From the NCBI RefSeq assembly GCF_900167465.1, contig NZ_FUWR01000001.1, positions 179,269 to 243,268 on the forward strand: 64,000 nucleotides of DNA. Direction: 5' to 3'. The stretch comes from Trichlorobacter thiogenes. Its GTDB lineage: Bacteria > Desulfobacterota > Desulfuromonadia > Geobacterales > Pseudopelobacteraceae. The notes under the pieces were generated by a model. It ran no database searches, had not been told where the DNA came from, and saw only the letters and a program-made list of their open reading frames with translations. Of the stretch, positions 1 through 64,000 are shown one piece after another; within the stretch, counting starts at the first letter, position 1; the number at the start of each line of letters is the position of its first letter. The position numbers and the translations under genes were made by a program.

Positions 1-1
1 C

Positions 2-709
2 TGCGAAAAGTCTTTTGTCCAGGCCGAGTGCCTGTATCCCGTGACCGCTTTGGTAGACCCAGAACTAACGATCAGTGTGCCTCAGGATCAAACCGCATAC
101 GGCATCTGCGATATCATCACCCATGTCACTGAAGCGTATTTTAACGGTGTTGACGGCACGCCGGTTCAAGACCGCTTTGCCGAAGGGACCATCCTGACGA
201 CCATACAATACGGACAACGAGCACTGGCAGACGGCAATGATCTGGAAGCCCGCGCTCAGGTGCAGTGGGCCTCGATTGTCGCACTGAACGGCTGGGTTAA
301 CGCGGGTACCAACGGTGGGTTTCCCGTTCACATGATCGAGCATACCTTGTCCGCCTATCATGATGTCACCCACGGAGCCGGGCTGGCAGTGGTCAATCCG
401 GCATGGATGCGTTTTGCTGCCAGACACAGGCCGGAAAAGTTCGTGCAGTTTGCCGAACGCATTTTCGGTCTCAGAGGCAAAGATGCCGATAACCTGGATT
501 GCGCACTGGAAGGAATCAAGCGTTTTGAAACGTACCTGCACTCCATCGGCTGCCCGACCCGTCTGTCAGAGCTGAAGATCGACGACACCCTGATCACACG
601 GTATGCCCAGGATACCCTGCGTATTATCCACGACAAACACGGCAACCTGCCCGGACGTCCGCCACTGAGTGGAAGCGATATTGAGCAAATACTGCGCTCA
701 GCACTGTAA
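2..709 (+). CDS. Iron-containing alcohol dehydrogenase, C-terminal part
   Basis: The start lies before the window; 235 residues remain. The sequence is typical of the all-helical C-terminal half of group III iron-dependent alcohol dehydrogenases (the YqhD / butanol dehydrogenase type), cytosolic NAD(P)H-dependent enzymes that interconvert aldehydes and alcohols. Metal ligands are visible: a D-x3-H pair (ICDIITH) and an HMIEH...VTHGAG stretch whose outer histidines are 14 residues apart, the family spacing. The nucleotide-binding half is missing only because the window begins inside the gene. An in-frame GTG at 41 is not a credible start, because coding sequence continues upstream of it. The next gene follows 27 nt downstream and may be cotranscribed. 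The substrate cannot be told from the sequence. Confidence 0.9.
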   Translation, partial: CEKSFVQAECLYPVTALVDPELTISVPQDQTAYGICDIITHVTEAYFNGVDGTPVQDRFAEGTILTTIQYGQRALADGNDLEARAQVQWASIVALNGWVNAGTNGGFPVHMIEHTLSAYHDVTHGAGLAVVNPAWMRFAARHRPEKFVQFAERIFGLRGKDADNLDCALEGIKRFETYLHSIGCPTRLSELKIDDTLITRYAQDTLRIIHDKHGNLPGRPPLSGSDIEQILRSAL

Positions 710-736
710 TCTGTACAACAAAAGGAGGAGTTAGAC

Positions 737-1795
737 ATGATTAACCGAAGCATTATTACTTTTTGCTTTTGCATCCTCACAGTAATAACCCAGGGTTTAA
801 CCGGCGTTGGCATTGCATCAGCGGCAGACCTGTCCAATGGAGCAGACAATTTTTACAAGAGCACCAAGGTAACCATGCAGAAGGTTACGTTTAAGAATCA
901 GTACAATATGAAGGTCGCGGGAAATCTTTTTATTCCCAAAGGCTTGAAAAAGAACAGCAAAAATCCCGCGATCATTGTCGGGCATCCCATGGGTGCAGTG
1001 AAGGAGCAAAGCGCCAATCTGTATGCCCAGAAAATAGCTGAACAGGGATTTGTCACTCTGTCTCTGGATCTGTCTTTCTGGGGAGAGAGTGAAGGGCAGC
1101 CTCGCAACGTTGTTGCACCGGACATCTATGCCGAGGATTTCAGTGCTGCGGTGGATTTTCTGGGCACCCGACCGTTTGTTGACAGATCCCGGATTGGGGC
1201 CATCGGGGTTTGCGGCAGCGGGAGCTTTGTAATCAGCGCAGCCAAGATCGACCCGCGCATGAAAGCAATTGCGACCGTCAGCATGTACGACATGGGCGCT
1301 GCCAACCGCAATGCGCTGAAACATTCGCAGACCCTTCAGCAGAGGAAGCAGATCATTGCAGAGGCAGCCGAACAACGTTATCTGGAGTTCAAGGGCGGTA
1401 ATACCAAGTACACCAGTGGGACCGTGCATGAGCTGAAGGATGATACTCACCCCATTCAGCGAGAGTTTTACGACTTCTACCGCACGCCACGGGGGGAATT
1501 TACGCCGAAAGGTTCATCACGCAAGCTGACCACCCACCCAACGCTGACCAGCAACGTCAAGTTCATGAACTTCTATCCGTTTAATGACATCGAGACGATC
1601 TCACCCCGCCCCATGCTGTTCATCACCGGTGAGAACGCCCATTCCAGAGAGTTTAGTGAAGAGGCATACAAACTTGCAGCAGAACCGAAGGAGCTCTACA
1701 TTGTTCCGGGCGCCGGGCATGTGGATCTGTACGACCGGGTGAACCTGATTCCGTGGGATAAGCTGGCAGCGTTTTTTACCAGCCACCTAAAATAA
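737..1795 (+). CDS. Secreted alpha/beta hydrolase (YcjY / dienelactone-hydrolase-like)
   Basis: A 352-residue protein with an N-terminal signal peptide (hydrophobic core about residues 5-28, ending ASAAD), so probably periplasmic. The alpha/beta-hydrolase core runs from about residue 45. It shows a VGHPMGA oxyanion region, a nucleophile elbow GVCGSGS near residue 160, a late acid region (FITGEN) and a catalytic-type histidine in GAGHVDLYD. The elbow can be read with Cys (as in dienelactone hydrolases) or Ser as nucleophile, so the chemistry is open. The ATG is well supported by AAAGGAGG about 8 nt upstream. It follows the alcohol dehydrogenase by 27 nt, suggesting a shared transcript that ends at the terminator at 1796-1826. 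Substrate unknown. Confidence 0.85.
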   Translation: MINRSIITFCFCILTVITQGLTGVGIASAADLSNGADNFYKSTKVTMQKVTFKNQYNMKVAGNLFIPKGLKKNSKNPAIIVGHPMGAVKEQSANLYAQKIAEQGFVTLSLDLSFWGESEGQPRNVVAPDIYAEDFSAAVDFLGTRPFVDRSRIGAIGVCGSGSFVISAAKIDPRMKAIATVSMYDMGAANRNALKHSQTLQQRKQIIAEAAEQRYLEFKGGNTKYTSGTVHELKDDTHPIQREFYDFYRTPRGEFTPKGSSRKLTTHPTLTSNVKFMNFYPFNDIETISPRPMLFITGENAHSREFSEEAYKLAAEPKELYIVPGAGHVDLYDRVNLIPWDKLAAFFTSHLK

Positions 1796-1826
1796 CAAAA
1801 GGCCGGGTTTCCCCGGCCTTTTCAGC
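1796..1826. terminator. Bidirectional Rho-independent terminator
   Basis: AAAAGGCCGGG / CCCGGCCTTTT forms a GC-rich stem with A and T tracts on both sides. It sits in the 47-nt gap between the convergent hydrolase and bipA genes and can serve both. Confidence 0.85.
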
Positions 1827-1842
1827 TACTATATCGTCTCTA

Positions 1843-3645
1843 TTACTTGTTTTTCTTTTTCCGCTGGTTCGGATCCAGTTCCTTCTTACGCAGACGAACC
1901 GAAGAGGGGGTTACCTCCACCAGCTCATCATCATCAATAAATTCAAGCGCCTGCTCCAGGGTCATGCTGCGGGGTGGGGTCAGCTTAATGGCATCATCCG
2001 AACCGGAAGCCCGCACGTTGGTCAGCTTCTTGCCTCTGCAGGAGTTAACCTCCAGGTCGTTATCACGGGCATGTTCACCAATGATCATACCGCCGTACAC
2101 CTCAACACCGGCGCCGATGAACAGCGTACCACGGGGTTGCAGGGCGTCCAGCGAATAGGCGGTGGTTTCACCATGCTCCATGGCGATCAGCACGCCGTTT
2201 TTACGGCCAGGAATTTCACCCTTGTAGGGGGCATACTCGTGGAAGGTATGGGTCATGACCGCCGTACCACGGGTATCGGTCAGCACCTCACCACGCAGGC
2301 CGATCAGACCACGGGCAGGCACGATAAACTCCAGACGAACCATCTCGCCCATCGGATGCATGGCCACCATTTCACCTTTACGGGGGCCCATCTTCTCGAT
2401 GATTGCACCCTGGAACTCAGTGGCCACATCCACCACCAGATATTCCATCGGCTCCATCTTGACGCCGTCTTTTTCACGGACAATAACCTCTGGCTTGGAG
2501 ACTGCCAGCTCAAACCCTTCACGACGCATATTCTCGATCAGGATTGACAGGTGCAGCTCACCACGACCAGATATCTTGAAGGTATCAGGGGAGTCGGTAT
2601 CCTCAACCCGCAGGGAGACGTTGGTACGCAGCTCTTTGGTCAGACGCTCGCGGATGTTACGGGAGGTAACCCACTTGCCTTCGCGACCGGCAAAGGGGGA
2701 GGTGTTAACGATGAAGTTCATGGCCAGGGTCGGCTCATCAATGGAGACATAGGGCACTGCTATTGGATTCTCAGCCGAGGCCAGGGTCTCGCCGATACTG
2801 ACCTCATCAAAGCCTGCCACGGTGACGATATCACCGGTGCCAGCCTCCTGGATCTCCACCTGCTTCAGGCCTTCATAGCCCAGCAGTTTGGTGATCCGGC
2901 TGCGGCTGACCGTGCCGTCCTGCTTGATCATGGCCACGGTCTCTCCAGCCTTGACCTGACCATTAAAGATCCGGCCAGTAGCGATCCGGCCGATATACTC
3001 ATTATAGTCGATGTTGGCGATCAACATCTGGAATGGCGCTTTTGAGTCACCCTTGGGAGGACGTACATTTGACTCAACCACGGCAAACAGCGGTTCCATG
3101 CTGTTGGACTCAACACTCACATCCAGTTTGGCATAGCCCATCTTGGCGCTGGTGTAGACCACCGGAAAGTCAAGCTGCTCGTCACTGGCTTCCAGTTCGC
3201 AGAACAGGTCAAAGACCATGTTCAAGACTTCATCAGGCCGTGAACCGGGACGGTCAATCTTGTTGATGACCACAATCGGCTTCAAGCCAAGATCCAGAGA
3301 CTTCTTCAACACGAAACGGGTCTGGGGCATCGGCCCGTCCAGCGCATCAACCAGCAGCAGCACCGAGTCAACCATCTTCAAGACCCGCTCCACCTCGCCG
3401 CCGAAGTCGGCGTGGCCGGGGGTATCCACAATATTGATCTTGTACTGACCGTGGTGGATCGAGAGGTTTTTTGCCAGGATGGTGATGCCACGCTCTTTTT
3501 CAAGGTCGTTGCTGTCCATGACCCGCTCGGTAATGGCTTCATGTTCCCGGTAGACACCGGCGTGCTTTAACATGGCGTCAACCAGGGTGGTCTTGCCGTG
3601 GTCAACGTGGGCGATAATGGCGATATTACGAATTCGTTCCTGCAT
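1843..3645 (-). CDS. typA: Ribosome-associated translational GTPase BipA/TypA
   Basis: A 600-residue protein, the normal length for BipA. It is a ribosome-binding translation-factor GTPase related to EF-G and LepA, linked to 50S assembly and to growth under stress or cold. The G1 motif AHVDHGKTT lies at residues 12-20, DTPGHADFG follows near residue 72 and NKID near 127. EF-Tu-like domain II, an EF-G-like C-terminal domain and the BipA-specific C-terminal domain follow, ending in a Lys-rich tail. The ATG at 3645 (MQERIRN) is preferred over an in-frame start 26 codons upstream: it has GAGGAGAA just upstream and the extension does not match the family. It is probably transcribed alone, between terminators at 1796-1826 and 3666-3695. 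Confidence 0.96.
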
Positions 3646-3665
3646 GGGGTGTTCTCCTCGAACAA

Positions 3666-3695
3666 AAATAAACGGACGGGCATGAAGCCCGTCCG
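3666..3695 (-). terminator. Rho-independent terminator
   Basis: CGGACGGGC-TTCAT-GCCCGTCCG stem-loop followed on the minus strand by TTTATTTTTG. It lies downstream of the zinc-ribbon/pilin-like gene. Its stem is nearly identical to that of the terminator at 4303-4335. Confidence 0.8.
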
Positions 3696-3752
3696 ATGCA
3701 GTACACTTATTACAGAATTTCAATATTTAGGCAAGGGGTTTATGGAAACAGC

Positions 3753-4256
3753 CTACAGTGGACGATAGGCATCATCTGTTTCCGATTTAAGCCTGAAGAA
3801 AACTTCAGTCTTCTCAGAATTAGCGGCAAATACGCGGTCGCCCTTCTTATGCAGAAAAGTCATGACATATGATTTACGATCCGAAGCACGTTCGTAACTG
3901 ACCGTAACGTCCTGCGCAGGCTTAAACCCGGCCTGTTCAAGGTTGTCTGGATAAAACTGGTTGCTGGCGAAATACGATTCGCAGTTTATTTTTGCATTGC
4001 GTATGTCTGCAGCAGCGATGCTGTTTGATCCCTTGACCTGATAGGTATGATACTGCGGAATAGCAATGGCCGCCAAAATACCGATCACCGGGATACTGCC
4101 AACCACCAGCACAATCACCAGGATCAGACCGACAGAGGTCTTTTTGGCAGGCGTACCAAGCCTGCTGCCGCCTGTCATCTGGGCGATACCACACTGCGGG
4201 CAGTACAACGCACCTTCTACATCGGGAATTTCTTTACCACACTTGGTGCAATACAT
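3753..4256 (-). CDS. Zinc-ribbon protein with a type IV pilin-like membrane segment and head domain
   Basis: A 167-residue protein with an unusual fusion. Residues 1-25 are a zinc ribbon (CTKCG ... CPQCG). A linker leads to one hydrophobic helix at about 40-70 that ends in GILAAIAIPQYHTYQ, the hallmark of major type IV pilins and pseudopilins. The following 100 residues resemble a small pilin head (IAAADIRNAKINCESYF...YPDN). There is no prepilin leader and no cleavage site with glutamate at position 5, so it is unlikely to be processed by PilD and should stay in the inner membrane, zinc ribbon probably cytoplasmic. GGAG lies 7-8 nt before the ATG. Function unknown. It is framed by two matched terminators. 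Confidence 0.75.
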   Translation of the reverse strand: MYCTKCGKEIPDVEGALYCPQCGIAQMTGGSRLGTPAKKTSVGLILVIVLVVGSIPVIGILAAIAIPQYHTYQVKGSNSIAAADIRNAKINCESYFASNQFYPDNLEQAGFKPAQDVTVSYERASDRKSYVMTFLHKKGDRVFAANSEKTEVFFRLKSETDDAYRPL

Positions 4257-4302
4257 AGAATTTCTCCAAGCCTACGGCTGCATGAACGGTATTAGTTGAC
4301 GC

Positions 4303-4335
4303 ACAAAGGACGGGCAGCAAGCCCGTCCTTTGTGT
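4303..4335 (-). terminator. Rho-independent terminator
   Basis: ACAAAGGACGGGC / GCCCGTCCTTTGT forms a 13-bp stem around a short loop. It follows the DUF5684-type membrane gene on the minus strand. The GGACGGGC core repeats the terminator at 3666-3695. Confidence 0.75.
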
Positions 4336-4357
4336 ACAGAGAGTAAAAACAAAGAGA

Positions 4358-4687
4358 TTAACCCTGAAAGCGCTCATCTCCAAACCCAAGCATCGGATAG
4401 AACACAAAGGGAAGGAAAACCATACCGACGGCAAAACCGCCGCCCTTGCCGAACTTTTCTGCCAAAGCGATCGAGACCATAATCAGGATGACGATGTTGA
4501 TCAGCGGAATCAGCAGTAACACAATCCACCAGACGGGCTTGTTGACGATCTGCAGCAAAATAAACAGGTTATAGATCGGCACAATAGCGGCCCAGCCAGG
4601 CTGACCAGCCTTTTCAAATACCTTCCACATGCCCGCAATAGCCGCTACAATCATCACCAGATACAACAAACTTACAATGGCGCCCAT
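4358..4687 (-). CDS. Small integral membrane protein, DUF5684-like
   Basis: A 109-residue protein with three or four hydrophobic segments (about residues 3-22, 32-46, 50-72, 85-100). The pattern KAGQPGWAAIVPIYN followed by KPVWWIVLLLIP is typical of DUF5684 membrane proteins. In other proteins this module can be fused to signal peptidase or zinc-ribbon domains; here it stands alone. The ATG is preceded by AAAGGAGTAGGAG. It lies next to the zinc-ribbon/pilin-like gene on the same strand, so the two may share a role at the inner membrane, but there is a terminator between them. Function unknown. Confidence 0.75.
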   Translation of the reverse strand: MGAIVSLLYLVMIVAAIAGMWKVFEKAGQPGWAAIVPIYNLFILLQIVNKPVWWIVLLLIPLINIVILIMVSIALAEKFGKGGGFAVGMVFLPFVFYPMLGFGDERFQG

Positions 4688-4860
4688 CTCCTACTCCTTT
4701 CTCTTCTGAAAATCGGTTCAAAAAACCTGATATCTTTTGTTTAACATAATTTTTCAAATGTTCAAGCGGACCAAATAAATATTTTTTATCTTAATACGCC
4801 CTAATTCATGTGCGGCCATTACATCTACACCGCTTGAACAGCCCTAAACCCTGAGAAAGA

Positions 4861-6801
4861 CTAGCTGTTGCCGCTTTTCACGCACGCTCTACCAGCCTGC
4901 TTTGCGGCATACATCAAAACATCCGCTCGCTGTACTAACTGTTCTACCGTATCGCCGGGCTTTGAAACGGCCACTCCGAAGCTGGCAGTTACACAGCCTA
5001 CCCCCTTCACGGTTGACGTGCGCAAATCCTCCAGCAAACCTTCAGCAAGGGCAGTGGCCGCAGAAAGACCGGTGTGGGGCAAGAGCAGTACAAATTCTTC
5101 CCCTCCCCAACGAGCCAGACAATCGGAACTCCGTACCCGCTTCTGAATCAAGGCCACCAGAGATTGAAGCACCTGATCACCCGCATCATGCCCGTAGCGA
5201 TCATTAATCTGTTTAAAGTGATCAATATCCAGCATAACCAGACTGAATGGCTCTCCATGACGCTCGGCCCGATACAGCTCCTTTAACAAGGTTTCCTGCA
5301 GAAAGCGGCGGTTATAGACACCAGTCAACGGGTCGGTAATGGATAACAGTCGCAACTGTTCCTCAAGCTGCTTCTGCTCGGTGATATCACGGAAAACCGT
5401 AACTGAGCCGACCACCCGCCCGCTCTTCAACATCGGCTGGCTGGCAACCTGCACCGTTAACAGACTGCCATCCTTATGGGCAAACTGCTCTTCCCCCTCA
5501 TAACGCCCTCTAGTCTGAATCACCCGATAAATCGGACATTCTTCCAGCGGAGTATGATTACCGCCGCCATGACGATGAAACAGATCATGGGCAATAGTGC
5601 CCAACAATTCATCTTCAGCAAAGCCCAGCAGCTCTGAAGCCCGTAGATTGGCAAAAGTGATTTTCCCATTGCCGTCAATAACATACACGCCATCAGCGAT
5701 GTTCGAGGTAATCAGGGCCAGACGTTGTTCCTGCTCAAGCACGGTCTGCAGACTGCTCAGAAACAGGTAGAGTGCGGTTCCACCGAACAACGTCATGATG
5801 GTGAAAATCAGCAGGTTAGCCCGATGGCTGCCAAAAAGACTTTCAAGCTCAGGTGCCCGGACAAAGGTGAGCATTACGGCGCTGGTAACACCATCGGTAT
5901 CATGCAGCGGGATCAAGCTAATCTGATAGGTATGACCAGCATGCCTTACCGAAACAGAATCCGGCTTTTCTGCGGCCAATACAGAAAGAAACTCCTGATT
6001 GTTTTTGAGTAATTTGCACAGTTCCTGGGATACAGGAGCAAGCGGAGGAGAGGAGTCTGACAGTTCTCGCCGCGGATCTTCCACCAACCATTTTTGGCTG
6101 AATGGTGATGGGGCATAATGCTTCTTATGCTCATCAAACAACTTGGGTAACAGGACCTCCCCTTTCAGAAGCAGCAGATAATCCTTGGCGGGATCAAGAT
6201 CATGCAACCCTTTACGCACCGCCTCAAAGGGCTGGGACAGCTCAACACTACCCAGATGCTGGCCTTGCCAGATAATCGGAAAAACATTGCGAAACCCGAT
6301 AATCACCCGGCCGGTTTCAAAACCAAAAATCGGTTTGCGGGTCCGATTGGCCTCAACCACAGAAGGACGGCTGGCAACCAGAGAATCCCCCGAGTTGTGG
6401 GGAGAGTGAAAACGGAGGAACGAACGGTTATCAGGCGTATGAAAGTGCAACTGCCGCACATCACGCTGGCGAAACTGTTCGTAAACAGGAGAAAGCTTTC
6501 TATACAACCTGACCCGCTCAATATCCTGCCGGGAGCGGTCATCTGTCCGGGCAGTCTGCAGAATTGACAACACCGCTGGCTGCATAATGTAGCTGTCAAA
6601 ATAGGCCTGCATGGCAGTGCGATGTGCTGTTGTAACCGCCTGCCACGCTACTTCTTGAGCGTGGGTCTGGCCGGCAAGCTGCAATTTCTTCTGCATATGC
6701 CATTCATGACGCAGGTAGGCAGCACCGCAGATCCAAAAAAGCAGAGACAGCATGCACACACTTAAAAAAGTTCGTTTATGATGGATACTGGGCATTTTCA
6801 T
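4861..6801 (-). CDS. Membrane sensor diguanylate cyclase (periplasmic Cache - PAS - GGDEF)
   Basis: A 646-residue protein. A TM helix at about 12-30 is followed by a periplasmic region of roughly 300 residues that resembles a double Cache sensor (QLHFHTPDNRSFLRFH...), then a second TM at about 335-355, a PAS domain at about 360-480 and a GGDEF domain at about 485-640. The active loop GGEEF (about 566-570) is intact and an RSSD inhibitory site sits five residues before it, so it should make c-di-GMP with product inhibition. It starts 7 nt after the PhnD-like binding-protein gene, so the two are almost certainly cotranscribed and may form one sensing unit. The RBS is weak; MKMPS or the internal ATG two codons later could be the start. 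Confidence 0.9.
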   Translation of the reverse strand: MKMPSIHHKRTFLSVCMLSLLFWICGAAYLRHEWHMQKKLQLAGQTHAQEVAWQAVTTAHRTAMQAYFDSYIMQPAVLSILQTARTDDRSRQDIERVRLYRKLSPVYEQFRQRDVRQLHFHTPDNRSFLRFHSPHNSGDSLVASRPSVVEANRTRKPIFGFETGRVIIGFRNVFPIIWQGQHLGSVELSQPFEAVRKGLHDLDPAKDYLLLLKGEVLLPKLFDEHKKHYAPSPFSQKWLVEDPRRELSDSSPPLAPVSQELCKLLKNNQEFLSVLAAEKPDSVSVRHAGHTYQISLIPLHDTDGVTSAVMLTFVRAPELESLFGSHRANLLIFTIMTLFGGTALYLFLSSLQTVLEQEQRLALITSNIADGVYVIDGNGKITFANLRASELLGFAEDELLGTIAHDLFHRHGGGNHTPLEECPIYRVIQTRGRYEGEEQFAHKDGSLLTVQVASQPMLKSGRVVGSVTVFRDITEQKQLEEQLRLLSITDPLTGVYNRRFLQETLLKELYRAERHGEPFSLVMLDIDHFKQINDRYGHDAGDQVLQSLVALIQKRVRSSDCLARWGGEEFVLLLPHTGLSAATALAEGLLEDLRTSTVKGVGCVTASFGVAVSKPGDTVEQLVQRADVLMYAAKQAGRACVKSGNS

Positions 6802-6808
6802 CTACTTA

Positions 6809-7639
6809 TTACCGGGAGAACCTCATGTTTTGACGAATTAAATCGTAATGGGCGTCAACAACAGGTGCAAAACCATGCCGCCCCAATATTAGGGTAGCAC
6901 GGTCCTTCGATGAGGAAGAAAGCAGAGCCCTGCTAATCTCCTTAATCTGATCAGGAGTCAGGGTTGTCTTGTTTGCAACCAGTACAAAACCAGGAAACGG
7001 TGGTGTCTCTTCAATCACCCGCAAGGTAAGGTTAGCGTATTTTTTTGCCACAGCGGTCTTCATGGTGCCAACCTCATAGTTCCCCTTAACCACCGACAGC
7101 GCCACCTGATCCTGGTTACCAAGGTACTCATGATGCAGTGCCTCCAGTTTAACACCATATTTTGCCAGCAGATAGCCTGCTGTCAGGTGACCACAGGTTG
7201 AGAGTGGTTGTGAAAAAGCGATTGAGCGATGCACCTGCCTGACTGAGGTCGGTCCATCAAAGGCGGTTACCATGGCGCAGGTATAGCTGGCCTTCCCATC
7301 CGGTTCATTAATAGCAGCCACCGGCTCTGCCTGGGGATAACTGCTTTTCAAAATAACATAGGGCAGCGGCCCCAAATGGACGATATCAATCTGACCCAGC
7401 TTGAAAAGACGCAGGATTTCCTCGTAGCTTTTTTCATATCGGATGGTGACAGGAGTTTTAAGCTGTTTTGACAAATAGGAAACCAGCGGGCGATTGGCAT
7501 CAAGAACGGTTTCAGGCTGCTCAATCGGCAATGGCGTATAGACCAGCTCTCGGGCTGAAACATAACCTGATGATATAATCTGACCTGACACCAGGACAAC
7601 AGCAAGCCAAGCCAGTCTGCTCCATTTCAGCTTTGCCAT
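6809..7639 (-). CDS. PhnD/PstS-type periplasmic substrate-binding protein
   Basis: 276 residues from the ATG at 7639 (MAKLKWSR). That start is chosen over a TTG four codons earlier because a GGGG element lies at the right distance. A signal peptide (about residues 6-30) directs it to the periplasm. The body matches the phosphonate/phosphite-type binding family: VYTPLPIEQPE, IDIVHLGPLPYV and PLSTCGHLTAGYLL are typical. No ABC permease or ATPase gene is nearby. Instead the next gene, 7 nt on, is a membrane diguanylate cyclase. This suggests a sensory role, presenting a bound ligand to the cyclase's periplasmic domain; that is inference. Confidence 0.85.
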   Translation of the reverse strand: MAKLKWSRLAWLAVVLVSGQIISSGYVSARELVYTPLPIEQPETVLDANRPLVSYLSKQLKTPVTIRYEKSYEEILRLFKLGQIDIVHLGPLPYVILKSSYPQAEPVAAINEPDGKASYTCAMVTAFDGPTSVRQVHRSIAFSQPLSTCGHLTAGYLLAKYGVKLEALHHEYLGNQDQVALSVVKGNYEVGTMKTAVAKKYANLTLRVIEETPPFPGFVLVANKTTLTPDQIKEISRALLSSSSKDRATLILGRHGFAPVVDAHYDLIRQNMRFSR

Positions 7640-7680
7640 ATACAACCCCAAGTAAATTAGTAAATTACAAAACAGGACTT

Positions 7681-7707
7681 TTTATATCGCATTTGGTCGC
7701 ATGTCAA
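7681..7707 (-). promoter_or_regulatory. Possible sigma70 promoter for the PhnD-like / diguanylate cyclase operon
   Basis: On the minus strand TTGACA (7702-7707) and TATAAA (7681-7686) are separated by 15 nt, shorter than ideal. A direct repeat of AATTTACT lies between this site and the gene. Confidence 0.45.
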
Positions 7708-7752
7708 CTACAGGCAGACATTTCATTACTACTAGTATAGAGTACACCTGTC

Positions 7753-9774
7753 ATGTCAGATTTCAAGCTAGCAACTACGTACACTCCCAGCGGAGACCAG
7801 CCCCAGGCAATTGATGAGCTGGTGGCCGGGTTAAATCGGGGCGACAAGCACCAGGTACTGCTGGGGGTGACCGGCTCCGGCAAGACCTTCACCGTGGCCA
7901 ACGTGATCGCCCGCACCGGCCGTCCTGCCCTGGTGCTGGCCCCCAACAAGACCCTGGCTGCCCAGTTGTACGGCGAGTTCAAGGAGCTGTTCCCGGATAA
8001 TGCCGTGGAATACTTTGTCTCCTACTACGACTACTACCAGCCCGAGGCCTACCTGCCAAACACCGATACCTTCATTGATAAGGACTCATCAATCAATGAC
8101 GAGATCGACAAGCTGCGCCACTCTGCCACCATGTCACTGCTGACCCGTTCTGATGTAATCATCGTGGCGTCGGTCTCCTGCATCTATGGTATCGGCTCGC
8201 CCGATGCCTATCAGGCCATGCATATCTTCTTTCACCAGGGCGATGACTATGGCCGCGATACCCTGCTGAAAAAACTGGTGGAGATCCAGTATGAACGGAA
8301 CGACACCGACTTCCACCGTGGCACCTTTCGGGTGCGGGGGGATGTGATCGAGATCTTTCCGGCCTACGACAGTGAACGTGCCCTACGGATCGAGTTCTTT
8401 GGTGATGAAGTGGAGGCGATCTCCCAGATTGACCCACTGCGTGGCGTGGTGCTGCAGAAGCTGACCAAGGTATCCATCTTCCCGGCTTCGCACTATGTCT
8501 CCAGCAAAGAAAATCTTGAGCGTTCAGTGGCCCAGATCCGGCTGGACCTGGAGGAGCGGATCAGGCTGTTCAAGGATCAGAACAAGCTGGTGGAGGCCCA
8601 GCGGATTGAACAGCGCACCTACTATGATATCGAGATGATGGATGAGATGGGCTTCTGCCAGGGGATTGAAAACTATTCCCGCTATCTGGACAACCGCCAG
8701 GCCGGTGAGCCCCCCTTTACCCTGATCGACTACTTCCCCAAGGATTTTATCCTGTTTGTGGATGAATCCCACATCACCAACGCACAGGTTGGCGGCATGT
8801 ACCGGGGCGACCGCAGCCGCAAGGAAACCCTGGTGGAGTACGGATTCCGCCTGCCTGCCGCACTGGATAACCGTCCGCTTAATTTTCAGGAGTTTGAATC
8901 GCGCATCAATCAAGCCGTGCATGTCTCTGCTACCCCGGCAGATTATGAACTGCAGCAGGCAGGCGGGGCTTTTGTGGAACAGGTCATCCGCCCCACCGGC
9001 CTGGTTGACCCGCTGATCGAGATCCGCCCCGTAACGCCCCACCCTGATGCTGGGGGGGTAGGCCAGGTGGATGATCTGCTGCATGAGGTACGCCTGACCG
9101 TGGCAAAAGGGGACCGCGTCCTGGTTACCACCCTGACCAAGCGGATGGCAGAAGAGCTGACCAACTACTACAAGGAACTGGGGGTACGGGTACGCTACCT
9201 GCACTCCGACATTGATACCATCGAGCGGATGCAGATCCTGCGTTCACTGCGCCTGGGAGAGTTTGACGTACTGGTGGGGATCAACCTGCTGCGGGAGGGA
9301 CTGGATCTGCCGGAGGTCTCGCTGGTGGCGATCCTGGATGCAGACAAGGAAGGGTTCCTGCGTTCTGCCCGCTCTCTGATCCAGACCTGCGGCCGGGCTG
9401 CCCGGAACGTGGATGGCCGGGTGCTGATGTATGCCGACCAGGTCACCCGCTCCATGCAAGCCTGTCTTGATGAAACTGAACGCCGCCGCACCAAACAGCT
9501 GGCCTACAACACAGAACATGGCATCACCCCGGAGACCGTCAAGAAGGGGATGCGCAGCATACTTGAATCAATTGCTGAAAAGGATTATGTCACCCCGCCG
9601 GTGGTGGCGGATGTTCAGGAAACCTACGGCATAGAGTTGAGGGAGATTCCCAAGCTGATCAAGAAGATGCGCAAGGAGATGCTGGCTGCTGCAAAAGAGC
9701 TGGACTTTGAAAAGGCGGCAGAACTGCGGGACCGGATCAAGCAGCTGGAAGATGCGGAGCTGAAACTGGGGTAA
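7753..9774 (+). CDS. uvrB: Excinuclease ABC subunit B
   Basis: A full-length 673-residue UvrB. This helicase-like damage-verification subunit of nucleotide excision repair receives DNA from UvrA, opens it and recruits UvrC. Walker A GVTGSGKT lies at residues 38-45 and the DESH box near residue 335. The beta-hairpin region ([10 protein letters not shown]) is present, helicase motifs follow ([28 protein letters not shown]) and the C-terminal UVR motif ([15 protein letters not shown]) contacts UvrC. The start agrees with the family although the upstream RBS is poor. It is a single gene, divergent from the PhnD-like operon and convergent with the hybrid-kinase operon. Confidence 0.97.
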
Positions 9775-9786
9775 AACAGTAAACCA

Positions 9787-10051
9787 TTTTGCCGCTAAAG
9801 AACGCAAGGAGCGCAAAAAAACAATCTGCGAACCACTAATCCCCCCAAAACAGTTGCACACGGAGAGCAAAGTCATATAGTTACAACATGTTACCAATTT
9901 AACCCGTCGGCTTATTACTTATTTTAGGTTTTCTCCGCGAGCTTCGCGGCTTCGCGTGAGTAACTGCCGTTTTCAGGTTAATCGAAAACCTTACCTCGTT
10001 ACTCGTGACACCCAATGCCTTTACCTCTTTGCGTTCTTTTGCGGCAAAAAG
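9787..10051. repeat. Intergenic inverted-repeat element (GCCGCAAAAGAACGCAAAG type)
   Basis: The gap between uvrB and the hybrid kinase is bounded by inverted arms of about 24 nt: TTTTGCCGCTAAAGAACGCA at 9787-9806 and its imperfect complement near 10028-10051. Between them is a GC-rich stretch (CTCCGCGAGCTTCGCGGCTTCGCG, 9931-9954) with short repeated CGCG units. No coding sequence is evident. The composition resembles the CGCAGAG element at 27048-27165. Confidence 0.6.
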
Positions 10052-10052
10052 A

Positions 10053-12208
<2,156 letters not shown>

Positions 12209-12212
<4 letters not shown>

Positions 12213-13078
12213 ACACCCTCCGACAGAATGGCAAAGGTCTCTTCAATCTGTGGTTCAGCCTGTTTCAGCACCGCTCCCAATTCATGGGGCGACATCCCCA
12301 GCCGCTCCCAGGCAGCGCCATCAAGGGGAGGGACAAACCGCTCGCAGCTCTGGCCCAGTTCAAAGGCCTGACAGATTATATCTGAAAGATGGATCAGGGA
12401 AACTTCCATAGGAAACTGCTCTGCCCGTGACGGTCGATGGTGAAAAGCGACCGGATCAGCAATATTTGCTGGGATTTTCCACTCCTTCAGTAGGGCTCCA
12501 CCCGCCTCGGCATGGTCAAATCCGATCCGTTTCAGCTCAACATCAAAATAGAGCAGACCTTCTGACTGGGTCTCTTCAATCATCTGCCGCACCAGATCGC
12601 CCAGCACGGTTGCCATAATCAACTGCCCCACATCATGGAGCATACCAGCCACAAAGAACCGCTCCACATTGGCTTCCCGACGCCAGGTAGCCAAGGCCCG
12701 GGCAATGATGCCGCAGGCAATGGAGTGGCGCCAGAAGGTGGCCATGCTCATCAACTCTTCAGGAATCCCCTTGAAGATCCCCATCACTGAGGCAGCCAGG
12801 GCAAGGTCCCGTAACTGCTGGGTACCGATAATGGTAACCGCCTTGCTGATGGAATCCACCTTGCCAAAGTAGCCGAACATCGGGCTGTTAGCCAGCCGCA
12901 GCAGGCGGGCCGTTAACCCCTGGTCTTCAGTTATAATTTTACCGATATCATCAATGGAGGTGCGGGGATGGTTGATCGCCTCATTAAGCCGATCATAGAA
13001 CAGTGGCAGGGAATAAACGGTACTGGTGCGGTCTATCAGCCATTGAACCGTATAGGTGGGAGCATCAGCAAAGGCCAT
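12209..13078 (-). CDS. HDOD-domain signalling protein
   Basis: A 289-residue protein dominated by an HDOD domain (about 25-220), the metal-independent relative of HD phosphohydrolases that is common in bacterial signalling operons. Conserved pieces include [42 protein letters not shown] and [17 protein letters not shown]. Its start lies inside the preceding 111-residue gene (14-nt overlap) and its stop overlaps the hybrid kinase start, giving a tightly coupled three-gene operon. It most likely acts as an adaptor for the kinase. No catalytic activity is expected. Confidence 0.9.
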
Positions 13079-13400
13079 GCTGAATCCTCCTGATAGCGGC
13101 CAACCGCAGCAGTTCCCGCAGGGCGGGGTGTTCGGTGCCGGAATGTATGAAGTGCGGCAACAACGCCTCTTCAGCCGCTGCCAGCGCTGCAGGATCTATC
13201 TCAGCCGGTAGTGGCGGCTCATTATCCACATAATCAATACCGGCTATGTCGGCTTCTGCCACACCCCAAGTACGGAAGATGGTCAGGTGTTTCTGGTTCA
13301 GCTCCGCCCCGGCCCCCAACAGCATACGACCGTTGCGGTCAAGCACATCGCTTGCCAGTACCATCCCGATCTCAAGATTATCAAGTGCCACCAGTCCCAT
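13065..13400 (-). CDS. Small HDOD/HD-GYP-associated protein
   Basis: A 111-residue soluble protein. The first 60 residues (LDNLEIGMVLASDVLDRNGRMLLGAGAEL..HLTIFRTWGV) match the beta-rich segment often found at the N-terminus of HD-GYP and related c-di-GMP proteins. The rest is an Ala/Leu-rich helix. Here the segment is a separate gene ahead of the HDOD protein and overlaps it by 14 nt. It is the first gene of the operon. AGGATAGG lies upstream of the ATG. Likely a partner of the HDOD protein; the precise role is unknown. Confidence 0.7.
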   Translation of the reverse strand: MGLVALDNLEIGMVLASDVLDRNGRMLLGAGAELNQKHLTIFRTWGVAEADIAGIDYVDNEPPLPAEIDPAALAAAEEALLPHFIHSGTEHPALRELLRLAAIRRIQHGLC

Positions 13401-13535
13401 GCTTTTGGCCTATCCTGTTCTCTGAAGTTCTATTAGAATACCATCTTTACAGGGCAACTCAAGGATTAGTCTCCTTTTTCATCTTTTTGACCGTTGTCAT
13501 GCCACTACCGCCAAAATCCAGGCAGGATAGGATTC

Positions 13536-13880
13536 ATGCAAAACGAACCGACTGCGCAACAGCTCAAAGATATCAAGATCATCGCCAAGTTCACCGAAGT
13601 CTGGTGTGTAGGGCAGCAGCATAGCGGCCAGCAGCCGGTAGCCGCCTACCCTGAGCTGCAGCCGCTGACACTCTGCCCTGATTGCGCGGCATTTTTGGAC
13701 TATGCGGTGAAAAAGCGCCTCAACTGCCCGCTTGAAGCAGAAAAACCGACCTGCCGACGCTGCCGGATTCATTGCTATGCCCCGCAACAACGGGCCTTGG
13801 TCAAGCAGATCATGGCCTGGTCTGGCCGGAAAATGATTATGCGGGGTCGGCTGGATTACCTGTGGCACTATTTCTTTTGA
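13536..13880 (+). CDS. YgbA-type (nitrous-oxide-stimulated promoter family) cysteine-rich protein
   Basis: About 114 residues from the ATG at 13536, chosen because AGGATAGGATTC precedes it and the family begins near here; an upstream in-frame ATG at 13494 would add 14 poorly conserved residues. The Cys-rich core LTLCPDCAAFLDYA...CPLEAEKPTCRRCRIHCY and the tail IMAWSGRKMI..R are diagnostic of the YgbA_NO family. Those genes are induced by nitrosative stress in enterobacteria; a metal or Fe-S site on the cysteines is plausible. It stands alone between two convergent or divergent signalling operons. Confidence 0.8.
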   Translation: MQNEPTAQQLKDIKIIAKFTEVWCVGQQHSGQQPVAAYPELQPLTLCPDCAAFLDYAVKKRLNCPLEAEKPTCRRCRIHCYAPQQRALVKQIMAWSGRKMIMRGRLDYLWHYFF

Positions 13881-13894
13881 CGTCCCTGGCTAGC

Positions 13895-16108
13895 TCAGGA
13901 TGACATAGACAACGCGCTGTGCCATTTTTCTGTGACAAAGCCTGGAATCAACAGTTTTCCGCACTGGTCAGCAGGCAGCGGGCGTGCATAATAGTAGCCC
14001 TGCATCTCATGACATCCCCTGGCAAGCAGGAATTCAACATGCTCTTGGGTCTCAACCCCTTCGGCAATCACCTGCATCCGCATGTTGTTTGCAAGTGAAA
14101 TGACCGTCTCAACAATAGCTGCATCGTCATTATTGGTCGTGGCTTCATTCACAAAAGAACGGTCAATTTTAATCCGGTCAATCGGAAAGAGCTTCAGGTA
14201 GCTGAGTGAAGAATAACCGGTACCAAAATCATCCAGAGCCAGCCATACCCCCAGTTTTTTCAACTCTAGTAGTTTCTGCTTTGCGTCATCAGGGCGGTGC
14301 ATGATAGCACTTTCGGTCAACTCAAGCTCAATATAGTCTGGCGATAAATCATTCTTCTGTAGTGCATCCTGCACCAGCTGCACCAATCCTGGTTCCTCAA
14401 ATTGAACCGCCGAGAGATTAATGGCCAGTCGGGGCGTTGCCAGACCCTCATGTTGCCATTGGCGTAGCTGTCTGCAGGCCGTATGAAAGACCCATTCGCC
14501 GATTGGAATGATCAGACCGTTTTTTTCTGCAATAGTTATAATCTGCAATGGTGACAGATACGGGGTGCCATCGGAATTATTCCAGCGCAGCAATGCCTCC
14601 AGGCCGATAACCGTTCCTGTGCGGGCATCTAATTGGGGTTGGTAAACCAATGAAAGGAGATTATCAGCCACGGCATGCCGTAAGGCGGTTTCTATCTCCA
14701 GGCGTTCTACGGCCCGTTCCTGCAACTGCTTTGCATAATAGTGATAGCGATTGCGCCCCTGTTCTTTTGCCGCGTACATAGCCATATCAGCATTTTTAAG
14801 CAGTGTACTCGCATCCTCAGCATCGTCAGGATAGATTGAAATCCCAAGGCTGCCGTTTATGAATAGCTCTCTGCCAGAAATCCAGAACGGCTCATCCAGA
14901 CAGCTGAGGATAGTGGTGGCAACCAGGGAGGCATTCATTTCATCGTGCAGCCCCATGGTTATGATCACAAACTCATCTCCACCGGTACGCGCAATGGTGT
15001 CTGATTGTCGAATACCACTTTCAAGGCGCTCGGCAACAGCCTGCAATAGCAGATCCCCAACAGCATGCCCCAGGCTGTCGTTCACTGCCTTAAAATGGTC
15101 GAGATCCAGAAAAAAGACTGCGATTTTACACTTATGGCGCCCACAGGCAAGCATCGCCTGCTTAAGACGATCATTAAGCAGGGCACGATTAGGAAGGCCC
15201 GTTAAAAAATCAAACGAGGCCAGTTGCTGCACCTGACGTTCTGCAGCACGATGCTCGGTAACATCAGAAAAGATGATAGCAAGACGTCCTTTTCCTGCTG
15301 GAGTAACCGAAATCTCCACAACCTTGTCCAGGCCAGGCAGTTCTTTCTCAACAGAGACCGTTACTTCATTTTGCAGCACCTGTTGAAAGAGCCCCATCAA
15401 CTCTTGATGCAGTTCGCCAAACACCTGGACTGATTGCAACCCCACCAGACTTGGAAAACAGCTAAAAAACAGATGATTACATGCAGGATTAACCTCTACA
15501 ACAGTTGCATCCGCAAGATCATCTCCAAACTCCATTAAAAGCACCGCTTCATGTATGCCAAGAAAGAGATTGCGATACTTTTGTTCGCTTTCAGCAAGAG
15601 AACGCTGAGCTGCAGCTACTGCCCGTGTAGGGAGCACCTGAATGGCACGAAACACAAACACGGCAATACCGGCGCACCCCAGAAACACAAAAAAGACCTT
15701 GAAAATAATTGGGCGTAATGACTGAACAATCTCAATCCTTGCCACCGGAACACCTGCATCATGTATCAGAAAGACACCTTTAATGCTTGGCCCTTGCGGT
15801 AGGTCGCCCTTTTCAGCGATCACCTGTCCCTCTAAATCCGTAATCCTGCGCAACTGGGCTTTGCCCATACCGGGACGACGCTCAAGTAGCTCATCAAGCC
15901 TGATTTTCTGAAATTTCCAGTCATCAGGAGCTGCAATGACTAAATCAGCAACATGCTCTGCCTCAAGCTCTGCAATTGCTGTCAATACCCCCTGCTGATA
16001 GCGGCTTGCCAGCCCGAAATACCCAATCGGTGGTAGAACGGCAGCCAAAAGCGCAGCAGTGCCTGCCAAAAACATGATTACCTTTTTAAGGTGGCGCCGG
16101 GCTTCCAT
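13895..16108 (-). CDS. Membrane GGDEF-EAL c-di-GMP turnover protein
   Basis: A 737-residue protein. TM helices lie at about 8-30 and 135-160 around a small periplasmic domain; then come a PAS-like domain (about 170-290), GGDEF (about 300-465) and EAL (about 480-725). The cyclase loop GGDEF near 378 is intact, with an RQSD inhibitory-type site just upstream. The phosphodiesterase motifs are also complete: EALLRW near 504, INLSAVQF, ELTESAI, DDFGTGYSS, KIDRSFV and AEGVET. It could therefore work in either direction. It begins immediately after the stop of the PstS-like gene (TAGATG), so the two are cotranscribed and probably coupled in function. Confidence 0.92.
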   Translation of the reverse strand: MEARRHLKKVIMFLAGTAALLAAVLPPIGYFGLASRYQQGVLTAIAELEAEHVADLVIAAPDDWKFQKIRLDELLERRPGMGKAQLRRITDLEGQVIAEKGDLPQGPSIKGVFLIHDAGVPVARIEIVQSLRPIIFKVFFVFLGCAGIAVFVFRAIQVLPTRAVAAAQRSLAESEQKYRNLFLGIHEAVLLMEFGDDLADATVVEVNPACNHLFFSCFPSLVGLQSVQVFGELHQELMGLFQQVLQNEVTVSVEKELPGLDKVVEISVTPAGKGRLAIIFSDVTEHRAAERQVQQLASFDFLTGLPNRALLNDRLKQAMLACGRHKCKIAVFFLDLDHFKAVNDSLGHAVGDLLLQAVAERLESGIRQSDTIARTGGDEFVIITMGLHDEMNASLVATTILSCLDEPFWISGRELFINGSLGISIYPDDAEDASTLLKNADMAMYAAKEQGRNRYHYYAKQLQERAVERLEIETALRHAVADNLLSLVYQPQLDARTGTVIGLEALLRWNNSDGTPYLSPLQIITIAEKNGLIIPIGEWVFHTACRQLRQWQHEGLATPRLAINLSAVQFEEPGLVQLVQDALQKNDLSPDYIELELTESAIMHRPDDAKQKLLELKKLGVWLALDDFGTGYSSLSYLKLFPIDRIKIDRSFVNEATTNNDDAAIVETVISLANNMRMQVIAEGVETQEHVEFLLARGCHEMQGYYYARPLPADQCGKLLIPGFVTEKWHSALSMSS

Positions 16109-16912
16109 CTAACGTTGCTCCACAGACAGGCAATGTAAGGCCTTAAAGAGTGAGGCTCCCTTGGCTGAACGTGCAAAATTGATAAAATTTTGTGCTGTAG
16201 CACTGACAGGAGTCCTCGCAACCAGATAATAGTCACGCACAAGCGGGTAGCGTCCCTGTACAAGCGCCTGAAGAGTCGGCTCAACACCGTTAAAACTGAC
16301 TAACTGGACCTTTGCCTGCTCAGCAGTTACCATGGCCAGGCTAGTCAGGCCAAAGGCACCCGGTGTCTTTTGTATCACTTTGAGGTTATCCTGATCCGTA
16401 ACTGCCATGATCATGCCAGGGCGAGCCTTGGCCAACGTTAAAGCCTGATCAATTGCTGGCGAAATACCACGCAGCATCTTTGTGGTGGTCTCTGCTTCTG
16501 GACGTAGCACCACCCTGACCCGCCCCCCATCTGGCCAGGTTTGAGAGACATTGCCATACAGTTGCACAAGATCACCGGCGTTAATGTTAGAAATTGACGT
16601 AGCTGGATTAACGGCAAACACGAGAGGAGTTCGACAGAGCTGAATACTTTCAACTCCTTTTTCCTCTGGCTTGACAGGACGGGCAGTTATGGCAAGATCA
16701 AGTGCACCTGCCTGCAGCGCCTTGATACCACCGGTGCTCCCCAGACTGGGAACAATTTGAACATTAAGGTTTTTGTGTTGCTTGGCATATAGATTACCAA
16801 GTTGGCGTACCAGTTCCAGTCCACTACCGGTACCCCCGAATTTCATTTTTTCATTTGCATGGACAGGAAGTGCAACAAGAAGCATCAAAATAAAAATTAG
16901 TCTCGCCAACAT
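16109..16912 (-). CDS. PstS-like periplasmic phosphate-type binding protein
   Basis: 267 residues from the ATG at 16912 (MLARLIFIL). AAAGGAGGAA sits immediately before this ATG, with unusually tight spacing; a start 20 codons upstream would spoil the signal peptide. The signal peptide ends near ALPVHANE. The mature part is PstS-like: GGTGSGLELVRQLGNLY, SLGSTGGIKALQAGALDLAITARP and a hinge region. There are no pstCAB genes nearby. The next gene is a GGDEF-EAL protein with no intergenic space, so a sensory role for the pair is likely. This parallels the PhnD-like plus cyclase operon at 4.9-7.6 kb. Confidence 0.87.
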   Translation of the reverse strand: MLARLIFILMLLVALPVHANEKMKFGGTGSGLELVRQLGNLYAKQHKNLNVQIVPSLGSTGGIKALQAGALDLAITARPVKPEEKGVESIQLCRTPLVFAVNPATSISNINAGDLVQLYGNVSQTWPDGGRVRVVLRPEAETTTKMLRGISPAIDQALTLAKARPGMIMAVTDQDNLKVIQKTPGAFGLTSLAMVTAEQAKVQLVSFNGVEPTLQALVQGRYPLVRDYYLVARTPVSATAQNFINFARSAKGASLFKALHCLSVEQR

Positions 16913-17021
16913 TTCCTCCTTTATTGTGCGTAAACAGGATTTAGTTATACAAAAACAGTTGCTTGTTGGCAATCATATAGAACGTAACAGTTGTATTACA
17001 TTGTGTACGGAGTACGACTCA

Positions 17022-18032
17022 ATGAATAGTAATAGACCTCTTATCGCCATAACCATGGGAGACCCGTGCGGGGTCGGACCTGAAATCATTGTTGCGGCCC
17101 TGACCAATCCGGCTATCCGTGCCGCCTGCAGGCCGCTGGTGCTGGGTGACCGACGGGCCATGCAGCGGGCGCTGACCGTTTGCAACAGCGAGCTAGAACT
17201 GGTCACGGTTGCTTCTCCTTCCGAGGCAGCCGACCTGTCGGATAATGTGATTCCCCTGCTGGAACTATCCAACCTTGCTGATGCTGATATTAGCTACGGC
17301 AGACCTTCAGAGCTGGCTGGCGATGCGGTTTACCGCTATATCCGCCACGCAGCCGAGCTGTGCCTGACCGGTGAGGTGGCAGCCATGGCAACCGCACCGA
17401 TCTGCAAGGAAGCGATGCACCGGGCTGGTCACCACTACCCGGGTCATACTGAGCTGCTGGCTGAGCTGTGCCGCTGCGACCAGTTTGTGATGATGCTGGC
17501 AGGCGATATCCTGCGGGTGGCGTTGGTGACCATCCATGAGGCGATTGCCAATGTCCCTGGCCTGATCAGCACTGAACAGGTACTCAAGACCATCCGGGTG
17601 ACGGCCACGGGTGTTGCCCCGCTCTGCGGCTGCCGTTCACCACGGATTGCGGTACTGGCACTGAATCCCCACTGCGGTGAAGGCGGCATGTTTGGCACTG
17701 AAGAGCAAGAATCCATCATCCCGGCTATTACGGCAGCAAAGGCCGAGGGGATGGATGTCAGCGGCCCGTTCTCCGCTGACACCTTCTTTCATTTTGCCGT
17801 GCAGGAACCTGCCCCCTATGATGCGGTGGTGGCCATGTACCATGATCAGGGGCTGATCCCGCTCAAGATGCGGCACTTTGATGACGGCATCAACATCACC
17901 CTGGGTCTGCCGATCATCCGGACCTCGGTTGATCACGGCACCGCCTACAACCTGGCTGGCACTGCTACCGCTTCGGCAACCAGCATGAAGGCATCCATCA
18001 GAATTGCTGCAAAATTGGCAGCTGGCCGATGA
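17022..18032 (+). CDS. pdxA: 4-hydroxythreonine-4-phosphate dehydrogenase
   Basis: 336 residues from the ATG at 17022 ([21 protein letters not shown]). PdxA catalyses the NAD-dependent oxidation of 4-phosphohydroxy-threonine in pyridoxal phosphate synthesis. The start motif ITMGDPxGVGPE, the metal-binding HxxHPGHTE-type segment ([15 protein letters not shown]), the central LNPHCGEGG and the C-terminal [14 protein letters not shown] are all present, and the length is normal. An in-frame open stretch continues about 80 codons upstream but has no homology. GGAG lies about 9 nt before the chosen start. The stop overlaps the sfsA start (ATGA). Confidence 0.96.
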
Positions 18033-18727
18033 AACTACCAGAGCTGATCCCCGGCAGACTGATCAAACGCTACAAACGTTTTCTGGCTGATATTGAGCTT
18101 GAGGACGGTTCCGTAGTCACCGCCCACTGCCCCAACTCCGGCAGCATGCTGGGCTGCAACCGGCCTGGCAGCCTGGTGCTGCTCTCCCTGAGCCCGAACC
18201 CCAACCGCAAGCTGGCCTACACCTGGGAACTGCTGCAGGTTGATGGTTTCTGGGTGGGGTTGAACACCATGCTGCCCAACCGGCTGGCTGAAGAGGCGAT
18301 TCTGGACGGGACCATTGTTGAGTTGCAGGGTTATCCAAACCTGCGACGGGAAGTTGCCTATGGCAGTGAGCGCAGCCGGATCGATATCCTGCTGGAAGGG
18401 GATGGCAGGCGATGCTACGTTGAGGTCAAGAATGTGACCCTGGTGGAAGACGGGCTGGCGCTCTTTCCTGATGCAGTTACCACACGGGGGCAGAAACATC
18501 TGCGTGAGCTGATGGAGATGGTTAGAAACGGTGATCGCGGGGTACTGCTGTTTACCGTACAGCGGGGTGATGGCAACGCTGTTGCTCCGGCTGACCGGAT
18601 AGATCCTGAATATGGCAGGCTATTGCGTGAGGCGGTTGCAAACGGTGTAGAGGCGCTGGCCTACCGAGCCGAGGTCAGGCCGGAGCAGATCCGGCTGACC
18701 GAACGGCTGGCAGTAGTACTGGATTAG
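18029..18727 (+). CDS. sfsA: Sugar fermentation stimulation protein SfsA
   Basis: A 232-residue protein of the SfsA family, which combines an OB-like N-terminal domain with a nuclease-like fold and may bind DNA. Conserved segments: [64 protein letters not shown]. It overlaps pdxA by 4 nt and should be translationally coupled. Its stop overlaps the stop of the Dabb gene on the other strand by 4 nt. The cellular role of the family is not settled. Confidence 0.94.
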
Positions 18728-19014
18728 CCTTCAAAATCCACAGCCACAATTGAGCTGCAGTTTGCCTTCATGAACGGCACCACCTCACCGGCATGGTAGG
18801 GGTGGACCTGATAGGTCTGCAGATCAGCCAAAGAATCAAACTTGGTAATCAGGGCCACGTCATAGGAGCGCTCAGAGCGAATCACGTCAATTCCCGCCTC
18901 AAGATGACGCAGTTCCGCAATCTTCCCTTCCATAGACAGCAGTTTATCCCGCACTGCAGCGATCTTCTCCGGGGTCTGCTCGGCCAGTTTAAAAAAGACG
19001 ATATGGGTTACCAT
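18724..19014 (-). CDS. Dabb-family (dimeric alpha-beta barrel) stress-responsive protein
   Basis: A 96-residue protein matching the stress-responsive A/B-barrel (Dabb) family: it starts [10 protein letters not shown], has a central [20 protein letters not shown] and [11 protein letters not shown], then the terminal strand IVAVDFE. Such proteins form dimers and may act as small oxygenases, isomerases or binding proteins. The family does not define a substrate. An AGGAGGA-type site precedes the ATG. It is convergent with sfsA, sharing 4 nt. Confidence 0.88.
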
Positions 19015-19039
19015 GGGTATTCCTCCTTAGCATTCATTT

Positions 19040-19181
19040 GAGCCTCTTTCAAAATGTCACGAGGAAGGTCGGATACAAGGCGCACGGCGCGCAGCGACTG
19101 AGACATAACACCCAGTTAGGCGAAGAAGCGAGCACCGCGCAACGCAGTAGACGGCCTCCGCAGTAGTTTTGCAAGAGGCTC
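19040..19181. repeat. 142-bp intergenic element with imperfect 15-bp terminal inverted repeats
   Basis: GAGCCTCTTTCAAAA at 19040-19054 and TTTTGCAAGAGGCTC at 19167-19181 match as inverted repeats at 14 of 15 positions. The interior is GC-rich (CGCACGGCGCGCAGCGACTG, CGAGCACCGCGCAACGCAG) and non-coding. The layout suits a miniature non-autonomous mobile element or a repeated intergenic hairpin; the copy number cannot be judged from one window. Confidence 0.65.
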
Positions 19182-19299
19182 ATGTTCTGTTCAGATACCC
19201 CGAGTAAGCTGTTTCTGTCAACCAGTCCCCTTGAGAGTTGTAAAATTGGTGGTACAGTTACCTTTGTATATCCGTCGAACTCATCCAGGAGGTGCTGCC

Positions 19300-20001
19300 A
19301 TGTCTGAATCCAAACTCATTCCATCCATCGACAACCGTTTGGGGGCCTTGCTTGAGGTAGCACGACGGCAAAATGCCCTCCGTCCCGAGGAAGAGCAGCA
19401 GAAACCAACCATCACCATTTCACGGGAGTTCGGTTGTGAGGCCTACCCCATGGCTGAACTGCTGCGCCAGCAGCTTGAAAAGCGGACCAAAGAGTCCTGG
19501 ACCTTAATGGACAAGGCGTTGCTGGATGAGGTTGCCAAACACCACAGCCTTTCTGATCAGGTCTTGCAAAACATTGGCGATAAAAACCGCTTTCTTGATG
19601 ATTTCCTCTCCACCTTTTCCAACCGCTGGAAAAGCGATAAAGACTACTACCGGCTGCTGTCACGTCAGATTATCGCCCTGGCAGAACAGGGCAACGTGAT
19701 CCTGGTGGGGCGGGGCGCACCAATTGTTACCCGCAACATGAAGAACTGCTTTCATTTCAGGATCTATGCCTCAGAGAAGTTCAAGATTACCTCCATAGCC
19801 AAGCGGCTGGGACTTGATGAAGGGGAGGCCCGGACACTGGTGGAGCGTCGCCAGAAAGAACGGGATCGCTTTATCCGTGATTTTCTGGATCGCGACCCCT
19901 ATGACCTGAGTGTCTACCACCTGGCATTTAACAATGATCGTAATGATGCTGCAAAGATGGCCCTGACGATTATGGAGTACCTGCTGCAACCGCAGGTATA
20001 G
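19300..20001 (+). CDS. Cytidylate-kinase-like family protein
   Basis: 233 residues from the ATG at 19300 (MSESKLIPS), supported by CCAGGAGGTGCTGCC just upstream; an in-frame start 23 codons earlier lacks an RBS. The region ITISREFGCEAYPMAELL, the middle LLSRQIIALAEQGNVILVGRGA and the RxFxxRDPYD-like segment place it in the cytidylate-kinase-like family. These keep the kinase fold but carry ISREFG in place of the classical P-loop. Whether it phosphorylates CMP is unknown. It is monocistronic and lies just downstream of the 142-bp repeat. Confidence 0.8.
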   Translation: MSESKLIPSIDNRLGALLEVARRQNALRPEEEQQKPTITISREFGCEAYPMAELLRQQLEKRTKESWTLMDKALLDEVAKHHSLSDQVLQNIGDKNRFLDDFLSTFSNRWKSDKDYYRLLSRQIIALAEQGNVILVGRGAPIVTRNMKNCFHFRIYASEKFKITSIAKRLGLDEGEARTLVERRQKERDRFIRDFLDRDPYDLSVYHLAFNNDRNDAAKMALTIMEYLLQPQV

Positions 20002-20125
20002 CGGTCTGTTCAGAACAAGGGTGAAGAGGTCGGTTCTGCCGGCCTTTTTACTTGGCGGTTTCCGTGCCCCCTGTTTTCATGCTATACACTGCTTAAAATT
20101 GTATCAGCGTCGATTGGAGGGTCCT

Positions 20126-21040
20126 GTGAAGAAGTTCCTGCTGGGAATCGGCATTATCATCATACTGTATCTTGGCTATGTGGTTATCTCATTGGCACTG
20201 TTGCCTCCAGTGAAAAGCCTTGCCGACAAGAAACTGAACCTGAACATCGACGTACGCGACTGGCAGGGCAACGAGCACCCCTTTCTGCTGGGGCCGAAAA
20301 ACCGGCGTTGGACCCCCTCCAACCGGATACCGCCTGAAATGAAATGGGCGGTGATCCTGGCTGAAGACAGCAATTTCTATAAGCATGACGGGATTGACGT
20401 TAAGGCGATCAAAGAAGCGATCAAGTATGACCTGGAAAAGCAGAGCATGGCCCGTGGCGCCTCCACCATCACCCAGCAGGTGGCGAAAAACGTATTTCTA
20501 TCCCGCGAAAAGACCATTACCCGCAAGCTGAAAGAGGTCTATCTGGCCTGGCGGATGGAGCAGGAGCTGACCAAGGGACGCATCCTTGAGCTGTATCTGA
20601 ACGTGGTTGAACTGGGACCGATGGTGTACGGTATCGGCCATGGTTCCCAATACTACTTTGGCAAACCGGCCTCAGCCATGACCCCGCGTGAATGCGCCTT
20701 TCTGGCAGCCATGCTGCCCGGCCCCCGCGTGGCCTACAACCCCTACCGCAATCTGGGCAAAGTCTTAAGCCGTTCCAACATGATCCTGCGCAAGCTGCGC
20801 AGCAAAGGGGTGATCAGCTCTGATGAGCTTCAGGCTGCACTGGGAACAGCCCCCAACATTGCCGGCCTGCAACGCAAGGTGGATACCGCAATCCAACAGG
20901 AAGCGGTCATGAAGCCGATCTCCTCGGCGGTTGTACCTGCTGCGCCACAGGAACCAGCTGATTCTGAACCAGTCAGCCCAAAACCGGAACCAGCACCCCA
21001 AGAGCAACCAACAGCCCCTGCAGCTGAAGGAAAGCCCTGA
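20126..21040 (+). CDS. mtgA: Monofunctional biosynthetic peptidoglycan transglycosylase
   Basis: 304 residues from a GTG at 20126, with TTGGAGGG upstream (AGGAGG-like, 6-7 nt spacing). One TM helix (about 4-24) anchors a GT51 transglycosylase domain in the periplasm, where it polymerises lipid II glycan strands. Catalytic and conserved motifs are visible: ILAEDSNFYKHDGID (Glu near residue 80), RGASTITQQVAKNVFL, RKLKE and ELYLNVVELG. No transpeptidase domain follows. The C-terminus is a Pro/Ala/Glu-rich tail of about 40 residues, unusual for the family. It is followed 2 nt later by the cardiolipin synthase gene. Confidence 0.92.
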   Translation: MKKFLLGIGIIIILYLGYVVISLALLPPVKSLADKKLNLNIDVRDWQGNEHPFLLGPKNRRWTPSNRIPPEMKWAVILAEDSNFYKHDGIDVKAIKEAIKYDLEKQSMARGASTITQQVAKNVFLSREKTITRKLKEVYLAWRMEQELTKGRILELYLNVVELGPMVYGIGHGSQYYFGKPASAMTPRECAFLAAMLPGPRVAYNPYRNLGKVLSRSNMILRKLRSKGVISSDELQAALGTAPNIAGLQRKVDTAIQQEAVMKPISSAVVPAAPQEPADSEPVSPKPEPAPQEQPTAPAAEGKP

Positions 21041-21042
21041 CC

Positions 21043-22221
21043 ATGTCGCCCCGTCGTCATCAGGAACGGTTTCCGCGCCTGATACGGCATCTGCGCCACC
21101 ATGGCACGGCTTTGCTGCCGATGCCGGTAGGGGCGGGACAGGTAACGCTGCTGCCGGATGGTCCCCACTTCTTTGAGGCGCTGTTCAACGATCTGAAAAA
21201 CGCCCAACAGCTGATCTGCCTGGAATATTACCGCATCCGGGCCGACGTGACCGGACAACGTTTTGCCGATCTGCTGATTGAGGCTGCCGTGCGGGGGGTC
21301 AAGGTCTTTCTGATCTATGACGCCATCGGCTGCCATGTTACGCCGGACAGTTACTTCCAGCGTCTGCAGACCGCAGGGGTCTCCTGCCTGGCGTTTAATC
21401 CTCTCTCCCTCAGCCGAATCCACTGGTTTGATCGTCGTAATCATCGCAAGCTGGCACTGATTGATAACCGGGTGGCCTACCTGGGCGGCCTGAATATCAG
21501 CGATGCCTATGCCGGACTGACCGATGAACAGCTCCGGTTCCGTGATGTCGGCTTCAGTCTTGGTGGCGCTGCCCTGGCAGCCCTGCAGGAGCTGTTTGCT
21601 GACACCTGGCAGATGGAACGGGGCGAGCGCCCTGCGCTGCCGCTCCCTGCTCTGTCCAGCGCCACTCCCGATGACACTGAGGTAACCCTGATCAACGGTG
21701 GTCCTCACCAGCGGCGATCAGCCATCCGCACCGCCTTTCGGGTTTCCATGGCCTCATCCTCGGATGAACTTCTAATTGCCAACCCGTATTTTATTCCCGG
21801 TCCACGGATTCTGCGCTCCCTGCTGCGGGCCGCCAAACGCGGGGTGCAGGTCAGACTGCTTCTGCCTGCCCGCAACGACGTGCCGGTGGTGCGGGTCCTC
21901 AGCCGCAGCTATTATGAAGTATTGCTCAAGGCTGGCATTGAGATCTATGAACTGGAGCGGCAACTGCTGCATGCCAAGCTGATGCTCATCGACGGAGAAC
22001 AGACCGTGATCGGCTCCGCCAATCTTGATCAACGCAGCTTCCACCGCAACTTTGAGATTAACGTTATTGTGCGCAGCCAGCCCTTTGGCGCCCAGGTTCG
22101 CAACCTGTTTGAACAGGATTTTACCGGTTCCCGACGTATCACCCTTGATGGACATTCCCGCCGAGGAGTTGGCGTGCGTCTGCTTGAACTGCTGCTCAGG
22201 CCGATCAGCTGGTTTCTCTGA
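21043..22221 (+). CDS. Phospholipase D-type cardiolipin synthase
   Basis: A 392-residue protein with two HKD motifs of the phospholipase D superfamily: HRKLALID near residue 133, followed by GGLN, and HAKLMLID near 309, followed by GSANLDQRS. Lack of N-terminal TM helices and the length fit the ClsB subgroup of cardiolipin synthases, acting at the inner membrane. It sits between mtgA and tatD on the same strand with gaps of 2 and 5 nt, so an operon. The subgroup assignment is from general pattern only. Confidence 0.88.
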   Translation: MSPRRHQERFPRLIRHLRHHGTALLPMPVGAGQVTLLPDGPHFFEALFNDLKNAQQLICLEYYRIRADVTGQRFADLLIEAAVRGVKVFLIYDAIGCHVTPDSYFQRLQTAGVSCLAFNPLSLSRIHWFDRRNHRKLALIDNRVAYLGGLNISDAYAGLTDEQLRFRDVGFSLGGAALAALQELFADTWQMERGERPALPLPALSSATPDDTEVTLINGGPHQRRSAIRTAFRVSMASSSDELLIANPYFIPGPRILRSLLRAAKRGVQVRLLLPARNDVPVVRVLSRSYYEVLLKAGIEIYELERQLLHAKLMLIDGEQTVIGSANLDQRSFHRNFEINVIVRSQPFGAQVRNLFEQDFTGSRRITLDGHSRRGVGVRLLELLLRPISWFL

Positions 22222-22226
22222 TAACC

Positions 22227-22982
22227 ATGCTGATTGATACCCACTGCCACCTTGATCTACCCCCGTTGATCGACCAGCTTGATCAGCTGCTGGCTGAGGC
22301 CCGTGCTGTTGAAATCAGTAAATGGATTGTACCGGCAGTACATCCTGATGGTTGGCAGCAGATTTCTGAGCTGTCAGTTCAGCATCCTGCCCTGCGGCCA
22401 GCGTACGGTATTCATCCCCTGCATGCCGCTACCGCCACCACTGAGCAGTTGCAGCAGCTAAGAGTCCTGGCGCCAACAGCTGTTGCCATCGGGGAGATCG
22501 GTATGGATGCCAGCTATGGTAATCTTGATAAACAGGAAGCGCTGTTTCGTGAGCAACTGAGAATTGCGCGGCTACACCAACTGCCGGTACTGATCCATTG
22601 CCGCAAGGCGATTGGACGCACCCTGACAATCCTGCGCGAAGAGCAGGCCGATCAGATCGGTGGTATCATGCATGCCTTTTCCGGCTCACTGGAATCAGCA
22701 CATGAGTTCATCAAGCTTGGCTTTGTCATCTCACTCAGCGCGGCCCTGACGCGAAGTACTGCTGTACGCCCGGCCCTGCTTGCAGGTCAACTACCGCTTA
22801 ATCAGCTGGTACTTGAAACCGATGCACCTGATCTACCACCCTCTGGTCATCAGGGATGTTTTAACCGGCCAGCCTGGTTACACGAAACAGCTTGCAAACT
22901 GGCAGCGATTAAGGGAACAATCATCACGGAGATAGCCCGACAGACAACCGCTACAGCGCAACGGGTAATTCCCAAACTCTGA
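22227..22982 (+). CDS. TatD-family metal-dependent hydrolase
   Basis: A 251-residue TIM-barrel hydrolase. It starts MLIDTHCHLD (metal-binding HxH), with GIHPLHA, AIGEIGMDASYG, LPVLIHCRKA, GGIMHAFSGS and the late LETDAPDLPP. TatD-type proteins act as Mg-dependent 3'-5' exonucleases or D-aminoacyl-tRNA hydrolases. All metal ligands seem present. It is the third gene of the mtgA-cls-tatD operon, 5 nt after cls. Confidence 0.9.
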   Translation: MLIDTHCHLDLPPLIDQLDQLLAEARAVEISKWIVPAVHPDGWQQISELSVQHPALRPAYGIHPLHAATATTEQLQQLRVLAPTAVAIGEIGMDASYGNLDKQEALFREQLRIARLHQLPVLIHCRKAIGRTLTILREEQADQIGGIMHAFSGSLESAHEFIKLGFVISLSAALTRSTAVRPALLAGQLPLNQLVLETDAPDLPPSGHQGCFNRPAWLHETACKLAAIKGTIITEIARQTTATAQRVIPKL

Positions 22983-23038
22983 AACGGGCCTTGTTCAGCA
23001 GACCGCTGCGTGCTACAGTGCCGTAAAGGAGATCAGCT

Positions 23039-23380
23039 ATGAAACAGTTTCTGCCTGCTATCTTTCTCTTGATTCTGGCCCTGCCGGGCTGCAGCATGTT
23101 CACGGCCTGGAAGAGCATTCCTCCACCGGGCGGCTGCGACCAATGCCACTCAACAGAACTGTCTGCCAACTGGAGAGTCGCCTACCAAGCCGCAACAGTA
23201 GCTGATGAGCGCGGCCAGCTGGCCTTCCAGACCCCGCAGCACAACACCCCGATCAGAAAAAACCAGCCATCTTCTGCACTGGATCTGCGCAAGTCGGAAG
23301 ATTCACGCTGTTTTGATTGCCACAGCGCGCCAACACCTGCCCATAAAGAGCGTAAAGGCAAGTTCCACCACGGGCAATAA
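23039..23380 (+). CDS. Small dihaem c-type cytochrome lipoprotein
   Basis: A 113-residue protein. A lipoprotein signal with lipobox LPGC (Cys18) anchors it in an envelope membrane. Two haem-binding motifs, CDQCH near residue 34 and CFDCH near 95, predict two covalently bound c-haems. The region between them is polar and unstructured-looking. AAAGGAGATCAGCT precedes the ATG. Small lipoprotein cytochromes of this kind are frequent in metal-reducing bacteria; no partner gene is adjacent and the redox role is unknown. Confidence 0.85.
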   Translation: MKQFLPAIFLLILALPGCSMFTAWKSIPPPGGCDQCHSTELSANWRVAYQAATVADERGQLAFQTPQHNTPIRKNQPSSALDLRKSEDSRCFDCHSAPTPAHKERKGKFHHGQ

Positions 23381-23388
23381 AAAAAATA

Positions 23389-23416
23389 TTGACATTATTA
23401 TCGCGCTGAGTATAGT
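23389..23416 (+). promoter_or_regulatory. Sigma70 promoter of the Ala/Pro/Lys-rich lipoprotein gene
   Basis: TTGACA (23389-23394), a 16-nt spacer and TATAGT (23411-23416), in an AT-rich stretch directly after the cytochrome gene and 64 nt before the next ATG. Confidence 0.75.
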
Positions 23417-23479
23417 TTCCCTTTGTTGCTTACACTGCCCTGTCGTTACAGGGTTAAATAACCCAAGAGGTGAAATCAC

Positions 23480-23704
23480 ATGAAAAAAATGCTCTCCCTG
23501 TCCCTGGTACTGGCTCTGGCTCTCGGCGTTGCCGCTGGCTGCAAGAAAAAAGAAGAAGCAGCTGCTCCTGCTGCTCCTGCTGCAGAAGCTCCTAAGGCTC
23601 CTGAAGCTCAGAAGCCTATGTCTTCTGTAAAAGCTGCTCCTGCTGCTGCCGCTCCTGCTGCTGCTCCTGCTGCTGCTCCTGCAAAAGAAGAGAAGAAGCA
23701 CTAA
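23480..23704 (+). CDS. Small low-complexity Ala/Pro/Lys-rich lipoprotein
   Basis: A 74-residue protein. The signal ends in the lipobox AAGC (Cys21), and the mature part is KKKEE followed by repeated APAA/AAPAA units and a KEEKKH tail. The DNA is made of repeated GCTGCTCCT codons. It has its own near-consensus promoter (23389-23416), an AGAGGTGA RBS and a strong terminator (23724-23758), so it is a discrete, probably well expressed transcript. It could be a flexible envelope spacer; no domain is recognised. Confidence 0.8.
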   Translation: MKKMLSLSLVLALALGVAAGCKKKEEAAAPAAPAAEAPKAPEAQKPMSSVKAAPAAAAPAAAPAAAPAKEEKKH

Positions 23705-23723
23705 TTCTCATTTTTTGTTCATT

Positions 23724-23758
23724 AAGGCCTGTCAGGGTAACCTGGCAGGCCTTTTTTT
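23724..23758 (+). terminator. Rho-independent terminator
   Basis: AGGCCTGTCAGG / CCTGGCAGGCCT hairpin followed by TTTTTTTG, 20 nt after the low-complexity lipoprotein gene. Confidence 0.9.
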
Positions 23759-23776
23759 GTTTCAGGAGCATGAGTT

Positions 23777-24112
23777 ATGCATGAAATGTCCCTTACCCAG
23801 GGAATCGTTGATATCTGCCTGCAGCACAGTGGCGGCCAGCGGATCACCACTGTTGTCATCGAAATCGGGACACTGTCCGGTGTTGTACCTGAAGCGGTTG
23901 AGTTTTGTTTCTCTGCCTGCAGCAGCGACACCCTGGCAGAATCAGCACGGCTTGAAATACGTCGTTTAGAGGCGCAGGGACGCTGCCTGGATTGCTCCAC
24001 TCTGCAGCCGGTTGAACGCCTTTACGACCCCTGCCGACACTGCGGCAGCTATGCCCTGGAGATACTTAGCGGCGAGGAGATGCGGGTGGTGGAAATAGAA
24101 GTTGATGACTAA
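23777..24112 (+). CDS. hypA: Hydrogenase nickel-incorporation protein HypA
   Basis: A 111-residue protein starting MHEMSLTQGIVD, the HypA signature: His2 with the following Glu binds nickel. The zinc site is a pair of C-x2-C motifs (CLDCS near 74 and CRHCG near 90). HypA hands nickel with HypB to the [NiFe]-hydrogenase large subunit. No other hyp or hydrogenase gene lies in the window, so it is detached from its usual cluster. It lies directly behind the terminator at 23724 and ends at another terminator. Confidence 0.93.
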   Translation: MHEMSLTQGIVDICLQHSGGQRITTVVIEIGTLSGVVPEAVEFCFSACSSDTLAESARLEIRRLEAQGRCLDCSTLQPVERLYDPCRHCGSYALEILSGEEMRVVEIEVDD

Positions 24113-24147
24113 AAAGGGCTGACCCGTTACCGGACCAGCCCTTTTGC
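24112..24147. terminator. Bidirectional Rho-independent terminator
   Basis: AAAAGGGCTG / CAGCCCTTTT stem with flanking A and T runs, between the convergent hypA and pckG genes. Confidence 0.85.
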
Positions 24148-24210
24148 TTATTGCATCTTAAGCTCTCGAATTTCAGATCAACAAAGCTAGCGCCTTGAGC
24201 TGGAATTCGA

Positions 24211-26061
24211 TTACTCATTCCAGCCTTCAGGATGGACCTCACCAATCTGCTCCCAATGCTCTGGTGAACGCCAGAGTGAGGAGAGAATCAGCTCACGCAT
24301 ATGCAGGAACTCCTTGGGAAGCCGGTCATACATCTTGATGAACAGCTCATCATGGGAGACCAGCTCATTCTGCCAGACATCACGATCAACGGACATCAGG
24401 TCGTTGAACTTCTCGCGGGACATGTCAGTACCTTCCCACTCCATATCCTCGTAGCGGGGCATCCAGCCCAGCGGTGATTCAACTGCACCGGTCTTGCCCT
24501 GTACCCGCTCAACAATCCACTTCAGCACCCGCATGTTATCGCCATAGCCTGGCCAGATAAACTTGCCGTCGGCATCCTTACGGAACCAGTTAACACTGAA
24601 GATCCGTGGCGGACGGGCAATGCTGCGACCAAACTGCAGCCAGTGAGCAAAGTAATCAGCCATATGGTAGCCACAGAACGGCAGCATGGCAAACGGGTCA
24701 CGACGGACGTTGCCGGTGGCGCCAACTGCAGCGGCAGTGGTTTCAGATCCAAGGGTTGAGGCCAGGTAGACACCAAAGTTCCAGTTAAAGGCCTGATAGA
24801 CCAACGGAACGGTATCTTTACGACGACCGCCAAAGATAAAGGCGCTCATCGGCACACCTTTAGGGTTTTCCCAATCTGCATCAATACTTGGACACTGGGA
24901 AGCCGGTGCGGTAAAGCGTGAGTTAGGGTGTGCAGCAGGACGGCCACAGCCTGGGTTCCAGGGGTTACCCTGCCAGTCGGTCAGCTTTGCTGGTGGCTCA
25001 TCGGTCATCCCTTCCCACCAGACATCGCCATCTTCAGTCAGTGCCACGTTAGTAAAGATGGAATTCTTCTCGCAGGAGATCATTGCGTTGGGGTTGGTCT
25101 TGTAGTTGGTTCCTGGAGCAACACCAAAATAACCGAACTCAGGGTTAATGGCATAGACCTGGCCATCATTACCTGGCTTGATCCAGGCGATATCATCGCC
25201 GATGGTGGTTACCTTCCAGCCCTTGTCCTGGAACGGCTTGGGCGGGATCAGCATGGCAAAGTTGGTCTTGCCGCAGGCACTGGGGAAGGCAGCTCCCACA
25301 TAGGATTTTTCGCCGGTGGGGGACTCAACACCCAGGATCAGCATATGCTCAGCCAACCAGCCTTCATCCTTACCCTGCTTGGAGGCGATCCGCAGGGCCA
25401 GACATTTCTTGCCCAGCAGGGCGTTGCCGCCGTAGCCTGAACCGAAGGACCAGATCGCACGCTCTTCAGGAAAATGAACGATGTATTTTTCCTTGTTGCA
25501 GGGCCAGGATACATCCTTTTGGCCTGGCTCAAGGGGCATACCAACTGAGTGCAGACAGGGTACAAACTCACCATTGCCCAGCACATCCAGTACCTGCTTA
25601 CCCATACGGGTCATGATCTTCATATTGACCACAACATAGGGGGAGTCGGTAATCTCAACCCCGATCTTGGCGATGTTGGAACCAAGTGGGCCCATGCTGA
25701 ACGGGATCACGTACATGGTACGTCCCTTCATGCAACCTTTGAACAGACCCTTCAGGGTTTCCTTCATCTCTTTGGGGGCAACCCAGTTATTGGTAGGACC
25801 AGCATCCTGCTTGGAGAGGGAACAGATAAAGGTACGATCTTCAACGCGGGCTACATCGATTGGATCTGAAAAGGCCAGATAACAGTTGGGACGTTTCTCT
25901 GGATTAAGCTTTTTAAAGGTGCCACTTGCCACCATCTGAGTACAAAGCCGGTCATATTCTTCCTGCGAACCATCACACCAGTGAATCTCGGCTGGCTCAC
26001 ACATTGCCGCTACTTCATATACCCATGCCTTCAGCTGCTCGTTCTTTACCTCATAACTCAT
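24211..26061 (-). CDS. pckG: Phosphoenolpyruvate carboxykinase (GTP)
   Basis: A 616-residue, full-length GTP-type PEPCK. It interconverts oxaloacetate + GTP and PEP + GDP + CO2 in gluconeogenesis. The kinase P-loop with its reactive Cys ([11 protein letters not shown], near 258-268), [14 protein letters not shown], the metal-site stretch GDDIAWI and [14 protein letters not shown] are present. GGGGAGGCAGCAG precedes the ATG. It is monocistronic, convergent with hypA, with a perfect 7+7 inverted repeat upstream (26128-26142) that may be an operator. Confidence 0.97.
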
Positions 26062-26127
26062 GTCTGCTGCCTCCCCTTCAGGAAATAGAAATTGACCTGT
26101 GTCACAAGCATCAAAATTTTAATGACA

Positions 26128-26142
26128 CTTATGTAACATAAG
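26128..26142. promoter_or_regulatory. Palindromic operator candidate upstream of pckG
   Basis: CTTATGT-A-ACATAAG is a perfect inverted repeat with a 1-nt centre, about 70 nt upstream of the pckG start, in the only promoter-sized gap of this strand. The binding protein is unknown. Confidence 0.5.
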
Positions 26143-26185
26143 AGAGGCTAAAACAAAAGGGGCTAACAAAAGTTTAGAGGGTTTT

Positions 26186-27016
26186 TTAGATATCCAGCGA
26201 ATAACCGACCTGTGCAGATTGAAACGCAGCCGGGAACTCCTGCTTCAGACGAGCCGCAGCTGCAAAGCCGGTACAGTGACTTACCGCTAACTTCCTGATC
26301 TGCCACTGTTTCAGCAGGGTAATAGTCTGGTCAAGCTGCTGAGCGGTACAAAATCCCAGATGGGTGCCACCAATAACGGCATGGATATCACGGCGGCCGG
26401 TCTTGGCTGCAATATGCTCAAGGGTATTGATCAACCCGGCATGACAGCAACCCAGCAACACCACCAGACCCTTATCAGTGGTAATCACCAGTGACTGGTC
26501 ATCGTCAAACGGATCACGGCTACAGCCACAGGTATCGGTAAACAGGCCGCTGTCGCCGGTTTCAAAGTCTGTCGTCCGCGCCACCTGCCCGGTCATGCAG
26601 ATACTGGGTAGAATTTCCCGAAACTGGTCAGACAGATCAAATTGAGCCCCCTGGCCTTCAAGATATTCTTTAGGATAGGGCATACCCAAGGAAAGGGATT
26701 CTCCAGTGTCTTTATGGCGGTAACGGGGTGTAAAGATGGCCGGATGACCAAAGACCTGCTTGGGGCCGCAGGTACGCAAGAGTGGCAGCAGACCACCGGA
26801 GTGGTCATAATGGCCATGGGACAACGCCACCTGCTGCAGCCCATGCAGGTTCTTGTTCATCCGCTGGGCATTGTGCAGCAGGGTAAAGCCCTGGCCGGTG
26901 TCCCAAAGCAGCGCACCGTCATTCCATTCGATCAGGGCGCTGAAGCCATGTTCACCCAGGGTACCGGAGATCGGCCCGACAGAATTTTCACAGAGAATGG
27001 TGATACGATATGACAT
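26186..27016 (-). CDS. MBL-fold metallo-hydrolase (dihydropterin phosphate synthase-like)
   Basis: A 276-residue metallo-beta-lactamase-fold protein. The metal motif SHGHYDHSGG lies near 66-75, and later ligands are visible in the GCCHAGLINTLEHI and GGTHLGF segments. This matches the subgroup related to archaeal dihydropterin-6-methyl-4-(beta-ribofuranosyl)-aminobenzene phosphate synthase, widespread in anaerobes. A GGGGGG stretch precedes the ATG (MSYRITILCENS). The true substrate is unknown. The repeat element at 27048 lies just upstream. Confidence 0.85.
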   Translation of the reverse strand: MSYRITILCENSVGPISGTLGEHGFSALIEWNDGALLWDTGQGFTLLHNAQRMNKNLHGLQQVALSHGHYDHSGGLLPLLRTCGPKQVFGHPAIFTPRYRHKDTGESLSLGMPYPKEYLEGQGAQFDLSDQFREILPSICMTGQVARTTDFETGDSGLFTDTCGCSRDPFDDDQSLVITTDKGLVVLLGCCHAGLINTLEHIAAKTGRRDIHAVIGGTHLGFCTAQQLDQTITLLKQWQIRKLAVSHCTGFAAAARLKQEFPAAFQSAQVGYSLDI

Positions 27017-27047
27017 ATACCCCCCGCTTGAAATCTTCAGACAACAC

Positions 27048-27165
27048 CTTTAACGCAGAGCAAGCAGAGAGTGCGGGGGCGCAGAGAAAACCGAACACAT
27101 CTGAAAGCAATCAAAAATCCACTGGTGTTCTCTGTGTCTCTGCTCCCCTGCATCTCTGCGTTAAG
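27048..27165. repeat. Intergenic inverted-repeat element of CGCAGAG type
   Basis: CTTTAACGCAGAG (27048-27060) and CTCTGCGTTAAG (27154-27165) form imperfect inverted arms, continued inward by shorter copies of GCAGAG / CTCTG. It is non-coding and similar in style to the element at 9787-10051. Confidence 0.6.
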
Positions 27166-27168
27166 TTT

Positions 27169-27381
27169 TTACTTACAACAGGCATCCTTGGGAAACTTGG
27201 GCACACCCATCTTTTCCAGAATAGTGAACAGCGGGCAAAACTGGGTGAAACCGGACTGAAACAGGTTCAAGCCGACAAAGCCGGTAAACCAGAGCCAGTT
27301 TTGATGATGAAAATGGGCCAGCAACAGCGAAATAACAATAAAAGCACCGGCTACGATCCTGACAATACGTTCAATATACAT
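27169..27381 (-). CDS. Small DUF2892 (YgaP-like) inner-membrane protein
   Basis: A 70-residue protein with two hydrophobic stretches (about 5-22 and 28-42) followed by a Cys-containing tail ([13 protein letters not shown]...DACCK), matching DUF2892, a membrane module also found at the end of some rhodanese proteins. It begins 11 nt after the RND pump gene and is the last gene of the efflux operon. GAGAGTGAG-like RBS. Role unknown. Confidence 0.85.
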
Positions 27382-27392
27382 CTCACTCTCCT

Positions 27393-30300
27393 CTATACGT
27401 TCTGTTCAGCAGCTTCAGGCTGCCCGACATGATGACGTTCTTTCCAACCCTGTACCAGGAAGTACAGAATCGGAATGGTGACTCGTGACAGGGTGGTTGA
27501 AGCGATCTCGCCGCACATCATGGCAATGGCCAACCCCTGGAAGATCGGATCAAATACGATCACAAAGCTACCCACCACCACTGCAGCAGCGGTCAACAGC
27601 ATGGGACGGAAACGGACCGCGCCAGCCTCGATGATCGCCTCATCCAGTTTCATCCCCTCTTTGCGCTTCATCTCGGCAAAATCGATCAGGATAATTGAGT
27701 TCCGCACAATGATCCCGGCCAGGGCGATAAAACCGATCATGGAGGTAGCCGTGAAAAAGGCGCCAAACAGGGCATGGCCCGGCAGAATACCGATCAGGGT
27801 CAACGGGATCGGCGCCATGATCACAATCGGGGTGGTAAAATCCTTGAACCAGGCCACCACCAGGATGTAAATCAGCACCATGACTGCGGCAAAGGCGATC
27901 CCCAGGTCGCGGAACACCTCATAGGTAATATGCCACTCGCCGTCCCACTTCATCCCCATCTTCTCTTCAGACCAGGGCTGGCGGGATGCCAGAATCTCGA
28001 TCTTTGCACCATCCGGTGTGGGCAGGTCTGCAATCTGTTTCTGCATCTTCAAAATGGCATAGACCGGTGCCTCTATCACCCCGGCCACATCGCCGATTAC
28101 ATAGACCACATTCTTCAGATTTTTACGATAAAGGGTCTTTTCTTCACTGCCCTGGCTCGGCTTGACCAGTTGTGAAAGCGGCACGCTGCCTTTGGGACCG
28201 GGCAGATAGATGGAAGACAGGGCTGCCAGTGAACTACGCTGGGACTCAGCCAGACGCAGGTTGATGGTTACCGGCTCTTTTTCCTTGGGCAGATGCAGTA
28301 TGCCCACATCCATACCTGCCAGGGCAACCCGCAGCGCCTTGGAAACCTCATCCACAGAAATACCGGACAGGGCAGCCTTTTCACGATCCACGGTCAGGGT
28401 CAGCTTGGGCTGATCAGACTCACGGTACCAATCAACGTCCACCACCCCTTTGGTCTTGGCAAAGATCCCCTTGATCTTCTCTGCAACAGATGCCCGAGCC
28501 GCGTCATTGGGTCCGTAGACCTCTGCCACCAACGTTGAGAGCACTGGCGGACCAGGCGGAATCTCAGCCACCTTGACCCGCGCGCCGTAGCGATCAGCCA
28601 CTGCAGTCAAAAGCGGTCTGATCTTCTTGGCAATATCATGGGACTGGGCTTTGCGCTCGGTCTTGTGCTGCAGGTTAACCTGAATATCCGCCAGGTTGGG
28701 TCCTTTGCGCAGAAAGTAATGCCTGACCAGACCGTTAAAGTTAAAAGGAGCGCTGGTCCCCACGTAGCTTTGGAAGTCGGTTACTTCCGGCACGGACCGC
28801 AGGGCATCCCCCATCTCACGGGTCATTCGGGCGGTCTGCTCCAGCGGCGTTCCCTCAGGTGCGTCAATGATCACCTGCAGCTCGTTCTTGTTGTCAAACG
28901 GCAGCATCTTGACCGTGACCGCCTTGAAATAAATCAGGGAACAGGCAGCCAGCAGTAACACCACCACCAGGGCCAGAAAACCGCTGCGCAACTTGACATC
29001 ATGCAGCAAGCGACCCATCCAGTGGCGGTAGAAGACCGTCAGCTTGGACTCTTTAAGCTCATCCTCAGACTCATGCTGCCCCTTCATCAGGCGATAGGCA
29101 AAATAGGGGGTAACGATAAAGGCGATGAACATAGAGAGCAGCATCGCCATGCTGGCCCCCACCGGAATAGGCCGCATGTACGGCCCCATCAGACCACCCA
29201 CAAAGCCCATCGGCAGGATCGAGCCGATAACCGCAAAGGTGGCCAGCACCGTGGGGTTACCGATCTCATCCACGGCCTTGATCGCCGCATCCAGCGGCTT
29301 CATCACCGTGGTGGTGAAGTAGCGGTGAATGTTCTCCACCACCACAATCGCATCGTCCACCAGGATGCCGATGGAGAAGATCAGGGCAAACAGGGTAATC
29401 CGGTTCAAGGTATAGCCGATCAGATAGAAGATCAGCATGGTCAAGGCCAGGGTAACCGGGATAGCGATGGCTGCCACTGCACCGGCCCGCCAGCCCATGA
29501 AAAGTGCGATCAGGATCGTAACTGAAATGGCGGCCAGAAACATATGGAACAGCAGTTCGTTGTTCTTTTCCCTGGCAGTCTCACCGTAGTTACGGGTTAC
29601 CGTCACCTGCACATCAGACGGGATCACCTTGCCCTTCATAAACTCAACTTTTTTAACCAGATCATCGGCCACCCAGGTGGCATTGGCGCCTTTGCGCTTG
29701 GCAACTGATACGGTAACTGCCGGGTAGTCCTGGGCACGATTGCCGGTCAGCCCTTTTTCTGCAGCAGCCAGCCCCATACCCATAAAGACATAGTCCTCAG
29801 GTTCCCTGGTGCTGTCTGCTATTTTTGCCACATCATCCAGATAGACCGGCTTACCGCCATAAACCCCCACCACCAGTTGGCGCAGTGAATCCTGGTTATT
29901 AAGAAATGAGCCGGTTTCCACCAGCATCTCTTTGTTGGCACCACTAAAGGCACCGGAGGGCAGCGCCTTGTTTCCGGCCTGCAGGGCACCAGCCACCTGC
30001 AGCGGTGACAGGCCGTAGCCTGCCAGGCGGGACGCATCAAGGACAACCCGCAGTTGTCGCGTCAAGCCACCCTTGATTTCTGCTTCCGAGACATTTTCAC
30101 TCTTCTTAAGTTCATCACAGACTTCACGGGCCAGCTTGCGCAGCATGGTATGATCATAGCGATCTGACCAGAGGGTCAGGGCCAGAATCGGCACATCATC
30201 AATTGATTTGGCGACCACCAGCGGATCACCGGCGCCAGCAGGCAACAGGGCGCGATTACTCATCACCTTGTTGTACAGCTTGACCAGCGATTCCTCTGTG

Positions 30301-30617
30301 TTTTCGCCAACCTTGTAGCGTACCGTAATGATACCCATACCGGGACGGCTCATGGAGTAGAGGTACTCAACCCCTGAAATCTCCCACAGCTTCCCCTCAA
30401 ACGGTTTGACTACCCGCTCTTGTATCTCCTGGGGGGAGGAACCGGGCATCGGCAGATAGACATCCACCATCGGCACCGAGATCTGCGGTTCCTCTTCTCG
30501 GGGAGTCATCTTGATGGCAAATACGCCCAGCAGCAGCGAAGCTGCCACAATCAGCGGTGTCAGTTTTGAATCGATAAAGGCGCGGGCGATCTTCCCCGCA
30601 AATCCCAGCTTAAGCAT
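27393..30617 (-). CDS. RND-family efflux pump inner-membrane permease
   Basis: 1074 residues from the ATG at 30617 ([14 protein letters not shown]), which has AGAGGAC upstream; an earlier in-frame start 18 codons away is not family-like. Topology is that of AcrB/CusA pumps: TM1 at about 15-32, a large periplasmic loop, TM2-6 from about 350, a second loop and TM8-12. The proton-relay pair DD is present in [18 protein letters not shown] near 420. Together with the adaptor and TolC-like genes upstream it forms a tripartite exporter. It could export drugs, metals or lipidic compounds; no metal-specific Met cluster was identified. Confidence 0.92.
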
Positions 30618-30627
30618 GATCTGTCCT

Positions 30628-30939
30628 CTACTTGCCGAATCCTGCAGTCTGTACCGAATCAAGCAGCCCATTTCTGAAGGTCAGGATATGCACCAGCCGG
30701 TGCGGCCCTTCGTTATAGGTCCATTCTTCCACAGAGACCAAAATAGTAGCCCCCTTGTAGCCAGCTTCACTCTCGGTCCGGCTATTCTTGTAGGTTGGCG
30801 GATCACATTTCATGGCCACTATCGATTGGCGATCACCGGTAGAGACAATCTCGCCATTGGGGCAGCGGAAGTTATCTGCAGCAGCAACAGAGGCAAGACT
30901 CAGCAGTAGAGCGGATAGCAGCAGAGATATTTTCATCAT
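30628..30939 (-). CDS. Periplasmic DUF2845-like protein
   Basis: A 103-residue protein with a signal peptide (about 1-21, ASVAAADN) and a small beta-rich mature domain containing FRCPNGEIVSTGDRQSIVAMKCDPP, a DUF2845-type pattern with two cysteines likely to form a disulfide. It overlaps the end of the adaptor gene by 4 nt and precedes the RND gene by 10 nt, so it is embedded in the efflux operon. It could be an accessory periplasmic component; the function is not known. Confidence 0.78.
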   Translation of the reverse strand: MMKISLLLSALLLSLASVAAADNFRCPNGEIVSTGDRQSIVAMKCDPPTYKNSRTESEAGYKGATILVSVEEWTYNEGPHRLVHILTFRNGLLDSVQTAGFGK

Positions 30940-32066
30940 TTTGCCCCTCCTGAAACCGTTTGCAGGCGGGCACCATCGACCGCCTTTTCCATACCGGCGG
31001 TCACGATCCGGTCACCATCAGCCAACCCGGACAGGATCTCAATACTGTCCCCCACAATACGACCGGTCTTTACCAGACGCATTCTGACAATCTCATCCGT
31101 GCCGACCGACCAGACTGCAGTCAATGCACCACGTTCAAAGACCGCCGAACGGGGAACCCGAACCCCCTTGACCGAACTGCCCAGCGCAATGCTGCCCCGC
31201 CCGAACATCCCGCTGCGCACCCCTTTTTGCGGAATTGCTACCTTGGCGGTATAGGTCCTGCTGGCTGGGTCACTGGTTGGCACCACCTCTGCCACCCGTG
31301 CTGAAAAACTGCCGCCGGTTGCATCAATCTGCACCTGAACGACAGTACCACTATGAACAGCCCGCACCTGTGATTCAGGGATGGCAAGTTCCAGCTGGTA
31401 GCTGCCTTCATCATCAATGGTCATCAAGGGTTGCCCAGGAAAGACCGAGGAGCCCAGATCAGCCTGTTTTGCCACAATGACGCCTGATATTGGCGCCACA
31501 ATCTTGGTGTAGTCAGCCATGGCACCTGCAGCCCGCGATGCCTCCTGAGTCTGACGCAAGCGGGCTTCTGCCCGTGCCACCGCCTGATGAGCCAGATCAC
31601 GTTCGGTCTGACGGGTATCAAACTCCTGACGGGTTAGCGCCTGCTCATCATACAGCTTTTTGAAGCGGGCAAAGGTGCTATCGGCCAACCTCTGCCGGGC
31701 CTGAGCCTCTTCCACGCCACGTTTTGCCTCATCGATTGCCGCAACAGCGCCGGTGGCCTGAGCCAGATTCTCCTTGGAATCAAGCTGCCCCAGCACCTGA
31801 CCTTTGCGCACCCGATCTCCTTCGCGCACATGCAGTACACTGACGGTACCGGGAATCCGGGCTGAAACCATTGCACTGGTTCGTGCGCGGACAGTACCAA
31901 CCACATCCAGCGTTTCCGGCAGATCAGAGACCTTCACAGCGGTTACGGTCAAGCCGCTGACCGTTGCAGGAGCTGACGTCACCCCATGTTTGCTGTCCGA
32001 ACAACCGGTTATTGCCAGGCCAACCATAACAAGACAAACGAACGCTCTGCTATATGAACGATTCAT
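30936..32066 (-). CDS. RND efflux periplasmic adaptor (membrane fusion protein)
   Basis: A 376-residue lipoprotein (lipobox ITGC, Cys22). The lipoyl half-motifs, an alpha-helical hairpin (about 95-165, SKENLAQATGAVAAIDEAKRG-type heptads) and beta-barrel domains are typical of HlyD/AcrA adaptors that bridge pump and outer-membrane channel. Start and stop overlap its neighbours by 1 nt (TAATG with the TolC gene) and 4 nt. It is the second gene of the five-gene efflux operon. Confidence 0.92.
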   Translation of the reverse strand: MNRSYSRAFVCLVMVGLAITGCSDSKHGVTSAPATVSGLTVTAVKVSDLPETLDVVGTVRARTSAMVSARIPGTVSVLHVREGDRVRKGQVLGQLDSKENLAQATGAVAAIDEAKRGVEEAQARQRLADSTFARFKKLYDEQALTRQEFDTRQTERDLAHQAVARAEARLRQTQEASRAAGAMADYTKIVAPISGVIVAKQADLGSSVFPGQPLMTIDDEGSYQLELAIPESQVRAVHSGTVVQVQIDATGGSFSARVAEVVPTSDPASRTYTAKVAIPQKGVRSGMFGRGSIALGSSVKGVRVPRSAVFERGALTAVWSVGTDEIVRMRLVKTGRIVGDSIEILSGLADGDRIVTAGMEKAVDGARLQTVSGGAK

Positions 32067-33412
32067 TACTGAACCTCCTTCAAAAAGATGCCGGCAGCAT
32101 GATACAGACGTCCGGTGGCCAACATCAGATTGGCATCACTTTCCACCAGATTGGCCCGGGCTTGATTCAAGGCGCTCTGGGCATCCAGCAACTCAACCAT
32201 GGTTGCCAGCGCATTGTCAAAACGCTTTGCCAGCAGCCGGGTAGCCTCATCAGCAGCAGCAACAGCAGAGCTGGCCACTTCACGACGTTTGTCTGCCTCT
32301 ACCCTGCGCAGCCAGGCCTCATGCACCTGATAACTGACCTCTTTTCTGGTCTGCTCCAGCAGCTCGTTAGCGGCTGATCGTGAGGCCTGGGCCTGACCAC
32401 TGCCATACCAGGTACGAAAACCATCAAAGACATTCCAGCGCAGGGAAACCCCGACCATCCAGGCATCATGATCTCTACTAAACGGGCTGTTCTTATCATT
32501 CATCTGCCAGGCCCCAACAGCGCCCACCGCTGGCAGAAACCCTGAACGAGCCTGCAGCAAGGCAGCATCGGCCTGCTCTTTTCCCCGCTCCGACGCCCGC
32601 AGATCACGGCGCTCCTGCTGGGCCAATCCAATCAGGCCAGCCAATTCCTGTTCTGGACGCTTCAGTTGTACCGCCTCTGCCGCATCCAGTTCATCACCTG
32701 GCTGCCCACCTGTTGCCAATGCAAGCTGCATCCTGGCCAGGGTCAGGTTATTTGCGGCACTGATATTCTGCTGTTCCATGGCTGCCAGCTGGGTTGCGGC
32801 CCGCAGTTCATCGGACTTAAGCCCGAGACCTGCTGCGGTCCTGACCGTTGCCTGACGTTTACTTTCCCGGGCCTCATCCAGCGCTTTTACCGCCGCCTGC
32901 AGTTGGGCATGGGCCTTTTGTACCTCAAGATAGAGCTGGAAAACCTGGAAGGCGATCTGTTGCCGGGTCTGCTCGGTCACCGCTTCCTGCCGCTCCGCCC
33001 CACGCTGCGCCACCTTTTGGCCAGCCCAGGCAGCTGGCACCAGGATTGGCTGTTCAACGGAGACAACGGTTCTAAAATCGCTTACCGGCGCAGGGTTATT
33101 CAACTTGGCTGCATCAAAATCCTGGTTGGTGAAGCGGCCCTGGTTCAGCTTCATCATAAAGGTATTGACTGGCACATCTGACCGGGACCAGGCCTCTTCA
33201 ACGGTTACACTGGGCAGATAGTGTAATGAAGCGGCTGTAGCACCGGACCGGGCTGAGGCTGCCTGAAATTTGGCGGCCCGAGCCTGATTATTCCGTTCAA
33301 GCCCCTGCGTAATCGCCTCACGTAACGTCATTCGCTGTATCTCAGCGGCATGAGCGTTTGCGCCGGCTATCAGTGAAATCAGCCCCACCAACATGATCTG
33401 CTTTACCTGCAT
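32066..33412 (-). CDS. TolC-family outer-membrane efflux protein
   Basis: A 448-residue protein with a signal peptide (cleavage near NAHAAE). The body is two tandem OEP repeats of long amphipathic helices rich in Ala, Gln and Arg with short beta segments, as in TolC-type trimeric channels. It is the first gene of the efflux operon, behind a promoter at 33443-33471 with AT-rich repeats that look like an operator. Confidence 0.92.
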   Translation of the reverse strand: MQVKQIMLVGLISLIAGANAHAAEIQRMTLREAITQGLERNNQARAAKFQAASARSGATAASLHYLPSVTVEEAWSRSDVPVNTFMMKLNQGRFTNQDFDAAKLNNPAPVSDFRTVVSVEQPILVPAAWAGQKVAQRGAERQEAVTEQTRQQIAFQVFQLYLEVQKAHAQLQAAVKALDEARESKRQATVRTAAGLGLKSDELRAATQLAAMEQQNISAANNLTLARMQLALATGGQPGDELDAAEAVQLKRPEQELAGLIGLAQQERRDLRASERGKEQADAALLQARSGFLPAVGAVGAWQMNDKNSPFSRDHDAWMVGVSLRWNVFDGFRTWYGSGQAQASRSAANELLEQTRKEVSYQVHEAWLRRVEADKRREVASSAVAAADEATRLLAKRFDNALATMVELLDAQSALNQARANLVESDANLMLATGRLYHAAGIFLKEVQ

Positions 33413-33430
33413 TGTTCCACCCCACTTCTT

Positions 33431-33471
33431 AATATATATAAATCAATATATATCAAAATCCAAAATGTCAA
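33431..33471 (-). promoter_or_regulatory. Promoter and AT-rich operator of the RND efflux operon
   Basis: On the minus strand TTGACA (33466-33471), a 17-nt spacer and TATTGA (33443-33448). Two direct copies of AATATATAT (33431-33439 and 33445-33453) overlap the -10 region, a good position for a repressor. No regulator gene is adjacent. Confidence 0.65.
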
Positions 33472-33481
33472 GCATCCCTTG

Positions 33482-33530
33482 CATAAAAAAAATGCACCGG
33501 CACCGGGGAAATTCCGGCTACCGGTGCATT
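33482..33530 (-). terminator. Rho-independent terminator of the tol-pal operon
   Basis: AATGCACCGG / CCGGTGCATT outer stem plus an inner hairpin, followed on the minus strand by TTTTTTTA. It lies 28 nt after pal. Confidence 0.9.
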
Positions 33531-33557
33531 CAGTTTTCATGCACTGGAGTGGGGCGC

Positions 33558-34118
33558 CTACTTGACGATTACAAACTCAGCGCGACGGTTTTTGGACCAT
33601 GCTGCCTCATCACTACCCTGAACAGCAGGCTTCTCTTTGCCATAGCTGATGGTGCTGATCCGGTCAGCCTTCACACCAAGGGTGGTCAGGTACTTGGCAA
33701 CTGACTTGGCACGACGCTCACCCAGAGCCAGGTTGTACTCGTCTGAACCGCGCTCGTCGCAATGACCTGCAACCTGAATCTTTGCATCAGCCACCTGCTT
33801 CAGCAGCGCCTCAGCGTTCTTTGAAAGCACGTCACGGGAGTCCTTGCGCAGGTCAGACTTGTCAAAATCAAAGTAGACCGTCTCAAGGGCAACAGCCGCA
33901 GATGCCTTGGCAGCAGTGCCTTCTTCCTGCTTTGGAGCTGCTTTCTGCTGTTCTTCCTGCTTGACCGGCTCTACCTGCTTGACCGGCTCCTGCTGCTTGA
34001 CGGTCTGTTGCTGAACAACCGGCTCGTCCTTCTTGACTACTTCTTCCTTGGCGCAACCTGCTGCCATCATTGCAACAACACCAAGGGCCACCACCATCCC
34101 TTTAAATCCGTTCCGCAT
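33558..34118 (-). CDS. pal: Peptidoglycan-associated lipoprotein Pal
   Basis: 186 residues from the ATG at 34118. A GTG one codon upstream is disfavoured because AAGGAGG would be too close. Lipobox AAGC; a Lys/Gln/Glu-rich linker made of repeated QxEPVK units (about 25-70); then an OmpA-like peptidoglycan-binding domain with VYFDFDKSDLR, VAGHCDERGSDEYNLALGERRA and KNRRAEFVI. Pal tethers the outer membrane to peptidoglycan and cycles with TolB. Last gene of tolQ-tolR-tolA-tolB-pal. Confidence 0.96.
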   Translation of the reverse strand: MRNGFKGMVVALGVVAMMAAGCAKEEVVKKDEPVVQQQTVKQQEPVKQVEPVKQEEQQKAAPKQEEGTAAKASAAVALETVYFDFDKSDLRKDSRDVLSKNAEALLKQVADAKIQVAGHCDERGSDEYNLALGERRAKSVAKYLTTLGVKADRISTISYGKEKPAVQGSDEAAWSKNRRAEFVIVK

Positions 34119-34227
34119 CACTGCCTCCTTGTAACCACGGTATTCAACGGCCTTGTGAGCCTGATAAAACTACGCATGAACGGGATTATACATCCCCTGA
34201 ATCTTTTTGCAACAACATGAGATTTTT

Positions 34228-35520
34228 TTATTGCCCTCGTGGAGTCCAGACCGGATGCTGGCTGTTCCCTTTGGTTCGACTGACCTTGGTCTGCCCGGAA
34301 CCATCAGCACGCATGACGTAGATCGCCTCCTGCCCGCCACGGCGAGAGCTGAAGCTGATCAACCGGCCATCGGGAGACCAGCGGGGCCGCTCATTGTTTC
34401 CCTCAAAGGTCAGTTGGGTTTCACCGCTGCCGTCGGCATTGGCTACAAAGATCTGGAATCCGCCAGCAGAACGGGCAAAGGCAAGTTTATCGCCCTTGGG
34501 GGACCAGGAGGGATTGACATTGTATGAACCGCTGGTGATCAGTCGTTTGACATTACCGCCACTGGCATCCATGACAAAAATCTGTGGTTTACCCAGCCGG
34601 TCAGACACAAAAGCCAGCCTGCTTCCATCAGGAGTCCAGGCCGGTGAAACGTTGGCGGCATGACTGACAGTCAAGCGGGTAGGTGATGAGCCATCTTTGG
34701 CCACTGTATAGATTTCAGTATTACCATCTTTGGATAGCGCCAGGGCTATTCTGGAGCCGTTGGGTGACCAGGATCCGGTGATATTCAGGCCTGACCGGCT
34801 GGAAACCGGCACTTCGAGGTTACTGGACAAGGCCCGCTTGTACAGATCAGGGTTGCCCCGCTTGTAGGAGGTAAAGATAACCTCCCGTCCATCCGGCGAA
34901 ACATCCGGCGAGATATTGATTGAGCGGTTGCTGGTCAACTGCTGGGGGTTAAAACCATCCCAATCCATTAAAAAAAGCTCTTTGTTGCCGGTCTGATTGG
35001 AGACATACAGAATCTTTGAGGTAAAGCTCCCCTTTTCTCCGGTCAAGGCCCGTAAAACCTCATCGCTAAAGCTGTGGGCGTAGCGCCGCAGATCTTTTTC
35101 ACGTCCCAGAAAGCGCTTCGAGGTCAACAGCTTCTTGGCAACCACATCGTACAACCTGAACTCAAGGGTCAGCTCCTGACCACGCAGCTCATATTCGCCA
35201 CGAATCAGCAGGTCATACCCGGCAGAAAGCCAGGGTACAAAGTCAACCGGCGTCAACGACAGCCCGTTCAGCAACGGTGCGGCATCACGTCGTTCAGCCG
35301 CAAACAGGCCAGACATGGTCAGATCAAAGGAATGCAGTTCTGCGGCCTCATTTGCCAGTTCAGGACGGATCACCGCACCCATCGGCTGGGGCGGTACCAC
35401 GGCAAGCTTTAACAGACGGTTTCCCGCTGCCGTAACCTCAATATAGTTGGCTGCCTCGCTGCTATGCTGAACAACAAATACCAGCAGGCAGACAAGGAAT
35501 ATACGCTGTAAAAAGCTCAT
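34228..35520 (-). CDS. tolB: Tol-Pal system periplasmic protein TolB
   Basis: A 430-residue periplasmic protein. After a signal peptide (about 1-23) come the TolB N-terminal domain and a six-bladed beta-propeller with repeated SPDG / WSPNGSRIA / WTPDGSRLAF / WSPKGDKLAF units. It transmits energy from TolQRA to Pal during outer-membrane constriction. It overlaps the tolA-like stop by 4 nt. Confidence 0.96.
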   Translation of the reverse strand: MSFLQRIFLVCLLVFVVQHSSEAANYIEVTAAGNRLLKLAVVPPQPMGAVIRPELANEAAELHSFDLTMSGLFAAERRDAAPLLNGLSLTPVDFVPWLSAGYDLLIRGEYELRGQELTLEFRLYDVVAKKLLTSKRFLGREKDLRRYAHSFSDEVLRALTGEKGSFTSKILYVSNQTGNKELFLMDWDGFNPQQLTSNRSINISPDVSPDGREVIFTSYKRGNPDLYKRALSSNLEVPVSSRSGLNITGSWSPNGSRIALALSKDGNTEIYTVAKDGSSPTRLTVSHAANVSPAWTPDGSRLAFVSDRLGKPQIFVMDASGGNVKRLITSGSYNVNPSWSPKGDKLAFARSAGGFQIFVANADGSGETQLTFEGNNERPRWSPDGRLISFSSRRGGQEAIYVMRADGSGQTKVSRTKGNSQHPVWTPRGQ

Positions 35521-36254
35521 CGCTGAGTAACTCCCTGGGGCTTAAAAACAAAGGCCCCTTCATACACCGTCCTGGAAGGCGGTGGTACTATGGCCTGCTC
35601 TGCCAGTGTAATCGCACGTGCCACTGAAAGCTCAAAGGCCTTATCACCGGTACTTTTTTCAATCCGTGTCCTGATAATCCGGCCATCACCATCTATAGTA
35701 ATGCGCACCATCACAAAGGGGTTCTTGGTCTGGTAACTGATGGTATCGCGAAAGGCATCCTTTAACCGTGAATGCAGGTAGGCGGTATAATCACTGCCAG
35801 CCTCTGTTCCGGTGCCTTTGGGCATGCCGACCTTACCCCGCGCAGCAACTTTTTTGCGCAGCTCCTCAAAGGTAGCGGTCTGACGCTGGGCATCCACCTT
35901 ACCCTCCAGTTTTGCCATCCGTTCCTGAAAGGCAGCCGATTCCGTTGTAGGGGTAGTTGTTGGCTTCTTGCCCGGCGCTTTTTTTGTTGGAGCTTTCGGC
36001 ACAGCCATGGTCGGAGGAGTTGGGGCAGGCGGAGCAGGCATTTTTTCATTGCCGGTCTCGGTGGGACTACCAGCACGCGGGTTTGCCACCGGCAGGTTGA
36101 CCACATCAACGTAATAGGTGGTCTGCACCGGTCCCAGATCTGGCATCAACTGTTGCCACCAGACCAGAAAAGCAAACGCCGCCACGTGTAACGTGACGGA
36201 CAGTGCTGTTGTGACACCCAATCCGGTGTCTTTGCGGGCTACAAGTTGATACAT
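35517..36254 (-). CDS. tolA: TolA/TonB-type energy transducer
   Basis: A 245-residue protein. A TM helix (about 17-35) is followed by a Pro/Lys/Thr-rich linker (about 60-105), a short coiled region (about 107-135) and a C-terminal TonB/TolA domain (about 150-240: MVRITIDGDGRIIRTRIEKSTGD...FELSVARAI...VPPP). Its place between tolR and tolB indicates the TolA role, although the C-terminal domain reads like TonB and the central helix is far shorter than in enterobacterial TolA. Confidence 0.88.
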   Translation of the reverse strand: MYQLVARKDTGLGVTTALSVTLHVAAFAFLVWWQQLMPDLGPVQTTYYVDVVNLPVANPRAGSPTETGNEKMPAPPAPTPPTMAVPKAPTKKAPGKKPTTTPTTESAAFQERMAKLEGKVDAQRQTATFEELRKKVAARGKVGMPKGTGTEAGSDYTAYLHSRLKDAFRDTISYQTKNPFVMVRITIDGDGRIIRTRIEKSTGDKAFELSVARAITLAEQAIVPPPSRTVYEGAFVFKPQGVTQR

Positions 36255-36259
36255 AGACC

Positions 36260-36673
36260 TTATTTCTGGGCCGGCTCCGTTACCATACCCAACCGCTCAA
36301 TCCCGGCACCTTTGATCTCAGCCATGGCCCGTACCACTTCACCATAGGGGACACCGGCATCTGCCTTCAAAAAGACCTCTTTTTTGGTGCGGGTTGCAAA
36401 CATCTCGGACAGCCGCTTACGCAGATCACTGCCCGGCACCTCATCCTTGTTGATAAAGGTACGACCGTTTTTGTCAACGGCCACAATTACCGTATCTTCC
36501 TGGGCATTCATCCCTTTGGTGTCAGCCTTGGGCAGATTAACCTGCACCCCCTGCTGCATCATCGGGGCGGTTACCATAAAGATCACCAACAGCACCAGCA
36601 TAACGTCAACCAGCGGGGTGACGTTAATCTGCGCCATCATGCCCCGTTCATCATCACCACCACCCATGGCCAT
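36260..36673 (-). CDS. tolR: Tol-Pal proton-channel subunit TolR (ExbD/TolR)
   Basis: 137 residues with one TM helix (about 16-37) holding the essential Asp in NVTPLVDVMLVLLVIF, followed by the periplasmic domain (VNLPKADTKG, VAVDKNGRTFINKDEV). Works with TolQ to harvest proton motive force. It sits 9 nt after tolQ and 5 nt before the tolA-like gene. Confidence 0.95.
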   Translation of the reverse strand: MAMGGGDDERGMMAQINVTPLVDVMLVLLVIFMVTAPMMQQGVQVNLPKADTKGMNAQEDTVIVAVDKNGRTFINKDEVPGSDLRKRLSEMFATRTKKEVFLKADAGVPYGEVVRAMAEIKGAGIERLGMVTEPAQK

Positions 36674-36682
36674 GGCGTCCCC

Positions 36683-37366
36683 CTACTTCCCGGCTATGTT
36701 GCGCTGCACAATGTTCAGGAATTCAGTGGAAAAGCTATCCATTTCCTTCACCAGAACCCTGATCTTGTGCTGAAAATGGTTGTAAGCCATAACCGCAGGA
36801 ATAGCGGCCACCAGACCAACCGCAGTGGCGATCAACGCCTCGGCAATGCCGGGAGCGACAACCGCCAGCGAGGCGGAACCGGTCTTGCCGATTCCTTCAA
36901 AGGCCACCATGATCCCCCAGACCGTACCGAACAGACCGATAAAAGGTGAGGTAGAACCGGTGGTTGCCAGGAAGGTGGTATACTTCTCCAGCCGGTTGAC
37001 CTCCAGGTTGGTGGCCCGGCGCAGAGCGCGGGTGACGTTGGCAACCCCGCCCAGATCGGTACTGAGCCCGCCATGATCCGGCTTACCGCCTTCAGCCTCC
37101 ATCAATTGCTTCAATTCGCTATAGCCTTCGTTAAACAGGGCGGTCAACGGAGAGCTGCCAAAACGATCCACCTGTGATGCAATCGCGTCAAACCGTTTGG
37201 TCTTCCAGAAAAAATCCATAAAACGCCCGGACTCACTGAACGCCTTCTGGATCTGAAAAAACTTGAACATAATGATGGCCCAGGAAACCACTGAAAACAT
37301 GATCAGCAGCAGCAACACACCCTTCACCACCAGACCGGTACTGCTAAAAAACATTTCTAATCCCAC
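36683..37366 (-). CDS. tolQ: Tol-Pal proton-channel subunit TolQ (MotA/TolQ/ExbB)
   Basis: 227 residues with TM helices near 15-35, 130-155 and 165-190, and the conserved stretch TSPFIGLFGTVWGIMVAFEGIG plus AEALIATAVGLVAAIPAVMAYN. It starts at GTG 37366 with AGGAGG about 10 nt upstream; an ATG four codons later is an alternative. First gene of the tol-pal operon, with a candidate promoter at 37397-37425. Confidence 0.95.
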   Translation of the reverse strand: MGLEMFFSSTGLVVKGVLLLLIMFSVVSWAIIMFKFFQIQKAFSESGRFMDFFWKTKRFDAIASQVDRFGSSPLTALFNEGYSELKQLMEAEGGKPDHGGLSTDLGGVANVTRALRRATNLEVNRLEKYTTFLATTGSTSPFIGLFGTVWGIMVAFEGIGKTGSASLAVVAPGIAEALIATAVGLVAAIPAVMAYNHFQHKIRVLVKEMDSFSTEFLNIVQRNIAGK

Positions 37367-37396
37367 GGGATAGAACCTCCTGAGAAAATATTTCTA

Positions 37397-37425
37397 AACC
37401 TAGTCCTTCATACACAGGCCGTCAA
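37397..37425 (-). promoter_or_regulatory. Candidate sigma70 promoter of the tol-pal operon
   Basis: Minus strand TTGACG (37420-37425), 17-nt spacer, TAGGTT (37397-37402), about 30 nt upstream of the tolQ start. Confidence 0.5.
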
Positions 37426-37439
37426 GCAACAATGCGGTA

Positions 37440-38228
37440 TCAATACAATTCAGGCCGACGGTCGCTAAAACAGGGGATCTGCGCCCGCCAGGCATCCATA
37501 GCCTGCCAGTCCAACGTTGCAGAGATCTCACAGACCGCCTCTCCCCCATCGGCCAGCACCTCTCCTTTGGGATCAATCACCATACTCATACCAAAGAAAT
37601 CCAGCTTACCGATCTGACCGCAGGCATTGCAGGAAACAACATAGAGCTGATTTTCAATCGCCCTGGCCCGCAGCAGGGTCCTCCAATGTTCCTGGCGGGG
37701 CTTTGGCCATTGGGCCGGTACGCAGATCACACGTGCCCCCTCCAACGCTAGTCGGCGGGACAGCTCCGGAAAGCGCAGGTCGTAACAGATAATCACACCC
37801 ACCTTGCCGATGGAGGTCTCTGCCAGACACCAACTGTCGCCTCCCTTGAACGCCTTGTCCTCACCCAACAACGAAAACAGGTGCAGCTTACGGTAGCGAG
37901 CCACCACCTGGCCATTATCAACAACATGGATGGTGTTGTAGACCCGACCATCATCAGCCGGTTCAGGCTGGCTGCCCACAATCACTAACTTGTGCTGCGC
38001 CGAAAGTTCGCACAGTTCCGCAACCACTCCTTCCGTCCGCTGGGCCAGCTCGTTCAGGGTCTTGTAGGCAAAACCGGTGGACCACATCTCCGGCAGCACA
38101 GCCAGATTGGCCCCCTGTTCTGTAACCCGCTGCAGGGCAGCACGGACATAGCTCAGGTTGGCATCAAGGTCACCTTGGGTAACGTTGAACTGAATTGCGG
38201 CGGCGGTGATCGTCTGTGGCTCTGGCAT
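37440..38228 (-). CDS. Nitrilase-superfamily carbon-nitrogen hydrolase
   Basis: 262 residues with the Glu-Lys-Cys triad of the nitrilase fold: Glu in LAVLPEMWSTGF, Lys in RYRKLHLF and Cys in VGVIICYDLRFPE. The WSTGF pattern resembles the omega-amidase (YafV-like) group, which deamidates 2-oxoglutaramate-type compounds; the exact substrate is inference. It follows ftsK by 2 nt, so it is the last gene of a four-gene operon. Confidence 0.87.
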   Translation of the reverse strand: MPEPQTITAAAIQFNVTQGDLDANLSYVRAALQRVTEQGANLAVLPEMWSTGFAYKTLNELAQRTEGVVAELCELSAQHKLVIVGSQPEPADDGRVYNTIHVVDNGQVVARYRKLHLFSLLGEDKAFKGGDSWCLAETSIGKVGVIICYDLRFPELSRRLALEGARVICVPAQWPKPRQEHWRTLLRARAIENQLYVVSCNACGQIGKLDFFGMSMVIDPKGEVLADGGEAVCEISATLDWQAMDAWRAQIPCFSDRRPELY

Positions 38229-38230
38229 TG

Positions 38231-40573
38231 CTACCTCGTCAGTTGTGAATTCAGGTAGGCGTTGATGATATCCATATAGATCTCACGGGGTTTGCTGGTG
38301 CCGTCGCTGGGGGCGATCATCCCCTCCCGCTCCATCATCTCAACAATCCGGGCCGCCCGATTGTAGCCGATCCGCAGCCGGCGCTGCACCATGGAAATGC
38401 TGGCCTGCTTGGTTTCAGCCACCAGACGCAGGGCATCTTCCCAGCGATCATCCTGTTCTTCATCATCACCGGCACTGCCTTTGTCATCCGTATCCTTCAT
38501 CTCAAGGATCGATTTTTCATAGACCGGCTTGCCCTGTTTTTTGAGAAAGTCAACCACCCGCTGTACCTCGGCATCAGAGACAAAGGCACCATGCACCCGC
38601 TGTAGACGGCCGGTGCCGGGGGGCAGATAGAGCATGTCACCCATCCCCAGCAACGCCTCGGCCCCGTTGCAATCCAGGATGGTACGGGAGTCAACCTTGG
38701 AAGAGACCTGGAACGAGATCCGGGACGGCAGGTTGGCCTTGATCAGGCCGGTGATCACATCCACCGATGGCCGTTGGGTGGCCAGGATCAGGTGAATACC
38801 GGCTGCCCGGGCCTTCTGGGCCAGACGGGCGATATGCTCCTCCACCTCGCGCCCGGCCACCATCATCAGGTCAGCCAGCTCATCCACAATCACCACGATA
38901 TAGGGCAGATGGCTGTGCTCCAGTTCATCCACCTCATCATCAACCACAAACGGCAGCGGCTCATCCAGTACTGCCGGATCTTCACCCTCAATCACCTCTT
39001 CCAGCTCTTCGATGATATCCTCATCATCCAAATCATGGACCGCCAGCTCTTCTTCCTCAACCGCCAGCTTGCGATTGTAGGATTCAATATTACGAACCCC
39101 CTTGTCTGCCAGCAGGCGGTAACGGCGCTCCATCTCATTCACCGCCCATTTCAGGGCCAGGGAGGCCTTCTTCGGTTCGGTCACCACCGGCAGCAGCAGG
39201 TGCGGAATCCCTTCATACATGGAGAATTCCAGCATCTTGGGGTCAACCATAATGAAACGGACGTCACGGGGGGTGGCGGTGTAGAGCAGGGACAGGATCA
39301 TGGTGTTAACTGACACCGATTTACCGGAACCGGTGGAGCCGGCCACCAGCAGGTGCGGGGCCTTGGCCAGATCAGTCAGGGAAGGCAGACCGGCGATATC
39401 CTTGCCCAGTACCAGCGGCAGCTTCATCCGGCTTTGCAGAAAATCATCACAGGTAAAGATCTCCCGCAGGTAGACCGTCTCACGATCACGGTTCGGGACC
39501 TCAATCCCCACCACCCCTTTGCCGGGGATCGGAGCAACAATCCGGATCGAAAGCGCCTGCAGTGCCATGGTCAGGTCATCGGACAGACCGGCGATCCGGC
39601 TGATCTTGATGCCGGGGGCCGGGGCAAACTCATACATGGTGATGACCGGGCCGGGGCAGATCTCCTTCACCTCGCCATCTATCCCGAAATCCAGCAGCTT
39701 CTTTTCCAGCAGACGGGCGTTCATCTCCAACGCCTCACGGTCAATCCGACGCTCTGTGGTGGGTGGCGGGTCAAGCAGTGACAAAGGCGGAGTGATAAAA
39801 TCCCCCTCTTGCTTGATGAAGTCGAACGACTCCTGTACCGCCTTATCCTTGGCCGCCTCCTTTTTCTTTTCCTTTTTAAAGAAATTAGGACGGGCCGTAG
39901 GGGGTGGTGGAGCTGAATCCTTAATCACCGGCCCACTAGCAGGCACAGCTTTACCTTCAGCCAACGCCTTGTCCCGCTCACGGCCCTCTTTGGCATGGGC
40001 AGTACGTTCCTTGCGGGCTGCCCACTTGGTGCGCAGATTTTCCAGCCACCAGGAGGCAAACAGGACAAAGGAGAACCCGGATAGGATCATGATTGAAGCC
40101 GCCAGCAGCGGCAGTAACACCAGCAGGGCACCAAAGGCGTTCATGCTGCCCCGCAGCATCAAGACCGTCCCCCGTCCGATCAAGCCGCCGGTGGGAATCT
40201 GCTGCCCCATAAAGTTTGTGGATTCAATGCTGAAGGCAAACAGTGATGCCAACGAGAAGAGCAGGCCGATAAAGGCGGCAACCTTGTAAAAACGGAGGCG
40301 GGGTTCCTTGAAGCGCAGCAGGTTGTAGGAGATAAACAGCAATGCCCCCGGCAGCAGGTATGATGCCAGACCGAACAGCATAAAGAACAGATCGGCAACC
40401 TGGGCTCCCAGGCGTCCCCCTAAGTTGCGAATCCCGCCTTCGGTTGACCAGCTGTTCAACGACTGATCTGCCGAGCTGAAGGTGATAAAGGCCAGCAGGA
40501 TGAACAGGCCAACAGCCCCGATACCGATCCCCTGGAGTTCCTTGGTTAATTTTGCTTTACGTGTTTCGTCCAC
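38231..40573 (-). CDS. ftsK: DNA translocase FtsK
   Basis: 780 residues from a GTG at 40573 with AAAGG upstream. N-terminal TM helices (about 15-190, four segments) anchor it at the septum. A Lys/Ala/Pro-rich linker leads to the motor: Walker A GSTGSGKSVSVN near 414 and Walker B VVIVDELADLMM. The C-terminal winged-helix gamma domain (WEDALRLVAETKQASISMVQRRLRIGYNRA segment, from about 705) reads KOPS sequences. An acidic insertion of about 50 residues (EEEELAVHDLDDEDIIEELEE region, near 510-560) sits between the Walker motifs. It clears chromosomes from the septum and activates XerCD. Confidence 0.95.
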   Translation of the reverse strand: MDETRKAKLTKELQGIGIGAVGLFILLAFITFSSADQSLNSWSTEGGIRNLGGRLGAQVADLFFMLFGLASYLLPGALLFISYNLLRFKEPRLRFYKVAAFIGLLFSLASLFAFSIESTNFMGQQIPTGGLIGRGTVLMLRGSMNAFGALLVLLPLLAASIMILSGFSFVLFASWWLENLRTKWAARKERTAHAKEGRERDKALAEGKAVPASGPVIKDSAPPPPTARPNFFKKEKKKEAAKDKAVQESFDFIKQEGDFITPPLSLLDPPPTTERRIDREALEMNARLLEKKLLDFGIDGEVKEICPGPVITMYEFAPAPGIKISRIAGLSDDLTMALQALSIRIVAPIPGKGVVGIEVPNRDRETVYLREIFTCDDFLQSRMKLPLVLGKDIAGLPSLTDLAKAPHLLVAGSTGSGKSVSVNTMILSLLYTATPRDVRFIMVDPKMLEFSMYEGIPHLLLPVVTEPKKASLALKWAVNEMERRYRLLADKGVRNIESYNRKLAVEEEELAVHDLDDEDIIEELEEVIEGEDPAVLDEPLPFVVDDEVDELEHSHLPYIVVIVDELADLMMVAGREVEEHIARLAQKARAAGIHLILATQRPSVDVITGLIKANLPSRISFQVSSKVDSRTILDCNGAEALLGMGDMLYLPPGTGRLQRVHGAFVSDAEVQRVVDFLKKQGKPVYEKSILEMKDTDDKGSAGDDEEQDDRWEDALRLVAETKQASISMVQRRLRIGYNRAARIVEMMEREGMIAPSDGTSKPREIYMDIINAYLNSQLTR

Positions 40574-40581
40574 GGCGGCCT

Positions 40582-40989
40582 TTATAGTACCTGATAATCA
40601 ACAACAAATTCGGGTGGATGCATGATCGCCTTTTTAACGGAGCACAGTTCAGCCGCCTTGACAATCGCCTTCTGGTAGCGTTCAGGAAACTCTGGTGGCA
40701 GGTTGATGGTCATGCTCACCTTGCTGAGCCGCCGCTTCCCCTGCGGATCAAGTTCAAATTCAATGTTCTGGGTCAGTGACACCTTCTCGGTCGGAATCTT
40801 GCGGGCATTGCAAAACTCAAGCACATAGATACCGGCACAGGTACCGATGGAACCAAGAAAGTAGGCAAAGGGCGAAGGGGCGGCACCAGGGTTACCGTCA
40901 GCACCTGGCTGGTCAGTTAACATCTGCAGGCCGTCCGGAAAGTTGGCAGCCACCTTCTGGCCGCCTTCAAAGCTGATATCTATCTTCAC
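40582..40989 (-). CDS. OsmC/Ohr-family protein
   Basis: 135 residues with the OsmC fold: GAAPSPFAYFLGSIGTCAGIYV carries the first redox Cys (about 52), and AAELCSVKKAIMHPP the second (about 114). Family members reduce organic hydroperoxides with a thiol cofactor, although some OsmC-like proteins are not peroxidases. It overlaps the preceding lipoprotein gene by 4 nt and precedes ftsK by 8 nt. Confidence 0.87.
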   Translation of the reverse strand: MKIDISFEGGQKVAANFPDGLQMLTDQPGADGNPGAAPSPFAYFLGSIGTCAGIYVLEFCNARKIPTEKVSLTQNIEFELDPQGKRRLSKVSMTINLPPEFPERYQKAIVKAAELCSVKKAIMHPPEFVVDYQVL

Positions 40990-41831
40990 TTTTTGGTCTC
41001 CTGTTCATCCTTCTTTGGTGCAGGTGGCGCCGGCTTGCGATCCTTGTCAATCTCCAGCATGGAGGTCATATCTTCAAACTGGCTCATGTACAGCTCTACC
41101 TCCGGGGTTTCACGGCGCAACAGGTCCAGACGCCTTTTTTCAAGGGAACGCCGAATCCCCTCCAAGGTCTTGAACTTGACCTGTACGCGGGGGCTCATAT
41201 TGGCCTTGGCCTCGTCAAAATCAGGATACTGCAGATTCATCAACGGGTTGTACGAAAGGGTCCGCTGCCGGAAATTGGGGTATTCCCACAAAATGGTGGC
41301 CTTGGCATCCACAATCTGGGCCGTCATGACCAGAAAATTGTAGTCGGTTGTCAGAGAGTCCAGCAGGTTGGAGGAAGAGATCTTGTCCGGGCGGGTAATG
41401 CCACTGACAATAACAAACATCACCGCATCCAGACTGTTTTTACGCATGAAATCAGCCAGGGCATCTTCTTTCCAGAAATACTTATTGTACTGAATAGCCG
41501 CATCGTCACGGCGTTCACGTCGGAACAGTGTGCTGGAAAAAACCGCCTTGGGGTCTGCATCAAGCAGGGTAACCGTGTAAAAACTGTTGGTATTTTTCAC
41601 CAGCCGCAGCAGATCCCGCTCAAAGGAGCGGTTAACATTGGTCAGCAGGGTAATCAGCTCCTCGCGCTGTGGGTGACGGATATCTGAGTCGGTATCAACA
41701 ATAATCGGCACTACTCCCAGCACCTTCACTTTTTCAGCCACTGCATCCTGCGGCAGATTATAGTAGTTATGGGCACAGCCCCCTAAAAGCGGCAGTAATA
41801 ACAGCCCCATCAGCAGCACCAACCGTTGCAT
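40986..41831 (-). CDS. Lipoprotein of unknown function
   Basis: 281 residues from the ATG at 41831 (MQRLVLLMG), with GGGAGGAACT upstream; 15 in-frame codons before it are not part of the signal. Lipobox LGGC (about Cys19). The mature region has VKVLGVVPIIVDTDSDIRHPQREELITLL, which looks like a nucleotide-free alpha/beta domain often seen in envelope lipoproteins, then mixed helices and a Pro/Lys/Glu-rich tail. First gene of the lipoprotein-osmC-ftsK-nitrilase operon. No function can be assigned. Confidence 0.75.
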   Translation of the reverse strand: MQRLVLLMGLLLLPLLGGCAHNYYNLPQDAVAEKVKVLGVVPIIVDTDSDIRHPQREELITLLTNVNRSFERDLLRLVKNTNSFYTVTLLDADPKAVFSSTLFRRERRDDAAIQYNKYFWKEDALADFMRKNSLDAVMFVIVSGITRPDKISSSNLLDSLTTDYNFLVMTAQIVDAKATILWEYPNFRQRTLSYNPLMNLQYPDFDEAKANMSPRVQVKFKTLEGIRRSLEKRRLDLLRRETPEVELYMSQFEDMTSMLEIDKDRKPAPPAPKKDEQETKK

Positions 41832-41953
41832 AGTTCCTCCCGGTTCCATCGTATCAGAGTAGTTTGTCTGGTCCATAAATCCTGATCGTTATACCAGATG
41901 GCAACGGCATTTTCCAGAGCTATCCAATCCGACGATAACCCGCTCAATTTACA

Positions 41954-41982
41954 TTGACTCTCTGGGATCATTCACGTATTTT
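41954..41982 (+). promoter_or_regulatory. Sigma70 promoter of the riboswitch-metX transcript
   Basis: TTGACT (41954-41959), 17-nt spacer, TATTTT (41977-41982). The expected start near 41989 is about 10 nt before the SAM aptamer. Confidence 0.65.
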
Positions 41983-41997
41983 ACCGGCCACAACCTG

Positions 41998-42096
41998 CTT
42001 ATCAAGAGTGGTGGAGGGATAAGGCCCGACGAAACCACAGCAACCGGTCCCGGTAGGGGCGTCAGGTGCTAAATCCTGCCGAAAGGCGAAGATGAG
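41998..42096 (+). ncRNA. SAM-I (S-box) riboswitch aptamer
   Basis: The conserved S-box core is legible: AAGAGTGGTGGAGGGA, GGCCCGACGAAACC, GCAACCGG and the GGTGCTAAATCC segment. P1 is formed by CTTATC (41998-42003) with GATGAG (42091-42096). SAM binding is known to stabilise P1 and favour a downstream terminator, here at 42117-42157. The target gene metX acts in methionine synthesis, consistent with feedback control. Confidence 0.95.
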
Positions 42097-42116
42097 CGAG
42101 GATCTTGACGTTACTC

Positions 42117-42157
42117 AAGGCCCCTGCTCCCATACAAAGCAGGGGCTTTTGTTGTTT
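42117..42157 (+). terminator. Riboswitch-controlled terminator
   Basis: CCCCTGCT (42121-42128) pairs with AGCAGGGG (42138-42145), followed by TTTTGTTGTTT. It lies between the aptamer and the metX RBS, the position expected for a transcriptional expression platform. Confidence 0.9.
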
Positions 42158-42167
42158 CGGGGTGATC

Positions 42168-43271
42168 ATGTCCATCGGCGTTGTGCACGAACAGACCATA
42201 ACCTTTGAATCCGGCATCCGCCTGGAAAGTGGTCGGATACTTGCGCCGATCACCCTGGTCTATGAACTCTACGGCACCCTGAATGCTGACCGTTCCAACC
42301 TGATCATGGTGGAGCATGCCTGGACCGGTGACGCCCATCTGGCGGGCAAACGCAGCGAAGAAGAGACCAAACCGGGCTGGTGGGATGCCATTGTCGGCCC
42401 CGGCAAACTGCTGGACACTGACCACTACTGCGTACTCTGTTCAAATGTGATCGGCTCCTGTTACGGTTCCACCGGCCCGGCCTCTATCAACCCCAAGACC
42501 GGCAAGCGCTACAACCTTACCTTTCCGGTTATCACCGTGCGCGACATGGTCCGCGCCCAGGAACTGCTACTGGATCACCTGGGGGTCAAACGGCTGCTCT
42601 GCGTCATGGGGGGCAGTATGGGGGGCATGCAGGCCCTGGAATGGGCAACCCAGTACCCGGAGCGGGTCGCCTCCGTCATTGCCCTGGCCACCACACCACG
42701 CCCGTCACCCCAGGCAATCTCCCTGAACGCCGTGGCACGCTGGGCCATCTATAATGACCCCACCTGGAAAAAAGGGGAGTACAAGCACAACCCCAAGGAC
42801 GGTCTTGCCCTGGCCCGTGGCATCGGGCACATCACCTTCCTGTCCGATGAATCAATGTGGCAAAAGTTTGATCGCCGCTTCTCAGCCAAGGACGGCCTGT
42901 TTGATTTTTTTGGCCAGTTTGAGGTGGAGCGCTACCTGAACTACAACGGCTACAACTTTGTGGATCGTTTTGACGCCAACTGCTTCCTCTATCTTGCCAA
43001 AGCGCTTGACCTCTACGATGTGGCCTGGGGCTATGAATCCATGGCCGATGCCTTTAGCCAGGTGCAGGCACCGATCCAGTTTTTTGCCTTCAGCTCTGAC
43101 TGGCTCTACCCCCCCTATCAGACTGAAGAGATGGTCACCTGCCTGCAAGGGTTGGGCAAAGAGGTGGAATACCACCTGATCCAATCCGCCTACGGCCATG
43201 ATGCCTTTCTGCTGGAGCACGAAACCTTCAGCCCGATGGTCCGTTCCTTGCTGGAACGGGTCGCCCCCTAA
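42168..43271 (+). CDS. metX: Homoserine O-acetyltransferase
   Basis: 367 residues from the ATG at 42168 ([13 protein letters not shown]); an earlier in-frame start would lie inside the terminator. MetX acetylates homoserine with acetyl-CoA for methionine synthesis by direct sulfhydrylation. Alpha/beta-hydrolase signature: nucleophile Ser in [12 protein letters not shown] near 149, late Asp in FSSDWLYPP and His in YGHDAFLLE. Preceded by the SAM-I riboswitch. The ttcA-like gene follows after 3 nt, so the riboswitch may also set expression of the downstream genes. Confidence 0.95.
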
Positions 43272-43274
43272 CCG

Positions 43275-44057
43275 ATGTCCTGCCCCGCTGGTGTTGATCC
43301 TAAGCTCTGGCGTTCCCTACGCAACGGCATTGGCAGGGCTATTGGCGACTTTGGTCTGATCAAGGATGGCGACCGGATCTGCGTTGGTGTCTCCGGCGGC
43401 AAGGACTCCCTGCTCCTGCTGATGCTGCTGGTTGAGATGCAACGTCGCGCCCCGATCAGCTACCAGCTGGTGCCGGTTACGGTGGATGCCGGATTCCCCG
43501 GCTTTGACACCGCCAACATCCGTAACTTTGTCGCAGACCTAGGCCTTGAGCTGGTTATCGAGCAGACAGACCATGTTGACCTGATCAACGCCAAGCTGCG
43601 CCCCGGTTCCTCCTACTGCTCCTTTTGTGCCCGGCTCAAACGCGGTGCGTTATATGGTGCTGCCCGTCGACTGGGCTGCAACCTGCTGGCCCTGGGACAC
43701 CACCGGGATGACTTTATCGAAACCCTGCTGCTGAACCAGTTTTTCATCGGCACCCTCAAGGCGATGGCTGCCAAGACCGTCTGTGATACCGGCGATATTA
43801 CGGTGATCCGTCCCCTGGTCTATGTTGCTGAAGATGATATTATCACTACCGTACAGCAGGCCGGGATCAAGACCGTCAGCTGTAACTGCCCGGTGGCCGA
43901 TGCAGATCATCAGCGGCAGCGGATGAAACAACTGCTGCGTCAGCTTGAACAAGAGATCCCCCAAATCAAAAACAGCCTGCTGGCAGCGCTGGGCAACGTA
44001 CAGCCCCGGCACCTGCTGGATCGGCAGTTAAGCAAGGAAGGTACCGAATGCGTATAG
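43275..44057 (+). CDS. TtcA-family tRNA 2-thiolation PP-loop ATPase
   Basis: 260 residues with the PP-loop [10 protein letters not shown] near 40-49 and the [13 protein letters not shown] pair of cysteines that bind an Fe-S cluster in TtcA-type enzymes, plus [17 protein letters not shown] and a third cysteine region (VSCNCPVAD). TtcA makes 2-thiocytidine at tRNA position 32; other family members modify other sites, so the symbol is left blank. It is 3 nt after metX and overlaps ispF by 10 nt. Confidence 0.88.
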
Positions 44058-44521
44058 GACATGGCTATGATGTCCACCGTCTGGTGGAAGGCAGAAAACT
44101 GATCATGGGGGGTGTGGATATCCCCTATGAAAAAGGACTGTTGGGACATTCCGATGCAGACGTGCTGCTGCACGCCATCGCCGATGCTCTGCTGGGGGCA
44201 CTGGCCATGGGTGATATCGGCAAACATTTTCCCGATACTGACCCTGCCTTCAAAGGGGCGGATTCCATGAAGCTGCTGGAGCATGTGGTTGGCCTGATCG
44301 GAGCAAAAGGCTACTGCGTGGGCAATCTGGATGCCACCATCATCGCCCAGAAGCCCAAAATGGCTCCGCACATTCAGACCATGCGGGAGAACATTGCACG
44401 GGCCTGCGGGGTTGAGACGGACCGGATCAACGTCAAGGCCACTACTGAGGAAGGCTTAGGCTTTACCGGTACTGGCGAAGGGATCTCGGCCCATGCCGTG
44501 GTGCTACTGACTCTTACATGA
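44048..44521 (+). CDS. ispF: 2-C-methyl-D-erythritol 2,4-cyclodiphosphate synthase
   Basis: 157 residues, complete. The start [12 protein letters not shown] provides the Asp/His zinc ligands, and [40 protein letters not shown] are signature stretches. It is the fifth enzyme of the MEP isoprenoid route and acts as a trimer. It overlaps the upstream ttcA-like gene by 10 nt. Confidence 0.97.
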
Positions 44522-44556
44522 CCATCGAAACCATTCTTGTAGCGGAGGGACCAGCC

Positions 44557-44904
44557 ATGGCACAGCAGACTATTCTGATTGTTGAAGATGATGAAATGAC
44601 CTCGGCAATGCTGGAAATGATTGCAGATGAGGCCGGGTATCACACCCTGATCGCTGCCGATGGCGTGACCGCCATAGAGCTCTACCAACAGCACCTGCCA
44701 GCCATTGTTCTGTTGGACATTAACCTGCCCCAGCTGAATGGCTACTCCATTGCCTCGCTGGTCAGGAACTTCTCAGGCCATAAGCCACGGATTATCGTGG
44801 TGACCTCAACCCCGGCTGATTACGAACAACACCTGAAAGAATTAGCGGATGGCTGTCTGACCAAGCCGATCAAACGGCAGGAGCTGCTGGACCTGCTTGC
44901 ATAA
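44557..44904 (+). CDS. Single-domain response regulator
   Basis: 115 residues from the ATG at 44557 (MAQQTILIVEDDEMTS), with GCGGAGGGACC upstream; an ATGA overlap with ispF at 44518 could act as a coupled alternative start. A CheY-like receiver only: acidic pair EDDE, phospho-Asp in IVLLDINLPQLNGY near 52, Thr/Ser of VTSTP and the Lys of LTKPIKRQELL. No output domain, so it must act by protein contact. Its kinase is not nearby. Confidence 0.9.
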   Translation: MAQQTILIVEDDEMTSAMLEMIADEAGYHTLIAADGVTAIELYQQHLPAIVLLDINLPQLNGYSIASLVRNFSGHKPRIIVVTSTPADYEQHLKELADGCLTKPIKRQELLDLLA

Positions 44905-45000
44905 AAGTTCGTGCGTTTTTTATTTAAAAACGCTATACGAGACAAATGTCGTCCCATTAACCGGATGCAGATTACTTATCAAATAGAAGGAGATACAACC

Positions 45001-45222
45001 ATGATTGAAAAAGTTCAGGCAGTACTTGATCAGGTCCGCCCCATGCTGCAGCGTGACGGTGGCGATGTTGAGCTTATCGAAGTAGTTGATGGCATTGTAA
45101 AGGTTAAGCTGCAGGGTGCTTGCGGTTCCTGCCCCATGTCCACCATGACCCTTAAGATGGGGATTGAAAAGGCGATTAAAGAGCAGATTCCTGAGATCGT
45201 TGAGGTTCAGCAGGTTCGTTAA
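45001..45222 (+). CDS. NifU C-terminal-like (Nfu) Fe-S carrier
   Basis: 73 residues from the ATG at 45001, with AGGAGATACAACC upstream. It is a stand-alone Nfu domain: [17 protein letters not shown] and the cluster-binding CGSC at residues 41-44. Nfu proteins deliver [4Fe-4S] clusters to apoproteins. It lies 96 nt after the response regulator, probably the end of the metX transcript, followed by a strong terminator. Confidence 0.93.
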
Positions 45223-45243
45223 CCGTTGCTGACTTACTCTGAA

Positions 45244-45280
45244 AACAGAAAGACCCGGTTTTGGCCGGGTCTTTCTGTTT
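45244..45280. terminator. Strong Rho-independent terminator
   Basis: AACAGAAAGACCCGG and its complement CCGGGTCTTTCTGTT form a 15-bp stem, between nfu and the oppositely oriented small-peptide genes. Confidence 0.9.
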
Positions 45281-45299
45281 CTGCTGATTTTTAATCGGA

Positions 45300-45446
45300 T
45301 TAACCGATCAATTTACCACCGATATGGCTCAGTGCCGGCCAGGCAACGTTCAGGGCAGCGCCTGCTGCGAAGAGGCCGAACACGCCAAGCACCCTTCCAA
45401 TATATTTCCTGTCATCTAAATCGGAATAACTGACTTTAACTTTCAT
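45300..45446 (-). CDS. 48-residue Gly/Ala-rich hydrophobic cationic peptide
   Basis: A small gene with an ideal start region: GGGGGAACG lies 9-10 nt before the ATG at 45446. The peptide begins MKVKVSYSDLDDRKYIG, then has a glycine/alanine-rich hydrophobic helix (VLGVFGLFAAGAALNVAW) and ends HIGGKLIG. Net charge is about +3. It is the second of two tandem genes of the same size class on this strand, followed by the terminator at 45244-45280. It could be a membrane-active peptide or a small membrane-protein subunit; it was not recognised. Confidence 0.6.
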   Translation of the reverse strand: MKVKVSYSDLDDRKYIGRVLGVFGLFAAGAALNVAWPALSHIGGKLIG

Positions 45447-45483
45447 GATACGTTCCCCCTATAAATGTAGTTAGTTAGGTTGG

Positions 45484-45636
45484 TTAGTTGAACAGACTCA
45501 TCAAGCCACTGACCGTACCGGCTGCTGACCAAGTGATAAAGCCACCAAGGAATACTGCTGCCCCTGCGAAGATTGCCAGACTACCTTTTGCGGTGGTTTC
45601 TGCCAACAGAACTGAGAAATTGTTTTTTGCTTTCAT
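45484..45636 (-). CDS. 50-residue Gly/Ala-rich hydrophobic peptide
   Basis: The ATG at 45636 follows AAAGGAGAATCGCC. The peptide reads MKAKNNFSVLLAETTAKGS, then a hydrophobic Gly/Ala-rich segment (LAIFAGAAVFLGGFITW) and SAAGTVSGLMSLFN; net charge about +2. It lies 37 nt upstream of the 48-residue gene with the same MK.K start, so they look like an expressed tandem pair. No double-glycine leader with a clear cleavage point and no transporter gene is seen. Confidence 0.6.
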   Translation of the reverse strand: MKAKNNFSVLLAETTAKGSLAIFAGAAVFLGGFITWSAAGTVSGLMSLFN

Positions 45637-45853
45637 GGCGATTCTCCTTTGTTTGTGTTTTTATGGTGCGTGTCGTATAACTGGGATCTTGGTGTGGCAC
45701 TCTGTGATGTGCCGTTGTTGATTTTCTTAATTACAGTTTACGTGCCAACACAGACAATAAATTTATTTATTTTTTATTGTTGATTTATTTCAGTATGTTA
45801 GTCATGTAATCAACGCATCTGCCCACTTGCTGGATGGATCGCTTTTCAGGCCA

Positions 45854-45875
45854 TGTTGCAAACAGTACTGCAACA
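45854..45875. promoter_or_regulatory. Inverted repeat TGTTGCA-N8-TGCAACA
   Basis: Perfect 7-bp arms at 45854-45860 and 45869-45875. The same half-sites form the centre of the palindrome at 45924-45945, suggesting two sites for one regulator. Confidence 0.55.
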
Positions 45876-45923
45876 ATCAAGCAGACCACACTGCAAGCAT
45901 AACATATAAATACAGTACGTTAC

Positions 45924-45945
45924 ACACTGTTGCATGCAACAGTGT
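45924..45945. promoter_or_regulatory. Perfect 22-bp palindrome centred on TGTTGCATGCAACA
   Basis: ACACTGTTGCA followed directly by its exact reverse complement. A further GTTGC-GTTGCA run follows. Length and symmetry fit a dimeric DNA-binding protein. Confidence 0.6.
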
Positions 45946-46111
45946 TGCGTTGCATCATCATATTACGCACTCGCAACAAAGGAAACAACAGCTCCTCCAT
46001 GAAAATCAAACGGCTCTAGCGGGTTTCAGATTCTAATCTTCAAACTAGCTATTATATTTGATTATTTTTTTGCAGTTTTTTGGGTAGTGTCTCTATAGTG
46101 GCGAGCGTGAA

Positions 46112-46152
46112 AGCAAAAAGAGGGGGTAGGCACCAAGCCACCCCCTCTTTTT
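46112..46152 (-). terminator. Rho-independent terminator of the tail-module operon
   Basis: AAAAAGAGGGGGTAGGC / GCCACCCCCTCTTTTTT hairpin just after the tape measure gene; T runs on both strands. Confidence 0.85.
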
Positions 46153-46163
46153 TATCCCCCAAT

Positions 46164-49100
46164 TCATGGGTTGGGCCTGCTCATTTTTCGCCTTCGCAAA
46201 GCGGTGTTAAGTTCAGCCAGAACATCCATAGGGGCGCTAACCGGATAACTGCCACCACCGACATCCAGGCTGATGCTGCCCAGGTTCGGGATCGGGCCAG
46301 CTGCAGCCGCTGACGGAACGGCAACAGACTTTGAAAGCATCCCCTGCAGAGCCCTGCCAGCGCCACTGAACGGGGCATTGATAGCAGCCAGCAGGTTGTC
46401 ACCCCAAAAGCCTGAAGCCTTGTTGTTAATCACCCATTCGTTGCTGGCCAGCATAGCATGCACCGAATCCCGCAGGGGAGATCCATTGATTACCTTGCCG
46501 CCGGCAAAAAAACCATCCAGCGATACATCAGGATATGATTCGTACTTGTTATAATCTGGGCCAACCTGAGTGGATATAAGACCGGAATTGATAGCTGCCA
46601 ACCTTAACAGGGCCTCCCTAGTCGCTTGATAGCTTGCTGAATCAATCTTTACATCAACAACCACCGGCTTTTTCTCTTCTGCTGTGATTTTTTCTATTTG
46701 CACCTGCGCAGCCTGTAGCGAAGGCTCATCCAGTACAATCTTCAGAAACTTGTCATTTAATGGTTGAGCATCTATTTCTTTCAGCTTGTTCAGGGCCTGC
46801 TGAGGAGCGTCTTTCTTGGCTTCAAGTATAGATTCACCTTGACTCAGTACGCGCTTTAACCCTTCTGTTGCAACAGCAACATTGCTGTCAAGTCGGCTGG
46901 CAAGGTCTTCTGCCTGCTTGTTGTATTTCATGGCCTCATCATACAGCCCCTGTGCCTTTAACGCTTCTGCCTTGGCCAGGGCTTCATTCATGCGACGCTG
47001 GTTGTCGGCAAACTTCTGGGCATCGGTCATGTTCTTCTGCTGCAGGTCGGCGATCTTCTGCTGAACAGACATGCGGAAGTCTTTTATCTGCTGGTCGATT
47101 GCCTTGATTTCATCGGCATACTTACGATAGGCAGCACTTGAAGTATCCAGATAGTTCTTGTGGGCGGTCGCCATGTCACCCAAGGCTGCACGGTACTGAT
47201 CACTGTCTTTGGGATACAGTGCCGCAACATCCTGAAAATGAGCTGCTGCTGCCTGGTATCTGCGACGGCTGAAATCAATCTCCATCCGTTCAATTTCAAC
47301 CTGGGCTGCATACTGGGCTTTAACATTATTCCCAGCAGCGGCAGTCAGTAGAGCAGCCTTTGATTCCATGATGCCTCGGTAGGCCTCAAGCTCTTTCTGG
47401 CCGGATTCATAACCACGCTGGGCAGCATCAAGGGCCTGTTTCTTTCTCAGCTGGTCAATAGCGTCTGCCTTCTCAGCCTCAAGCCCCACCAATACCTTAC
47501 CACTGTCCCTGGCAGCGTCTTCAATGCCTTTGTAGTAGTCTTCAACCGCCTGCAGATCTGCCCGGTTCTTTGCGGCAATATCTAGGCCTTCGGCATCCTT
47601 GGTTTGGCCCAGTCGTTTCAGATGCTCAATCTTGTTTTTAAGTTCAGATGCGGCATTTCCTTCCTGTTCCTGTAAATCGGCTTTACGAATTTTATCAATG
47701 TCAGCATAGTAGGCATTTTCAACCTTCAGCTTATCATCCAACAGCTTATCAATGATCTTTTGTTCTTCAGCAGCATTGCCGTTGGCCGCTTTCAGATCCT
47801 GAGAAAACTTGGCCTCTACTGCTTTCAGGTCCTGATCATACTGGGACTTTCGCTTTGCCATCTGCCGTTCCAGCGATATCCCCACGGCTTTCTCATAACC
47901 GTCTTCAATCTGCTTGCGTTCAGCTGCTGCCTTTCTCATTTCTTCAGTAACCTGTTTGGTAGCCGCCGATGATCGGCCTGAAGCACCAGACGAATTGTCA
48001 AAGGCATTTGCCAGGGCAGACAGGGCGGCAATCACACCAACCAGTGCAGCACCGAAGGCCAGCACCAAGGGGTTAGCCAGCAGAGAAACAGAAAAAGCAG
48101 CAGTGGCCGTTGTGGCTGCCCAGGTTGCAGCTGCATAGACAGACTGGGCACTTGCAGCAATGGCAAGCGCCACCGAAGCAGCACCAAGCCCCACAGCCAG
48201 GCTTGAAAGCGATTGCCCCCAGGCATTGTGCGCCATCCAGTCAAGAGCAGACTTGGCAGCATTTGCCAGCCATGAAAGCGCACTGGCAAACTCACCAACC
48301 ACCTGCATCGGCTTTTGCCCCAGTACCGCCATCAGTTCAAAAGTGGCGGTCTTCAGCCGGTTCAGCTGTGCAGCAGGGCTGTTGGCAGCATCCATGGCTG
48401 CAGCTCCGTACAGTTCATGCAGATGCTTGGCAAGTTTGGGCAACACATCAGAAGCAAGCAGGTTGCCCGCCTCCATCTGTTTCAGCATTTCGCCGGTGGT
48501 CATTCCCATACCGGCTGCAACCGCCTCATAGGTCCCGGGCAGAGATTCAGCCACTACCCGCAGATCCTGGGCAGACACCTTGTTTTTGCTCATCATCTGC
48601 TGCAGCTGGGTCATGATCCGGTCGGTTGCATCAGCAGGCAGCTGCAGGGCGGTGACCGCCTCAGACACTGACGTGAACACCTCTTTTGCCTTCTGGCCTT
48701 CCAGTGAGGTATTGCGGGACGCTGCATTAAACTTGGCAAACGATCCTGCCACATCCACAAAGGAAAGCCCCAAGCGGTTGGCCTCTGCCCTGACATAGGC
48801 CAGATCCTTGCCAGCCAGTTCTGCTGATCCGCTTGAGGCCTTAAACATGGCATTCAGGCGATTCATTTCCATGGCTGGCCCGGCAAGGTTCAGCAGCGCC
48901 TGCCAGGCTGAATCAATGGCAGTCTTGATGTTGTTGAAGTAAAAGGATGCTTTCCCCACCCCTTTAAAGATCTCGCTCAGGGTTGCACCGGACTTCTGGC
49001 CAGCTGCAGCGGTATTGGCAAGCTCCCCCTGCAGATCCTTCAACTTGCTCTGCAGTGCAGTCTGTGCCCGTGCAACCTCTTCAGCAGAGGCCTTGCCGGA

Positions 49101-49340
49101 ATTCTTGATTTCATTGAAGGCGGCGATGATTTTGTCCTGCTCTGCCTTGATATCAAAGGCTGAACGGATATTAAGGGCCTTAAAGGCCTGTGCCGTCTGA
49201 TCAGCTGCCTTTTGTGCCGTAGGCCCAAGCTGATCCATTGCCTTCTTTGCATTGGCCATACCGGCTATTACACCGTTCATCACCGCCGTGAACATATCCT
49301 GGGCGGTAATGGTAAAATCTACTTTTTGTCCTGTTGCCAT
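46164..49340 (-). CDS. Phage tail tape measure protein
   Basis: 1058 residues. The conserved tape-measure N-terminal domain (about 150-345) reads EMNRLNAMFKASSG...DLAYVRAEANRLGLSF and QLQQMMSKNKVSAQDLRVVAESLPG. A hydrophobic block (about 370-440, Ala/Val-rich) may cross the host membrane during DNA entry. Long coiled coils follow (about 470-880). The protein sets tail length in long-tailed phages. If the usual 0.15 nm per residue holds, it predicts a tail of roughly 150 nm. No baseplate or tail-tip gene follows: the operon ends at the terminator at 46112-46152. Confidence 0.92.
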   Translation of the reverse strand: MATGQKVDFTITAQDMFTAVMNGVIAGMANAKKAMDQLGPTAQKAADQTAQAFKALNIRSAFDIKAEQDKIIAAFNEIKNSGKASAEEVARAQTALQSKLKDLQGELANTAAAGQKSGATLSEIFKGVGKASFYFNNIKTAIDSAWQALLNLAGPAMEMNRLNAMFKASSGSAELAGKDLAYVRAEANRLGLSFVDVAGSFAKFNAASRNTSLEGQKAKEVFTSVSEAVTALQLPADATDRIMTQLQQMMSKNKVSAQDLRVVAESLPGTYEAVAAGMGMTTGEMLKQMEAGNLLASDVLPKLAKHLHELYGAAAMDAANSPAAQLNRLKTATFELMAVLGQKPMQVVGEFASALSWLANAAKSALDWMAHNAWGQSLSSLAVGLGAASVALAIAASAQSVYAAATWAATTATAAFSVSLLANPLVLAFGAALVGVIAALSALANAFDNSSGASGRSSAATKQVTEEMRKAAAERKQIEDGYEKAVGISLERQMAKRKSQYDQDLKAVEAKFSQDLKAANGNAAEEQKIIDKLLDDKLKVENAYYADIDKIRKADLQEQEGNAASELKNKIEHLKRLGQTKDAEGLDIAAKNRADLQAVEDYYKGIEDAARDSGKVLVGLEAEKADAIDQLRKKQALDAAQRGYESGQKELEAYRGIMESKAALLTAAAGNNVKAQYAAQVEIERMEIDFSRRRYQAAAAHFQDVAALYPKDSDQYRAALGDMATAHKNYLDTSSAAYRKYADEIKAIDQQIKDFRMSVQQKIADLQQKNMTDAQKFADNQRRMNEALAKAEALKAQGLYDEAMKYNKQAEDLASRLDSNVAVATEGLKRVLSQGESILEAKKDAPQQALNKLKEIDAQPLNDKFLKIVLDEPSLQAAQVQIEKITAEEKKPVVVDVKIDSASYQATREALLRLAAINSGLISTQVGPDYNKYESYPDVSLDGFFAGGKVINGSPLRDSVHAMLASNEWVINNKASGFWGDNLLAAINAPFSGAGRALQGMLSKSVAVPSAAAAGPIPNLGSISLDVGGGSYPVSAPMDVLAELNTALRRRKMSRPNP

Positions 49341-49361
49341 GATTGATCACCCTATAAAGCC

Positions 49362-49392
49362 AAGTGGCTGGCTAAAACATAGCCAGCCACTT
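49362..49392 (-). promoter_or_regulatory. 12-bp perfect hairpin between chaperone extension and tape measure
   Basis: AAGTGGCTGGCT and AGCCAGCCACTT around a 7-nt loop, 22 nt before the tape measure start and overlapping the last codons of the -1 frame extension. It may attenuate transcription or protect mRNA. Confidence 0.6.
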
Positions 49393-49530
49393 GCTCCATC
49401 CTTTCTCATCTGTTGAGGCCGCACGCACTGCTGTAGAGATCCGCTTCATCTGCTGCAACTCTTCATCTTCCAGCGCTTTCAGTGCGGCCTTGAAATAACT
49501 TAGGCCGTAGCCCCATGCACCGGGGCCATG
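49372..49530 (-). CDS. -1 frame extension of the tail assembly chaperone (GT-type)
   Basis: In the -1 frame relative to the chaperone, codons run without a stop from upstream of the chaperone stop (49500) to TAG at 49372-49374. This adds about 43 residues after the stop (GLSYFKAALKALEDEELQQM ... KWLAMF). The sequence is rich in charged and aromatic residues and looks coding. There is no RBS for an independent start; a GGGG run (49511-49514) and a CCCC run (49522-49525) are the nearest slip candidates, though neither is a classical heptamer. Confidence 0.55.
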   Translation of the reverse strand, partial: HGPGAWGYGLSYFKAALKALEDEELQQMKRISTAVRAASTDEKGWSKWLAMF

Positions 49531-49868
49531 TCCGGCAGCAATGAGCCTGCAGACAGTGCTGACAAGTTCTGTCTCACGGTCTCGATCACCATGTCTCTGT
49601 ATCCCGCCAGAAGGACGTCCAGCGGGAGCAGGGCGAAAAAATCGGCGTTTACCTCCTTCACCTTCTCAAAGATGGTACGCAGTTCAGACGGGGTCAGGTT
49701 CAACAGAAAATCAGGGGTGGCATCGGTCAGCATGGTTACCAGCTCCTGCATGCCTGCCATCATATCAAGGGTAGAAAAGCGGTCCTTGAAATCCAGGATC
49801 TGACGCATGGTCAGCTCGTTGATGGTGATGACTCGTTCGTTAAGGGTTATGGTTGCAGTTTTTTTCAT
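49500..49868 (-). CDS. Tail assembly chaperone (G-type product)
   Basis: 122 residues: MKKTATITLNERVITINELTMRQILDF.., then a helical body (LTPSELRTIFEKVKEVNADFF, DVLLAGYRDMVIETVRQNLSAL). Position directly ahead of the tape measure and the length match tail assembly chaperones (lambda G / Mu gp41-like). In most long-tailed phages a second, longer product is made by programmed frameshift near the stop. Here the -1 frame is open past the stop to 49372 (see separate entry). AAGGAACAACCC precedes the ATG. Confidence 0.8.
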   Translation of the reverse strand: MKKTATITLNERVITINELTMRQILDFKDRFSTLDMMAGMQELVTMLTDATPDFLLNLTPSELRTIFEKVKEVNADFFALLPLDVLLAGYRDMVIETVRQNLSALSAGSLLPDMAPVHGATA

Positions 49869-49923
49869 GGGTTGTTCCTTTCATGTATCTGGTGGCGCAA
49901 TTTTGCGCCGGTTGTGGTTGTGG

Positions 49924-50193
49924 TTAATTTCTTATCTGAACATCAAGGTACTCGTTAAAGCCCTGCACAAGGCAAACATCAAACGCCTTATCGGTTTTAA
50001 GCCGTACAACATCTTCAAGCGAAACCTGCAGGGCTGCTGATTGCGGGGAAACGAAAACGGTTCTGCTTCTGCTGATCATCTGGCAGAAACCTTCCTCTTT
50101 GCTGGTACTCTGCCAGGCCATGCACTTGCTGGCCTCACACAGGCTTGAACGCTGCAGCGGGCATGATTTCTGTTTTGCTTCGGTTGTGGTCAT
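49924..50193 (-). CDS. Small cysteine-motif phage protein
   Basis: 89 residues. The N-terminal part KSCPLQRSSLCEASKCMAWQS has three closely spaced cysteines and could bind zinc. The rest is a polar alpha/beta stretch. AAAGG lies upstream of the ATG. It is located between the chaperone gene and the small coiled-coil genes in the same leftward operon. Not recognised beyond a likely phage origin. Confidence 0.6.
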   Translation of the reverse strand: MTTTEAKQKSCPLQRSSLCEASKCMAWQSTSKEEGFCQMISRSRTVFVSPQSAALQVSLEDVVRLKTDKAFDVCLVQGFNEYLDVQIRN

Positions 50194-50258
50194 AGGGTCT
50201 GGCCTTTCTGTCGCACGAGCATTGCTTCCAGGAAAACCGGCCTCCCGGAAGCAAAACG

Positions 50259-50432
50259 CTATATCGCCTTCATACGCTCGATGGACTCTGCCCGCTTACG
50301 ATCAACAAACGCCTTCAACTTTTCAATATGGTCAGAAACTGTTTTTTGTTGATTGTTAAACTGCGCTTCAAGGTGACGCAGGTGCCATTCAGCATCATTT
50401 AATGACCAGTTTTCATCAATTATCAGGTTCAT
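50259..50432 (-). CDS. 57-residue helical protein
   Basis: An unmarked small gene: ATG at 50432, AAAGGAT about 10 nt upstream, TAG at 50259-50261. The product is one long charged helix (MNLIIDENWSLNDAEWHLRH..., IEKLKAFVDRKRAESIERMK). It resembles the next small protein upstream in pattern (initial hydrophobic + NWSL/DWSL + heptads), so the two may be diverged duplicates. Function unknown. Confidence 0.55.
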   Translation of the reverse strand: MNLIIDENWSLNDAEWHLRHLEAQFNNQQKTVSDHIEKLKAFVDRKRAESIERMKAI

Positions 50433-50450
50433 TTTGGTGTTATCCTTTCG

Positions 50451-50615
50451 TTATGAGAATATGCTGGTTACTGGTAAGCGGCCATTCGGGTTTAGCTTAC
50501 GGGCCTTGAATTGCTCCAGCTGCTGAACTTCAGCCTTAATAGAATCGATTTTTGACAGGCGCTGTCTGATTTCGGAATCAATTTTATCAAGGCTCCAATC
50601 GTGATTTAAGAGCAT
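50451..50615 (-). CDS. 54-residue coiled-coil protein
   Basis: ATG at 50615 lies inside the end of the 195-residue gene (10-nt overlap, different frame), so it is translationally coupled. Product MLLNHDWSLDKIDSEIRQRL..., heptads to about 45, then SIFS. Similar layout to the 57-residue neighbour. Function unknown. Confidence 0.5.
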   Translation of the reverse strand: MLLNHDWSLDKIDSEIRQRLSKIDSIKAEVQQLEQFKARKLNPNGRLPVTSIFS

Positions 50616-51193
50616 TGCTGCGCCCCCTCAGGTGTCAGGTAGAGCTGTTCCGCCTCCAGCAAAAAGGGACGGGTGTTTTCTTCATGGGTAAAGCAGGCAT
50701 CGGTGACAAAATCTTTTATATGTTGATGGCGATCCGTCACATAGTACGGCAGACCGGCTGAATAGATGGCGACCGCTTTTTGCAAGGCCGGGGTCAGTTC
50801 TGCAAGCATCAGCTTGGCAGCCGCTGCATACACCGCACTCTTCTTGTTGCCCAATTTTGATTCAAGCTGATCACGGCGTTTCGATTCCAGTGTCTGACGG
50901 GTAAGCAAAAGAATCTCGTCATAGTCAGCGGCCTGTCTTCTGGCCTGTGCCAGCTGATCGCCTATCTTGTCAGCTGCATTAATCGGCTGGTTGCCTGCCA
51001 CAATATCGGCATGCAGGACAGAGCGTTGCTCTGTCAGAGACTTGATCCGGGCATCAATCAGGTTTATCTGCCTGGTAGCATCATCTACCCGGTCATCCAG
51101 CAGACTGATTTCTTTCAGCAGCTTTGCATGGTTCTCCATCTCCAAAAAATAGCGGTGTTGTGCTGTCTTCAATTCCTCTTGAATGTTTTGCAT
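50606..51193 (-). CDS. Coiled-coil phage protein of unknown function
   Basis: 195 residues. A long coiled coil (about 3-65, LLKEISLLDDRVDDATRQINLIDARIKSL heptads), a second helical region (80-120) and a more globular tail (from about 130) with YYVTDRHQHIKDFV. AAGGAGAAAAAACC precedes the ATG. It lies between the excisionase-like gene and two tiny coupled genes. No family was recognised. Confidence 0.65.
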   Translation of the reverse strand: MQNIQEELKTAQHRYFLEMENHAKLLKEISLLDDRVDDATRQINLIDARIKSLTEQRSVLHADIVAGNQPINAADKIGDQLAQARRQAADYDEILLLTRQTLESKRRDQLESKLGNKKSAVYAAAAKLMLAELTPALQKAVAIYSAGLPYYVTDRHQHIKDFVTDACFTHEENTRPFLLEAEQLYLTPEGAQQCS

Positions 51194-51253
51194 CGGTTTT
51201 TTCTCCTTGTGTGCCGGTCTGTGCCAGCGGTTTAAAATGGCCTCGTTTCAGTT

Positions 51254-51466
51254 CTATTGCCGATTGTCGATCTCGTCGTCGCTTTCCTCTTCGCATGTGC
51301 TGATCCTCTCAACATCCGCCTTCAGGATGTATGAACGTTTACTAAACCCAAACCGAAAGGCGGTAAGTTTTCCGTCTGCAATAAGTTTTTTCACCGTAGA
51401 CGGCACTACCCCCAGGCGGTTTGCTACCATTGGGATGGTTACAAATTCACACTTTTTAAAGACCAT
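51254..51466 (-). CDS. Excisionase-type winged-helix DNA-binding protein
   Basis: 70 residues from the ATG at 51466, preferred to a GTG three codons upstream. The MerR/excisionase helix-turn-helix is clear: FVTIPMVANRLGVVPSTVKKLIADGKLTAFRFG, then the wing residues KRSYILKADVERI and an acidic tail. Small proteins of this type act as recombination directionality factors or transcription regulators. This is the second such protein of the element (the other is at 55957-56208). Confidence 0.8.
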   Translation of the reverse strand: MVFKKCEFVTIPMVANRLGVVPSTVKKLIADGKLTAFRFGFSKRSYILKADVERISTCEEESDDEIDNRQ

Positions 51467-51593
51467 TGTGCCCACCCAAAACTTAAAAAGTGCGCCGTGG
51501 AACCTTGTGCAGCAAAAAGGGAAAGGAGCCTCTCAACTGCATATTCAGCCGGGGAGGCGCTGCATCAGATGGCGGTGCCCACCTGATCCCCTG

Positions 51594-51626
51594 CTTTCAC
51601 CGACACAACACCGGCAGCGGTGAAAG
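51594..51626. promoter_or_regulatory. Inverted repeat CTTTCACCG-N15-CGGTGAAAG
   Basis: Perfect 9-bp arms at 51594-51602 and 51618-51626, between the 52-residue gene and the excisionase-like gene on the minus strand. It may be an attenuator or an operator. Confidence 0.5.
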
Positions 51627-51645
51627 GTTCGGTTCAGACATTAGA

Positions 51646-51804
51646 CTACTCTGCAGCTATCTCAGCCTGAATCTGTTCAATTTTGGCCTGCATACGGCAG
51701 GCTTGCTCTTGCGTCTTGTCGGCTATGTCCTCCAGGGCCTGCATGTAGCCCTTTAAAAACACCAGCCGGACCTTGCCTGGTAACTCTTCAAAATTCTGTG
51801 ACAT
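51646..51804 (-). CDS. 52-residue helical protein
   Basis: ATG at 51804 with AAAGGAGAAAAAACCT just upstream; TAG at 51646-51648. Product MSQNFEELPGKVRLVFLKGY..., then a heptad helix EQACRMQAKIEQIQAEIAAE. The RBS spacing and sequence copy those of the 195-residue gene (GGAGAAAAAACC), suggesting duplicated or uniform translation signals in this operon. Function unknown. Confidence 0.55.
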   Translation of the reverse strand: MSQNFEELPGKVRLVFLKGYMQALEDIADKTQEQACRMQAKIEQIQAEIAAE

Positions 51805-51840
51805 AGGTTTTTTCTCCTTTCTCTGGTTGGTTCGCTGCTA

Positions 51841-52128
51841 TCAGGCAGCTTTCAGTTTTGATGCTGTGGCAGATGCTATCTGCTGCTGCAGCAGCTTTTG
51901 CTCCAGCCGGTCGTCTTCAGTTACTGCATCATCAGGTGCCAGCCATTTGATGATGTCATGCAGCATAAAGCTCAGGCCTTCGTATGGTGACGACCCATCG
52001 CTGTATTTCCTGTGTTGCAACCCAAGGCCATCAATGCCCAACTGAATGGCCCGCAATTGGTGGCAGGCCCGTTGCATTTCGTCAAAATCGTACACAACGC
52101 CTTGGCTGATATCTCGCTTGTCTTGCAT
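51841..52128 (-). CDS. Small hypothetical phage protein
   Basis: 95 residues: MQDKRDISQGVVYDFDEMQRACHQ..., central LSFMLHDIIKWLAPDDA and an Ala/Gln-rich helical end. No family recognised. It begins 4 nt after the neighbouring 76-residue gene on the same strand, so the two are coupled. GGAGGC precedes the ATG. Confidence 0.6.
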   Translation of the reverse strand: MQDKRDISQGVVYDFDEMQRACHQLRAIQLGIDGLGLQHRKYSDGSSPYEGLSFMLHDIIKWLAPDDAVTEDDRLEQKLLQQQIASATASKLKAA

Positions 52129-52132
52129 GGGT

Positions 52133-52363
52133 TTAAGCCTCCTTTTCTTTCATTGCCTCAGTTAACCAGTGGTGACCCTCTCCAATATCTTCGCAAATGG
52201 CGTCAAAGATTCCACACAAGCCGCTAGATATTTGCAGGTCGCTTAGATTTATGTGGACAGGCGCATTGCCAAGGCTGGTCAGTAGCACTTTCATAACTTC
52301 AAGCCGTTCCAATGCCCCTTCAATCAGATCTAATGCATGTTCAGGTGCCAATGGTTTTCCCAT
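52133..52363 (-). CDS. Small hypothetical phage protein
   Basis: 76 residues, acidic and mostly helical: EHALDLIEGALERLEVMKVLL..., CGIFDAICEDIGEGHHWL. AAAGGAAC precedes the ATG at 52363. It is the first of a run of small genes downstream of the DUF927 gene. No family recognised. Confidence 0.6.
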   Translation of the reverse strand: MGKPLAPEHALDLIEGALERLEVMKVLLTSLGNAPVHINLSDLQISSGLCGIFDAICEDIGEGHHWLTEAMKEKEA

Positions 52364-52466
52364 GTTCGTTCCTTTCTGTTTGTGGTGTAAGTGGTGTGGT
52401 ACCCGCCCACAGGGTGACAGTCCGCCTGCCCGTGGGGGCTGGCTGCGGCCTGGACCCTATGGACGG

Positions 52467-54494
52467 CTACAGTTCTTCCTCAGTTGCTGCAGCATCAAGA
52501 TTGATGCGGTAGTATCTGGCAGATTTCAGGCCAGGAAGGCGTTGCATGGTGGCCTCTGCCTTGCCCTTGTAGAGCATCCCTTTTTCAGCCAGTATTCGGG
52601 CTGCCACACGGGGATCAAAGCCCTGCACGATTCGATTGAATGACTGGGGTAGCACGTAGTATTCGGTATGCCGTTCATCAACCAGATCGGTTGTCACCAC
52701 CAGATCACGACGGTAGCCGTACATGTCGATCACCTTGTCCTCTACCAGTTTGTCTTGATAGAACCGCTTGAACCGGCTGTCACCGTGGGCCTCAAAAAAG
52801 CCCAGCACCTGCTTCAGCAGTTCTTGCGGTTCCTGCTGGCCTGCCCCGCCCCGGTGGGCAATCCAGGCCTTGAAACAGACACCGGCAGCCCAGAAGGCAT
52901 CGCCCTTGTTCCAGCCGGTAATACCCCAGATGGTGGCCAGTTCTCCGGCTGCGGCTGCCAGTGCAAACCGGTTAAGCATCCGCAAGGCCTGCGAGGCGGC
53001 GTCTTTGGGGCGGTTGGCTGCTGAAAATTCAGCCATCAGTTTCTTGGCCTGCTCTTTGGCGGATTCAGGATCGGCAGCTATCTTTGCGACAAAGGTGGTA
53101 AAGGCGGTGCCATAGTGGCGGTGGGAGGCCTGTTTCAGTTCATCTGCAAGGGCCTGGGCAGAGGCACGGTTGTTGATGGTGTCAAAGATACCAAGGCCTT
53201 TTCCGGCATCTGCAGGGATATCTGCAAGGCGCTGTTCCTGCCCTGCGTACAGACGGCCACCTTTGGCGTTTGAGAGGTCTGCAAGGCCGATCTCACCAGA
53301 GGAGAGCAACACCAGCCGCCAACTACTCCCCCCCTTTGACCCGCCGGACAGGTTGGCCCGGCTCCGGCCTTTTCCGTTCAGAATGTGATAGGCCGTCATT
53401 CCTGCTATTTCTGCAGCGAGTTGCTTCATCTCATCCAGGATTAAACCAGCATCGTTACAGAGGGTGGCCACCGCCTCCAGGCCGTTGCTGGTGGCGTTCC
53501 AGGTGGTGACTATTTGGCGAGGATTACCAAACAGGCTGGCAACGATGATCAGAATGGTGGATTTTCCGATGGATGAATCCCCCAGCAGGTTGAAACCGCT
53601 GTTTTCCATCTGCAGCAGATGGAGCAGGGCGCTGGAAAAGCCGATTGAAACCGCAAACACTGGGCGGCTGTTGCCTTTGATGGGAACTGAAACGTGGTGT
53701 TGCCAGTCTTCAAGGGTGTTGTTGCTGCTGAAACGGTGGCCATCATCCCCCACGTAGTGAACCAGTTCTGAAGTCTGGCCAATGCACCGCTCTGGCGTGA
53801 CATAAACCAGTTCACCGGTGGGCAGTTGCAGCCAACCGGTTTGGGCCGTGGTTCTGGCCCGGGCCTTGGGGTCTTTTTGCAGCTTGCGGTTTGCCTCAAG
53901 GATGAAGTCCATCAGCTGGCCCTTGGCCTTGTAGCTGGTGGCAATGGTCAGGCCCATGTCCAACAGGCTGGCGCGGACATCTTCTGCACCGGCCTTCAGC
54001 AGCTTCATCGGCATGATCCAGGTGTGCAGGTGCTGGTCATGGTCTCTGAACTGCACCAGCATGCCCCAGCCTTCCTGCCGGGCATCCCGTACCAGGGCAA
54101 CCGGCAACAACCATGAACAGACGAAAATCTCTTTGACCACCGGCTCCTCACCGTCTCTGCCATCCTGCTGATGGAGGAAAAAGACGCCGGTGCCTTTAAC
54201 GACATAGGAGCCAAAGCGTTGTATTGCTGTTTTGGCACCGGCCTTCAGCAGCGGGTGTGCAAGGGGATCACCCAGCAGGGCGGCCTCTTCCCGTACCCGT
54301 GCCTCAACTGCTGCTTTGTAATCCACCTTTGCCATGGGCGGCTGATCAGCCGGGGCTGATGCCGGTGCTTCTTCAGCCGGTGCGGTTTCTTCTGCTGCCA
54401 AAGCCGGTTTTGCAGCAGCCTTGCGGCTTTTGGCTGGCTTTGCCGGTAATACGGTTGATTTTGCTTTACTTTTTCCGGTTTTTGGGGTAGTCAT
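52467..54494 (-). CDS. DUF927-type replicative helicase/primase-like ATPase
   Basis: 675 residues from the ATG at 54494; a TTG four codons upstream is an alternative, and neither has a strong RBS. After a Lys/Ala/Pro-rich N-terminus (about 1-55) the protein shows the DUF927 pattern: an N-terminal region with GVFFLHQQ..VVKEIFVCSWLLP and WLQLPTGELVYVTP, and the ATPase core with Walker A LLGDSSIGKSTIL near 310 and Walker B GLILDEM near 358. DUF927 proteins are found in prophages and integrative elements and are thought to drive element replication. In this element it takes the place of the P4 alpha-type replication protein. Candidate origin repeats lie just upstream (54526-54699). Confidence 0.87.
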   Translation of the reverse strand: MTTPKTGKSKAKSTVLPAKPAKSRKAAAKPALAAEETAPAEEAPASAPADQPPMAKVDYKAAVEARVREEAALLGDPLAHPLLKAGAKTAIQRFGSYVVKGTGVFFLHQQDGRDGEEPVVKEIFVCSWLLPVALVRDARQEGWGMLVQFRDHDQHLHTWIMPMKLLKAGAEDVRASLLDMGLTIATSYKAKGQLMDFILEANRKLQKDPKARARTTAQTGWLQLPTGELVYVTPERCIGQTSELVHYVGDDGHRFSSNNTLEDWQHHVSVPIKGNSRPVFAVSIGFSSALLHLLQMENSGFNLLGDSSIGKSTILIIVASLFGNPRQIVTTWNATSNGLEAVATLCNDAGLILDEMKQLAAEIAGMTAYHILNGKGRSRANLSGGSKGGSSWRLVLLSSGEIGLADLSNAKGGRLYAGQEQRLADIPADAGKGLGIFDTINNRASAQALADELKQASHRHYGTAFTTFVAKIAADPESAKEQAKKLMAEFSAANRPKDAASQALRMLNRFALAAAAGELATIWGITGWNKGDAFWAAGVCFKAWIAHRGGAGQQEPQELLKQVLGFFEAHGDSRFKRFYQDKLVEDKVIDMYGYRRDLVVTTDLVDERHTEYYVLPQSFNRIVQGFDPRVAARILAEKGMLYKGKAEATMQRLPGLKSARYYRINLDAAATEEEL

Positions 54495-54525
54495 AAAGGC
54501 ATCCAATCTTGTTTTTCTTCAGTCT

Positions 54526-54561
54526 TTGAACCCTCTACTGGTTGCCTCCGGTAGGGGGTTC
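54526..54561. promoter_or_regulatory. Long hairpin upstream of the DUF927 gene
   Basis: TGAACCCTCTAC and GTAGGGGGTTCA pair around a 12-nt loop (one mismatch region). It lies 32 nt upstream of the DUF927 start and may control replication or translation. Confidence 0.5.
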
Positions 54562-54622
54562 AGTCGTTTCGGGAGTGTTGCTATCACTAAAAACCTTAAT
54601 AATTTCAGCTTGTATCGTGTGT

Positions 54623-54652
54623 ATCAGTTTGTTACAACTTCACGAAACTGAT
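54623..54652. promoter_or_regulatory. Inverted repeat ATCAGTTT-N14-AAACTGAT
   Basis: Perfect 8-bp arms in the AT-rich gap upstream of the DUF927 gene. Confidence 0.5.
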
Positions 54653-54681
54653 TTTATTTAATAATTTCGGACGTATAGCAG

Positions 54682-54699
54682 TGTTTCAGCTGTTTCAGC
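54682..54699. repeat. Tandem TGTTTCAGC repeat (iteron-like)
   Basis: Two exact 9-nt copies side by side; a related ATTTCAGCT occurs at 54602-54610. They lie in the 233-nt gap (54495-54727) beside the replication-type helicase gene, the usual place for a replication origin. Confidence 0.45.
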
Positions 54700-54727
54700 G
54701 CCAAACAATACATAGGGTAAAAAAATC

Positions 54728-55045
54728 TTAAACTTCCGGGGCTGGGGTCTCTGGTTCGATCAGCCGGGGGTACAGCCCATCCATTTGGCACTGAATCTGT
54801 TTCAGCATCTGGCAAAGAGTTTCATCACCATGACCAGCTGCGTACTGGTTGGCGGCATCGATAGAGTCTGCCAGCTGGGAGAGCTGGTTGATGGATGGTA
54901 AGATGAGTGTTCCAAAGTGGATCGGTTCAGGCTTGGAGATACTGGCAGCATCACCAGCCAGCTGCAGCAGGCGGGCCTCATGCTCGGCGGTAAAGCGGGC
55001 AGCAATATTCTGTAGTGCTTGGGGGATCTGGTCTTGAAGTGACAT
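54728..55045 (-). CDS. Small hypothetical phage protein
   Basis: 105 residues, helical and acidic: MSLQDQIPQALQNIAARFTA..., LPSINQLSQLADSIDAANQYA, ending PETPAPEV. Starts 3 nt after the 84-residue gene, AAGGAG upstream. Last gene before the regulatory gap ahead of the DUF927 gene. No family recognised. Confidence 0.6.
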   Translation of the reverse strand: MSLQDQIPQALQNIAARFTAEHEARLLQLAGDAASISKPEPIHFGTLILPSINQLSQLADSIDAANQYAAGHGDETLCQMLKQIQCQMDGLYPRLIEPETPAPEV

Positions 55046-55048
55046 GGT

Positions 55049-55303
55049 TTAGTCTCCTTGCTGGGTGGCAACAGGTGCTATTCTGTCGTTTGGGTAAAGG
55101 GTGTTCTGCACTTCCACCAGCATGTTCAAAACATCATCCAGCAGCCAGCCAAGCCGGTTGGAAACCTCAACGCTTTCCTCATCGTAGGCGCGACCATGCA
55201 GCTGCCCATGCTGTTCATCCGCCAGCACCAGGTAATGGCGCATGTGCTCCAGTTTTAAGGATACGTCCGGCAGTGTGCGGGTGTGGGTGTCTGGTGTATT
55301 CAT
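55049..55303 (-). CDS. Small hypothetical phage protein
   Basis: 84 residues: MNTPDTHTRTLPDVSLKLEH..., then GRAYDEESVEVSNRLGWLLDDVLNML. Overlaps the minor tail Z-like gene by 4 nt, so its translation is coupled. A four-helix or coiled-coil fold is likely. No family recognised. Confidence 0.6.
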   Translation of the reverse strand: MNTPDTHTRTLPDVSLKLEHMRHYLVLADEQHGQLHGRAYDEESVEVSNRLGWLLDDVLNMLVEVQNTLYPNDRIAPVATQQGD

Positions 55304-55935
55304 TGTGTTACCCCCAATCTTTTCATTTCATGGTTGAAGCGGGTGGTGAAGGTGGTCTGAACAAACTGGGTCAGGGGTTTCAGGATTTCTGGTTTACCGA
55401 TCATTGAGGCTGGAGAGATTACTGCTGATTCTGCAATGGGGAGACGTTCTTTCCCCAGCCGCCGGAAAACACCAACGTGGGTGCCGGTTGCGCTGCCCTT
55501 GCCAAACTTGACCCCTGCCAGAAACTGCCGAAGCTGGGTGGTTTTGCCTCTCTCTATCTGGACCCGGACACCTACCTTGCCCCGTTTGATTGCGGTGACG
55601 CCTTTACGGCCCCGCTTGGTCATGCCTGCCGATGTCCGGCGATATTCAACAGCCCCGAAGTAGACCAGGCTGATACCCCCAGCCAGAAAACTGATGGTTG
55701 CGGTAAGATCGTCAGTCACCCTACCCACTGCCTGGATACGTGGCTTTCCTGATGCCTTGTTCAGCAGATCTGTCTGATTGATGTTGTACCTGCCCCTGAT
55801 CAGGCGGCTGGCTTCGGTAAGGGTGCTGGTCTGTACACGAGACATGGCAAGCTTTGCAGCTTTACGGACCTTGCCAACGTCGCCTTTCGCTTTTTGCATG
55901 GCCTCGTTAAGTCCCTTGACCGACATATTCATCAT
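55300..55935 (-). CDS. Prophage minor tail protein Z-like (GpZ family)
   Basis: 211 residues, strongly basic. The pattern matches the prophage minor tail protein Z family: KAAKLAMSRVQTSTLTEASRLI, YNINQTDLLNKA, SFLAGGISLVYFGAVEYR, GVRVQIERGK, THVGVFRRLGKERLPIAESAVISP. In lambda, gpZ acts at the head-tail connector end of the tail. Here the gene lies in the early position, directly after the AlpA-like gene and before the replication gene, far from the other tail genes. Its use by this element may therefore differ from that in a normal tail. Confidence 0.8.
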   Translation of the reverse strand: MMNMSVKGLNEAMQKAKGDVGKVRKAAKLAMSRVQTSTLTEASRLIRGRYNINQTDLLNKASGKPRIQAVGRVTDDLTATISFLAGGISLVYFGAVEYRRTSAGMTKRGRKGVTAIKRGKVGVRVQIERGKTTQLRQFLAGVKFGKGSATGTHVGVFRRLGKERLPIAESAVISPASMIGKPEILKPLTQFVQTTFTTRFNHEMKRLGVTQ

Positions 55936-55956
55936 GGTTGACTCCTTTCTGCCTTT

Positions 55957-56208
55957 CTAGGCTGCCTGCTGCTGGGTGGTGTGCTGGTTTTCAGTTCGGC
56001 TGGCGATGAATGCCTGAACTGTAGAGAGACGGTAACGAACTGCTTTTCCCAGTTTGACGTATGGGGGGAGGTCGGAAGTTCCGTAGACTCTGGCACGGTT
56101 CAGGGTTGATACTGCCAGGCCAAGTACGGAGGCTGTCTCCTGGACGGTAAGCAGACGGTCACTGCTGATCGGTTCAGGTTGCTGGGTGGTAGGCGAGTTC
56201 TTTTGCAT
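55957..56208 (-). CDS. AlpA/excisionase-family DNA-binding protein
   Basis: 83 residues with a winged helix-turn-helix (LLTVQETASVLGLAVSTLNRARVYGTSDLPPYVKLG..VRYRLSTVQAF) flanked by Gln/Thr-rich tails. This is the AlpA-like / excisionase class seen in P4-like satellites and integrative elements, where it controls excision or early transcription. It is the first gene of the leftward operon and is transcribed away from the repressor across three operators. Confidence 0.85.
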   Translation of the reverse strand: MQKNSPTTQQPEPISSDRLLTVQETASVLGLAVSTLNRARVYGTSDLPPYVKLGKAVRYRLSTVQAFIASRTENQHTTQQQAA

Positions 56209-56243
56209 GGTGTGGACTCCTTTCGTTTAATGTGTGATAGAGT

Positions 56244-56272
56244 TTGACTACGATTTAAATCGTATGTACGAT
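56244..56272 (+). promoter_or_regulatory. Repressor promoter (autoregulated)
   Basis: TTGACT (56244-56249), 17-nt spacer, TACGAT (56267-56272). Operator 1 lies in the spacer and operator 2 covers the -10. Confidence 0.6.
56249..56264. promoter_or_regulatory. Operator 1 of the lysogeny-type switch
   Basis: TACGATTTAAATCGTA, a perfect 16-bp palindrome between the divergent AlpA-like and repressor genes. Confidence 0.8.
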
Positions 56273-56291
56273 AAGAATCGTATGGTGTCAA
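56263..56291 (-). promoter_or_regulatory. Leftward early promoter for the AlpA-like operon
   Basis: Minus strand TTGACA (56286-56291), 17-nt spacer, TACATA (56263-56268). Overlaps operators 2 and 3, so repressor binding would block it. Confidence 0.5.
56267..56282. promoter_or_regulatory. Operator 2
   Basis: TACGATAAGAATCGTA, 14 of 16 positions symmetric, same half-site as operator 1, 18 nt from it. Confidence 0.8.
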
Positions 56292-56305
56292 CGATTAAAA
56301 TCGTA
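56290..56305. promoter_or_regulatory. Operator 3
   Basis: AACGATTAAAATCGTA, same half-site. It ends just before the AGGAG of the repressor gene, so occupancy could also limit repressor expression. Confidence 0.75.
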
Positions 56306-56317
56306 GGAGCGTAATAA

Positions 56318-57061
56318 ATGGCAGCAAGACCGGCTGGTGGGGGAGTCACTCCTGAAAGAGTAGTCAAGCTTTTACGAGAGGAAGTGGCGAAAACAAGTCA
56401 GGCAGCAACGGCAAGGGCGACTGGTCTAACACTCCGGGGAGTTCAAAACTATCTCAAGGGCATAGGCGATCCCACCACTGCAACCCTGCAGAAGTTGGCT
56501 GATTATTTTGGGAAGTCTGTAGCGTATTTGAGAGGGGAAGAAACCGAGAACAGAATTTCTAAAGTCAGAATAGTAAAAGATTTGATCCAAAAGCCGGGGT
56601 TCTGTGACAATCCTCAAAAGATTGCCCAGTACATCGGTTATTACGGGCTTAAGGCTTCAGCAGAAGAGGTTTCAAGTTCGTTATTGCCTCAGGCTATACA
56701 TGAGTTGACCAATGCAGGTAATGATTACGAAAAGGCCTCACAAGAGACTATTCAAAATATCGTTATTCCAATTTTAACTGAGGTAGCCTTCTTCGGAGGC
56801 ACCAAAGAAGATTTTATTAACCAGTTGGAGCTTAAAGGCATTTCAATTACGGGGTACGATATTGGGCTTACATTTGCTGATGTCGAAAAGGAATTTGCAA
56901 AAATCAGAAAGGACATTGCAAAAGAGCTTGGCATTTTTGAGTCAACTTTACTGGAAAATGCAAAAGCTTTTTTGGCTATACCAGAGGAAAGACGTGAAGA
57001 AGCTCTGGCAATCCTGCAGCGTGAAGGGATCATCCCCCCAACTACAGACCCGGTGAAGTGA
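56318..57061 (+). CDS. Helix-turn-helix repressor of the element
   Basis: 247 residues. An N-terminal XRE-type helix-turn-helix (about 10-75: VVKLLREEVAKTSQAATARATGLTLRGVQNYLKG..DPTTATLQKLADYFG) is followed by a helical C-terminal region of about 170 residues with no LexA/S24 protease motif. It should therefore be inactivated by a route other than RecA-stimulated self-cleavage, for instance an antirepressor. AGGAGCGTAATAA precedes the ATG. Three matching operators lie between it and the AlpA-like gene. Confidence 0.85.
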   Translation: MAARPAGGGVTPERVVKLLREEVAKTSQAATARATGLTLRGVQNYLKGIGDPTTATLQKLADYFGKSVAYLRGEETENRISKVRIVKDLIQKPGFCDNPQKIAQYIGYYGLKASAEEVSSSLLPQAIHELTNAGNDYEKASQETIQNIVIPILTEVAFFGGTKEDFINQLELKGISITGYDIGLTFADVEKEFAKIRKDIAKELGIFESTLLENAKAFLAIPEERREEALAILQREGIIPPTTDPVK

Positions 57062-57392
57062 GGTTTTCTCACTTCACCCATAAACCATAAACCACCACCA
57101 GCCATCACCCGCCCACCTCATCACCCTGCATCCACCGTTTTTGATTTTATTTTTCCCCTTGTATTGGTTTGCCCTGAAACAGCAGCTACAGCGAAACAAT
57201 GCTGAAATCATTGGACAAAACAGCATTTTTGAGTATGTAACAAGCTGATACATATGATACACGCTGATATTGTTGGTGTTTTTGGTGGTTGGGTGGGGTA
57301 ATTGAGCAAGAAGATGATGAGGGCCGGTTGCAAACTGCCAAAGTCTTGCTACAGTTGGCTGTAGTTTCTGATTCTTCTAAGGAGCATTCCCC
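57062..57392. other. Intergenic region upstream of the HsdR-N-like gene
   Basis: 331 nt without a convincing gene. It contains the first copy of a 157-nt direct repeat unit (57141-57297), a possible promoter TTGCAA-N16-TACAGT (57329-57356) and a small hairpin CTACAG-TTGG-CTGTAG (57349-57364) directly ahead of the RBS. Confidence 0.6.
57141..57297. repeat. 157-nt direct repeat unit, copy 1
   Basis: The outer 34 nt (57141-57174) are identical to 58576-58609, and the other outer 34 nt (57264-57297) match 58699-58732 at 33 of 34. The interior is the same length (89 nt) in both copies but strongly diverged. The right end is G/T-rich (GGTGGTTGGGTGGGG) and could form a two-tier G-quadruplex. Confidence 0.8.
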
Positions 57393-58565
57393 ATGCCAGA
57401 TTTTAAAGATCGCCTTGTCCGCCACGCTGAGCATATCAAGAACGTAAGCAGCCATTGCAGTACTGAGGAGACCACCAAGCAGGCGCTTATTCTACCCCTG
57501 CTGGATGCCTTGGGTTTTAGCCCCTATGATCCGACGAAGGTGCAGGCAGAGTACGGGGCAAATCTGCCAGGTATCAAGGCCAATGAGAGGGTGGATTATG
57601 CCCTGTTTGTGGCTGGTAATCCGGTTATGTTCATTGAGGCAAAGTCTTGTTCTGATAAGCTTACCAACCATACTGGCCAGCTGGTGAGATATTTCAACTC
57701 TACCCCTGGGGTTTCAGTGGCAGCCATTACCAATGGTCGTGAGTGGCGGTTTTACAGTGATCAGAAGCATACGAATATTATGGATACGACTCCGTTTCTT
57801 GTGGTGGATTTTGAGTCTCTTGCAGATTCTGACGCTGATAAGCTTTCTCGCTTCAGGTACGATAAATTCAATCCTGATGGTTTACGCAGTTTTGCAGAGG
57901 AGCAGACGTTGCTTGAGTGCTTTACCGCTGCTATTGAGAGTTGCTTGCGGGAGCCTGATGCTGATTTTATCCGGTTTGTGGCCACCAGATCAGATGCTGC
58001 TGGCAGGTTGACCCCGAAACAGGTTGAAGCGTACACGCCTATTGTGAAGCAGGCCTTGGTAGAGGCTATCAGCAAGGTTGTTGTGGGTGGGCTGTCTGCT
58101 CCTGTGCCTGCCCCGGCAACGGAACCGGCTGCAGTACCACGCTGTGATTGCCCCGATGGTGATGTTGTCGATCCTGATAATCCCAAGATTGTTACGACTG
58201 AGGCTGAACGCCGGGTGCTGGCACTGGTGCAGGCCATTCTGGACGGTAAGGCAGAAGAGTCTGAGATAGTGGGGAAGGATACAGAGAGTTATTTTTCTGT
58301 TTGCTATCAAGGGAAGAACAATCGCTGGCTGTTGCGCTACCACGGGGATAGAGCCACCCCGTACATCAGCTTCAATATCCCGATGACGCTTGAGCGCACG
58401 AAGCAGGCAGCCAGGGCAGGTTTGGTGGTTCAGCCAAACAATACGATCGCTCTGGTGAAGCCTGAACATCTGATGAAGCTTTCAAATGTGCTGTTTGATG
58501 CACTGGAGTTTTGCAAGAATGATGAGAATTTTAAACGGAAGGGTAATGGTGAAGAGTCAGCGTAA
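57393..58565 (+). CDS. Orphan HsdR N-terminal-domain-like nuclease protein
   Basis: 390 residues. Residues about 20-150 resemble the N-terminal nuclease domain of type I restriction subunits: TKQALILPLLDALGF, then RVDYALF...PVMFIEAKS, the Asp and Glu-x-Lys of a PD-(D/E)XK site, and QLVRYFNSTPGVSVAAITNGREWRFY. There is no helicase and no hsdM or hsdS nearby. The C-terminal part (about 255-380) is a separate domain of unknown role. AAGGAGCATTCCCC precedes the ATG. It is framed by 157-nt direct repeats and is probably cargo, possibly anti-phage. Confidence 0.82.
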   Translation: MPDFKDRLVRHAEHIKNVSSHCSTEETTKQALILPLLDALGFSPYDPTKVQAEYGANLPGIKANERVDYALFVAGNPVMFIEAKSCSDKLTNHTGQLVRYFNSTPGVSVAAITNGREWRFYSDQKHTNIMDTTPFLVVDFESLADSDADKLSRFRYDKFNPDGLRSFAEEQTLLECFTAAIESCLREPDADFIRFVATRSDAAGRLTPKQVEAYTPIVKQALVEAISKVVVGGLSAPVPAPATEPAAVPRCDCPDGDVVDPDNPKIVTTEAERRVLALVQAILDGKAEESEIVGKDTESYFSVCYQGKNNRWLLRYHGDRATPYISFNIPMTLERTKQAARAGLVVQPNNTIALVKPEHLMKLSNVLFDALEFCKNDENFKRKGNGEESA

Positions 58566-58575
58566 TGGGTATACT

Positions 58576-58732
58576 TTGATTTTATTTTTCCCCTTGTATT
58601 GGTTTGCCCAGTTAGTGCCGTTAATCAGTTAAGTTACTGATATAAATAAGCAAAATAGCCATTTTCAACAAGTTAAGGCCGGTTAGGCGGGTTAAGTACT
58701 GATATTGTTGGTTTTTTTGGTGGTTGGGTGGT
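58576..58732. repeat. 157-nt direct repeat unit, copy 2
   Basis: See copy 1 at 57141-57297. It starts 11 nt after the HsdR-N-like stop. The interior has four GTTAAG/GTTAGG units. It ends GGTGGTTGGGTGGTGGG. Confidence 0.8.
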
Positions 58733-58785
58733 GGGATGTTAGCAGGCAGCATTGACATTATGTTATTTTGTAGTTATAAATAATC

Positions 58786-59061
58786 ATGCGTTATGAGCGG
58801 GATGAAGATAAGCGACTGGCAAATCTTGAAAAGCACGGGCTTGACCTTGCTGATGCCGATCTGGTTTACGAGCATCAGCAAAAGCTGACGGTGCCCTGCA
58901 AAACCACCCATGAAGAACGGTGGCAGGATTTTGCAGAGGTTGACGGCATTCTTGCCGTGCTTACCTGTGTGTACACCAGGCGGAATGATACGGTACGCTT
59001 TATTTCGTTCCGCTATGCCAGTCGTAAGGAAAGGAAGGTGTATTATGGGGCAGATCGTTAG
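58786..59061 (+). CDS. brnT: BrnT-family toxin (type II toxin-antitoxin)
   Basis: 91 residues with the BrnT layout: a short acidic/basic start (RYERDEDKRLANLEKHGLDLADADLVYEH), a central DGILAVLTCVYTRRNDTVRFISFRYASRKER and a terminal Tyr. BrnT has a RelE-like ribonuclease fold; the R...S.R.A..ER segment carries the catalytic Arg/Ser type residues. The antitoxin starts 17 nt before its stop, in the usual toxin-first order. No strong RBS is visible. Confidence 0.88.
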   Translation: MRYERDEDKRLANLEKHGLDLADADLVYEHQQKLTVPCKTTHEERWQDFAEVDGILAVLTCVYTRRNDTVRFISFRYASRKERKVYYGADR

Positions 59062-59380
59062 CCATACCAGTGAAGAGCTGAAGGCCATGCGCGCCCGTGG
59101 CGAATCAAAAAGCGACTGGACACGGGTAAAACGTAACTATGACGCCGGTATTGAACCTGCTGCTGACGAAGATAGCCCGGACATGTCGGCTGCTTTACGG
59201 GAGCATGTGGCAACATTGAAGCGAGGCAGGGTACTGGGCAGCGGAACCAAGGTACAGAAGACGGTACGGTTTGATATTGCGGTGTTCGAGGCGTTTAAGG
59301 CAACCGGTAAGGGGTGGCAGACCAGAATGAATGAGGCCCTTAAAACCTACCTGAAGGAACATCCGCTTAATCATGTGTGA
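59045..59380 (+). CDS. brnA: BrnA-family antitoxin
   Basis: 111 residues from the ATG at 59045, overlapping the toxin gene by 17 nt; GGAAAGGTG is upstream. The N-terminal part (SEELKAMRARGESKSDWTRV) binds toxin. The C-terminal ribbon-helix-helix (KVQKTVRFDIAVFEAFKATGKGWQTRMNEALKTYL) binds DNA and should autoregulate the pair. Confidence 0.88.
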   Translation: MGQIVSHTSEELKAMRARGESKSDWTRVKRNYDAGIEPAADEDSPDMSAALREHVATLKRGRVLGSGTKVQKTVRFDIAVFEAFKATGKGWQTRMNEALKTYLKEHPLNHV

Positions 59381-59439
59381 CCAGCGGATAGGCAGGCAGC
59401 AATAGAGTATTTTACCCCCCAATGCTTTCAGCATGGGTG

Positions 59440-59470
59440 CGAGGCGCTGCAAAGCGCCTCTGCTATTTTA
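59440..59470. terminator. Bidirectional terminator between two toxin-antitoxin operons
   Basis: GAGGCGCT-GCAA-AGCGCCTC stem followed by TGCTATTTT on the plus strand; it separates the convergent brnTA and hicAB pairs. Confidence 0.7.
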
Positions 59471-59882
59471 AAGATCCGCCACCCGCGTGCATAATTCTGT
59501 CCATTGCAGCGTTTACCAAAAACCGGCTGCGAGTTTCACCTTTTGCAGAAGCATAGCGGTCTATCCTGCTTAAAATACGCTTGGGCATACTGATATTCAC
59601 CCGTTCTGAGGTGTCATCAAGCAATGTACTGTCAACCTCAACCACCGCCCAGATCCATCCAGCATAATCAGGATCCTTTGCATAGTCTGCGACCCCCTTG
59701 GGCTCTGGTATGGTTCCACCGTCATCAAGTACGGTTTCAATCCACAAGGCTATGGCCTCTTTGCTGTTCTCTATCGCTTCATCCAGCGTATCACCGGCAG
59801 AAAAACAGCCGGGAAGATCAGGTACCTCTACGCCAAAGGCGGTGGTCTCACTGCCTGGTTCTATCACTATCGGGTATTTCAT
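59463..59882 (-). CDS. hicB: HicB-family antitoxin
   Basis: 139 residues. The N-terminal partially degraded RNase-H-like domain (YPIVIEPGSETTAFGVEVPDLPGCFSAGDTLDEAIENSKEAI) binds HicA. The C-terminal ribbon-helix-helix (VNISMPKRILSRIDRYASAKGETRSRFLVNAAMDRI) binds the operator. It follows hicA by 11 nt, and GGGGAAAACC precedes the ATG. Confidence 0.92.
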   Translation of the reverse strand: MKYPIVIEPGSETTAFGVEVPDLPGCFSAGDTLDEAIENSKEAIALWIETVLDDGGTIPEPKGVADYAKDPDYAGWIWAVVEVDSTLLDDTSERVNISMPKRILSRIDRYASAKGETRSRFLVNAAMDRIMHAGGGSLK

Positions 59883-59893
59883 GGTTTTCCCCT

Positions 59894-60073
59894 TTACAGC
59901 CCTGCCTGCTTCAGTAACTTGCGTACAATCCCTATCCCCATATCCTTTTTGGGGTGAGGTACGCTGATATGTCCCGGTTTAACGGGGTGAACAAAAACAT
60001 GGTGTGACCCCTTCACACTGCGTAGCGTCCATCCATCGCCCTCAAGTTGCTTTATCAGTTCGCGGCTGTTCAT
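59894..60073 (-). CDS. hicA: HicA-family mRNA interferase toxin
   Basis: 59 residues: MNSRELIKQLEGDGWTLRSV then GSHHVFVHPVKPGHISVPHP and the terminal VRKLLKQAG. This is the dsRNA-binding-like HicA fold with its catalytic His in GSHHVF. In-frame codons continue upstream, but only this part is HicA. No RBS is visible. A TATAAT lies so close (60080-60085 on the minus strand) that the mRNA would begin at or next to the ATG, so leaderless translation is likely. Confidence 0.9.
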   Translation of the reverse strand: MNSRELIKQLEGDGWTLRSVKGSHHVFVHPVKPGHISVPHPKKDMGIGIVRKLLKQAGL

Positions 60074-60074
60074 C

Positions 60075-60091
60075 TTGTGTATTATACACAA
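60075..60091. promoter_or_regulatory. hicAB operator overlapping the -10 box
   Basis: TTGTGTAT-T-ATACACAA is a perfect 17-bp palindrome directly upstream of the hicA ATG. On the minus strand it contains TATAAT. It is the likely HicB binding site. A related TACACAC-CG-TACACA stretch lies at 60117-60131. Confidence 0.7.
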
Positions 60092-60598
60092 TAAAATTGC
60101 TCTTTCTATAAAAAATACACACCGTACACAAAAAAACAGCAGGATCTTGTGGCTGGAAAACCTCGAAAGCCACTGATCACGAATCAGCCCCCAAAAACTG
60201 ACGCTCTTTTCCTGTGCCTGGGCTTCCTGCCATATCATTCCCCGATATGAAAAACTGACGCTATTCAGGTGACACGTCCGTTTCTCCGCGTTCAGAAAAA
60301 TCTCATTCGTAGCCAAACGTCGGGGTCTTGTCAGCCCGCATGGAAGAAACCCCAGGGAGGACCCGCCACTATATATGGTGTGCAACTCCAATTGGCACCC
60401 AACATACAGTAGATCAACCATTACCAGAAAATCTTGTAATGGCGCCCAGAACTTGAGGGTTAGATTCTATTCTGGATAGGAGTAGCAGGGGTGTGCTGTG
60501 CCTGCCATGTGGCCATGTGAGACAAAATTGCGACGCGGGATATCCTGATCATCTGGGGCGCGGGGGGCTGCGATAATTTTTAACAAACATAACGAAAG
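60092..60598. other. Intergenic region between hicA and the nucleotidyltransferase operon
   Basis: Together with flanking sites this makes about 595 nt with no convincing gene. It contains two exact AAAAACTGACGCT repeats (60193-60205, 60250-60262) and an inverted repeat CATATC-N7-GATATG (60231-60249) between them. The second half is GC-rich (near 60530-60570), unlike the AT-rich genes that follow. Confidence 0.55.
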
Positions 60599-60626
60599 TT
60601 GTACATTTTGCATCTTCGGTTATAGT
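60599..60626 (+). promoter_or_regulatory. Candidate promoter of the nucleotidyltransferase operon
   Basis: TTGTAC (60599-60604), 16-nt spacer, TATAGT (60621-60626), about 43 nt before the ATG. Confidence 0.5.
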
Positions 60627-60668
60627 AATTGTAGTTGAGTCCAACACATAAATTTTCTATGGGGACTT

Positions 60669-61112
60669 ATGGAACACGAGCCTTTACTTCCTCCAGGTAT
60701 CCACGACATCACTGAAGATCAACTCGATAATCATTTTCTGAGTTCATTTTCAACGTCAACTACACGGCAGCCGTTAATAAACGGTTTAAAGTCCTTTATA
60801 GCGTTCCTGCGTAAACTCGGCATTCCGTGTGAAATGTGGATAGATGGATCATTTACAACCAACAAAGTCGACCCAAATGATATAGATCTGGTTGTTTTTG
60901 CTTCTGAGTCAGATGTGAATCAGCTGGATAGTGATAAGCAACTGCTATTAGCAAATCTAATAGACAGAGCATCAAGCAAACGTAGATTTGGATGTGACGT
61001 GCTATTTGCTGTGGCAGAAGATTTTGAAATGAGAAGCTACTGGCGTGGCTGGTATGGTTTTGATAGGCAAGAGAGGCCAAAGGGCGTAGCAAAAATTATG
61101 GTGACGTCATGA
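60669..61112 (+). CDS. DUF6932-like / nucleotidyltransferase-fold protein
   Basis: 147 residues, AT-rich gene. The central WIDGSFTTNKVDPNDIDLVVF is the G-S-x(n)-D-x-D pattern of the polymerase-beta-type nucleotidyltransferase fold (MNT class). A possible third acid lies in CDVLF. The preceding LINGLKSFIAFLRKLGIPCE region is typical of DUF6932. TATGGGGACTT precedes the ATG. It overlaps the next gene by 4 nt (ATGA). In other bacteria minimal nucleotidyltransferases often work as antitoxins that modify a partner toxin, or in defence; that role here is inference. Confidence 0.7.
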   Translation: MEHEPLLPPGIHDITEDQLDNHFLSSFSTSTTRQPLINGLKSFIAFLRKLGIPCEMWIDGSFTTNKVDPNDIDLVVFASESDVNQLDSDKQLLLANLIDRASSKRRFGCDVLFAVAEDFEMRSYWRGWYGFDRQERPKGVAKIMVTS

Positions 61113-62035
61113 TTGATCGTCTTCGTAAATTAAAAAATGATGCATTAAAGCATCAGATAGATCTATCTCAAAAAGCTGGAGACGGTGGTAACTTAGCTTA
61201 TCAGCTAGCGGCTCAATCTATGTCTAGCCATATTGACGATCTGTCTCAACAAATTGCATTACTTGATGAAAGACCAATCTTTGAATTTTTAGAGTTTAGG
61301 TTAATTGCATCCAAATTAAGGGATGGATCTATACCTTTAAGCCTACTTGCTAAAGTAGTAGACGAAATACGACAGATGATAGGGCATGCTGCTTTAAGGC
61401 TTTCTCAGGGGGGGATGTGGAGAAAGAGGGTATCAAAAGACCTATACAATGATTTAGATCTGAGATTAGCAGCAATCTTACCAGGTTCTTCTCGGCTTGT
61501 AATTTCAACATCTGCCCAAAGAGATCTTTTTGACGACGGTCTCTCAAAAAATGCTTTTGAACGTATATTTAAAGTACTTGATAGCCAAGGAGAAGGTGGA
61601 CACTTTCTTGAAGCTGTTACCGATCTTGGTCCAGCCAGTGCTCGACGCTTGCGTGAATTTCTACATCTACTTCGTAGCAACTCAGCAGAGTTGCAGCTCT
61701 CATGGCGCTACTCAGGCAACACTGTAAAGCAGTGGAACGGGGATTCAGAATCGATTGTAAATGTTGCCTTTGCTCTTGATTCAACGGAATTAATTGCAAA
61801 GGATAGCATAGAACTTGAAGGCTACATTGAATTGTTAAGTAAGCGAGAACGCATACACTTAACCACCGACGATTCAAGGACAATTAGGATACTTTTCCCC
61901 AAAAGACTTTTAAGGGCAGTTTCAGAACTTCACTTGGATCAACGGGTCAAACTTCTCTGTTCGGTTACTGAAACAGAAAATCCCTTAACTGGCGAATCTT
62001 CCATTTTTTATGAACTTGAAGATATCATTGACTGA
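61109..62035 (+). CDS. Unrecognised partner of the nucleotidyltransferase-fold protein
   Basis: 308 residues, translationally coupled to the preceding gene (4-nt overlap). An N-terminal coiled-coil region (about 1-52) is followed by a helical block (RPIFEFLEFRLIASKLRDGSIPLSLLAKVVDEI), a segment RLAAILPGSSRLVISTSAQRDLF, another helical part (FLEAVTDLGPASARRLREFLHLL) and a beta-rich C-terminus (from about 200). No catalytic motif, TM helix or known domain was recognised. Coupling to a nucleotidyltransferase suggests they act together as a toxin-antitoxin-like or defence module. Confidence 0.65.
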   Translation: MIDRLRKLKNDALKHQIDLSQKAGDGGNLAYQLAAQSMSSHIDDLSQQIALLDERPIFEFLEFRLIASKLRDGSIPLSLLAKVVDEIRQMIGHAALRLSQGGMWRKRVSKDLYNDLDLRLAAILPGSSRLVISTSAQRDLFDDGLSKNAFERIFKVLDSQGEGGHFLEAVTDLGPASARRLREFLHLLRSNSAELQLSWRYSGNTVKQWNGDSESIVNVAFALDSTELIAKDSIELEGYIELLSKRERIHLTTDDSRTIRILFPKRLLRAVSELHLDQRVKLLCSVTETENPLTGESSIFYELEDIID

Positions 62036-62038
62036 TGT

Positions 62039-62209
62039 ATGTCCGTAACTATTACGGATCATTTACTACTATTTCCTAATCCTATACTAAAAGAGCAGCT
62101 ATCAGGCAAAGGTGAGTATGTCTTGGCTATATGGTGCGCGGAGGCAGGTGCCTCAGATGATCAGGGCTCTTTTATGGCGGATATCCATTGGAAACAACTT
62201 ACTTTTTAG
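62039..62209 (+). CDS. Possible third gene of the nucleotidyltransferase operon, 56 residues
   Basis: An open frame from ATG 62039, 4 nt after the stop of the 308-residue gene, to TAG at 62207-62209. Product MSVTITDHLLLFPNPILKEQ..., EYVLAIWCAEAGASDDQGSF and a terminal MADIHWKQLTF. There is no clear RBS, so it would depend on translational coupling. It overlaps the convergent membrane-protein gene by 11 nt. It could be a small third subunit or a chance frame. Confidence 0.4.
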   Translation: MSVTITDHLLLFPNPILKEQLSGKGEYVLAIWCAEAGASDDQGSFMADIHWKQLTF

Positions 62210-62978
62210 GTGATGACATGTTTTTAAACGTCAAGTTTGACTCACTTGATTGACCCTTGGCACCAACTGGACCAGAACTCAGCACAACACCAATCACAAT
62301 TGACACAATAGAGATCAGTATTCCTCCTATGGCTAGGTATGTGCCTGTCTTATGTCGCCTGTCGGCTTGTATTTGGGCCTGTGTTTGGGCTTGCTTTTGC
62401 TCAGCATCATACGCTGCCAAGCTTGCCATATGTCTTAATATCTCATCCTTTACATTAACAAGTTGATCAGCAGCCTTCTCATATTGCGAAAACTGCTCCT
62501 CTTCTTCAGCTTTACATGTAACGTCTTTTCTGCATTTTTCAGCTGTAACAAGTGTTTTTGCCTCTTCAAACGGCCTAATTATCTTTGCTGATGCATCTGG
62601 TATCACAACAAACAGTGTGTTTTTAGAGAATGAATCAAGATATTCGTCAATCTCTTCAGCAAGTGCAATTGCTATTACGTCATAAGCATCATATGCGGCC
62701 CGGTATAGATGTCCATGCGCTTTATCAAGATTCTTATGGCAATATTTAAACTCATCACCTTCGTATTCCTCAGCAATAGGAAGCTGATACAGCACAGCAT
62801 GAGCTCGGGCGACATGGTCAAACGCCGACCTCAACTCCACTATTGCCGGCACTGAAAGCTTCTGTTCCTTATTAGCTCTTTCAGACGTAATGACGATCTG
62901 CTTGACCTTCTGATAAAACCCAATAAGGTCGATGTATTCAATTCTGAGCTGTTCTTGCTGTTCTGCTGTGAGTGGCAT
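62199..62978 (-). CDS. Helical cytoplasmic protein with C-terminal membrane anchor
   Basis: 259 residues. The N-terminal 120 residues are helical with VPAIVELRSAFDHVARAHAVL and NLDKAHGHLYRAAYDAYDVIAI, a pattern often seen in HEPN-like four-helix proteins, but no R-x4-6-H ribonuclease motif was found. A coiled-coil stretch rich in Gln/Ala (about 185-210) leads to a single TM helix (about 217-238, TYLAIGGILISIVSIVIGVV) and a short Ser-rich tail. No RBS better than GGTAGG. It is convergent with the nucleotidyltransferase operon, overlapping its possible third gene. It looks like cargo; function unknown. Confidence 0.65.
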   Translation of the reverse strand: MPLTAEQQEQLRIEYIDLIGFYQKVKQIVITSERANKEQKLSVPAIVELRSAFDHVARAHAVLYQLPIAEEYEGDEFKYCHKNLDKAHGHLYRAAYDAYDVIAIALAEEIDEYLDSFSKNTLFVVIPDASAKIIRPFEEAKTLVTAEKCRKDVTCKAEEEEQFSQYEKAADQLVNVKDEILRHMASLAAYDAEQKQAQTQAQIQADRRHKTGTYLAIGGILISIVSIVIGVVLSSGPVGAKGQSSESNLTFKNMSSPKK

Positions 62979-63011
62979 TAATTAACCTACCCCGATTGAT
63001 TATTTATCTGA

Positions 63012-63043
63012 CAAAAAAAAGGAGCCAAATTGGCTCCTTTAGA
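63012..63043 (-). terminator. Rho-independent terminator
   Basis: AAAGGAGCCAA-TTTGGCTCCTTT stem followed on the minus strand by TTTTTTGTC, 16 nt after the 71-residue gene. Confidence 0.85.
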
Positions 63044-63058
63044 CGCGTGTGTAGTAGT

Positions 63059-63274
63059 TTAACGTAGCGCTTTAGGCGTATGCTGACGAAGCTTTTCCCT
63101 CTTGGCGTTAAGGTCACCGGTACCAACCAAATAATCAGCGTAGCAACGGGTGCTCTGCCTCACGAGAATACCATGTGGGCAGCAAGCATCGTCTGAATTA
63201 TAGGCCGACCTAAAATTTGTGCCGAAGAGTTCCTTTTCGCTGAGCCCAGTAAGCCTCTTGGCTATATTGCTCAT
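63059..63274 (-). CDS. Small hypothetical protein
   Basis: 71 residues: MSNIAKRLTGLSEKELFGTN, a DDACCPHG segment with adjacent cysteines and a second Cys in RCYADYL, ending in basic KREKLRQHTPKALR. GGGAGAGAAGGG precedes the ATG, and a good terminator follows. No family recognised. Confidence 0.6.
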   Translation of the reverse strand: MSNIAKRLTGLSEKELFGTNFRSAYNSDDACCPHGILVRQSTRCYADYLVGTGDLNAKREKLRQHTPKALR

Positions 63275-63530
63275 AACCCTTCTCTCCCTTTTGATAAAAC
63301 AATGAATTAAAAAAATGACTAAATTTTAAACTTACATGTAAGCTGTCAATGAACTGCACTTTTTATATTATATCGGCGAATTGTCAAGCGCTTTTAGGTA
63401 ATACCAAACCCCACCATCATGTATTTTGTATACAGAACTTACACCACCACTATATCTATGGATTATCAGCAGTTTTTTATTTTAAAACTGTATTTATACG
63501 AGTGGCTACTAAACCTTACCACCAAACAGC
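63275..63530. other. AT-rich gap next to the integrase
   Basis: 256 nt without a convincing gene. It contains the perfect palindrome CTTACATGTAAG (63331-63342) and a GCAGTTTTTT run near 63468-63477. It lies at the 3' end of the integrase gene, one of two places where the attachment site could be. Confidence 0.4.
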
Positions 63531-64000
63531 CTATATGCAAGCGCCTGCCACCAGATTCTTGTCCCCAACTGAAGGGGCATCAGCAATCAATTCCGTGATC
63601 CTGTCCGCTATTTTTTGCATCGGCCCCCGCAGCCGTTCTGTTGTGATCTGGATATACCCACCGGTAACATCATTCCCCATGCTGTGATTCAGTAAAGCCT
63701 TCAAGCTGTAGTGTGGCACGTCCAGGCTTTCAGCAATAGTGATGAAGGTACGTCGAAGGTCATGGAAACAGAACTGGACATCGGTTACAGCTATGATGTC
63801 CCGCTTGTAGTTGTCAGGATTACTCAGGAATGGCGAGGGATGCTTGCCGGGGAAGATATATTCATTCTCATACCCGGCAGCCCGACGCTTCAACAGCAAC
63901 TTGTAAAGCTGTTCTGACATAGGCATGGTCACCTGATCGTCTTCCGGCTTTTCACCCCGCTTCTTTTCAGGAATGAAAGAGAATGCCTTCCTCTTAAAAT
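63531..64000 (-). CDS. Tyrosine recombinase/integrase, C-terminal part
   Basis: The 5' part lies beyond the window; about 155 residues are visible. In-frame codons continue upstream of a GTG at 63932 to the window edge (FKRKAFSFIPEKKRGEKPEDDQ), so that GTG is not the start. Catalytic-domain features: FCFHDLRRTFITIAESL (His-x-x-Arg), ALLNHSMGNDV (the His/Trp position) and the candidate nucleophile Tyr in TGGYIQIT. The sequence resembles phage/P4-type integrases that insert at tRNA or similar sites. It should mobilise an element in this region, on whichever side of it. Confidence 0.9.
   Translation of the reverse strand, partial: FKRKAFSFIPEKKRGEKPEDDQVTMPMSEQLYKLLLKRRAAGYENEYIFPGKHPSPFLSNPDNYKRDIIAVTDVQFCFHDLRRTFITIAESLDVPHYSLKALLNHSMGNDVTGGYIQITTERLRGPMQKIADRITELIADAPSVGDKNLVAGACI

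Follow-up and report, generated by a model that had tools for sequence, protein, structure and literature searches.

Boundaries and gene content of the element at smc

An integrated element of 18,901 bp (18.9 kb) was found in a Geobacter-type bacterium at positions 45999-64900, counted from the first letter of the window (the whole stretch of 64,000 nucleotides that was analysed). It was inserted at the start of smc, with an intact smc past its right end, and its ends were a 14-bp direct repeat, which matches the opening codons of smc, at 45999 and 64900. In two congeners (G009 and G011) the smc sites were without the element, and no DNA match to it was obtained in 72,556 plasmids. The extent of 46112-56317 given in the preliminary description was too short; the part missed comprised the cargo block and the integrase, which runs past 64000. 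Capsid genes just past 64000 had been named beforehand as the finding that would speak against a satellite. None was there: the sequence to the right of 64000 held only the integrase and then smc, ftsY, zapA and rny. The features were as follows:

45999..46012, + strand: attL core ATGAAAATCAAACG, which copies the first smc codons
46112..46152, - strand: terminator-like hairpin (GAGGGGGTAGGC..GCCACCCCCTCTTTTTT) that closes the leftward operon; kept at the left end of the G005 element
46164..49340, - strand: tape measure protein (TMP), 1058 aa; Pfam TMP_3 4.6e-25, PHROG tape measure 2.8e-29
49372..49560 (approximate bounds), - strand: -1-frame extension of TAC (gpT-like), its homologues being the -1 extensions of TACs that precede phage TMPs
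49500..49868, - strand: tail chaperone (TAC), 122 aa; phrog_1442 3.5e-6 and other evidence
49924..50193, - strand: small ORF, 89 aa, without Pfam match; 75% identity in G014
50606..51193, - strand: coiled-coil protein, 195 aa, predicted long helical hairpin; marker gene common to the element family
51254..51475, - strand: second HTH_17 (excisionase-like) protein, 96% identical in G014
51841..52363, - strand: two small ORFs, 95 and 76 aa
52467..54506, - strand: DUF927 primase-helicase; PF06048 4.2e-62, phrog_1139 2.5e-67
54728..55303, - strand: two small ORFs, 105 and 84 aa, with homologues in G014
55300..55935, - strand: GpZ/Neck1 tail completion protein; phrog_27 1.5e-19, 47% identical to a G010 prophage protein
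55957..56208, - strand: AlpA-like HTH_17 regulator
56250..56304: three operator-like palindromes ACGATnnnnATCGT between AlpA and the repressor
56318..57061, + strand: HTH repressor; HTH_3 1.6e-9, N-terminus 81% identical in G112
57393..62978: cargo block with HsdR_N-like, BrnT/BrnA, HicB-like and PDC-M63A/B proteins and a further 259-aa protein
60669-62035: PDC-M63A/B, a candidate defence pair in the cargo block
63531..64000 (3' part), on to about 64844 (L002:2800-4113), - strand: tyrosine integrase, 437 aa; Phage_integrase 3.3e-14, Arm-DNA-bind_3 7e-10
64900 in window coordinates (L002:4169): other repeat copy, the genuine smc start

The leftward operon (46164-56208) comprised AlpA, GpZ/Neck1, the DUF927 primase-helicase, the coiled-coil protein, TAC and the 1058-aa TMP, and all the genes named earlier (repressor, AlpA, GpZ, DUF927, second HTH_17, TAC and TMP) were present. 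The palindromes in the switch region were the only three in the window, and the G112 element had the same trio at the corresponding position. The reported absence of capsid, portal, terminase and lysis genes held as well, with no ORF assignable to any of them. Each ORF of at least 300 aa between the ends could be assigned, none to portal, terminase or capsid, and none big enough for a packaging or structural gene was left inside the element. Its only virion genes were those of TMP, TAC with its frameshift extension and the Neck1/GpZ protein. Thus, the locus held a discrete integrated element with an integrase and att repeats, as expected of a phage satellite, from which part of the virion genes and the packaging and lysis genes were missing; a complete prophage would have had its capsid, portal and terminase genes, and those for lysis, between the att sites.

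Tail genes, selection and related elements

Among annotated phages, the sole match to the element was the TMP domain, with less than 37% identity among the matches listed. When used as single queries against genome contigs and viral contigs, TMP gave no match and the DUF927 protein found G014 (UBA6802) only. For TAC, tblastn gave matches at the TAC position beside phage TMPs, and the best PDB matches of its predicted model were TACs, including the PLE1 TAC (5ir0) and the HK97 TAC, each of these fold matches being weak (Foldseek E 0.29; Z 5.8). The TAC sequence itself had no meaningful match in the PDB. Its -1 frameshift extension was intact. No single canonical slippery site could be fixed for the shift; an in-frame T TTT TTC (NADFF) was rejected as lying too early for the conserved C-terminus.

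In a second species (G005), the element at smc matched the present one in integrase, left end, terminator and TMP, and shared the TMP-att junction. The integrase identity was 89% in G005 and 87% in G014. Between the element and G005, TMP had a dN/dS of 0.12 (642 codons, dS 0.9), equal to the smc control value, and by this measure it is under purifying selection; the DUF927 gene had a dN/dS of 0.13 (vs G014). G014 had the same backbone without GpZ, and its contig stopped before any TMP could appear. The G005 element tolerates a broken TMP; the tail module is therefore not indispensable for persistence, and decay does happen in such elements.

Sister elements had other integrases and replication genes and were without portal and terminase, yet they carried TMP with a varying partner: TAC in the G112 and G077 elements, a capsid protein and TAC in G094, capsid and Neck1 in G051, and a head protease in G113/G109. 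A search with the coiled-coil profile retrieved a further element of this kind in G343, which belongs to a remote family within the phylum; it carries capsid/protease, Neck1, a primase and TMP. Leave-one-out profiles backed the family for every member but G051. Weaker profile matches in the phylum (G315, G449, G455, G251 and G332) were taken as coiled-coil noise. A Sid-like or scaffold identity of the coiled-coil protein found no support, its AlphaFold model being a helical hairpin with generic coiled-coil matches only. That the few virion genes carried differ from one related element to the next suggests that single-part swapping is a recurring satellite strategy. We see even odds that they form a new satellite lineage of the Geobacterales and the wider phylum, in which a marker coiled-coil protein of about 200 aa lies beside a variable virion slot and one or a few helper parts are replaced at a time (mostly TMP, in other cases the chaperone, Neck1, a capsid protein or a head protease), which would give every satellite a chimeric particle of its own kind. 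The coiled-coil protein may help direct the assembly.

The decay seen in G005 is also what would be expected if the element were a defective prophage that had lost its head, packaging, lysis and tail-tip genes and kept TMP, TAC and GpZ by chance. All three have homologues in real phages; for example, one G010 contig has TAC, TMP, tail-tip-like genes and a GpZ homologue, and IMG/VR contig 3300046011_008672 has terminase, portal, TMP and GpZ. However, chance retention is at odds with a TMP-terminator-att junction common to two species, with the purifying selection on TMP and with the intact TAC extension. Independent elements with other replication genes, moreover, kept TMP together with a different partner, and the coiled-coil profile matched no prophage in 141 genomes of the order. 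Judged from these comparisons, the element is not a freshly worn prophage, and we consider the explanation unlikely. The worn-down prophage, which the preliminary description had kept as its plain alternative, is disfavoured for the present element and possible for a remote ancestor.

Comparison with known satellites

In Vibrio cholerae, PLEs build chimeric tails with their own TMP and TAC, and deletion of tmp lowered transduction by 96-99.9% (Mathur, Boyd et al., Nature 2026, PMC12987554). Predicted tmp genes are also known in PLE-like elements and some cf-PICIs (PMC12987554, Ext. Data Fig. 10). Like PLEs, the element is integrated, of satellite size, and has its own TMP and TAC, the pair that marks a chimeric-tail satellite, without a complete tail. 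It differs from them in its host phylum, in the tyrosine integrase at smc and the DUF927 primase, in a TMP of the siphophage type (TMP_3) and in having Neck1/GpZ in place of BhuB. Neither the tyrosine integrase nor the DUF927 primase nor the att site at smc hints that it is a PLE; it probably belongs to a satellite lineage unrelated to PLEs.

As regards PICIs, an integrase, a divergent repressor/AlpA and a primase were observed in the element. The cf-PICIs also carry part of the virion. However, they bring head and packaging genes of their own and rely on borrowed tails, while the element shows the reverse, without head or packaging genes; single capsid or protease genes occurred in sister elements only. 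With P4-like satellites it shares an AlpA-type regulator, an integrase, an autonomous primase-helicase and defence cargo. The P4 toolkit proposed earlier holds as a loose analogy only: a Pfam scan of all leftward-operon proteins gave no match to Psu, Delta/Ogr, Sid or P4 alpha. P4 is not known to carry a TMP. In SaPIbov5-type satellites, assembly is redirected by Ccm, which is homologous to a single virion protein of the helper (PMC8569155). Their part is a capsid protein, as also carried by the G094 and G051 sister elements, whereas that of the element is TMP plus chaperone. Pseudomonas AH14b (16.8 kb) has its own primase and is packaged in helper virions (PMC4936722). Unlike the element, it has no tail genes. 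No protein encoded by AH14b was detected in the particles.

Defences of prophages and satellites are known to act on tail assembly, and on TMP especially; examples are Tab (PMC10884400), Tai (PMC11364771) and Rta (PMC12987554). The TMP/TAC/GpZ set could be an interference device, in which surplus, non-matching TMP and TAC poison the tail assembly of infecting phages and shield the host, with no role in particles of the element's own; PDC-M63 is other defence-like cargo of the same element. We find this improbable: the genes lie outside the cargo block, at the end of the primase-bearing leftward operon; the same slot holds capsid proteins or head proteases in sister elements; and TMP is a structural part in PLEs. 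A tailocin or other tail-derived particle, also raised in the preliminary description, would agree with the virion genes being of tail type only, but is very unlikely because the tube, sheath, terminator, baseplate/tip, fibre and lysis genes of a complete system are missing beside TMP, TAC and GpZ, and the backbone is that of a mobile element with primase and integrase.

Proposed role of the tail module and significance

Taken together, the element is probably an integrative phage satellite that would use its own TMP and TAC to form chimeric virions on the particle of a helper siphophage. This agrees with the earlier suggestion of a satellite that brings part of a tail module of its own. In favour of it are the precise att sites, the integrase, the autonomous primase, the lack of genes for packaging and lysis, the sister elements built on the same logic, and the purifying selection acting on TMP. 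By analogy with PLEs (PMC12987554), the element would most likely act by swapping or re-sizing the helper tail. Upon infection or induction of a helper siphophage, the element would excise and replicate via the DUF927 protein. Its TAC would coat its TMP, and the helper tail-tube protein would polymerise on this scaffold with the helper tip complex, while GpZ may serve to finish the top of the tail or the joint between head and tail. The element would be packaged by the helper capsid, portal and terminase. The satellite TMP would set the length and ejection behaviour of the chimeric tails, which could favour satellite over helper particles or escape tail-targeting defences. With some 0.15 nm of tail per residue, the 1058 residues of TMP would correspond to a length of roughly 160 nm. 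A search of the host genome for a phrog_2-type terminase, as the one sign of a resident helper covered, found none.

Chimeric tail assembly by a satellite was shown only in 2026, in one Vibrio family, and a few other cases have been noted bioinformatically. The element and its sisters indicate that satellites of an unrelated phylum, too, repeatedly carry TMPs, combined with different integrases, partner genes and modules for replication. They also indicate that the slot filled here by the tail module can take capsid or neck genes instead. Why a satellite brings its own tail ruler is now testable, with tail length, DNA ejection, exclusion of the helper and escape from tail-targeting defences as possible answers, and the coiled-coil protein offers a marker gene for finding further such elements.

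Boundaries and gene content

The window lies at G000:C29:179269-243268 in the 3.57-Mb host genome (G000). The preliminary description had pointed to the sequence beyond 64000 as a place where capsid genes might lie. There we found the remainder of the tyrosine integrase, followed by smc, ftsY, zapA and rny, and no phage structural gene. The first smc codons (ATGAAAATCAAACG) were present twice, once at 45999 and once at 64900 (window coordinates), where smc itself begins; the element that they delimit is 18,901 bp long. Two congeners, G009 and G011, have empty sites, in which this left flank leads directly into an intact smc. All genes named earlier for the leftward operon were present where described.

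Features of the leftward operon, in transcription order, with its flanks
56318-57061, divergent from the operon, repressor
55957-56208, minus, AlpA-like HTH_17 (first gene)
55300-55935, minus, GpZ/Neck1 tail completion protein (second gene; phrog_27, 1.5e-19)
minus, two small ORFs
52467-54506, minus, DUF927 primase-helicase (Pfam, 4.2e-62)
minus, two small ORFs
51254-51475, minus, second HTH_17
50606-51193, minus, coiled-coil protein, 195 aa
minus, 89-aa ORF
49500-49868, minus, tail assembly chaperone (TAC)
46164-49340, minus, tape measure protein (TMP), 1058 aa (TMP_3, 4.6e-25; last gene)
46112-46152, terminator-like hairpin after TMP

Within the element, the only ORFs of at least 300 aa encode TMP, DUF927, the integrase, an HsdR_N-like protein and PDC-M63B; a portal or large terminase would not fit in the remaining ORFs, which are too small to hold either. 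The cargo between repressor and integrase comprises the HsdR_N-like protein, BrnTA, a HicB-like protein and the candidate defence pair PDC-M63A/B (60669-62035; padloc 1e-52 and 1e-102). Spaced direct repeats with a diverged middle (57140-57296 and 58575-58731; 35 and 33 nt, 1435 nt apart) bracket the HsdR_N-like gene, which suggests a cassette-like insertion. The HicB-like antitoxin (59463-59882; L066:6789-7190) is 98.5% identical between G000 and Geobacter sp. UBA6802 (G014), against 65-90% for most backbone proteins, suggesting recent cargo exchange between elements.

Phage homologues, selection and age

Relatives of GpZ, TAC and TMP occur in genuine phages. The main historical rival to a satellite is a decayed prophage. 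A prophage contig of G010 carries homologues of GpZ (47%) and TMP (31-41%), and IMG/VR contig 3300046011_008672 is a homologue-bearing phage with terminase and portal; both illustrate what a helper or donor siphophage might look like. In related phages (L067:14704-15447; L252/L253) the GpZ homologue lies near early regulatory or replication genes and away from the tail genes, an arrangement also seen in the element. TAC retains a -1-frame extension (RLIAAGHGPGAWGYGLSYFKAALKALEDEELQQMKRISTAVRAASTDEKGWSKWLAMF) matching those of chaperones upstream of IMG/VR phage TMPs, which we read as the G/GT arrangement of siphophages. The top matches of its predicted structure (mean pLDDT 71), individually weak, include the V. 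cholerae PLE1 chaperone 5ir0 and HK97 chaperone 2ob9 in Foldseek, and 3klu (Z 5.8), 5ir0 (Z 4.0) and 2ob9 (Z 3.5) in VIA-align.

The congener G005 carries at this smc site an integrase with 89% identity and shares the left end and terminator; an IS21-type insertion cuts its TMP gene, of which the last 642 codons remain. Over these, TMP gave a dN/dS of 0.12 at dS 0.9, equal to the smc control, indicating that purifying selection acted over most of the period after the two copies separated. The two copies have homologous left ends in which TMP lies beside att, so tail-tip genes were already lost or absent before the G000-G005 divergence. The dN/dS was 0.13 for DUF927 (vs G014) and 0.08 for the integrase (vs G005). 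Together with the retained TAC extension, these results show that the element is not a recently degraded prophage. The smc locus of G014 holds the same element (identities: integrase 87%, DUF927 90%, HTH 96%) without GpZ; its 89-aa ORF is followed by an HNH gene and then the contig end, where near-identical tandem repeats occur (L066:15204-15575). Elsewhere the host genome encodes another DUF927-type protein, which is split and about 33% identical (G000:C11:1190-2973; L033, L169) and may mark another element.

Sister elements

Other elements of the order follow the same logic as this one, with different genes. Further relatives were found with a profile of the coiled-coil protein, first in the order and then in the wider phylum.

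Sister elements by genome
G112: integrase, repressor, AlpA, coiled coil, D5 helicase, CHC2 primase, TAC, 1148-aa TMP
G077: serine recombinase, coiled coil, DnaB, TAC, 894-aa TMP
G094: capsid protein E (7e-45), TAC, TMP
G051, at smc: HK97-type capsid protein (5e-52), Neck1 (3e-22), TMP
G113/G109, at smc: head protease (6e-74), TMP
G093 (order, profile): DUF927, coiled coil, GpZ
G016 (order, profile): IS-disrupted
G057 (order, profile): protease at contig end
G343 (wider phylum, profile): capsid/protease (1e-94), Neck1 (4e-26), D5 primase, TMP (3e-14)
G288 (wider phylum, profile): without virion genes

The G112 repressor N-terminus is 81% identical to that of the element, with the same three ACGATnnnnATCGT operators in both. 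The G112 (L070:7077-14282) and G094 (L106:7872-11159) elements share a chromosomal site and have similar D5/CHC2 modules, but their virion genes differ (TAC and TMP vs capsid, TAC and TMP). A SIR2 protein (PDC-S25) lies at the TMP end of the G112 element.

Leave-one-out tests upheld the coiled-coil family for all members but the G051 protein, G343 being the weakest accepted. With G051 left out and the near-identical G113 and G109 counted once, at least one virion gene was found in 8 of 11 coiled-coil elements and TMP in 6/11; portal or terminase was seen in none of the 11 (relatives: ORF inspection and PHROG scans of selected proteins). The terminase genes found in G113, G014 and G051 are on contigs other than those of the elements.

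Proposed supply of tail proteins in trans

The simplest interpretation has the satellite supplying TAC and TMP in trans to the assembly line of a helper, whose tube protein would polymerise on the TMP ruler of the satellite. Gene content, boundaries, empty sites, selection and recurrence are shown by the sequences; helper dependence, particle composition and tail length are inferred. A search for phrog_2-type terminases found no helper in the host genome. The main functional rival is that TAC and TMP serve purely as defence by interfering with tail assembly, a strategy described for Tab (PMC10884400) and Tai (PMC11364771). Supply in trans, which we prefer, has a precedent in the PLE satellites of V. 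cholerae, whose own TMP is the ruler on which the helper tube is built. PLE11 virions contain the PLE TMP and have tails shortened by about 10 nm, and tmp deletion cuts transduction by 96-99.9% across PLEs (PMC12987554). The idea of a satellite tape measure is therefore not new, since predicted tmp genes were also reported in PLE-like elements and cf-PICIs (PMC12987554). What is new here is the lineage, the addition of Neck1, and a varying virion slot with a common coiled-coil neighbour.

Follow-up and report, generated by a model that had tools for sequence, protein, structure and literature searches.

Repeats framing an orphan nuclease gene in Trichlorobacter thiogenes are probable iteron-type replication origins of a satellite-like element

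The two repeats that frame an orphan nuclease gene in Trichlorobacter thiogenes are very probably iteron-type replication origins of the SaPI/Cch kind, belonging to an 18.9-kb satellite-like or defective-prophage element. This reading follows from the homology of the element's DUF927 helicase to SaPI Rep and Cch, from sites with two iteron triplets at DUF927 genes elsewhere, from the inverted iterons within such sites, and from iteron words that differ between elements and covary, if weakly over all loci, with the helicase C-terminus. That the helicase binds the iterons, that DNA is melted and replicated there, and what each copy does is what we infer from sequence and by analogy with known systems.

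Anatomy of the repeats

Both copies, here called B1 and C2, lie in the window, i.e. the whole 64,000-nt stretch of DNA that was analysed:

57137..57299, + strand: putative origin copy B1 (copy 1 of the initial annotation), whose words match those of site A described below
57176, 57185, 57193 and 57237, 57247, 57256: starts of the B1 iterons GAAAC, GCTAC, GAAAC and GTAAC, GATAC, GATAC
57393..58565, + strand: orphan nuclease gene between B1 and C2 (HSDR_N, 6.3e-14; full-length match to phrog_4225 'endonuclease', 6.7e-122)
58573..58734, + strand: putative origin copy C2 (copy 2), with B1-like outer blocks and another iteron word
58611, 58620, 58628 and 58672, 58682, 58691: starts of the C2 iterons, GTTAG or GTTAA in all six

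The initial annotation had described nearly identical, equally spaced outer blocks around equally long, diverged interiors, which we can confirm: the left blocks (57140-57174 and 58575-58609) agree at 35/35 letters and the right blocks (57264-57296 and 58699-58731) at 32/33, the block spacing is 124 nt from start to start in both copies, and the interiors of 89 nt each have 42/89 letters in common. Homology between B1 and C2 ends at the site edges. At up to 3 mismatches, the window has two occurrences of the left block and 100 shuffles have 0, and the genome-wide block search that had been proposed returned only B1 and C2 for each block at the same tolerance in the whole 3.57-Mb genome.

The spaced direct repeats noted inside each interior are present as well, but they are actually two triplets of a 5-mer, with spacings of 9 and 8 in the first and of 10 and 9 in the second. 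Site copies measure 157-165 nt, the two triplets beginning about 61-62 nt apart with an AT-rich spacer between them, whose A+T content is roughly 70-75% in B1 and C2 by hand count. The six-word consistency of each of five sites (B1, C2 and three introduced below) was reached in 0/20000 Markov simulations of the same composition. What had been called a variable recognition core is this iteron set, with a word that varies between elements. The G/T-rich right end is likewise real in B1 and C2; it is absent from both sites that lie upstream of helicase genes, one in the window and one in a sister element. GC skew gave no clear mark at the sites.

It is hardly conceivable that the repeats encode a structured RNA or that they are the duplicated end of a protein-coding gene, the latter being an earlier suggestion. 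The open minus-strand frame NHQK-x-QQYQ that speaks for the latter can indeed be read in B1, C2 and the B-type site of the sister element; it is, however, a side effect of the block being conserved and the iterons being spaced at 9 nt, and represents no gene, its V-T-like repeats arising from the iterons. It continues into no gene, and the two sites preceding helicase genes lack it. Regarding a structured RNA, the z values for folding A, B1 and C2 on either strand lay between -1.31 and +1.27, and there was no Rfam match at the sites within the stretch searched.

The element, its sister and a third site

The surroundings of the repeats include the following features:

45999..46016, + strand: left attachment core, the word of which recurs outside the window, at the smc start codon of the host (L094:1168)
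55957..56208, - strand: AlpA/excisionase-like HTH_17 protein
56318..57061, + strand: phage-type HTH repressor, upstream of B1; the sister element has an unrelated gene in its place
58786..59061, + strand: BrnT toxin gene, 52 nt past C2; its counterpart in the sister element comes after the single site there
59045..59380, + strand: BrnA antitoxin gene
63531..63998, - strand: integrase gene, cut by the window end and continuing into L094

Since the attachment core recurs at the smc start, the element is about 18.9 kb long and integrated at the 5' end of smc. It further carries a tape measure, a tail chaperone, HicAB and a candidate defence pair, PDC-M63, while no terminase, portal or capsid gene was found among the element proteins scanned. 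An integrase, an AlpA-like regulator, a replication module, this size and an incomplete virion gene set are features of satellites; judging from its gene content, including tape-measure and tail genes, the element is possibly a phage satellite, possibly a defective prophage. The PDC-M63A/B pair was detected as a two-gene PADLOC candidate defence system at 60669-62035 (E 1e-52 and 1e-102), near HicAB and BrnTA. Three tandem palindromes of the TACGATTTAAATCGTA type, likely repressor operators, are located at 56249-56307 between the repressor and AlpA-like genes, and a tail-completion gene (neck1-like, phrog_27) at 55300-55935 is left only as a 3' remnant in the sister element.

This sister element was found in a family-wide DNA search, which returned one full-length relative of the repeat unit, in the same-genus genome G069 and with 75% identity. 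There, a single B-type copy (sister B) is located between a repressor gene and BrnTA in place of the missing nuclease gene, and its left flank corresponds to the left flank of B1, its right flank to the right flank of C2. With a profile built from B1, C2 and sister B, we detected sister A just upstream of the sister's DUF927 gene (L011 9843-9987, E 5.5e-23) as well as a site in the window (matched over 54731-54583, - strand, E 8.9e-17) that is absent from the initial annotation:

54581..54732, - strand: putative origin copy A, between a small upstream gene and the DUF927 helicase start; words GAAAC, GAAAC, GCTAT and GTAAC, GATAC, GATAC, with an inverted GTTTC in the spacer
52467..54506, - strand: DUF927 self-loading initiator helicase of the SaPIbov1 Rep/Cch type, putative iteron reader via its C-terminal domain (about aa 590-670)

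The upstream site A stops 75-77 nt short of the helicase start. With this third copy in the window and two in the sister element, the repeat is not confined to the two copies first noticed. An inverted word occupies the same spacer column in window A (GTTTC) and sister B (CGTAAC); it is approximate in sister A and degraded in B1 and C2.

Block searches covered the own genome, family, order and class, plasmids, phages, viral contigs and GTDB contigs. The exact block pattern was present in one record of GTDB r220, the unit was absent from the plasmids and phages searched, and clear or strong profile matches came only from the window genome and the sister, that is 2/138 genomes of the order and 2/277 of the class. 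Weak profile matches (E 1e-4 to 0.1) occurred in 16/138 other genomes of the order and 12/277 of the class; on inspection of five and then three such loci, the strongest proved to lie inside a coding gene and the others were poor, with one in a prophage of genome G038 kept as a lead. We also discarded 34 matches to the motif TGATATTATTAAMGAAAAC in viral contigs, all of them without iterons and in coding-looking sequence, and three viral matches to the right-block pattern that were judged from their sequence to be chance. The G038 prophage (L113 6800-6870) contains a 21-mer, TGATATTATTAAAGAAAACAG, at one mismatch from the sister A spacer, which within one mismatch is found in only 2/271 genomes, G038 and the sister's; by eye, CTTCCCG/CGGGAAG repeats surround it and a terminase-like gene is near.

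The initial annotation had proposed that the repeats are used to swap cargo genes. As recombination or cassette-attachment sites, one copy would be brought along by each nuclease-like cargo, a recombinase would perform the exchange and the interior would serve as crossover code. The sister site with its single copy, missing nuclease and composite flanks fits this proposal, as does the end of B1/C2 homology at the site edges. Looking for different cargo between copies, as had been suggested, gave this one difference and no other cargo, and the unit is limited to the window element and its one sister. The flanks of 15 nuclease relatives elsewhere (L017-L019, L021-L032) contain no 157-nt pair, copy A adjoins the helicase gene without any cargo, sites of the same architecture in unrelated DUF927 elements likewise adjoin the helicase gene and are cargo-free, and the integrase's own attachment core lies elsewhere. 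We regard a cassette function as very unlikely and the swapping of cargo as not upheld.

The helicase and the iteron words

Under the reading as replication origins, the sites would be recognised by an initiator, and their two parts can be compared separately. By their outer blocks, the B-type sites B1, C2 and sister B form one group with 48-49 of 50 letters in common. By their iterons, sites group with their own element: B1 shares 25/30 letters with window A and sister B 30/30 with sister A, and between the two elements, sites of the same type have only 21-22 of 30 in common. The iterons of C2 share 16/30 letters both with site A of its own element and with B1, although the block letters of C2 and B1 agree at 49/50. 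A and B1 are a matched inverted pair, and the C2 word matches neither. That blocks and iterons group the sites differently is the pattern expected from a trans-acting reader, for which the helicase is the best candidate, presumably through its C-terminal domain.

The helicase sequence matches 8tch and 5dgk. Its predicted model (mean pLDDT 84.5) is closest among solved structures to 5dgk, i.e. Cch (Z 30.9, rmsd 6.0, 489 residues aligned), followed by the SaPIbov1 replication initiator 8tch (Z 27.2, rmsd 7.5, 464 aligned, model residues 97-677), with MCMs trailing at about Z 14. Going by model and sequence, the helicase is homologous to SaPI Rep and Cch over nearly the whole fold. The two sister helicases are about 90% identical, and their differences peak at aa 598-664 (56/200 nt, 0/5000 permutations), where dS amounts to 1.07 vs about 0.33 in the core. 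Two of the changes fall in helix 632-641, the predicted recognition helix according to the order of secondary-structure elements. As the divergent C-terminus sits at the edge of a larger divergent block extending into the next genes, selection on the C-terminal domain and exchange of the stretch as a whole are equally likely.

No iteron site was found 3' of the helicase gene, where the next gene starts about 100 nt past the stop codon. On its other side, the leader between site A and the helicase start (54507-54585, - strand) contains a stable hairpin (z -3.28) that by eye is kept in the sister and overlaps a sub-threshold Rfam match to ctRNA_pGA1 (22.2 bits vs 45); a role in copy-number or translation control is possible.

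Sites at other DUF927 genes

A total of 78 DUF927 loci were scanned for sites with two iteron triplets (3+3), of which 65 come from viral contigs, 12 come from relatives and 1 is another locus in the own genome. The viral loci were obtained by an alignment search; a single-sequence search of the viral contigs confirmed no DUF927 relative. The structure analysis took in 34/40 candidate viral proteins. Excluding a far-off match in L175, we found a 3+3 site within 700 nt of the DUF927 gene in 41/78 loci, almost always 15-350 nt past the stop codon, and inverted site pairs in 11/78, while 37/78 loci had no site by this detector. At scores of at least 38, DUF927 loci yielded 44 sites in 690 kb vs 1 in 493 kb of control loci. 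Low scores are unreliable, because 20 of the 21 control matches at 36 or more, mostly coding repeats, scored 36-37. The window iterons are less perfect than most, and the detector missed A, B1 and C2. A first look at the regions upstream of distant DUF927 genes showed nothing comparable, since the sites there are downstream.

In 44/50 sites, an inverted iteron that matches at 6 or 7 of 7 letters is present in the spacer, compared with a direct copy in 0/50 and a rate of 10% for shuffled spacers; counted by distinct word, the inverted iteron is present in 31/36. Iteron word similarity correlates with helicase C-terminal identity, given core identity, with a partial r of 0.37 (0/1999 permutations) over the 124 pairs of all 41 proteins with a core identity of 0.60-0.97, pairs from 0.97 upwards being left aside. 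Across the full set of 32 dereplicated loci, the same correlation is weak (partial r 0.133, 44/999 permutations; L175, L212, L214, L215 and L216 dropped as truncated or artefacts, and 41 proteins reduced to 32). DUF927-helicase elements in many phage-like contigs share a plan in which an inverted iteron stands between two groups of three direct ones, the sites frequently occurring as an inverted pair. A literature search yielded no description of this 3-1-3 plan, the key SaPI origin papers being outside its reach. With a word that differs between elements and tends to track the helicase C-terminus, the plan may provide a sequence-only way to find satellite origins and to predict the helicase that reads them.

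Two of the surveyed loci are worth describing on their own. A second DUF927 element of the own genome (L095 on contig C11, about 700-1165) carries direct and inverted iterons of the GTTACC type immediately 3' of its helicase gene, a word that differs from those of A, B1 and C2. In the viral contig L156, inverted iteron clusters at 2251-2357 and 4706-4810, 2.4 kb apart, flank most of the helicase gene, which makes it the closest parallel to the spaced pair of the window.

The survey also bears on the idea that the repressor, the AlpA-like protein or another regulator binds the iterons and thereby controls the helicase and cargo genes. Position speaks for such transcription-control sites, as A, B1 and C2 each lie 50-95 nt upstream of a same-strand gene, namely those of the helicase, the nuclease and BrnT, and the repressor is wholly different between the sister elements, as are the words. 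However, operator-like palindromes are present separately between the repressor and AlpA-like genes, BrnT has its own sigma70-like promoter after C2 as read from the sequence, and in other elements sites of the same plan come after the helicase gene, their words tending to vary with the C-terminus of the helicase. Little credence can be given to transcription control as the function of the repeats.

Proposed mechanism and history

For the preferred reading as replication origins, we propose that the DUF927 helicase would bind the six iterons through its C-terminal winged-helix-like domain, recognising a layout of three direct iterons, an AT-rich spacer with an inverted copy and three further direct iterons. 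It would then open the AT-rich stretch, whereby replication of the excised circle could begin, probably with one helicase ring per inverted site, on A and on B1.

The least costly account of the history starts from an ancestor with the order repressor, origin and BrnTA, as seen in the sister element, in which a second origin would have arrived together with the nuclease gene. Since the match to A is found in B1 and not in C2, it is C2 that probably represents the older origin, no longer matched and left over from before a change of the replication module, and the nuclease gene would thus lie between a new and an old origin. Such a change explains the arrangement most simply when the sequence is compared with the one sister element, and gain here or loss there both fit.

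Comparison with known systems

In P4, ori1 and crr are two separate iteron sites bound by the initiator helicase, as is proposed here. The P4 alpha protein is a primase-helicase fusion, unlike the window helicase.

SaPI Rep recognises a short-iteron origin via its C-terminal domain, Cch, which carries DUF927, is related to SaPIbov1 Rep, and Cch2 needs three 5-nt iterons (PMC7581432). The window element resembles the SaPIbov1-type replicon in its initiator fold and in having iteron sets around an AT-rich stretch, the evidence for C-terminal reading of the iterons being indirect here. It differs in that the SaPI origin lies directly downstream of the helicase gene, whereas A lies upstream and B1 2.4 kb away, and in having three sites, one of them with a different word. 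Likeness to the SCCmec Cch/Cch2 module lies in Cch as the nearest structure, in DUF927 and in the three 5-nt iterons of Cch2; SCCmec is, however, another type of element, and its putative origin is downstream of the cch2 operon.

In PICI origins, an AT-rich region is always flanked by two sets of iterons (PMC6092414, Fig. 2 legend). The window element is similar to Gram-negative PICIs in its iteron sets flanking an AT-rich region and in an element with int and an AlpA-like protein, and unlike them in its tape-measure and tail genes, with no terminase or capsid seen. As site A is upstream of the helicase gene and none is directly 3', we describe an iteron origin in a new arrangement, which is a variant and not a textbook SaPI/PICI member.

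In Vibrio PLEs, changes in the origin iterons go together with changes in the initiator domain that reads DNA, recombination of the initiator gene having been inferred, and PLE origins are targeted by the origin-directed nuclease Odn in the PLE/ICP1 system (PMC8263062). Covariation of origin iterons with the initiator's DNA-reading domain would be the feature shared with our element. The PLE initiator is an unrelated RepA_N protein and not a helicase, and PLE iterons are about 30 bp long. By analogy, the origins might be exchangeable, with outer blocks acting as homology joints and the iteron core setting which helicase reads the origin, so that an element with two codes could also be copied by the helicase of a co-resident relative, and the nuclease might take part in satellite/phage rivalry in the manner of Odn; we consider this extension unlikely. 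An element with two codes allows a change of replication specificity to be studied, a process known from Vibrio PLEs and seldom caught half-way.
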